This document shows positions 1-20,833 of a stretch of 20,833 nt of DNA, in pieces. The notes beneath the pieces were generated by a model, which ran no database searches, was not told where the DNA came from, and saw nothing but the letters and a program-made list of their open reading frames with translations. Every line of letters begins with the position of its first letter. Positions within the stretch are counted from its first letter, which is position 1. The position numbers were made by a program, and so were the translations under genes. This DNA comes from a virus. The DNA lies in IMG/VR virus record IMGVR_UViG_3300043775_004948, positions 1 through 20,833 of that record; one strand, given 5' to 3'.

Positions 1-453
1 ATGAATGAGGCTTGTTGGAGAGGTTATAAGCAAGTAGGCATGAAAAAGAAAGGTGGAAGAACAGTTCCAAATTGTGTTAAAGAAAATAAATTTTCTTTTG
101 CTGAATGGTTGAATGAGAATAAAAAAACAGACAATGAGTTTTTCTCATCATTGGTTAATGATGCTAAAAATTGGATTCCTCTGAGTGATAGAGAAGCAAA
201 AGAATTTTGGCAAAATGAAACTGATCTGGTTGATAGGTGGAATATCACAGAACCAGAGGAATTGCATAAAGTTAAACTTGAAATTCCGCTTGATCACATT
301 CAGAAGCTGAAAAATTATGATGATTCGATTGTAGACTTTTATAATTCTTTTGATATTTGGTTAAAGAATAAGTATAAAATGGATGTCGTCGATTTTATAG
401 ATTATGATTCTGGTGTCGTTTATCTAATTAAACCTATCAAGCATGGAATCTAA
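1..453 (+). CDS. Phage protein with CW-GY-Q-GM / VPNC motif
   Basis: A 150-residue protein whose ATG is the first base of the window, so its ribosome binding site and any upstream extension cannot be seen. Residues 5-26 carry a Cys-Trp-x-Gly-Tyr-Lys-Gln-x-Gly-Met-Lys segment followed by Thr-Val-Pro-Asn-Cys. From memory, this motif recurs in many otherwise unrelated proteins of T4-like and marine phages; its function is unknown to me. Just after it, FAEWLNENKK (about residues 33-42) resembles the short amphipathic capsid-targeting peptides of T4 internal head proteins, but it is internal here. The rest is acidic and mixed, without membrane segments or catalytic motifs. The stop lies two bases before the first Trp-rich mini-ORF, so the two may be translationally coupled. 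Function unknown; a virion role is only a guess. Confidence 0.7.
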   Translation: MNEACWRGYKQVGMKKKGGRTVPNCVKENKFSFAEWLNENKKTDNEFFSSLVNDAKNWIPLSDREAKEFWQNETDLVDRWNITEPEELHKVKLEIPLDHIQKLKNYDDSIVDFYNSFDIWLKNKYKMDVVDFIDYDSGVVYLIKPIKHGI

Positions 454-455
454 CC

Positions 456-626
456 ATGATTACTAGAATAAATTCTAACAATCACATGTATCATTTTTGG
501 TTTAGAAATATATCAATTTCTAGATTATGGAATGATGATTATTCTTTCTCTGGTTTTACCATTTTTTCTGAACACCATCGTGGTCAAATCTGTTCTGGGT
601 GGTGTTGGGCTTATAATGATTCTTAG
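456..626 (+). CDS. Trp-rich mini-protein W1 (56 aa)
   Basis: A 56-residue ORF starting two bases after the preceding stop. It begins MITRINSNNH and continues with spaced aromatic residues, ending near a Cys-Ser-Gly-Trp-Cys-Trp stretch. It aligns along its whole length with the next ORF: both share M-I-x-R-x-N-S-x-N-H, an Ile-Ser-x-Ser-Arg-x-Trp-Asn core, the block SGFTIFS, and a closing Ile-Cys...Cys-Trp-x-Tyr-Asn. This paralogy is the main evidence that it is coding. Its stop overlaps the start of the next copy by 11 bases. Neighbours belong to a family of 13 such ORFs. Function unknown; no signal peptide or enzyme motif seen. Confidence 0.6.
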   Translation: MITRINSNNHMYHFWFRNISISRLWNDDYSFSGFTIFSEHHRGQICSGWCWAYNDS

Positions 627-777
627 AGAAAATTCTTACAATCACACCAATTGGTGTTGGTCTGGAGACATATCGGTTTCCAGATCATGGAACAATCATT
701 GTTCTTACTCTGGATTTACTATTTTCTCTGTTCAGAATGGTCATATTTGTTGTGCGTGTTGGTCTTACAACGAATAA
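616..777 (+). CDS. Trp-rich mini-protein W2 (53 aa)
   Basis: A 53-residue paralogue of the preceding ORF. The ATG at 616 is preferred over an in-frame ATG at 532 because it restores the family N-terminus (MILRENSYNH) and because the upstream extension lies antiparallel in frame to W1. Shared blocks with W1 are the M-I-x-R-x-N-S start, Ile-Ser-Val-Ser-Arg-Ser-Trp-Asn, SGFTIFS and a Cys-Cys-Ala-Cys-Trp-Ser-Tyr-Asn end. Five cysteines in 53 residues could bind metal or form disulfides, but this is conjecture. The 11-base overlap with W1 suggests coupled translation. A long imperfect hairpin begins directly after the stop. Confidence 0.6.
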   Translation: MILRENSYNHTNWCWSGDISVSRSWNNHCSYSGFTIFSVQNGHICCACWSYNE

Positions 778-778
778 T

Positions 779-832
779 CCCAATCATATTAGAAAAGAGT
801 TGATTTTCACCGTTTTTCCAATATGATTAGGG
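779..832 (+). promoter_or_regulatory. Imperfect hairpin before the acetyltransferase gene
   Basis: CCCAATCATATT (779-790) pairs with AATATGATTAGGG (820-832), giving 12 base pairs with one bulged A at 829. The pairing resumes inside with GAAAA (792-796) against TTTTC (814-818), leaving a loop of roughly 16 bases. The 3' arm ends immediately before AGAGGTG, the likely ribosome binding site of the gene at 846. No T-run follows on the plus strand, so a control or processing hairpin is more likely than a classical terminator. Strand and function are inferred from position. Confidence 0.5.
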
Positions 833-845
833 CAGAGGTGATGAC

Positions 846-1373
846 ATGGGAATAACTCTTGGTACTCTTTCTAGCATTGCTCAAGATTGCATCATGCATT
901 TTCCTAATTACCAAATAATCGTTGGTAATTATTCAGGAATAGCACGAAGAGTAACATTTCTTTGTGGTGGACCAATAGACCATGCATGTATGCATCATCC
1001 TACTGTCAGTACTTTCAGATTCAGGTCACATTATCCTAATTCCAATTATCCAATAGGAAAAGACAGAGGCCCAATCATAATTGGCTCTGACTGCTTGATT
1101 GGAACTGAAGCAATGATATTTGGAGGCGTCACTGTAGGCCATGGCTCTATAGTTGGAGCTAGGGCTGTGATAACTAAAGATATACCACCATTTGCCATAG
1201 TTGCAGGCAACCCTGCAAAAATAATTAGATACAGATTTGAAAAAAATGTAATAGATCAATTAATGAAAATACAATGGTGGAACTGGGAAAAAGAAAAAGT
1301 AGAAAGAAATCTTGATCTTCTTGCAGATATAAACAAGTTTCTGGAAATTCATGGTAAGGAGTACACAACATGA
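846..1373 (+). CDS. Left-handed beta-helix (XAT/CAT-type) O-acetyltransferase
   Basis: A 175-residue member of the hexapeptide-repeat acyltransferases, which move an acetyl group from acetyl-CoA to a sugar or small-molecule hydroxyl. Isoleucine/valine-spaced turns run from about residue 70 to 125 (for example PIIIGSDCLIGTEAMIFGGV). The family's acetyl-CoA-side closing block is visible as AIVAGNPAKIIRYRF at about 117-131. A histidine-rich loop near residues 46-52 lies where the XAT catalytic histidine is expected. Length fits the family (170-220). The AGAGG at 835-839 supports the start. The TGA overlaps the next ORF's ATG (ATGA). Such genes in phages usually modify surface polysaccharides or glycans; with three glycosyltransferases downstream this fits, but the acceptor is unknown. 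Confidence 0.88.
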   Translation: MGITLGTLSSIAQDCIMHFPNYQIIVGNYSGIARRVTFLCGGPIDHACMHHPTVSTFRFRSHYPNSNYPIGKDRGPIIIGSDCLIGTEAMIFGGVTVGHGSIVGARAVITKDIPPFAIVAGNPAKIIRYRFEKNVIDQLMKIQWWNWEKEKVERNLDLLADINKFLEIHGKEYTT

Positions 1374-1585
1374 GCTTCAGATTACTTCCTTTTTCCAGCA
1401 TCAAATGTTGGATAGGAAATTTGAATCACAGCATGACATGGAATTGTTTTTATTTTGGAAGGCATTTCCAAAAACGTAGAATCTTTAGAATCGTTCCAGA
1501 CTCTTGGACAAGAAAAAAATATGCTTCTCGTGTTTTTGACATTCATGATTCGTTCGTATCCGATTGCTGGAGCAAAAAAATATGA
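1370..1585 (+). CDS. Trp/Phe/Arg-rich mini-protein W3 (71 aa)
   Basis: A 71-residue basic, aromatic ORF whose ATG overlaps the acetyltransferase stop (ATGA), as is typical of this array. The start MSFR departs from the usual M-I-x-[KR], but a Cys-Trp follows at residues 13-14 (SIKCWIGN), then regularly spaced Trp residues and a Cys-Trp-Ser at the end. The composition (Trp, Phe, Arg, Ser, His, Asn) matches the other members, and its own TGA overlaps the ATG of W4. No recognisable domain. Assignment rests on composition and the gene-overlap pattern. Confidence 0.5.
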   Translation: MSFRLLPFSSIKCWIGNLNHSMTWNCFYFGRHFQKRRIFRIVPDSWTRKKYASRVFDIHDSFVSDCWSKKI

Positions 1586-1767
1586 TTCTTAGAGCAAACA
1601 CACATAATAAATCTAGAGAATGGTCTAGATCGACAATGATGTCAAACTGGAGAAATATTGATTCTTATAGGAATATTCGTTCTACATGGTGGATTTTTGG
1701 GGAAAAATTATATAGGTCTATGCCGTGGCGTTGGTCTATGTTTTGGGATGGCGATGGCTTAATATAG
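1582..1767 (+). CDS. Trp-rich mini-protein W4 (61 aa)
   Basis: A 61-residue ORF. The ATG at 1582 is preferred over an in-frame ATG at 1564 because it overlaps the W3 stop as ATGA and gives the family start MILRANTHNK, close to MILRENSYNH of W2. Eight Trp residues follow, many in the setting Trp-Ser or Arg-x-Trp, ending Pro-Trp-Arg-Trp-Ser-Met-Phe-Trp. Strongly basic. The stop overlaps AGGAG (1766-1770), the ribosome binding site of the next gene. Function unknown. Confidence 0.58.
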   Translation: MILRANTHNKSREWSRSTMMSNWRNIDSYRNIRSTWWIFGEKLYRSMPWRWSMFWDGDGLI

Positions 1768-1776
1768 GAGTATCTC

Positions 1777-2163
1777 ATGGGACTTGATATGTTTGTTTAT
1801 TCAGTCAAAAAAGAAGATGTTGTCGAATTAAAAGACATAAATCCAGTCCTTGTGGAAGGACTCAATAAAAATCAATTATTTTACTGGCGCAAACATCATG
1901 ATCTTCACGGATGGATGGAAAAACTATTCTTCAAAAAAGGTGGTACAGGAGAGTTCAATTGCGATTATGTTATGCTTACTTTAGAAGATTTAGAAGATTT
2001 AGAAAAAGATGTTAGATCGGGAAATCTTCCTCATACGGAAGGATTTTTCTTTGGAGACAATCCTCCTGATAATGAATCGATTGAAAATGATATTGATTTC
2101 ATTTATGCAGCGAAAAGAGCAATAAGTGATGGACTTTATGTTTTTTATAGTAGTTGGTGGTGA
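1777..2163 (+). CDS. Conserved MGLD-family phage/bacterial protein
   Basis: A 128-residue protein starting MGLDMFVYSV. I recognise the N-terminal Met-Gly-Leu-Asp-Met signature and the block YWRKHHDLHGWME (36-48) from a widespread family of small phage and bacterial proteins of unknown function (usually MGLDMYL... with a YWRK-N-LH block). An acidic linker with a Leu-Glu-Asp repeat (about residues 69-76) and an aromatic end (Tyr-Ser-Ser-Trp-Trp) follow. AGGAG lies seven bases upstream of the ATG. It sits between Trp-rich mini-ORFs and the XF1762-like gene. No catalytic role is known. Confidence 0.82.
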   Translation: MGLDMFVYSVKKEDVVELKDINPVLVEGLNKNQLFYWRKHHDLHGWMEKLFFKKGGTGEFNCDYVMLTLEDLEDLEKDVRSGNLPHTEGFFFGDNPPDNESIENDIDFIYAAKRAISDGLYVFYSSWW

Positions 2164-2252
2164 TTAGTAAAACACAAATAGTTCTTGATAAAAAGACTCG
2201 TAAGCACTATATCAATAAAGTTTTCGCAGGAAATTACCTAATTATACTGTAG
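2160..2252 (+). CDS. Possible 30-aa GTG-start mini-ORF
   Basis: A GTG overlapping the preceding TGA (GTGA) opens a 30-residue frame beginning with Ile-Ser-Lys-Thr-Gln and ending Tyr-Leu-Ile-Ile-Leu. It copies the overlap arrangement of the mini-ORF array and begins M-I, but lacks Trp and has no second copy. It would otherwise be a short spacer before the XF1762-like gene. Weak call. Confidence 0.2.
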   Translation: MISKTQIVLDKKTRKHYINKVFAGNYLIIL

Positions 2253-2273
2253 AATAGCAGAGATTGGATTGCA

Positions 2274-2717
2274 ATGAAGATTGTTCCTATTGGCTTAAAA
2301 AAAGCAAATGAAATTGTTTTACAATGGCATCGACATCATAAACCCAGCGTTGGACATAAATTTAGCATAGGTTTAACTAAAGATGATGCTTATGTAGGTA
2401 TTGCTATTTGTGGCAGACCAGTTGCTCGTGCTTCAGATGATGGTTTAACTCTTGAGGTGGCAAGACTATGCACTGATGGCACACCTAACGCTTGTTCAAA
2501 ACTGTATGGTGCCTGCGCTCGGATTGCTAAAGAAATGGGTTATACAAAAATACAAACCTACATATTACAAAGCGAACCGGGCACGAGTCTCAAAGCAAGT
2601 GGTTGGATTATGGAAGCAGTAACAAATGGTGGTCAATGGAAAAGAAATGACGGAGTCGTTAATAGAACGGATCAGCCAACAGAAGCCAAGCAAAGATGGG
2701 TTAGGTTTCTATCGTAG
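2274..2717 (+). CDS. XF1762 family protein (GNAT-like fold)
   Basis: A 147-residue protein matching, from memory, the XF1762 family found in phages and prophages. Diagnostic blocks are WHRHHKP (18-24), VGHKFSIG (26-33), the Gly-Arg-Pro-Val-Ala-Arg segment, LTLEVARLCTDGTPNACS (about 59-76) and ASGW near residue 109. The Leu-x-Leu-x-Arg-x-x-x strand followed by a helix and a Gly-Tyr end is reminiscent of the GNAT acetyl-CoA-binding core, but the family has no demonstrated reaction. The start is the first ATG; the upstream Shine-Dalgarno is weak. A clear AGAGG separates it from the next mini-ORF rather than an overlap. Confidence 0.85.
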   Translation: MKIVPIGLKKANEIVLQWHRHHKPSVGHKFSIGLTKDDAYVGIAICGRPVARASDDGLTLEVARLCTDGTPNACSKLYGACARIAKEMGYTKIQTYILQSEPGTSLKASGWIMEAVTNGGQWKRNDGVVNRTDQPTEAKQRWVRFLS

Positions 2718-2737
2718 TGGCATAGAGGATTTGACAT

Positions 2738-2902
2738 ATGTTCAAAACTGGCGAATGTTGTTGCAGGGCTTTTGCTGACAACAGATGGTGGTCTTGGTCT
2801 TGGTGGAATAGTTCTTGGATTTTTGGAGAATCTTTTTGTTGGTCACAGAACATAGTTAATTCTTCAGAAGATTGCATGACTTTGTTTAAAGGTGAAATAT
2901 GA
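2738..2902 (+). CDS. Trp-rich mini-protein W5 (54 aa), head of a six-ORF chain
   Basis: A 54-residue ORF preceded by AGAGGA at about 2723-2728, the only good ribosome binding site for the following chain of six ORFs. It starts MFKTGECCCR and has seven Trp residues in a run such as RWWSWSWWNSSW (16-27), ending Lys-Gly-Glu-Ile like W8 and W9 (Gly-Gly-Glu-Ile). The TGA overlaps the next ATG (ATGA). An ORF also exists on the opposite strand, but the chained overlaps, shared starts and shared endings are all on the plus strand. Confidence 0.6.
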   Translation: MFKTGECCCRAFADNRWWSWSWWNSSWIFGESFCWSQNIVNSSEDCMTLFKGEI

Positions 2903-3021
2903 TTTTCAAACACAATCGCAACAGGTCATCTAGATGCTGGTCTGTGCTTCAGCGTTGGACTAGGTCTTGGTCTTGGAACATGTCTTGCTTTAGACCTAAG
3001 CATTGGTATGATCATGCATGA
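2899..3021 (+). CDS. Trp/Arg-rich mini-protein W6 (40 aa)
   Basis: A 40-residue ORF linked to its neighbours by ATGA at both ends. It starts MIFKHNRNRSSRCWS and continues with Arg-Trp-Thr-Arg-Ser-Trp-Ser-Trp-Asn, the family pattern of Arg/Lys at position 4, Asn at 6 and Cys-Trp near residue 14. It is highly basic. There is no room for an independent ribosome binding site other than GGTG inside the upstream ORF, so termination-reinitiation is likely. Confidence 0.58.
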   Translation: MIFKHNRNRSSRCWSVLQRWTRSWSWNMSCFRPKHWYDHA

Positions 3022-3062
3022 TCATTAAAATCAATAGGTCTTTATTTAGTGGTAATTTATGA
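3018..3062 (+). CDS. 14-residue mini-ORF W7, probable truncated copy
   Basis: A 14-residue frame, MIIKINRSLFSGNL, with ATGA overlaps to both neighbours. It retains only the family N-terminus (M-I-I-K-x-N). It is either a decayed copy kept as a translational link or a bona fide leader-like peptide. Its preservation of phase with W6 and W8 is the main reason to list it. Confidence 0.4.
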   Translation: MIIKINRSLFSGNL

Positions 3063-3262
3063 TATTAAAAATATTTTGGGAAAGGTCTAGTAGATCTTGG
3101 TCTTGCATGTCTAGGTCTTGGTCTGGACCATTTGATCAATGGTCGAACATGTGGGCTATGTCTAGGTCTAGGTCTAGGTCTTGGTCTTGGTATAATTCTA
3201 GAACTGAGTCTTGGTCTTGGAACAATGATGATTCTTGGTCTAAATTTGGTGGCGAAATATGA
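3059..3262 (+). CDS. Trp/Ser/Arg-repeat mini-protein W8 (67 aa)
   Basis: A 67-residue ORF with ten Trp. Trp falls at residues 7, 14, 21 and 28, a seven-residue period, then at 32, 42, 44, 52, 54 and 60. Much of it is Ser-Arg / Ser-Trp dipeptides encoded by TCTAGG and TCTTGG hexamers. It begins MILKIFWERSSRSWS and ends SWSKFGGEI, an ending shared exactly with W9. Both ends overlap neighbours by ATGA. There is no known fold; RS-like dipeptides suggest disorder or nucleic-acid contact, but that is speculation. Confidence 0.6.
   Translation: MILKIFWERSSRSWSCMSRSWSGPFDQWSNMWAMSRSRSRSWSWYNSRTESWSWNNDDSWSKFGGEI
3161..3190 (+). repeat. TCT(A/T)GG hexamer tandem repeat, five units
   Basis: Three TCTAGG units followed by two TCTTGG units, in frame inside W8, encoding Ser-Arg x3 then Ser-Trp x2. 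A single A/T change toggles Arg (AGG) and Trp (TGG). Related isolated hexamers lie on both sides. Confidence 0.85.
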
Positions 3263-3312
3263 TTATCTTCAGCAAATTTAGTTCTTGTCGATGTTGGAAA
3301 GATGATTCTTGG
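3223..3312 (+). repeat. 90-bp exact direct repeat, copy 1
   Basis: An exact copy of 3393-3482, offset by 170 bases. It covers the end of W8, the ATGA junction and the first 18 codons of W9. The offset nearly equals the length of W9, which is what an unequal duplication of one array unit would leave. Sequences just upstream are also similar but not identical. Confidence 0.95.
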
Positions 3313-3432
3313 TTGGCGATGCTGCCGAAGCAGATGTCTTGGTCGTGGTCGTGGTCTAGGTCTAGGGCTTGGGCTTGGTCTAAGTCTTGGAGCAATGATG
3401 ATTCTTGGTCTAAATTTGGTGGCGAAATATGA
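3259..3432 (+). CDS. Trp/Ser-repeat mini-protein W9 (57 aa)
   Basis: A 57-residue ORF with nine Trp. It starts MIIFSKFSSCRCWKDDSW, identical over 18 residues to W10, and ends NDDSWSKFGGEI, identical to the end of W8. It is therefore visibly a unit created by duplication. Its centre is nine consecutive hexamers (3337-3390) giving SWSWSWSRSRAWAWSKSW. ATGA overlaps at both ends. Function unknown. Confidence 0.6.
   Translation: MIIFSKFSSCRCWKDDSWLAMLPKQMSWSWSWSRSRAWAWSKSWSNDDSWSKFGGEI
3337..3390 (+). repeat. Nine diverged TCTTGG-type hexamers
   Basis: Units read TCTTGG, TCGTGG x2, TCTAGG x2, GCTTGG x2, TCTAAG, TCTTGG. All are in frame in W9 and encode Ser/Ala followed by Trp, Arg or Lys. The variation shows both unit duplication and point change. 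Confidence 0.85.
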
Positions 3433-3482
3433 TTATCTTCAGCAAATTTAGTTCTTGTCGATGTTGGAAAGATGATTCTTGG
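3393..3482 (+). repeat. 90-bp exact direct repeat, copy 2
   Basis: Matches 3223-3312 base for base. It spans the end of W9, the ATGA junction and the first 18 codons of W10. Identity ends abruptly after GATGATTCTTGG, where W10 diverges to a different tail. Confidence 0.95.
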
Positions 3483-3593
3483 CATTATATTTACCAAAGT
3501 AAAACTTGGTTCGATAATCATTCCAGACCTTTTACGAATGTGTTTTTTAGTTTTCTCTTTGCCAAGGAACGATTGAAAAGCTTGATACGTTGA
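3429..3593 (+). CDS. Mini-protein W10 (54 aa), last of the chain
   Basis: A 54-residue ORF sharing its first 18 residues exactly with W9, then diverging: His-Tyr-Ile-Tyr-Gln and an aromatic, basic tail with fewer Trp residues. It closes the six-ORF ATGA chain that began at 2738. The non-repeat tail may preserve an older member onto which the duplicated head of W9 was fused. A 63-base spacer follows, then a gene with its own ribosome binding site. Confidence 0.55.
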   Translation: MIIFSKFSSCRCWKDDSWHYIYQSKTWFDNHSRPFTNVFFSFLFAKERLKSLIR

Positions 3594-3656
3594 CTTTTTG
3601 AATTAATCGTGTTGAGATAAGGTCATAAAAGATAGTTCCATCAAAGGAGTAGTAAG

Positions 3657-3893
3657 ATGAAGTACACTGTTAAGATTACGTCAACGCAAACACACACGAT
3701 TGATGTGGTTGCAAATAATCGACATGAGGCTCTTGAAAAAGCCGAAGAAACTTTAAGATATGCTGATGCCAATCAGTATCAGACAGAATTGGAAAACATT
3801 GCTGATGTAGTAATGCTCGAAGCAACAGGGTGCGAATGGAGCTACCAGCAAAATCCCGATTCAAAAGTCTGGCAGAGGAGCTTTAAATCATGA
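3657..3893 (+). CDS. Small DpnD/PcfM-like phage protein
   Basis: A 78-residue protein with strong AAAGGAG seven bases before the ATG. It opens with two beta-like segments (MKYTVKITST, HTIDVVANN) and then a helix HEALEKAEETL. This strand-strand-helix start with Glu-Ala near position 30 resembles the small DpnD/PcfM-like family common in phages and plasmids; the similarity is judged by eye. The rest is acidic, with a Trp-Ser-Tyr near residue 61. Function unknown. Its TGA overlaps the start of the next Trp-rich ORF as ATGA. Confidence 0.75.
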   Translation: MKYTVKITSTQTHTIDVVANNRHEALEKAEETLRYADANQYQTELENIADVVMLEATGCEWSYQQNPDSKVWQRSFKS

Positions 3894-4102
3894 TATTTAA
3901 AAGAAACAATGTGTTTTCATGCGTCCCTTTTAAAGGATTTTATTCCTTTAGCACATTTAGTTTTGACGTGTTATGTAGATCTGATCATGGTCGTTTACAG
4001 TTCCATGATTCGCATGTACATGGCAGAAACAGATCTGTTCATTGGAACAATAGCGTTAGAAGTAGTTGTTTATTGAGGAGAGAAAATGAACGTGTGTATT
4101 AA
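3890..4102 (+). CDS. Aromatic/basic mini-protein W11 (70 aa)
   Basis: A 70-residue ORF with family start MIFKRNNVFSCV, coupled to the upstream gene by ATGA. It is rich in Phe, Ser, His, Arg and Asn and contains only one Trp (VHWNNS), so it is a more distant member. It contains the GAGGAG (4075-4080) used by the next ORF, which overlaps it by 17 bases. Confidence 0.5.
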   Translation: MIFKRNNVFSCVPFKGFYSFSTFSFDVLCRSDHGRLQFHDSHVHGRNRSVHWNNSVRSSCLLRRENERVY

Positions 4103-4295
4103 AAGTATATCAGATAATTACTGCTGGTCTGCTGGCAGGTCAAGTTCTATTTATTTCAGAAGACAGATAACTACATCCGATTTATGGTCAATGAGTTGGT
4201 TTTGCTCTTGGTCTATGTTCAAACCTTGTTCCTTTCATTGGACCAAGAGACATGCCTTTTCCATGCATTGGAATAGGAGCGAACAAACAGCATGA
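4086..4295 (+). CDS. Trp-rich mini-protein W12 (69 aa)
   Basis: A 69-residue ORF starting MNVCIKSISDNYCWSAGRSSS. GAGGAG lies five bases before the ATG, one of the few members with a strong site of its own. A Cys-Trp at 13-14 matches the family position, and further on come LWSMSWFCSWSMFKPC and two more Trp residues. Six of the 69 residues are Trp. It overlaps W11 by 17 bases and W13 by ATGA. No recognisable domain. Confidence 0.58.
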   Translation: MNVCIKSISDNYCWSAGRSSSIYFRRQITTSDLWSMSWFCSWSMFKPCSFHWTKRHAFSMHWNRSEQTA

Positions 4296-4483
4296 TAAGA
4301 AACATTTATCACACCAATAAGGAAAAATGCTGGAACAAGAATATGACACATTATGCCTTTGGTAGACATGAACTTGGAATCAGTTTAGAATGGAAAATGG
4401 GATATCCAATTAGCTTTCCTGATTCTTCCAAATGCTGGAACATTAAAGAAGAAGAACCTCAAATAATTTATTCCCACAACTGA
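4292..4483 (+). CDS. Mini-protein W13 (63 aa), end of the array
   Basis: A 63-residue ORF starting MIRNIYHTNKEKCWNKN, which keeps the M-I start, an Asn and the Cys-Trp at 13-14. A second Cys-Trp (SSKCWNIK) lies near residue 48. It is less Trp-rich than W5-W9. Its last 16 bases overlap the 3' end of the convergent glycosyltransferase gene, so the array ends exactly where the minus-strand block begins. Confidence 0.55.
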   Translation: MIRNIYHTNKEKCWNKNMTHYAFGRHELGISLEWKMGYPISFPDSSKCWNIKEEEPQIIYSHN

Positions 4484-5214
4484 CTCCACATCCATTCTAT
4501 GTACTTATTTTTGATAGCAATCAGTTCATCTTTATTCTGGCCTTCCTTTGGTTGACTACCACCCTTTAAATGATGTGCAATGTTACGCCCATCATACACA
4601 AATGTTTGCGAATACATGTCATTTAATTTTCCCAAATCAGGAATTGAACTCTTTTGAGACTCTCTAAAGAAAAAGAATGGCTTATTCTTCAATCTTATTC
4701 TTAATTGAAAACCAGTGTCATAATCACGATCATAAACCCAATTGTTACATTTATTACAAGGATGTGATTTGGCCCTCAAATCTAAATCTTTAATTTCATC
4801 AGTAATATAAGCTGCACCCCAAGGCATCGGGAAAGTATTCCCCCAATACTCTGTGCCAATAGCATGATATCCCATCTTGAAATAACTTTCAAAAAATGAC
4901 AATATATCTTTCTTCATCCAAAAAAAGTCTGGGTCCATTAGCAAAATGTATTTGCCTTTAGCCATTTGAACACATGCATTCAATCCCAAACCATGTCCAT
5001 GACATCCCGGCGATACACTAGGAGTCTGAACTATTCTCGTTCTATTATATTTTTTGCGAATATCATCGAAAGAAGCAGTTCCTTGAATGTTCTCATTGTC
5101 ATAAACAATAAACTCAAAATCACTACAAAATTCATGAAAATATTTTGCATGATATTGTATGAATTCCAAAGAATCCCAATTCGTTATTCCTATTGTCCAC
5201 TTTAACCTAGCCAT
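4468..5214 (-). CDS. GT2-like glycosyltransferase, paralogue 1
   Basis: A 248-residue GT-A-fold protein predicted to transfer a sugar from a nucleotide-sugar donor. The N-terminus has the nucleotide-binding start WTIGITNWDSLEF and the strand FEFIVYDN (33-40), followed by LLMDPDFFWM. In that block D94-x-D96 is the metal-binding DXD motif. Downstream blocks shared with both neighbours are MPWGAAYITDEI, YDTGFQLRIRL and IAHHLKGGSQ. There is no membrane segment, so it is probably cytosolic. It is the last of three tandem paralogues separated by 6 and 29 bases. AGGA precedes the start. Acceptor unknown: DNA, virion protein or host glycan are all possible. Confidence 0.85.
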   Translation of the reverse strand: MARLKWTIGITNWDSLEFIQYHAKYFHEFCSDFEFIVYDNENIQGTASFDDIRKKYNRTRIVQTPSVSPGCHGHGLGLNACVQMAKGKYILLMDPDFFWMKKDILSFFESYFKMGYHAIGTEYWGNTFPMPWGAAYITDEIKDLDLRAKSHPCNKCNNWVYDRDYDTGFQLRIRLKNKPFFFFRESQKSSIPDLGKLNDMYSQTFVYDGRNIAHHLKGGSQPKEGQNKDELIAIKNKYIEWMWSQLWE

Positions 5215-5220
5215 AAATCC

Positions 5221-5973
5221 TCAATCTTGTAAATTACTCCAGAAATATTCAATATACTTTTTTCTCGCAATAATCATCTCATTATTGACAAAATCTTTAT
5301 GCAAATCTGTGTTTTTGTATTCTCCCCTCATCAAATGATGAGCAATAAAATTACCATCATATACAAAACTAATTGGATTAAATGAATAAAAATGGTTTCC
5401 CATATAAGGAACACATTTAGACATAACTCTTCTAAAACCAAAATGAGGCTGATTATGCAGCCTAACTCTTATCTCCCAACCAGTATCAGACCACTTGTCC
5501 AAAAGCTTATTATTACATTTATCACAATATTTTTCAACTCTGGCCGTACAATCTAAATCACGAATTTCATCAGTGTAGTATGCTGCTCCCCAAGGCATCG
5601 GAAATGGATGATCCCAAAATTCCGTTCCAATCGCATGATAACCCTGATCAAAATAATGCTCAAAAACTCTTAAAATAGACTTCTTCATCCAGAAAAAATC
5701 TGGGTCCATAATCAAAATATATTTACCTGATGCCTCACCTAAACAATTATTGATTCCACCACCATGAGATAAGTTTTTACCATCAGGATAAATAATTTTT
5801 ACTTTTTCATACTTTTCAGCAATAACATCTAACTCTTCCGACTGATAAGGCCTTGTATTATCACAAACTAAAAATTCAAAATCATCAGAAAATGAATGGA
5901 AAAATTTAGCGTGATATTCAATAAATTCAATTGAATTCCAATTGACTAAAGCTATTGTCCATTTGTTCGACAT
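5221..5973 (-). CDS. GT2-like glycosyltransferase, paralogue 2
   Basis: A 250-residue paralogue, the most diverged of the three. It has WTIALVNWNSIEF at the N-terminus, FEFLVCDN (33-40) and the DXD motif in IMDPDFFWMKK (D90, D92). The conserved blocks PMPWGAAYYTDEIRDLD and IAHHLMRGE follow. A Cys-x-x-Cys (YCDKCNN) sits where paralogue 1 has Cys-Asn-Lys-Cys, while paralogue 3 has lost the second Cys. Its C-terminal third differs most, so it may use another acceptor. Same strand and operon as the other two; the stop lies six bases before paralogue 1. Confidence 0.85.
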   Translation of the reverse strand: MSNKWTIALVNWNSIEFIEYHAKFFHSFSDDFEFLVCDNTRPYQSEELDVIAEKYEKVKIIYPDGKNLSHGGGINNCLGEASGKYILIMDPDFFWMKKSILRVFEHYFDQGYHAIGTEFWDHPFPMPWGAAYYTDEIRDLDCTARVEKYCDKCNNKLLDKWSDTGWEIRVRLHNQPHFGFRRVMSKCVPYMGNHFYSFNPISFVYDGNFIAHHLMRGEYKNTDLHKDFVNNEMIIARKKYIEYFWSNLQD

Positions 5974-6002
5974 AAACTAATTTAGTGAAATAAAAATTAA
6001 AA

Positions 6003-6746
6003 TCAATCGTATAATTGACTCCACATCCATTCTGTGTATTTACCCCTAATTTCTAAAATCTGCTCTTCCGTATAAGATCCCTCTATTTGACTTCCACCTT
6101 TTAAGTGATGAGCAATAACTTTTGTGTCATAAACATATGTTTGTGAGTATCCAGTATTGTATCTTCCCAAATCTGGCACTTGATTAAGAACCTGTCTAAA
6201 CGCCTGATGAGGTTTATTTCCAAGCCTTATTCTAATTTGCCAACCAGTATCATAATCTCTATCATATACCCACGTTCCATATTTCTCGCAAAAAGAAGAT
6301 TTTGCCATTAAATTCAAATCCCTGATTTCATCAGTAATATAAGCTGCACCCCAAGGCATCGGAAAGTCAGTTCCAGCATATTCTGTCCCAACAGCATGAT
6401 ATCCACATTCAAAATATGTTTCTAAAAATGACAATATATTTTTCTTCATCCAAAAAAAATCTGGGTCCATTAACAAAATATATCTACCCTCTGCCCTCTT
6501 CATACATTGATTAAGACCAATTCCATGTGACCCCCAACCACTATTCCTCCATTGTGAATTAACCCATTTCAATTTTGGATATTTCTCTTTAAGATCCTTG
6601 AATTTCTGTGTCTCAATATTACTTTCATTATCACAAACTAAAAATTCAAAATCATCAGAAAACTCATGAAAATATTTCAACTGATATTCAACGAAATCAA
6701 TTGACTTCCAATTCACAGTTCCTATCGTCCACTTAGGCTTTTCCAT
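6003..6746 (-). CDS. GT2-like glycosyltransferase, paralogue 3
   Basis: A 247-residue protein, first in the three-gene minus-strand set. Features are WTIGTVNWKSIDF, FEFLVCDN, DXD in LLMDPDFFWM (D94, D96), MPWGAAYITDEIRDLN, YDTGWQIRIRLGNKP and IAHHLKGGSQ. It is closer to paralogue 1 than to paralogue 2. The short divergent spacer to the plus-strand gene at 6797 holds A+T-rich sequence including AATAAATA close to the start; no strong Shine-Dalgarno is seen. Tandem amplification suggests an ordered chain of sugar additions or antigenic diversification. Confidence 0.85.
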   Translation of the reverse strand: MEKPKWTIGTVNWKSIDFVEYQLKYFHEFSDDFEFLVCDNESNIETQKFKDLKEKYPKLKWVNSQWRNSGWGSHGIGLNQCMKRAEGRYILLMDPDFFWMKKNILSFLETYFECGYHAVGTEYAGTDFPMPWGAAYITDEIRDLNLMAKSSFCEKYGTWVYDRDYDTGWQIRIRLGNKPHQAFRQVLNQVPDLGRYNTGYSQTYVYDTKVIAHHLKGGSQIEGSYTEEQILEIRGKYTEWMWSQLYD

Positions 6747-6782
6747 AATTTATTTATTATCATAAAAAATTAAAAATTCAAT

Positions 6783-6790
6783 GATAAATA
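6783..6790 (+). promoter_or_regulatory. GATAAATA, possible late-promoter box
   Basis: One base from the T4 late consensus TATAAATA, six bases before the ATG at 6797. If used, the mRNA would be nearly leaderless. A chance match in A+T-rich DNA is quite possible. Confidence 0.25.
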
Positions 6791-6796
6791 AACATT

Positions 6797-7609
6797 ATGC
6801 TCAAATTCAATGAATTCATCAAAGAAAAATACGAAAACCAATTTTTTATAGAAACTGGAACAAGCAAATATGAATTGCTTATGATTGAAAACGAAGTTAT
6901 CAGCAAAATTGATAACCTTTTAGATAAAGAAAAATCAACCAAAGAAGAAGAACCCGAAACTAAAAATCCACCCGAAAATAAAGCTAAACCTAAATTAACA
7001 ATGGCCAAAGTATACGAATATTTCAAGAAAGCAATCAAGGCCCTCGGAATCGTTACAGTCATGGGCGCAGCTATTTATATCGGCTTTAGATTTGACTTCA
7101 TCAGAAAAATGTTCCCATTCCTAGCACCATTCATCGACGCAATAGGAAGCAAAACATACGAGTTCTTATCAAAATGGACTGGAAATTTTGGATACGATGC
7201 ATTCGTAAAACTTATGAACTGGTCAAAAGACTTCGCTATTTGGCTTGTCACAAAAGCCTCCGATATGCTAGGCATAACACCTGCAATCAAAAAAGCAATG
7301 GAACTACTCGGAATGGCACAAGATAAAGCATTAGATGTCGGAGATGATGTCTCCTCTTATCTAAAAGGCGGTACAAGTCAATACGACAACCCAGATTGGA
7401 CAAGAGATTCTGTTTATAGCAAAAGCCCAACATACGACGATGCAGGAAAATTATTGCCCAAAGATCAATGGAAACCATGGTCATACGACAGCCGCTCAAT
7501 ATACCCAACAACACCAAAAATCGATACTAATTTCCCTAGCCCAGAAGGACTCGCAGATAGATTCAATAAAACACCATCTTGGATGGATGATATCAAAAAA
7601 TTAAAATAA
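6797..7609 (+). CDS. Candidate packaged (ejection) protein with targeting peptide and membrane segment
   Basis: A 270-residue protein. Its first ten residues, MLKFNEFIKE, closely resemble T4 capsid-targeting sequences (such as MKTYQEFIAE of internal protein III), which send proteins into the prohead and are cut after Glu by gp21. An acidic, Lys/Glu/Pro-rich linker (45-68) leads to a hydrophobic stretch, about 80-98 (LGIVTVMGAAIYIGF), and further amphipathic helices to about 190. The C-terminal part is Pro/Tyr/Asp-rich. The layout suits a protein injected with the DNA that contacts the membrane, but this is inference. No clear ribosome binding site. It is convergent with the next gene, with only seven bases between them. 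Confidence 0.75.
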   Translation: MLKFNEFIKEKYENQFFIETGTSKYELLMIENEVISKIDNLLDKEKSTKEEEPETKNPPENKAKPKLTMAKVYEYFKKAIKALGIVTVMGAAIYIGFRFDFIRKMFPFLAPFIDAIGSKTYEFLSKWTGNFGYDAFVKLMNWSKDFAIWLVTKASDMLGITPAIKKAMELLGMAQDKALDVGDDVSSYLKGGTSQYDNPDWTRDSVYSKSPTYDDAGKLLPKDQWKPWSYDSRSIYPTTPKIDTNFPSPEGLADRFNKTPSWMDDIKKLK

Positions 7610-7616
7610 ATGATAA

Positions 7617-8102
7617 CTATCTTCTAATCTGAGAAACCTGATCTGGAGAAAGCTCAATAAAACAAACAAAATCAAAACAATCACTGTGAATGTTCAAAGC
7701 ATCAATGTGCAACTTGTCACCAATAAGCTTTAACTTGGCATCTCTAATCGTATGGTCAAATTTAACACTATGTTTTTTATAAACCTTCAACTTATGCTTC
7801 GCAATGTCATCACCAAATGAATCAACAAAATCATCCAACTGATCATCTGTAAGCTCCAAAGTAGTCTTTATATTACTCTTGCTAGCAAGACGACTTTGCT
7901 CTGGACTAAGACCATCCTTTGAACGAACAGGATCAATATGCATCAGGTTGTTATCAAAATTAATATCATATAAACCTAAAATACCCTTGTCTGTATCAGG
8001 ACGAGAAAGAAGATTAAATCCTAATATCTCATGATACTGATCCTCATTTATAACACCAGCTAAATAATGCAGATAACTCGATTCATAAAAATTATTATTC
8101 AT
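7617..8102 (-). CDS. Hypothetical phage protein (161 aa)
   Basis: An acidic 161-residue protein. The N-terminal segment YLHYLAGVINEDQYHEILG (about 10-28) resembles short helices I recall near the N-termini of other phage virion proteins and could act as a targeting peptide cut after Ile-Asn-Glu. The middle is Asp/Lys-rich with ELTDDQLDDFVDSFGDDI, and the C-terminus alternates strands and acidic turns. No catalytic motif. GAGG precedes the start, and GATAAATA lies just upstream. Function unknown. Confidence 0.7.
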   Translation of the reverse strand: MNNNFYESSYLHYLAGVINEDQYHEILGFNLLSRPDTDKGILGLYDINFDNNLMHIDPVRSKDGLSPEQSRLASKSNIKTTLELTDDQLDDFVDSFGDDIAKHKLKVYKKHSVKFDHTIRDAKLKLIGDKLHIDALNIHSDCFDFVCFIELSPDQVSQIRR

Positions 8103-8114
8103 AAAACCTCAAAC

Positions 8115-8122
8115 TATTTATC
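8115..8122 (-). promoter_or_regulatory. GATAAATA, possible late-promoter box
   Basis: On the minus strand, 12 bases upstream of the ATG at 8102 and one base from TATAAATA, with GAGG between box and start. The same variant box occurs before the gene at 6797. Confidence 0.35.
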
Positions 8123-8250
8123 AACATAAACAAAATAATTTTAATTATTTCCAACTTACTTTCTTAAGTAATTGGCCTTTATTTTCTCACTAAACAAGAG
8201 TACAATAACCATCTCAAGGCAAGTCTAGCTCAATAGAAGAGGCTATTCAA

Positions 8251-8634
8251 ATGCAACTCGAAACTCCAAAAATTTTCTCGAAACTCATAAAGAAAGTAAT
8301 CGAAGACAAATCTTTGCTAAATAATGATGTATTTATTGGAATTTTGAAAGAAGCATCCTTAGAATGGAGCAATTTCGTCCTGCAATTTAACGCAGGCAAT
8401 AATCGTAGCTATAACCTCAATAGGTCTGGAAAAATGATTAATACCATCTACATGGCTGTTTGTGGCCAACATCGTGCCGAATCAAGCTGGGAATGGATTT
8501 TGAGCGATGTGGAAAGCATAAATAAAATTTGTGATTTTGAAATAAAAAATAATGTATATTTTTTACAACGACACGATAAACCTGAGATAGATTATGAAAT
8601 CAGAAAATATATTCATATGCCAAAAGATTATTGA
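8251..8634 (+). CDS. Hypothetical protein (127 aa)
   Basis: A 127-residue protein with AGAGG nine bases before the ATG. Mostly helical by eye: IFSKLIKKVIEDKSLLNN, then an Asn-rich turn (NAGNNRSYNLNRSGK), a hydrophobic helix with Cys (MAVCGQHRAESSWEWIL), and a basic/aromatic end. No known domain recognised. It stands alone on the plus strand between two minus-strand genes, divergent from the 161-residue gene and convergent with the sulfotransferase gene. Confidence 0.65.
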   Translation: MQLETPKIFSKLIKKVIEDKSLLNNDVFIGILKEASLEWSNFVLQFNAGNNRSYNLNRSGKMINTIYMAVCGQHRAESSWEWILSDVESINKICDFEIKNNVYFLQRHDKPEIDYEIRKYIHMPKDY

Positions 8635-8661
8635 TTTATTTTTTTCTTCTTCTTGGAATAA

Positions 8662-9294
8662 CTAACCGTTCATTGAATTCCAAATTTTCATGTCTTCAGC
8701 ATAATATGCTTCTACTCTTTTAATTTGCTCTTCTGTCAAAACAGGCTTAGTATACTTGCCTTCATTTACTCTAGGCAATGGCCAATCAAGATTTGCATCA
8801 CGACAAAGTTTCTCTAAATCATCAGGAAACTTGTATAACTTTGTATCAGGACCATTATAAATATGCTGCGGCAACAAATGAGTGTCATTTCTAGCGTTTC
8901 TTGGCAGTTTTTGAAAAACCATCTTTCCATTTGACTCCAAAGCACTTATTGTTACCTCTGGATCAATTTGCAAATGAGCAACAGCAGATATAAACCTGTC
9001 AACAGGCTCTCTTACCAATAAAAGAATCGGAGGATTAGGATTTGGTTTTGTTAAACATACACTCTGCCAAAATGCCACAGAATCACATTTATCATTGTAT
9101 ATGGATTTTTGAATAGATTCAGGTAATGTTTTTATGAATTCAGCAGATAATCCCTCTGTGTTCTTTCTGTGCCTCTCTAAAGTATCTACCAATCTTTCAG
9201 GATAATACTTATGTACAATAGAAAATGCCAAGGCTGTTGATGCAACCTTGGCATTAAATGCTATGCAACAATTAGGAAGAATAAAGTAAAACAT
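8662..9294 (-). CDS. Sulfotransferase family protein (Sulfotransfer_2-like)
   Basis: A 210-residue protein with both signatures of PAPS-dependent sulfotransferases. Near the N-terminus, NAKVAST (14-20) matches the 5'-phosphosulfate loop (Lys16 with Ser19/Thr20). VREPVDRFISA (94-104) matches the 3'-phosphate-binding motif (Arg95, Ser103). Such enzymes move a sulfuryl group from PAPS to hydroxyls of sugars or other acceptors. It is short compared with eukaryotic carbohydrate sulfotransferases (300+) but similar to compact bacterial and phage members. AGG precedes the ATG. Its placement near three glycosyltransferases and an acetyltransferase suggests action on a glycan. The acceptor, and whether PAPS comes from the host, are unknown. 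Confidence 0.8.
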   Translation of the reverse strand: MFYFILPNCCIAFNAKVASTALAFSIVHKYYPERLVDTLERHRKNTEGLSAEFIKTLPESIQKSIYNDKCDSVAFWQSVCLTKPNPNPPILLLVREPVDRFISAVAHLQIDPEVTISALESNGKMVFQKLPRNARNDTHLLPQHIYNGPDTKLYKFPDDLEKLCRDANLDWPLPRVNEGKYTKPVLTEEQIKRVEAYYAEDMKIWNSMNG

Positions 9295-9322
9295 AACCTA
9301 TTATAGTTACGCTCAATTAAAT

Positions 9323-9730
9323 TCAACCCTGCGCTGGTGCAACTTCTGGTTCTGGTGTTGGTGCAACTTCTGGTTCTGGTGTTGGTGCAACTTCTGGTTC
9401 TGGTGTTGGTGCAACTTCTGGTTCTGGTGTTGGTGCAACTTCTGGTTCTGGTGTTGGTGCAACTTCTGGTGCAACTTCTGGTGCAACTTCTGGTGCAACT
9501 TCTGGTGCCGCTGGATCAACTAATGTAAATTTTAATTTAGTATTAGAATACAGTCTATTAAATCGCCTTACAAAAGTTTCAAGACCACCTATTCTCTCTA
9601 AAACTTTGTTGGAAATTTTGCCCATTCTAACTCCAGAATTTTGATCCGAAGATAATGTGGCTACACCTTTATTTTCCACAGCACGAATAATTTCGACGTT
9701 TTTTTCATTCTTAACAATCTTAATTTCCAT
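9323..9730 (-). CDS. Probable virion protein with Pro-Glu-Val-Ala repeat tail
   Basis: A 135-residue protein with an ideal AAGGAGG site. Residues 1-72 form a compact basic domain, with GVRMGKISNKVLERIGGLETFVRRFNRLY as the main helical part. The remaining half is repeats: four PEVA units, then five alternating with PTPEP, ending PEVAPAQG. The tail should be extended and acidic, like a spacer or stalk. The domain is not recognised. Position beside another late gene suggests a structural role, for example a fibre, decoration or adaptor protein. Repeat number is probably variable between relatives. Confidence 0.75.
   Translation of the reverse strand: MEIKIVKNEKNVEIIRAVENKGVATLSSDQNSGVRMGKISNKVLERIGGLETFVRRFNRLYSNTKLKFTLVDPAAPEVAPEVAPEVAPEVAPTPEPEVAPTPEPEVAPTPEPEVAPTPEPEVAPTPEPEVAPAQG
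9336..9503 (-). repeat. Tandem repeat, five 24-bp and four 12-bp units
   Basis: Read on the plus strand, five identical 24-bp units beginning GGTGCAACTTCT start at 9336, 9360, 9384, 9408 and 9432. Four 12-bp units GGTGCAACTTCT follow from 9456 to 9503. All stay in frame in the minus-strand gene. Identity at DNA level implies recent expansion or ongoing homogenisation. Confidence 0.97.
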
Positions 9731-9757
9731 TTATGCCTCCTTTTTTATAAATAGAAA

Positions 9758-10117
9758 TCAATCGTTTGTGCTGACATCATCAAGTGGAGTAAATTTTCCA
9801 CTTGGACTCTTAATGATGACATAATCCAAATCAGCTTTCTTGTAAGTATATACTCTAAATCCAGTGCAAATATTGTCTCCGTTTAGAAGTTTCTCAGCAA
9901 GAAATGCCTGTGTTGAACAAAGAAGAGTCAAATTTTGAGGAATATCGTAAACACTTGATGGCAAATCAATCTGTACATTACCACCATCAGCGAAAGCAGT
10001 TCCGTGAAAAACAATGTGTGGATCAAGCAAAGATGAAAACTGATTGCGATTATTGCCGGGACCACGGGTAACACCTGCTGCTCCCTTACCGACTCCTGTG
10101 GCTGATGTAGCTCCCAT
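9758..10117 (-). CDS. Probable small virion protein (119 aa), late-expressed
   Basis: A 119-residue protein with a Gly/Ala/Thr-rich flexible start (MGATSATGVGKGAAGVTRG) followed by a beta-rich domain (about 33-110) containing DPHIVFHGTAFADGG, a Leu-Cys-Ser-Thr turn and FRVYTYKKADLDYVIIKS. No enzyme motif. AAGGAG lies six bases before the ATG, and an exact TATAAATA box is upstream, so high late expression and a structural role (decoration or small fibre-associated protein) are likely. Identity unknown. Confidence 0.72.
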   Translation of the reverse strand: MGATSATGVGKGAAGVTRGPGNNRNQFSSLLDPHIVFHGTAFADGGNVQIDLPSSVYDIPQNLTLLCSTQAFLAEKLLNGDNICTGFRVYTYKKADLDYVIIKSPSGKFTPLDDVSTND

Positions 10118-10169
10118 TTTATCTCCTTGAAAAAATATTTAATTTTTATACATAATGAAACATTCAATA

Positions 10170-10177
10170 TATTTATA
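10170..10177 (-). promoter_or_regulatory. T4-type late promoter box TATAAATA
   Basis: An exact TATAAATA on the minus strand, about 53 bases before the ATG of the 119-residue gene. In T4 this octamer is read by the phage sigma factor gp55 with the sliding clamp and needs no -35 element. The leader then carries a strong ribosome site. Confidence 0.65.
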
Positions 10178-10232
10178 CAAATCAACAAATATTTAGTAAT
10201 TTTACTATGCCAATTTGGTGAAAATTATTCTT

Positions 10233-10254
10233 TTTTCAAGCCTCTTTCTTCTTC
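10233..10254 (-). repeat. 22-bp direct repeat flanking the methyltransferase gene, downstream copy
   Basis: Matches 10927-10948 at 21 of 22 bases (the one change is at 10239). On the minus strand it reads as the end of the nuclease gene (Lys-Lys-Lys-Glu-Ala-stop) repeated just past the methyltransferase stop. Confidence 0.85.
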
Positions 10255-10258
10255 TTAA

Positions 10259-10933
10259 TCACTTTAACCAAATATATTCCTTGTAAACATTCTTGTTGCC
10301 TCTCGATTCAGTTAAAGGTTCAAATGGCAACCAAGTTCCTCCATCTGACTCACAAACAATCACCTGACCCATCCTATCCCTACACCATGTACCCAAAATA
10401 TCATAATCAATCAACTTGCTTCCATGCTTATAATATTTTCCACCCACATAATATGGCGGATCAATAAACCATGTCGCCTCACAATTTTCAACATCTCTAT
10501 AATCACCTAAATCAATTTTCCAATGCCTAATCTTTTCCAAATTTTCAGCAATATACTGTAACTTATAATCTTGTGTGTTAGGACGAACTACTGTTTTCCA
10601 TCTCGATGCTGTCTTCTTCGGCATAGATGGTGCTCCTGTTATGATAAAACCAACCAAATCCTTTCTCTCCTGACAATCCCACTCAAAATTATCCGTAGAT
10701 TCACCAAACTTCAAACGCCTTGTCGATAAAATATCTTCCTTGCTACATTTCTGTAACCATTTCCACAAATTAACCAACAATTCATACTTCTCAATCAAAT
10801 GAACTTCACGATCCCAATACAATAAGGAATATTGGGCAGTACCAGCAAATGGCTCTATTATTTTTGAATAACGTGGAACAGGATATTTCCCCGCAACCTT
10901 CGATTTACTACCATAATATCCCCACATTTTCAT
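10259..10933 (-). CDS. Dam-type (D12 class) N6-adenine DNA methyltransferase
   Basis: A 224-residue enzyme that would transfer methyl from S-adenosylmethionine to adenine N6. YYGSK (6-10) fits the N-terminal SAM-contacting motif, IIEPFAGTAQY (25-35) is motif I (SAM binding), and IDPPYY (157-162) is the DPPY catalytic motif, in the order of the D12/alpha group like T4 and E. coli Dam (about 260-278 residues). The recognition sequence cannot be read from the protein. Its ATG overlaps the nuclease stop by four bases, so the two are co-translated, and the gene is flanked by near-identical 22-bp repeats. Plausible roles are protecting phage DNA from host restriction or from the partner nuclease. 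Confidence 0.92.
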   Translation of the reverse strand: MKMWGYYGSKSKVAGKYPVPRYSKIIEPFAGTAQYSLLYWDREVHLIEKYELLVNLWKWLQKCSKEDILSTRRLKFGESTDNFEWDCQERKDLVGFIITGAPSMPKKTASRWKTVVRPNTQDYKLQYIAENLEKIRHWKIDLGDYRDVENCEATWFIDPPYYVGGKYYKHGSKLIDYDILGTWCRDRMGQVIVCESDGGTWLPFEPLTESRGNKNVYKEYIWLK

Positions 10934-10948
10934 GCCTCTTTCTTCTTC
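10927..10948 (-). repeat. 22-bp direct repeat flanking the methyltransferase gene, upstream copy
   Basis: This copy contains the last codons and stop of the nuclease gene and the first bases of the methyltransferase gene. Its partner is at 10233-10254, 694 bases away. Confidence 0.85.
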
Positions 10949-12456
10949 GCATAACTAGCCTTCATCTTCTCAGAACGACAAGGCTTACACATAGTACAAT
11001 ATCCATCACGCTTGCTCTTGTCAGGACTAAATTGCTCAAATAATTTAACTTCCTTACACTTATTACATTCCTTCTTGCCATCAGATGAATAAGGGTTATC
11101 TTTCCTCAAACTCAATTTGGGTTTGCTGCCAGCTATATGCCCTCCCTCACGCTCACAAATGTATCGCCCATTCCTAGCTATGTTCTTGTCATAAGTCAGC
11201 CTCAAAGCCATATGAACCTCATTACAGAAGACACAGGGGACTTCTACAGTTTTTGTAGCTATATGTTTTTTGTAATGTTTTTTCACACTTTCATTGTGAC
11301 GATCTCTTCTTTCTTCAACATAATCAATTCCTTGTATTTCTGAAAGAAACATGTCAGCCCAACAAACAGCTTTGTATTCAGAATCAAATCCCAGTTCTTT
11401 CTCTGTCCACAACTGGAATCTCCAACTGTTTTCACAAGCAATTTTCTTGTTGTCTTCAATTTGTTGCTTACATGCTTCTATTTTGAGTCTTGGTTTGACT
11501 TCAATTATTGAAACAACGCCAGATTTGTATGTAACGAGAAAATCAATAATTCTTTCCCTTCCGTCAATAGAAGCTGTAACTTGAGTAGTATAAAAATCAA
11601 CAGCTTCATCGTTGTCAAGTATTGTTGCTGCTCTTAACTCATAGCTTGATTGATAATAAATTGTTTTTGGTCTGCTTTTTTTAGTTTCATAAAAACCATG
11701 CCTGCGAGTAGCAAATGAATTTGTAACAACTTTCCTAATTTTGTATATCCAACGCTTTTTTCCAGCGTCATAAACCTGAACCAAACCTCTTTCTTCTGCC
11801 CATTCCCTTTCTGTCAGTCCTTCTGGACAGTCAACATTTTGCTTTTTTTGACTTTGTTTGCTGTAAGCTTTTTCAATGTTTTCACGCTCAACATAAAAGT
11901 AATCAGGAACTAATTCACTTTCTAAAGTAAAGCCGAGTTTATCATAAACAGTTCCAAGACTGTAACGATTATCACTAAAGCTGATTATCTTATCGATTCC
12001 TTGAGCTTTTGCCCAAACTAAAGCAGCATTAAATAATTTACTGGCTCCACCAACTACCCTTACACTATTCTTAAAACACATCCTATCAAGCAAAACATCT
12101 TCATTGTTACGATGATGTCTGCCCAAAGAAAGAACTCCTAGAAGCTCATCTCCTTCAAATATTCCAAATGCAATAATCGCAAGGGTGTTTGCTCCTTGAA
12201 TGTGATATTTATTACAGAATTTTCTCATCACATCAGTTTCAATTGCTGTTACTTTGCATTTTCTTGCAAAAACCGATCTCATGTTGTTGCTTGTATATGA
12301 ATTAACATGTGATTTGATCTGTTGTTCTTTTTTTATGAATTCATGTTTATAGAAAAGGAATGAATTAGGATTTATTTTACGGGCAACTTCAAGGACTTCC
12401 TTAGCCCAATGCTTGTTCTGATTTAACTCACTCATCACGATGATGTTTGGTTCCAT
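10930..12456 (-). CDS. Multidomain nuclease: GNAT-like fold + TnsA-like PD-(D/E)XK + zinc fingers
   Basis: A 508-residue protein. Residues about 60-190 look like a GNAT-type fold (TLAIIAFGIFEGDELLGVLSLG, then VVGGASKLFNAALVWAKAQG and a Tyr-Asp-Lys-Leu-Gly-Phe end), a module I recall from phage homing-type endonucleases. Residues about 262-355 form a PD-(D/E)XK core: YYQSSYELRA (Glu273), IDFLV (Asp305) and IIEVKP (Glu319, Lys321), spaced as in TnsA. The C-terminus has Cys pairs 408/411 and 464/467 with 487/490/493, the latter resembling zinc motifs beside HNH/EndoVII nucleases. AGAGG precedes the ATG, with a sigma70-like promoter upstream. Position next to the capsid gene and the adjoining methyltransferase suggest a free-standing homing endonuclease or a restriction-type partner. 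Confidence 0.8.
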   Translation of the reverse strand: MEPNIIVMSELNQNKHWAKEVLEVARKINPNSFLFYKHEFIKKEQQIKSHVNSYTSNNMRSVFARKCKVTAIETDVMRKFCNKYHIQGANTLAIIAFGIFEGDELLGVLSLGRHHRNNEDVLLDRMCFKNSVRVVGGASKLFNAALVWAKAQGIDKIISFSDNRYSLGTVYDKLGFTLESELVPDYFYVERENIEKAYSKQSQKKQNVDCPEGLTEREWAEERGLVQVYDAGKKRWIYKIRKVVTNSFATRRHGFYETKKSRPKTIYYQSSYELRAATILDNDEAVDFYTTQVTASIDGRERIIDFLVTYKSGVVSIIEVKPRLKIEACKQQIEDNKKIACENSWRFQLWTEKELGFDSEYKAVCWADMFLSEIQGIDYVEERRDRHNESVKKHYKKHIATKTVEVPCVFCNEVHMALRLTYDKNIARNGRYICEREGGHIAGSKPKLSLRKDNPYSSDGKKECNKCKEVKLFEQFSPDKSKRDGYCTMCKPCRSEKMKASYAKKKEA

Positions 12457-12490
12457 TTAACACCTCTTTTTCTTATTGCCCCACAAAGGT

Positions 12491-12518
12491 ATTATAGTAA
12501 GCAAATTTTAGAAATCAA
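12491..12518 (-). promoter_or_regulatory. Sigma70-like promoter of the nuclease-methyltransferase cassette
   Basis: On the minus strand TTGATT (12513-12518) and a perfect TATAAT (12491-12496) are separated by 16 bases, about 35 bases before the nuclease ATG. It lies downstream of the capsid terminator, so the cassette can be read independently, probably early by host polymerase. Confidence 0.6.
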
Positions 12519-12566
12519 GGATTTTTTCAGCAATTTTGAGAAAATATTTAGATGCTTGTAAAAAGG

Positions 12567-12593
12567 GAAAACCCCGGTTTTTCCGGGGTTTTC
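12567..12593 (-). terminator. Rho-independent terminator after the major capsid gene
   Basis: GAAAACCCCGG (12567-12577) and CCGGGGTTTTC (12583-12593) form a perfect 11-bp stem with a five-base loop. On the minus strand it is followed by CCTTTTTACA, a short T-run. It lies about 33 bases beyond the capsid stop and should end the head operon message. Confidence 0.9.
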
Positions 12594-12625
12594 TTGGTTT
12601 TGCGATAGTAAATCTTGCATGAAAA

Positions 12626-14062
12626 TCAGATGACGAAATTAGCAATACTGAGGCGTGCGTAAAATTTTGCCCCCTCACGAAGCAACTTTTTGCCATAGCG
12701 TGTGAGAATTCCCTTGCGTGGGCAGAAGCTCTCAGGATCGAGAACAACTGGTGTCTGGGTGAGAGGAACGTATGGGCAGTAGAAGTAACCGCTGTCCATG
12801 TAACTATCGCCCTTATAACCCATTAGCAACTGGTTGCTTGGGAAGAGAGGATCTTTGTAGAGTCTCCAGCGATTGTTCACTGTGCCGACATACTGGATGC
12901 CGAGGCTTGAGGTGAAGGTTTCGGAAGGAGCAGGAGCGAAGCCAGCTGTAGCTGTTTCAAAGATTGAAGCAACTTCTGGGCTTGTTACGATCCAGTTAGC
13001 GCCACCACGAAGAGTCTTACGATGGATGACGTTGGAAATTTCTACGACCTTAACATAAAGGGATTCGTACTTTTCCTTGATGGTTTCGCCGAGTGCGGTG
13101 TTGAAGTCCCAAGCAGAGACAGTACCTGCGTTGTTACGAAGGTCGGTGAGGACTTCACGGTCGATTTCGAGGTTGATTTCCTGAGCGAGGACAGCGGTTA
13201 GTTCAGCTTCAGCGTCAAGATTGTGCTGTGAGCGGAGATCTTGCTGTGCTTCATAGGACCATACAGCCTTGAGCTTACGGGTTTTAGCAGCGATTTCTTC
13301 TGATTCAACGACGAGGTTGATTTCAGGGAGATCTTGGTTACATTCCATGTTGTACTCATAGGAGACAACTACGTTATTGCTACCGGGAGCGCCGTTCCAG
13401 TTAAGGACTAGTTCGCCAGTTGTGGTTCCAAGAGTACCGCTTGTTACCTTTGGTGAAGGTGTGCCGATATCTGAGAAGGTGAAAGTTCCGCCAGCTGATA
13501 CGGTAAATGTCTGGATAGCGGTTGCGCCATCATAGATTGTGCCTGTCATTGTGCCTGCGAGAACTGGTGTGTGTTCAAGAGGAGCGAACACGCTTTGTAC
13601 GCCTGCTCCAGCGTCAGTTGAGCTTGTTTCGTTCTGGATGAACTGGCTGGTGTAGAAGATGTCGAGGTTTGCAGTACCATCGGCTCTCTGCATCAGTGAG
13701 TTTGCATCATCACCGGGGAAACCGCCGATATTGCTAGCGCCACGGGTAGCACCCTTGTTGCTGGAATAGCGGAAGCGGAGGTAGTAAACCAAGCCGGTTG
13801 GGCCGAGCAATGGCTGTACTGATACGATTTTGTTAGCGATAAGCTGTGGATAGATACGACGGACGAGAGGAATTGAGATCCTCTTGAACTGTGCAACATC
13901 GCCAGTATCGGTTGAGACTTCGTTCATGAGTCTCTGGTTTTCGAGCAGAACTGCGGTAGCTGAGCGGACGTATCGATCCTGAATGCCTTCGAGGAGTCCG
14001 GTCTGCTTCCAACGAGTTTCTAGCTCCCTAGCCTCGTTCAAAAATCTAGAATTAGCGTTCAT
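12626..14062 (-). CDS. 23: Major capsid protein, T4 gp23-like
   Basis: A 478-residue HK97-fold capsid subunit. Blocks shared with T4 gp23 are LVRRIYPQLIA and SVQPLLGPTGLVYYLRFRY near the start, AVWSYEAQQDLRSQHNLDAEAEL and INLEIDREV in the middle (T4: AAYSIELAQDLRAVHGMDADAEL), and GYKGDSYMDSGYFYCPYVPLT near the end. It is shorter than T4 gp23 (521). The family's N-terminal segment is cut by the gp21 protease after Glu; LMNE/V at Glu48 is one candidate here. AGGA precedes the ATG. It follows scaffold and protease genes as in T4 and ends at a strong terminator. Its G+C is visibly higher than in the accessory genes, in keeping with a highly expressed conserved gene. Confidence 0.97.
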   Translation of the reverse strand: MNANSRFLNEARELETRWKQTGLLEGIQDRYVRSATAVLLENQRLMNEVSTDTGDVAQFKRISIPLVRRIYPQLIANKIVSVQPLLGPTGLVYYLRFRYSSNKGATRGASNIGGFPGDDANSLMQRADGTANLDIFYTSQFIQNETSSTDAGAGVQSVFAPLEHTPVLAGTMTGTIYDGATAIQTFTVSAGGTFTFSDIGTPSPKVTSGTLGTTTGELVLNWNGAPGSNNVVVSYEYNMECNQDLPEINLVVESEEIAAKTRKLKAVWSYEAQQDLRSQHNLDAEAELTAVLAQEINLEIDREVLTDLRNNAGTVSAWDFNTALGETIKEKYESLYVKVVEISNVIHRKTLRGGANWIVTSPEVASIFETATAGFAPAPSETFTSSLGIQYVGTVNNRWRLYKDPLFPSNQLLMGYKGDSYMDSGYFYCPYVPLTQTPVVLDPESFCPRKGILTRYGKKLLREGAKFYARLSIANFVI

Positions 14063-14097
14063 ATTATTTCCTATTCTTCGTTATAGCTAAAAGGAGT

Positions 14098-15000
14098 TCA
14101 CTTGGTTTGTTTCAGACCCGACAGGACCAACAGTTGGTCCATGTCAGAGTTACTAGTGTTATTGTTATTGTATTCAGCAATAACAACATTATCGCTAGCG
14201 TTATTACCTCTCCCCGTTACATTCTGTGCTTTCATGGTTCTTTCTTTCTGTTCGCTAAGAACATTGGACTTTCTTTCACGGGTTACGACTCTTCGGCTTT
14301 CCGTGATGAGGTCTTGTGCTTGTCGAACTGCTTCGTTCAGCTTTGTGTTTTCGGTGCTGATGCGAATATTTCTAGCTTCAAGGATTCTCATTTGTCCTTT
14401 TAGCTGTTCAACTTGACGAGTTGCTTCTTCTGCTTTTTCTGCATTGATTTCTGAGAAATCGTCATTGCTAAGGTAGTTGGAAGCGATATTAACAATTTTG
14501 TCGAGTGCGACTTTATGTTCTGCGATTCTTGGGTCGGAAACCAAGTCACGACGAGCTTGTTCGTATATTTCGCTACCTTTGAGTTGAAGGAACTGATCGA
14601 CTTTATCGACGATATATTCTTTCATTTCTGATAGTTTGTTATCATATTCTTCGTACATATTCACTTCGATATTTTCGTTCTTTGCACGTTCAGATTTGAG
14701 CATTTGGTATGCTTCTTCGTATCCTTCTTCGAGAGCGTCTTTGTATTCTTGTCCCTGAATTTCTAGTCGTGTACGCAGATCGCCGATGATTGCGTAGGCT
14801 TCTTCGTAGCCTTGTTCTGCAATATTTTCTGCTTCGGCCAATTCAGATGTAAGTTCAGCATAAGCCTCTTCGAGTTTGCTGTTGAATTCAGTCTCAAGGC
14901 TAGCCTTGGCCTGATCAAGTAGTTCGCCAACGGCGTTAGCTACTTCATTAACTTCATTCTCCGGTAGGAGATTTTTCAATGCTTCTACGATCTTGTCCAT
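14098..15000 (-). CDS. 22: Prohead scaffold core protein, T4 gp22-like
   Basis: A 300-residue, very acidic, almost wholly helical protein with long coiled-coil potential (residues 1-250: repeated Glu-Glu-Ala-Tyr and Leu-Glu heptads) and an Asn-rich linker before a short C-terminal helix (MDQLLVLSGLKQ). This composition and its place between protease and capsid genes identify it as the core around which the shell forms; in T4 it is destroyed by gp21 at maturation. Leu/Ile-x-Glu sites fitting that protease are frequent. T4 gp22 is 269 residues. The stop lies 35 bases before the capsid ATG; its own start is one base past the protease stop. Confidence 0.92.
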   Translation of the reverse strand: MDKIVEALKNLLPENEVNEVANAVGELLDQAKASLETEFNSKLEEAYAELTSELAEAENIAEQGYEEAYAIIGDLRTRLEIQGQEYKDALEEGYEEAYQMLKSERAKNENIEVNMYEEYDNKLSEMKEYIVDKVDQFLQLKGSEIYEQARRDLVSDPRIAEHKVALDKIVNIASNYLSNDDFSEINAEKAEEATRQVEQLKGQMRILEARNIRISTENTKLNEAVRQAQDLITESRRVVTRERKSNVLSEQKERTMKAQNVTGRGNNASDNVVIAEYNNNNTSNSDMDQLLVLSGLKQTK

Positions 15001-15001
15001 A

Positions 15002-15688
15002 TTAGCCTAACCTCGCTGTAATGTTTCTTGTTTTCTGATCAATGATGCCGCCTAAGCAAGCCAAAAGTGCATCTTTTCTGACATTATGTATGCGGGAGTT
15101 TTCATTTTTTACCGCATTTCTAGAAAATTCTGCATTATTGGTATTTGGGACATAACTTTCTTTCTTTCCACTCGGCACTTTCTCCTGAAAGGCTGAATGT
15201 GTGCTGGGATCTGCTACTGCGTCAAACGTAATGAGTTTGTAGCTTTCACCGATCACAAGGATTCCATTCTCGTCACTTCTTCCATTTCCAACGCCTCGAC
15301 TACTGATGCCGACACGGACTCCGTCGTTGATAAGTGCTTTTAGGATTTTGCCATGAGGGGTGTTGAGAATTTCTCCTTCGCCCATTAGGTTATTTCCTTC
15401 CCACCATAATTTAGTAACGACATGAGAGCATTTTTCAAAGTGGATGATGGAGTCAGTTGGGTGATCGAGTTCTCCGACTAATCCACGGCTACTGATTATT
15501 GGTACTAGTTTCTTGACATTTTCATCAAGAACAGCATATGGGTAGATTCTTTTATTTTTGTTAACTGCTTCTGCTTCTTGGAATTTACCTTTGAATTTTG
15601 TCAGTCCCCTATCGGAGACTGACTCATTGAGGCTCAAGGTAAAACCACCGTTATTGCAGCAATCAACTAGTAAGAATTGATTTTCCAT
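15002..15688 (-). CDS. 21: Prohead core maturation protease, T4 gp21-like
   Basis: A 228-residue serine protease (U9/S77-type, herpesvirus-assemblin-like) that cleaves scaffold, capsid and internal proteins inside the prohead. Blocks matching T4 gp21 are AEAVNKNKRIYP (39-50), GELDHP (72-77) with the likely catalytic His76, LWWEGNNLMGEGEIL, and VGISSRGVG (126-134) with Ser129/130 as nucleophile region, then DAVADPSTHSAF. The tail after about residue 170 is basic and variable, as expected for a region removed by autocleavage. AAAGGA precedes the ATG. It supplies the activity that would cut the capsid-targeting peptides proposed for other proteins in this window. Confidence 0.95.
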   Translation of the reverse strand: MENQFLLVDCCNNGGFTLSLNESVSDRGLTKFKGKFQEAEAVNKNKRIYPYAVLDENVKKLVPIISSRGLVGELDHPTDSIIHFEKCSHVVTKLWWEGNNLMGEGEILNTPHGKILKALINDGVRVGISSRGVGNGRSDENGILVIGESYKLITFDAVADPSTHSAFQEKVPSGKKESYVPNTNNAEFSRNAVKNENSRIHNVRKDALLACLGGIIDQKTRNITARLG

Positions 15689-15703
15689 TGAAATCCTTTC
15701 ATT

Positions 15704-17479
15704 TTATACAACTGGTTTAGGTTTGATTGATTTGAGTGACAATGGGTTTCTCAGGTTTGGCCAAGTATTACCAGATGAATTGAATCCTAGTCCATCGTCA
15801 TCGACTACGCTTTTTTCTTTCATTTTTGGCATAACTGATTTAGGCAGGAAAGGATTCTGGACATTTGGCCAAGTATCTTTCCCGTAATTTCCTAAGCTGT
15901 TGTGGCCCATTTCGCTAGCGTGGCTACCGTTATAGCTTTTGCCATCGCTTACGGGTGCTGGGCTTTTCCAGTTACCGCCGTTGCTGAATGGTGTTCCGTT
16001 TTGTTTTGCATTCCATTTGGTCATTTCGTGTTCGCCAGTTGCGTTAACTTCTACATCGTGGCTCCAGCCTTTTTCTCCACCTTCTTCGCTAGATTCGAGT
16101 ATATCTGCGAGGTAGTTAGCAATTGCTTCTGCTAGTTCCATATTTGGAAGTGAGGTGTTGTTGATAATTGAGTAGCATTCACGCATAAAGTCAGAAACTT
16201 CTATGGTAGTAGCTTGGTCGCCGTTATGGCTTGCGATGCGATATACTTCGTGGAGTGCGTTGTATAGATCGCCGAAAATTACCAGTTCGTTGTTGTGATT
16301 TTCGTCGATCTGGTCGAACAATTTTTGTGATACATGTGAAAATTCACGATAAGCGTCTTCGCATGTTTTGCATTCACTTGTGACATCACGATTATAGCCT
16401 GCGAGGTGAGCGATTTTCTTTACACGGTCGGTATAAGCGTTGTGTGCGGTTCGCAGGATGGCTTCTGCCATAAAGAAGCAGGTATCATCGTCGAAGTTAG
16501 TTGCTTCTGCAATTGTTAGTGCATTTTTAATCTGTTCTGCTAGTTCGCTTTCGCTGACTAGTAGTAGATCTGGCCAGTGTCCTACGATTGCTTCGAGTGT
16601 TTCTTCCATAGATCCGTTATCGCTGATATTGTTATATCTCTTAAGATCAGTCATTGCTTTGATGAATGTTTGATCTTCGCTGACATTTTTCATAGTTCCA
16701 CGAAGTACTTTGAGTTCTGTGTCCATGGTTTTAAAGTCCATGGTAAGAATTTTGCCTTGTTTACGTTTTTCTGTTGTTGGAACGGCCAATGCGGTAACAT
16801 TGCCATTGTCGTCGGATTTAACTGCTGATTCGCTAATGACGCTGCCGTTATTGACGTAGTTGAGATATCCGAGAACATTTTCGCACATTGCGGCCCATTC
16901 TCTCATGGTTTTTGGCTTAAGGTTTTTTGCAATGAAGGAACCTTTTTTACGTCGTCCAAGCTTCTTGCGATCTGTTGGACTCATTCTTGAGAGTGAAAGG
17001 TTGCGAGCACGGGTGCGTTTTGCGATAGTTGCAGGACTTTGTTTGCGTCCTTTGAGTGGTGATTTTGAAACTGCTTTAACAGCTTCATTTACTGACATTT
17101 CTCTTTTCACGAAAGGCATTGACATATAAGAGTCAAAAAGGCTTTCTGCTGAATTTGAGTCATTTTCGAGAAGGCTGTCAATCATTTTGCTGACTGTTTG
17201 GCGAGCGTGATTTCTTTCGCTCGATTCTTCAACAATCAGTGCTTGAATATTTTCAAGAATGACTTGATCATCGGTGACTTTATATGTTGCGTGGATGAAG
17301 TTGCCATCAGAAGACTGATAGGTGACATCTGATTCGCTGAATGTGTAAATGTCTAGGTCATCCAGACCGAGTGTTGTTGCAAGCACATCTTTTGCTTCTC
17401 TGAGTTCGTTTTCTACTGTCGTGAGAGATCTTGATTTAAGTTCTTTGAGGACATCGTAAGAAATAAGTTTTCTCTTCAT
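15704..17479 (-). CDS. Probable prohead core / inner head protein (591 aa)
   Basis: A 591-residue protein in the slot that T4 uses for small core proteins 67 and 68. Residues 1-130 are mixed. About 139-190 is strongly basic (GRKQSPATIAKRTRARN, RKKLGRRKKGSFIAKNLKP), suitable for binding DNA or the acidic scaffold. 195-490 is helical and acidic. The C-terminal 100 residues are low-complexity Gly/Asn/Ser, with two copies of TWPNxxNP (near 536 and 572), each followed by Pro/Leu-Lys-Ser-x-x-Pro-Lys. GGGAG lies before the ATG. It is not an enzyme by visible motifs. A core or packaged structural role is inferred from position, the basic block and the protease next door. Confidence 0.72.
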   Translation of the reverse strand: MKRKLISYDVLKELKSRSLTTVENELREAKDVLATTLGLDDLDIYTFSESDVTYQSSDGNFIHATYKVTDDQVILENIQALIVEESSERNHARQTVSKMIDSLLENDSNSAESLFDSYMSMPFVKREMSVNEAVKAVSKSPLKGRKQSPATIAKRTRARNLSLSRMSPTDRKKLGRRKKGSFIAKNLKPKTMREWAAMCENVLGYLNYVNNGSVISESAVKSDDNGNVTALAVPTTEKRKQGKILTMDFKTMDTELKVLRGTMKNVSEDQTFIKAMTDLKRYNNISDNGSMEETLEAIVGHWPDLLLVSESELAEQIKNALTIAEATNFDDDTCFFMAEAILRTAHNAYTDRVKKIAHLAGYNRDVTSECKTCEDAYREFSHVSQKLFDQIDENHNNELVIFGDLYNALHEVYRIASHNGDQATTIEVSDFMRECYSIINNTSLPNMELAEAIANYLADILESSEEGGEKGWSHDVEVNATGEHEMTKWNAKQNGTPFSNGGNWKSPAPVSDGKSYNGSHASEMGHNSLGNYGKDTWPNVQNPFLPKSVMPKMKEKSVVDDDGLGFNSSGNTWPNLRNPLSLKSIKPKPVV

Positions 17480-17607
17480 GATCTGTTGACTCCCTTTATG
17501 ATAAGGTTCGTAAAATTTAATTGCGATTCGATGCTTGCCAATGAGAGTATCTATACTTCAAGATTAGATTTCACACCGCATTACTTGTTTTTTGTTTCCG
17601 CTCAATA

Positions 17608-17615
17608 TATAAGTA
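17608..17615 (+). promoter_or_regulatory. TATAAGTA, possible late-promoter box
   Basis: One base from TATAAATA, 17 bases before the first ATG of the plus-strand gene inside the head operon. Because that gene runs against the operon it needs its own promoter, and this is the only candidate seen. Confidence 0.45.
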
Positions 17616-17632
17616 TGCATTAACACACAAAA

Positions 17633-18013
17633 ATGGACAAAATAATGAAAACATTTCAACAATATCTTAATTTAAAGGAATTAGCTTCATATGATCATGA
17701 TCCTGTTGTTAATTCAGAAGATGGGATGGATGAAAAATCTAGTTCTGCTTTGGAAGTTGTAAAAAAGGCTTTGAAGAAGATGATGGATATTGCTCCTCAG
17801 GACATAGTTGCATTTTTGAATCAGAACAGAATGAAGCCTGAAATAAGAGATATTTTAAATGATTACAGGCTTGATTCATTTCAAAATATAGGTAGGAAGC
17901 ATCATGGTGGGATGAATGAAAAGGGATTAGGGAATGAGGATGGTCGCAAGCCTAAGCATGATGAGGAATTATATCCTAATGCAGCTGACGGTTATTCAGC
18001 CACCAAGGATTAA
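17633..18013 (+). CDS. Small candidate internal head protein (capsid-targeting N-terminus)
   Basis: A 126-residue ORF (or 122 if it starts at the second ATG, 17645). The N-terminus MKTFQQYLNLKE strongly resembles T4 capsid-targeting peptides (MKTYQEFIAE), with Leu-Lys-Glu as a gp21-type cleavage site; the 17645 start fits this best. A helical middle (SALEVVKKALKKMMDIAPQDIVAFLNQN) is followed by a hydrophilic, disordered His/Gly/Lys-rich tail. It lies in opposite orientation between the small zinc gene and the 591-residue gene, so it was probably inserted into the head operon. Predicted to be packaged with and possibly injected with DNA. Neither start has a good ribosome site. Confidence 0.72.
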   Translation: MDKIMKTFQQYLNLKELASYDHDPVVNSEDGMDEKSSSALEVVKKALKKMMDIAPQDIVAFLNQNRMKPEIRDILNDYRLDSFQNIGRKHHGGMNEKGLGNEDGRKPKHDEELYPNAADGYSATKD

Positions 18014-18050
18014 TTAAATAAAAAAAATATTTGTAATTTTTTTTAAATAA

Positions 18051-18308
18051 TTATTTTTTTTGAAACCAATATTTATTTGCATTTGATAAAGATTTTTCAT
18101 TTATTTCGTATCCTGATTTGTCGCCGATAACTGCATCGACATTGCAATATGGGCATAGGCAAGTTTTTTGGTTATCGGTATAGGATTTTATTTCACTTAT
18201 AGGGTAAATTTTTTGACAATACATACAGCCTGCGTTGGTTGAATATTCAACTATATGCCTATTTTTGAAGGCTAGTGTTGGCAGTTGTGACAGTCCTACT
18301 TTTATCAT
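18051..18308 (-). CDS. Small zinc-binding conserved protein (85 aa)
   Basis: An 85-residue protein with a four-cysteine zinc site: Cys-Met-Tyr-Cys at 28-31 and CLCPYCN further on (Cys-Pro-x-Cys). With the start IKVGLSQLPTLAFKNRHIVEYS and the block DAVIGD after the second pair, it belongs to a family of small proteins I recall from bacteria and T4-like phages, annotated only as cytoplasmic or hypothetical. Its ATG overlaps the portal stop by four bases, so it is coupled to portal translation. Role unknown. Confidence 0.82.
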   Translation of the reverse strand: MIKVGLSQLPTLAFKNRHIVEYSTNAGCMYCQKIYPISEIKSYTDNQKTCLCPYCNVDAVIGDKSGYEINEKSLSNANKYWFQKK

Positions 18309-20833
18309 CGGTCTGTCACGCTGTAGTCAATGTCTTCGATATCTGCTTCAGATTCATAATCTTGAAGTTCAAGGTCAAATTTTTTGATATCATTTTCGGT
18401 TGCATCGGGAATATTTGCTGGTTGAGCGGCTGATGCTTTATCTGCTTCTCCTGCTGTAGGTGAAGGCATTCCTTCTGGAGGTAATCCTTCGGGAGGTTGT
18501 CCTTCTGGTGGTGGTGTTCCTTCTGGTTCTGGTTGTGTGTTTGGTCCACCTTCTTTATCGCCCAATTCTTGTTCGCCGCCTTCTTCTTGGCCGGGAATTC
18601 CAACGCCGAGGAGTTGTGGGTTTTGTGCGAGGACTTGTAGTTTGAGGTCTTCGAGTTTTTGAATTTTTAGTCTGGCGAGCATTTCTTCTGCGTCATCGTT
18701 TTGATATTTAAGAATTTTAATCATTATGTCATAATCTGACATAAGTTGGCTGCTTTTTAGTGTTCCAGCGTTTCCATAGCGTGCGTTGACGACTTCTGCT
18801 CTGGACAGTTCTCTCCAATCGCTTGGGGGTGTCATTTTTATTCTTAGGTCACGATAATGTTCTTCGGGAAATCCTCTTAGTTGAAGGTGTCGTTCTGCTA
18901 GTTCGAGAAGACCGTCTTCAAAGTGGCTTTGAAGTCTTTCGATCATTCTGGCGAATTTTACATCTTGGCTACTAAGTGTTATCCTTGTTGCGCCGGGATC
19001 TTCGTTGTTGAAATAGTTTTTAGGGAAATTGAGGGCAGTTAGTAATTTGTTACGGAAATATACTGCATCATCTATTTCACCGAGATTTTCTGCTCCCGGC
19101 AATGTATCGATTCTTGTTCCGCTATTTGGACGAATAGGAAGCCAGTAATCTTCATCTTGAGCGGGTGGCATCCATCTTTCATCTACTTGGTTTGCTCCGC
19201 CATTTCCGCTGTTGTTTGCAATTTTTCTTTTACGGAATTGATCTTTAAGTCTATCCATGAATGCTTCAGCTTTGAATGGTGGAAGTTGACCTACATCGAT
19301 ATAAAAAACACGTCTTTCAGGCGCTCTAACTAAACGGTAAACGACCATTGCGTCTTCCATAAGTCGAAGACTATGTGCTGGAGCACGGGCGGGTTCAATT
19401 AAGCTTTGTCCATATGGATAAAATGTTTTTCTATCATCGCCGATTCTAAAGTGAATAATTTGACTTGGTGCGAATCTGATTGCAGTTGTTTGTCCTAATT
19501 CTGTATCAGTTAGTTCTGTAGGAGATCCTCTTACGATTGCTTGGTAGTCAGGTCCTTCTTTGCTTTGTTGGAACTCGATAACTCTGCTTTTGACAGTTTC
19601 TATGCGATACATTGTTTCTGGTGGCAGAGACAGGCAGCGATAAATTCCTTCTTTTGGATTTTCTGGATTAATTACAATTTCCAAAAAATGATCGCCAGAA
19701 ATACAAAGATTTTTGAACCAAGTCCAGCCATGGCGATTAAGATTAAGCATTTTTCTGTTGAGCATTAAGAATTCTATTTCTTCTTTAACGTCTTGATTAT
19801 CAGTTGTAATCTTGAAGATATTTCCATTTTCGTCACGTTGGCAATTGTGTAGAATAACTGAATCTGTGGCGAAGCATTTATGTTTTTCTACTGAAATATC
19901 GTATACATCTTGTTCTTGTCCGGGGCTGACGCCTACGACACGTCTTGTCTCGCCCATGGTTTCCAGTTGTATTATTGATTTGTGTGAAAATCCTTCTCTG
20001 TACATTCTATCTTCAATGGTGTGCCAATCCATTTCCAATTTTTGGGATATTTGTCTGGTAGTTAGACCGCCAGCAATCATACGGCAAGCACGATTTAGAA
20101 TTTGATAATCACGGCTTGTTTTTCCTGTTTTCCAATCTTCTATGAATTGTTTTTCATTAATCCAGCCTTTATTTGTGCTTAGGATTTTGGGGTATTGACC
20201 TTGTCTTATTTTTTTGTGTCTTATGCTAGTGGATATTCTATAAAAAGGCATTAATTCATCGCCGAATTTAAGGCTTCCTGTTTCTGTCCATTGTCCGTTT
20301 TTAAGAAGAACTCTATGATCGCTTGTTGCTGTATATGTTGTGCCGTTGTCTAGGGTTATTTTAATTGTTGGTGCTGTTTTTACTTTTCTAGGGGCGAATG
20401 CCCATCCTAGTGTATAATCTTTTGTATCAAAGTCGTAGCAATAAACAAGAAATCGTTCTTCAGATTTATTTTCTGTTAATTCTTTAATTGTTATGAAGCC
20501 GAAAGGAGTGGCAATTTTGGTGTCACCTGCGACACAAGCTTCGTCTGCGTATACGGTCATTGCCATTTCAATTTCGGGAACATTCCTTAATCTTTCGTAT
20601 TCTTTATATCTCATGGCACGATTTGACAGTGTTGTTGTGTCAATCATGTCATTGGTCTGGCGATAGCTGGACATTCCTCCGCTAACTTGACCATTGTTAA
20701 TATCAGATCCCAATGCTTCTGGCTGGCTGATGCCAGCAGAAGTAAATTGACGAGGATCTTTACGTCGAGCCAATGGATCTGGCTCGGCGCTATAATTAAA
20801 TAATTTGAAAAAGTCGGTCCATACTGGTGGCAT
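18305..20833 (-). CDS. 20: Portal vertex protein, T4 gp20-like, interrupted by an intein
   Basis: An 842-residue precursor; removing the intein (residues 100-330) leaves 611 residues against 524 in T4 gp20. Exteins match gp20 at LMEDAMVVYRLVRAPERRVFYIDVGQLPP, at DYWLPIRP, and at RIDTLPGAENLGEIDDAVYFRNKLLTAL. In T4 the protein is the dodecameric ring where DNA enters and where scaffold assembly and the tail join. The C-terminal 110 residues are a Pro/Glu/Gly-rich acidic tail with repeated PPEG units, longer than in T4. The first ATG is the last codon of the window, so an upstream ribosome site or longer N-terminus cannot be excluded. Confidence 0.95.
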   Translation of the reverse strand: MPPVWTDFFKLFNYSAEPDPLARRKDPRQFTSAGISQPEALGSDINNGQVSGGMSSYRQTNDMIDTTTLSNRAMRYKEYERLRNVPEIEMAMTVYADEACVAGDTKIATPFGFITIKELTENKSEERFLVYCYDFDTKDYTLGWAFAPRKVKTAPTIKITLDNGTTYTATSDHRVLLKNGQWTETGSLKFGDELMPFYRISTSIRHKKIRQGQYPKILSTNKGWINEKQFIEDWKTGKTSRDYQILNRACRMIAGGLTTRQISQKLEMDWHTIEDRMYREGFSHKSIIQLETMGETRRVVGVSPGQEQDVYDISVEKHKCFATDSVILHNCQRDENGNIFKITTDNQDVKEEIEFLMLNRKMLNLNRHGWTWFKNLCISGDHFLEIVINPENPKEGIYRCLSLPPETMYRIETVKSRVIEFQQSKEGPDYQAIVRGSPTELTDTELGQTTAIRFAPSQIIHFRIGDDRKTFYPYGQSLIEPARAPAHSLRLMEDAMVVYRLVRAPERRVFYIDVGQLPPFKAEAFMDRLKDQFRKRKIANNSGNGGANQVDERWMPPAQDEDYWLPIRPNSGTRIDTLPGAENLGEIDDAVYFRNKLLTALNFPKNYFNNEDPGATRITLSSQDVKFARMIERLQSHFEDGLLELAERHLQLRGFPEEHYRDLRIKMTPPSDWRELSRAEVVNARYGNAGTLKSSQLMSDYDIMIKILKYQNDDAEEMLARLKIQKLEDLKLQVLAQNPQLLGVGIPGQEEGGEQELGDKEGGPNTQPEPEGTPPPEGQPPEGLPPEGMPSPTAGEADKASAAQPANIPDATENDIKKFDLELQDYESEADIEDIDYSVTDR
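19844..20536 (-). other. Mini-intein in the portal protein (231 aa)
   Basis: Residues 100-330 of the portal precursor form a protein-splicing element. Block A begins at Cys100 (CVAGDTKIATPFGF); block B has Thr170-x-x-His173 (TATSDHRVLLKNG); block F is VYDISVEKHKCFATD; block G is ILHN/C with His329, Asn330 and extein Cys331. All catalytic residues are present, so it should splice out. No LAGLIDADG or HNH endonuclease is visible. The region between blocks B and F (about 200-295) instead holds a helix-turn-helix-like segment (GLTTRQISQKLEMDWHTIEDR), perhaps the leftover DNA-binding part of a lost homing domain. It interrupts the conserved extein site ADEA/C. Confidence 0.93.

Follow-up and report, generated by a model that had tools for sequence, protein, structure and literature searches.

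How does a phage come to carry six very small open reading frames (ORFs) in an unbroken chain, each starting in the ATGA in which its predecessor ends, and are these ORFs real genes? The question is raised by positions 2738 to 3593 of the window, by which we mean the whole stretch of DNA analyzed, a virus record of 20,833 bases (IMG/VR IMGVR_UViG_3300043775_004948). As the original prediction had stated, the plus-strand ORFs at 2738-2902, 2899-3021, 3018-3062, 3059-3262, 3259-3432, and 3429-3593 are joined by ATGA overlaps at 2899, 3018, 3059, 3259, and 3429, and the additional ATGA joints reported outside the chain are present at 1370, 1582, 3890, and 4292. The claim that five successive overlaps exceed random expectation also held. 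Of 1000 dinucleotide shuffles applied to 2601-3700, none gave an ATGA chain of more than four members (0/1000), and a chain of four arose once, compared with the six observed; the longest was again 4 in whole-window shuffles (n=200) and in 80 capsid-neighbor loci of related phages searched on both strands.

The genome from which the window comes is very likely that of a huge phage, because the capsid encoded here shares 81% identity with that of LR756511.1, an uncultured phage of 595 kb, and related capsids were found on contigs reaching 533 kb. A profile of the mini-proteins had no match in LR756511.1. The capsid, protease, and portal genes lie on the minus strand (12626-20833), and the chain is flanked on the plus strand by a Mom-like gene (2274-2717) before it and a conserved 78-aa gene (3657..3893) after it; the latter stands separate from the chain in the window, has its own SD, and gave a weak DpnD/PcfM-like match that fell below the cut-off. 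Searches against Rfam for structured RNA matched nothing in the window. Elsewhere on the minus strand, 10930-12456 encodes an apparent multidomain protein with a Mom-like acetyltransferase, a TnsA-like nuclease, and a C-terminal HNH/endonuclease VII-like match, and 4468-6746 holds three tandem genes of ~248 aa, two of which matched glycosyltransferase family 2 (the third was scanned against PHROGs only). The ORFs at window 1-453, L003:2144-2659, and L145:3845-5236 have in common an N-terminal stretch, MNEACW.GYKQ.GMKKKG.RTVPNC...FAEWLNE, with differing C-terminal parts, and this stretch may be a modular N-terminal tag.

Whether the ORFs encode proteins was addressed by codon comparison with the relatives L003, L145, L146, and L161, and chain ORFs 1, 2, and 4 were tested in this way. 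In the predicted frame dN/dS was 0.07-0.24 for 2738-2902, 0.10 for 2899-3021, and 0.19 for 3059-3262, and in the other two frames it was about 0.7-4.5 where defined. Because the low values are confined to the predicted frame, the members at 2738, 2899, and 3059 are, as judged by codon comparison, real proteins under purifying selection; in-frame gaps arise by construction in protein-guided alignments and were left out as evidence. The mini-ORFs that flank the chain, all on the plus strand, had values of 0.04-0.53. These are 616..777 (53 aa; 0.08-0.33), 1582..1767 (61 aa; 0.19-0.40), which has an ATGA joint to the mini-ORF at 1370..1585, itself joined by ATGA to an acetyltransferase gene (846-1373), 3890..4102 (0.09-0.46), which has an ATGA joint to the gene at 3657, 4086..4295 (69 aa, reading CWS...WSMSWFCSWSMF; 0.24-0.53; alignment A7), and 4292..4483 (63 aa; 0.04-0.25; alignment A5), joined by ATGA to the preceding ORF. 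A further member of the 616 family, 456..626 (56 aa; alignment A3), overlaps the next ORF by 11 nt.

The six members resemble one another in part. The shared starts (MI-x-K) and ends (F-x-GEI) noted in the original prediction are real, and a 170-nt tandem duplication contributes to them. The chain head, ORF 1 (54 aa), is preceded by the SD-like AGAGGA and has orthologues at L003:6465-6629, L145:6435-6572, and L161:2650-2814; ORF 2 (40 aa) has one at L003:6835-6957, and ORF 4 (67 aa) has one at L003:7477-7668. ORFs 4 and 5 (57 aa) are both rich in Ser-X and both end in SKFGGEI, ORF 5 forming the 170-nt duplication with its neighbor. The first 18 residues of ORF 6 (54 aa) are as in ORF 5, and the rest are different. 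Comparison of ORF 3 (14 aa, MIIKINRSLFSGNL) with the 60-aa ORF at L003:6954-7136 (MIIKTN...SFLFNGEL) showed that both ends are kept; ORF 3 is probably a unit of this kind from which the middle has been deleted.

Turnover of the units is seen across the four versions of the locus (the window, L003, L145, and L161), in which the arrangement is kept while the units change. The ATGA junctions are thus conserved in relatives: L003 has six ORFs with five ATGA joints, followed by a pair joined at 7665, and L145 has six ORFs with five ATGA joints and different bodies. L161 carries a shorter GTGA/ATGA chain, consisting of the head ORF, a GTGA-started ORF, and a third ORF, after which an ATGA joint leads directly to the equivalent of the gene at 3657; the GTGA-started ORF (2811-2933) combines the N terminus of window ORF 2 with the C terminus of another kind of unit. 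Separated ORFs, which had been named beforehand as a refuting case, do occur, locally at 7455/7477 in L003 and in many of the Ser-X arrays of other phages that are described below, where the spacing of 36 of the 66 neighbor pairs is other than -4. In L003 the ORF at 7282-7455 stops early, and the usual FNGDL end and the next ATGA lie in the frame of 7307-7480, so that the unit at 7282-7480 seems to be frameshifted.

How the internal members are started is indicated by the ends of the units. Two kinds of C terminus recur, F-(N/K/G)-G-E-I and S-K-S-W-(S/R)-K-(N/S)-I, and both encode an SD-like sequence (GGTGA or GGAG) directly ahead of the following ATG. The pairing predicted for the 16S 3' end averaged -6.5 kcal/mol at 21 chain-internal starts and -2.5 kcal/mol at 457 other ATGs in the four locus versions (Mann-Whitney p 6e-10, an optimistic value, as the starts are not fully independent, some being duplicates). 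In the window, the ATGA start of ORF 2 is preceded by the SD-like AAAGGTGAAAT (-8.0 kcal/mol), and only the starts at 3018 (-2.9 kcal/mol) and 3059 (-4.3 kcal/mol) are weak. The single ribosome site originally placed at the chain head was therefore an error, since SD-like sites precede most internal starts; most units carry the start signal of their neighbor, and the fixed product ratios that had been expected consequently do not follow. The proposed termination-reinitiation survives in part: coupled translation along the chain is likely, since relatives retain the overlaps despite the gain, loss, and resplicing of units, but reinitiation from one entry site is unnecessary given the internal SD-like sites.

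Linkage by overlap is a known device. An overlap of -4 nt is by far the commonest spacing of codirected prokaryotic genes (PMC10666635). SD motifs precede most overlapping genes, and their removal in Escherichia coli had effects that ranged from none to complete (PMC6728339). The chain is like the overlapping gene pairs with termination-reinitiation described in those studies in having start/stop overlaps (ATGA or GTGA), which are found at all five window junctions and are kept in relatives, and an SD-like motif within the 3' end of the preceding gene, which is found at most junctions. The systems in those reports are mostly pairs or operons of unrelated genes, whereas the chain is made up of paralogous mini-genes in which the duplicated unit carries the junction, and its coupling is a predicted one. 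It could be argued that this is an ordinary compact operon, in which every mini-gene is started from an SD of its own and the overlaps serve only to save space. The SD-like sites at most internal starts would permit independent initiation, the prevalence of -4 overlaps among prokaryotic genes is as such a reading would have it, and in many Ser-X arrays neighboring ORFs are separated by 4-12 nt, and an SD is evident for several of them. However, in the overlapping pairs that have been tested translation of the upstream gene was mostly required for that of the downstream one, even where an SD was present (PMC6728339), and the SDs at 3018 and 3059 are weak. We consider the compact-operon reading rather unlikely.

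In our preferred explanation, the six ORFs form an operon that encodes real small proteins and whose translation is coupled. A single kind of unit, extending from each ATGA to the following one, would have been duplicated in tandem, deleted, and spliced over and over to build it. The last codons of a unit usually appear to hold the ribosome-binding sequence and start codon of its neighbor and, as the junction forms part of the unit and lies at its end, units could be added, removed, or recombined without breaking the expression of the rest, as the four locus versions suggest. This explanation is supported by the six-ORF chains and the GTGA/ATGA chain of L161, which have differing members, purifying selection, the SD-coding C termini, the 170-nt duplication, the L161 splice, and the serine periodicity and similar arrays described below. 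The weak SDs of the internal starts at 3018 and 3059 count against it. Taken jointly, the architecture of the chain, its origin, and its coupled expression are probably as proposed here.

The chain proteins are short, and Trp, Ser, Arg, and Cys abound in them; a conserved head is followed by a body in which Ser alternates with a residue X that is mostly W, R, or G. Serine recurs at a distance of two more often than composition predicts in each of the four chains (window, p 0.001; other three, 0/2000 shuffles each), and the seven window mini-ORFs outside the chain lack this excess (p 0.19). Library searches gave little. The single-sequence Pfam and PHROGs queries comprised nine mini-proteins (616-777, 1582-1767, 2738-2902, 2899-3021, 3059-3262, 3259-3432, 3890-4102, 4086-4295, and 4292-4483) and the gene at 3657, leaving out 456-626, 1370-1585, 3018-3062, and 3429-3593; none of the nine matched Pfam, and two of the nine had PHROGs matches, all of them subthreshold. 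There was no match in NCBIfam for the three queried (2738-2902, 3059-3262, and 4086-4295), in PADLOC for four window mini-proteins, or among PDB sequences for a profile of 25 mini-proteins, and AlphaFold models of two families were too poor to use (mean pLDDT, 54 and 53). Neither megablast nor tblastn found annotated relatives of the chain, one search giving only a match with an E value of 8, although low-complexity masking limits BLAST here. In the open-licence literature we found no description of such repetitive, Trp-rich, or sticky small phage proteins.

Similar proteins are present in other phages. Viral contigs were scanned with a hexamer pattern that encodes the alternation, in a TCT version and a TCA/TCC/TCG version, and at least about 240 loci were recovered. 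With the class defined by an ORF length of ≤100 aa and at least eight alternating serines in a run, there are at least 127 distinct Ser-X mini-ORFs, often in tandem, in at least 65 viral loci. Each has a short head, often basic, followed by a Ser-X body in which X is mostly W, R, or G. The arrays come from many metagenomes (L166, L184, L207, L231, L249, L278, L417, L474, L521, and others among the at least 65 loci), with heads such as MIRGKKQKWS, MNQAxLRxGxD, MVTKRTKYRS, and MIKKSIYKRNIWS. Their flanks include terminase, UvsX, DNA polymerase, and helicase genes, and the contigs are therefore those of phages. Among the matches listed, 30 of 66 neighbor pairs (13 loci) overlap by four bases. In nine arrays of at least four members the heads are 53-94% identical, and agreement at X is about what random dealing predicts. 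The Ser-X proteins had no match in PHROGs and only low-complexity matches, far below cut-off, in NCBIfam, and BLAST searches for annotated relatives of three Ser-X loci, in which low-complexity sequence is masked, returned nothing useful. A tRNA supply matched to the serine and tryptophan load was considered and rejected, as there was no consistent tRNA set near the arrays. Bacterial genomes were scanned with a longer pattern that differs from the viral ones; of at least 120 loci, two among the matches listed had similar small Ser-X ORFs (L325:2045-2242 and L366:3166-3339, both on the minus strand of Patescibacteria MAG contigs), a count that says nothing of rarity in bacteria. These two may be phage contigs binned with their host.

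The window chain is similar in kind to the Ser-X arrays (e.g., L166, L184, L231, L249, L474, and L521), with which it shares small Trp/Ser/Arg proteins, a short conserved head, a Ser-X body, tandem arrangement, frequent ATGA joints, and a serine periodicity of two above composition. It differs in that the arrays have long, near-perfect runs (at least eight serines), whereas those of the window are short, with Cys, Asn, and His interspersed; the longest alternating run in a window unit is 5, below the cut-off of eight, which is reached by units at this locus in L145 (8) and L161 (12). The head MILR..EWS resembles MIILKAHEWA of L417, by eye only. Kinship is thus suggestive, not proven. Amino acid tandem-repeat proteins of Borg elements likewise have fast-evolving in-frame repeats that give disordered regions; those repeats are parts of larger proteins encoded by archaeal elements (PMC9879509), whereas the phage arrays consist of whole tiny proteins in tandem.

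It might be supposed that the hexamers act at the nucleic acid level, as a DNA or RNA repeat element of which the ORFs are by-products, since the serine codon is nearly uniform within an array and the hexamer keeps more than one frame open. The dN/dS values, far below 1 in the predicted frame only, argue against this, as do the conserved heads and junctions and the existence of arrays that use TCG or TCA throughout; in L231, TCG/TCA codons occur in one ORF whose sisters have TCT. Since whole arrays use these other codons, the common feature is the amino acid pattern. A repeat-only reading was rejected on the grounds of dN/dS and of the other serine codons in use, and we hold it to be very improbable.

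The amino acid pattern also bears on function. Among the matches listed, the Ser-X class has a median net charge of +10, with ~12% Trp and 39% Ser, and such cationic, Trp- and Ser-rich proteins suit a disordered binding role. We tentatively suggest, as a possibility that we hold in some doubt, that the mini-proteins may be disordered, sticky binders of nucleic acid or host proteins in takeover, with several variants made at once. Charge is not a shared rule in the window, because its members run from -2 to +9 (2738-2902, -2; 616-777, -1; 2899-3021, +7 in 40 residues), which counts against a single charge-based function. The same cationic, Trp-rich composition, including that of 2899-3021, would fit Trp/Arg-rich, membrane-active, antimicrobial-like peptides used for lysis or against competitors. 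Several mini-proteins are neutral or acidic, however, no signal or transmembrane feature was identified, and so high a serine content is unusual in antimicrobial-like peptides; we regard membrane activity as distinctly unlikely.

How the tails change is indicated by two close relatives, L201 and L236, which are 98.9% identical over 4.6 kb, with 7 mismatches in ~4.2 kb outside two arrays. The 171-base Ser-X tail at L201:6276-6446, compared with the reverse complement of L236, has 23 differences, all of them in X codons (first base, 21; second base, 2) and none in serine codons. In the second ORF the distal tail is kept, and near the head there are an 18-base difference and a few substitutions. 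Other close pairs show no change or one, so that tail divergence is known from a single pair. Recombination between look-alike units would explain the L201/L236 pattern. Variation limited to certain codon positions is also a property of the targets of diversity-generating retroelements (DGRs), and the confinement of changes to X codons, mostly at base 1, in this one close pair could be read as the work of a DGR or other targeted mutagenesis. None of 50 records, many of which are fragments, had a reverse transcriptase (RVT_1) match, whereas the control genomes did, and a DGR was rejected on this basis; moreover, the other close pairs are almost unchanged, L166 barely uses A at base 1, and recombination would account equally for the pattern. 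We attach next to no credence to targeted mutagenesis and favor recombination.

The novelty here would lie in the proteins, which are under selection, had no match in the libraries queried, and are seemingly part of a large set of phage mini-proteins, of a kind that low-complexity filters tend to hide. It is conceivable, although we would stop short of calling it probable, that phages widely carry an as yet undescribed, combinatorial class of mini-protein, in which a short conserved head is followed by a Ser-X body whose X residues are redealt by recombination between tandem copies, with changing sets of sticky binders and a built-in junction, and that the window chain is a worn, older member. 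If so, the built-in junction signal would let the set of mini-proteins grow and shrink freely. If the proteins are sticky takeover or counterdefense factors, such arrays would be a natural combinatorial library, with a conserved head, free X positions, and serine spacers. The array may in this way illustrate the growth of a multigene family that leaves expression of its operon undisturbed.
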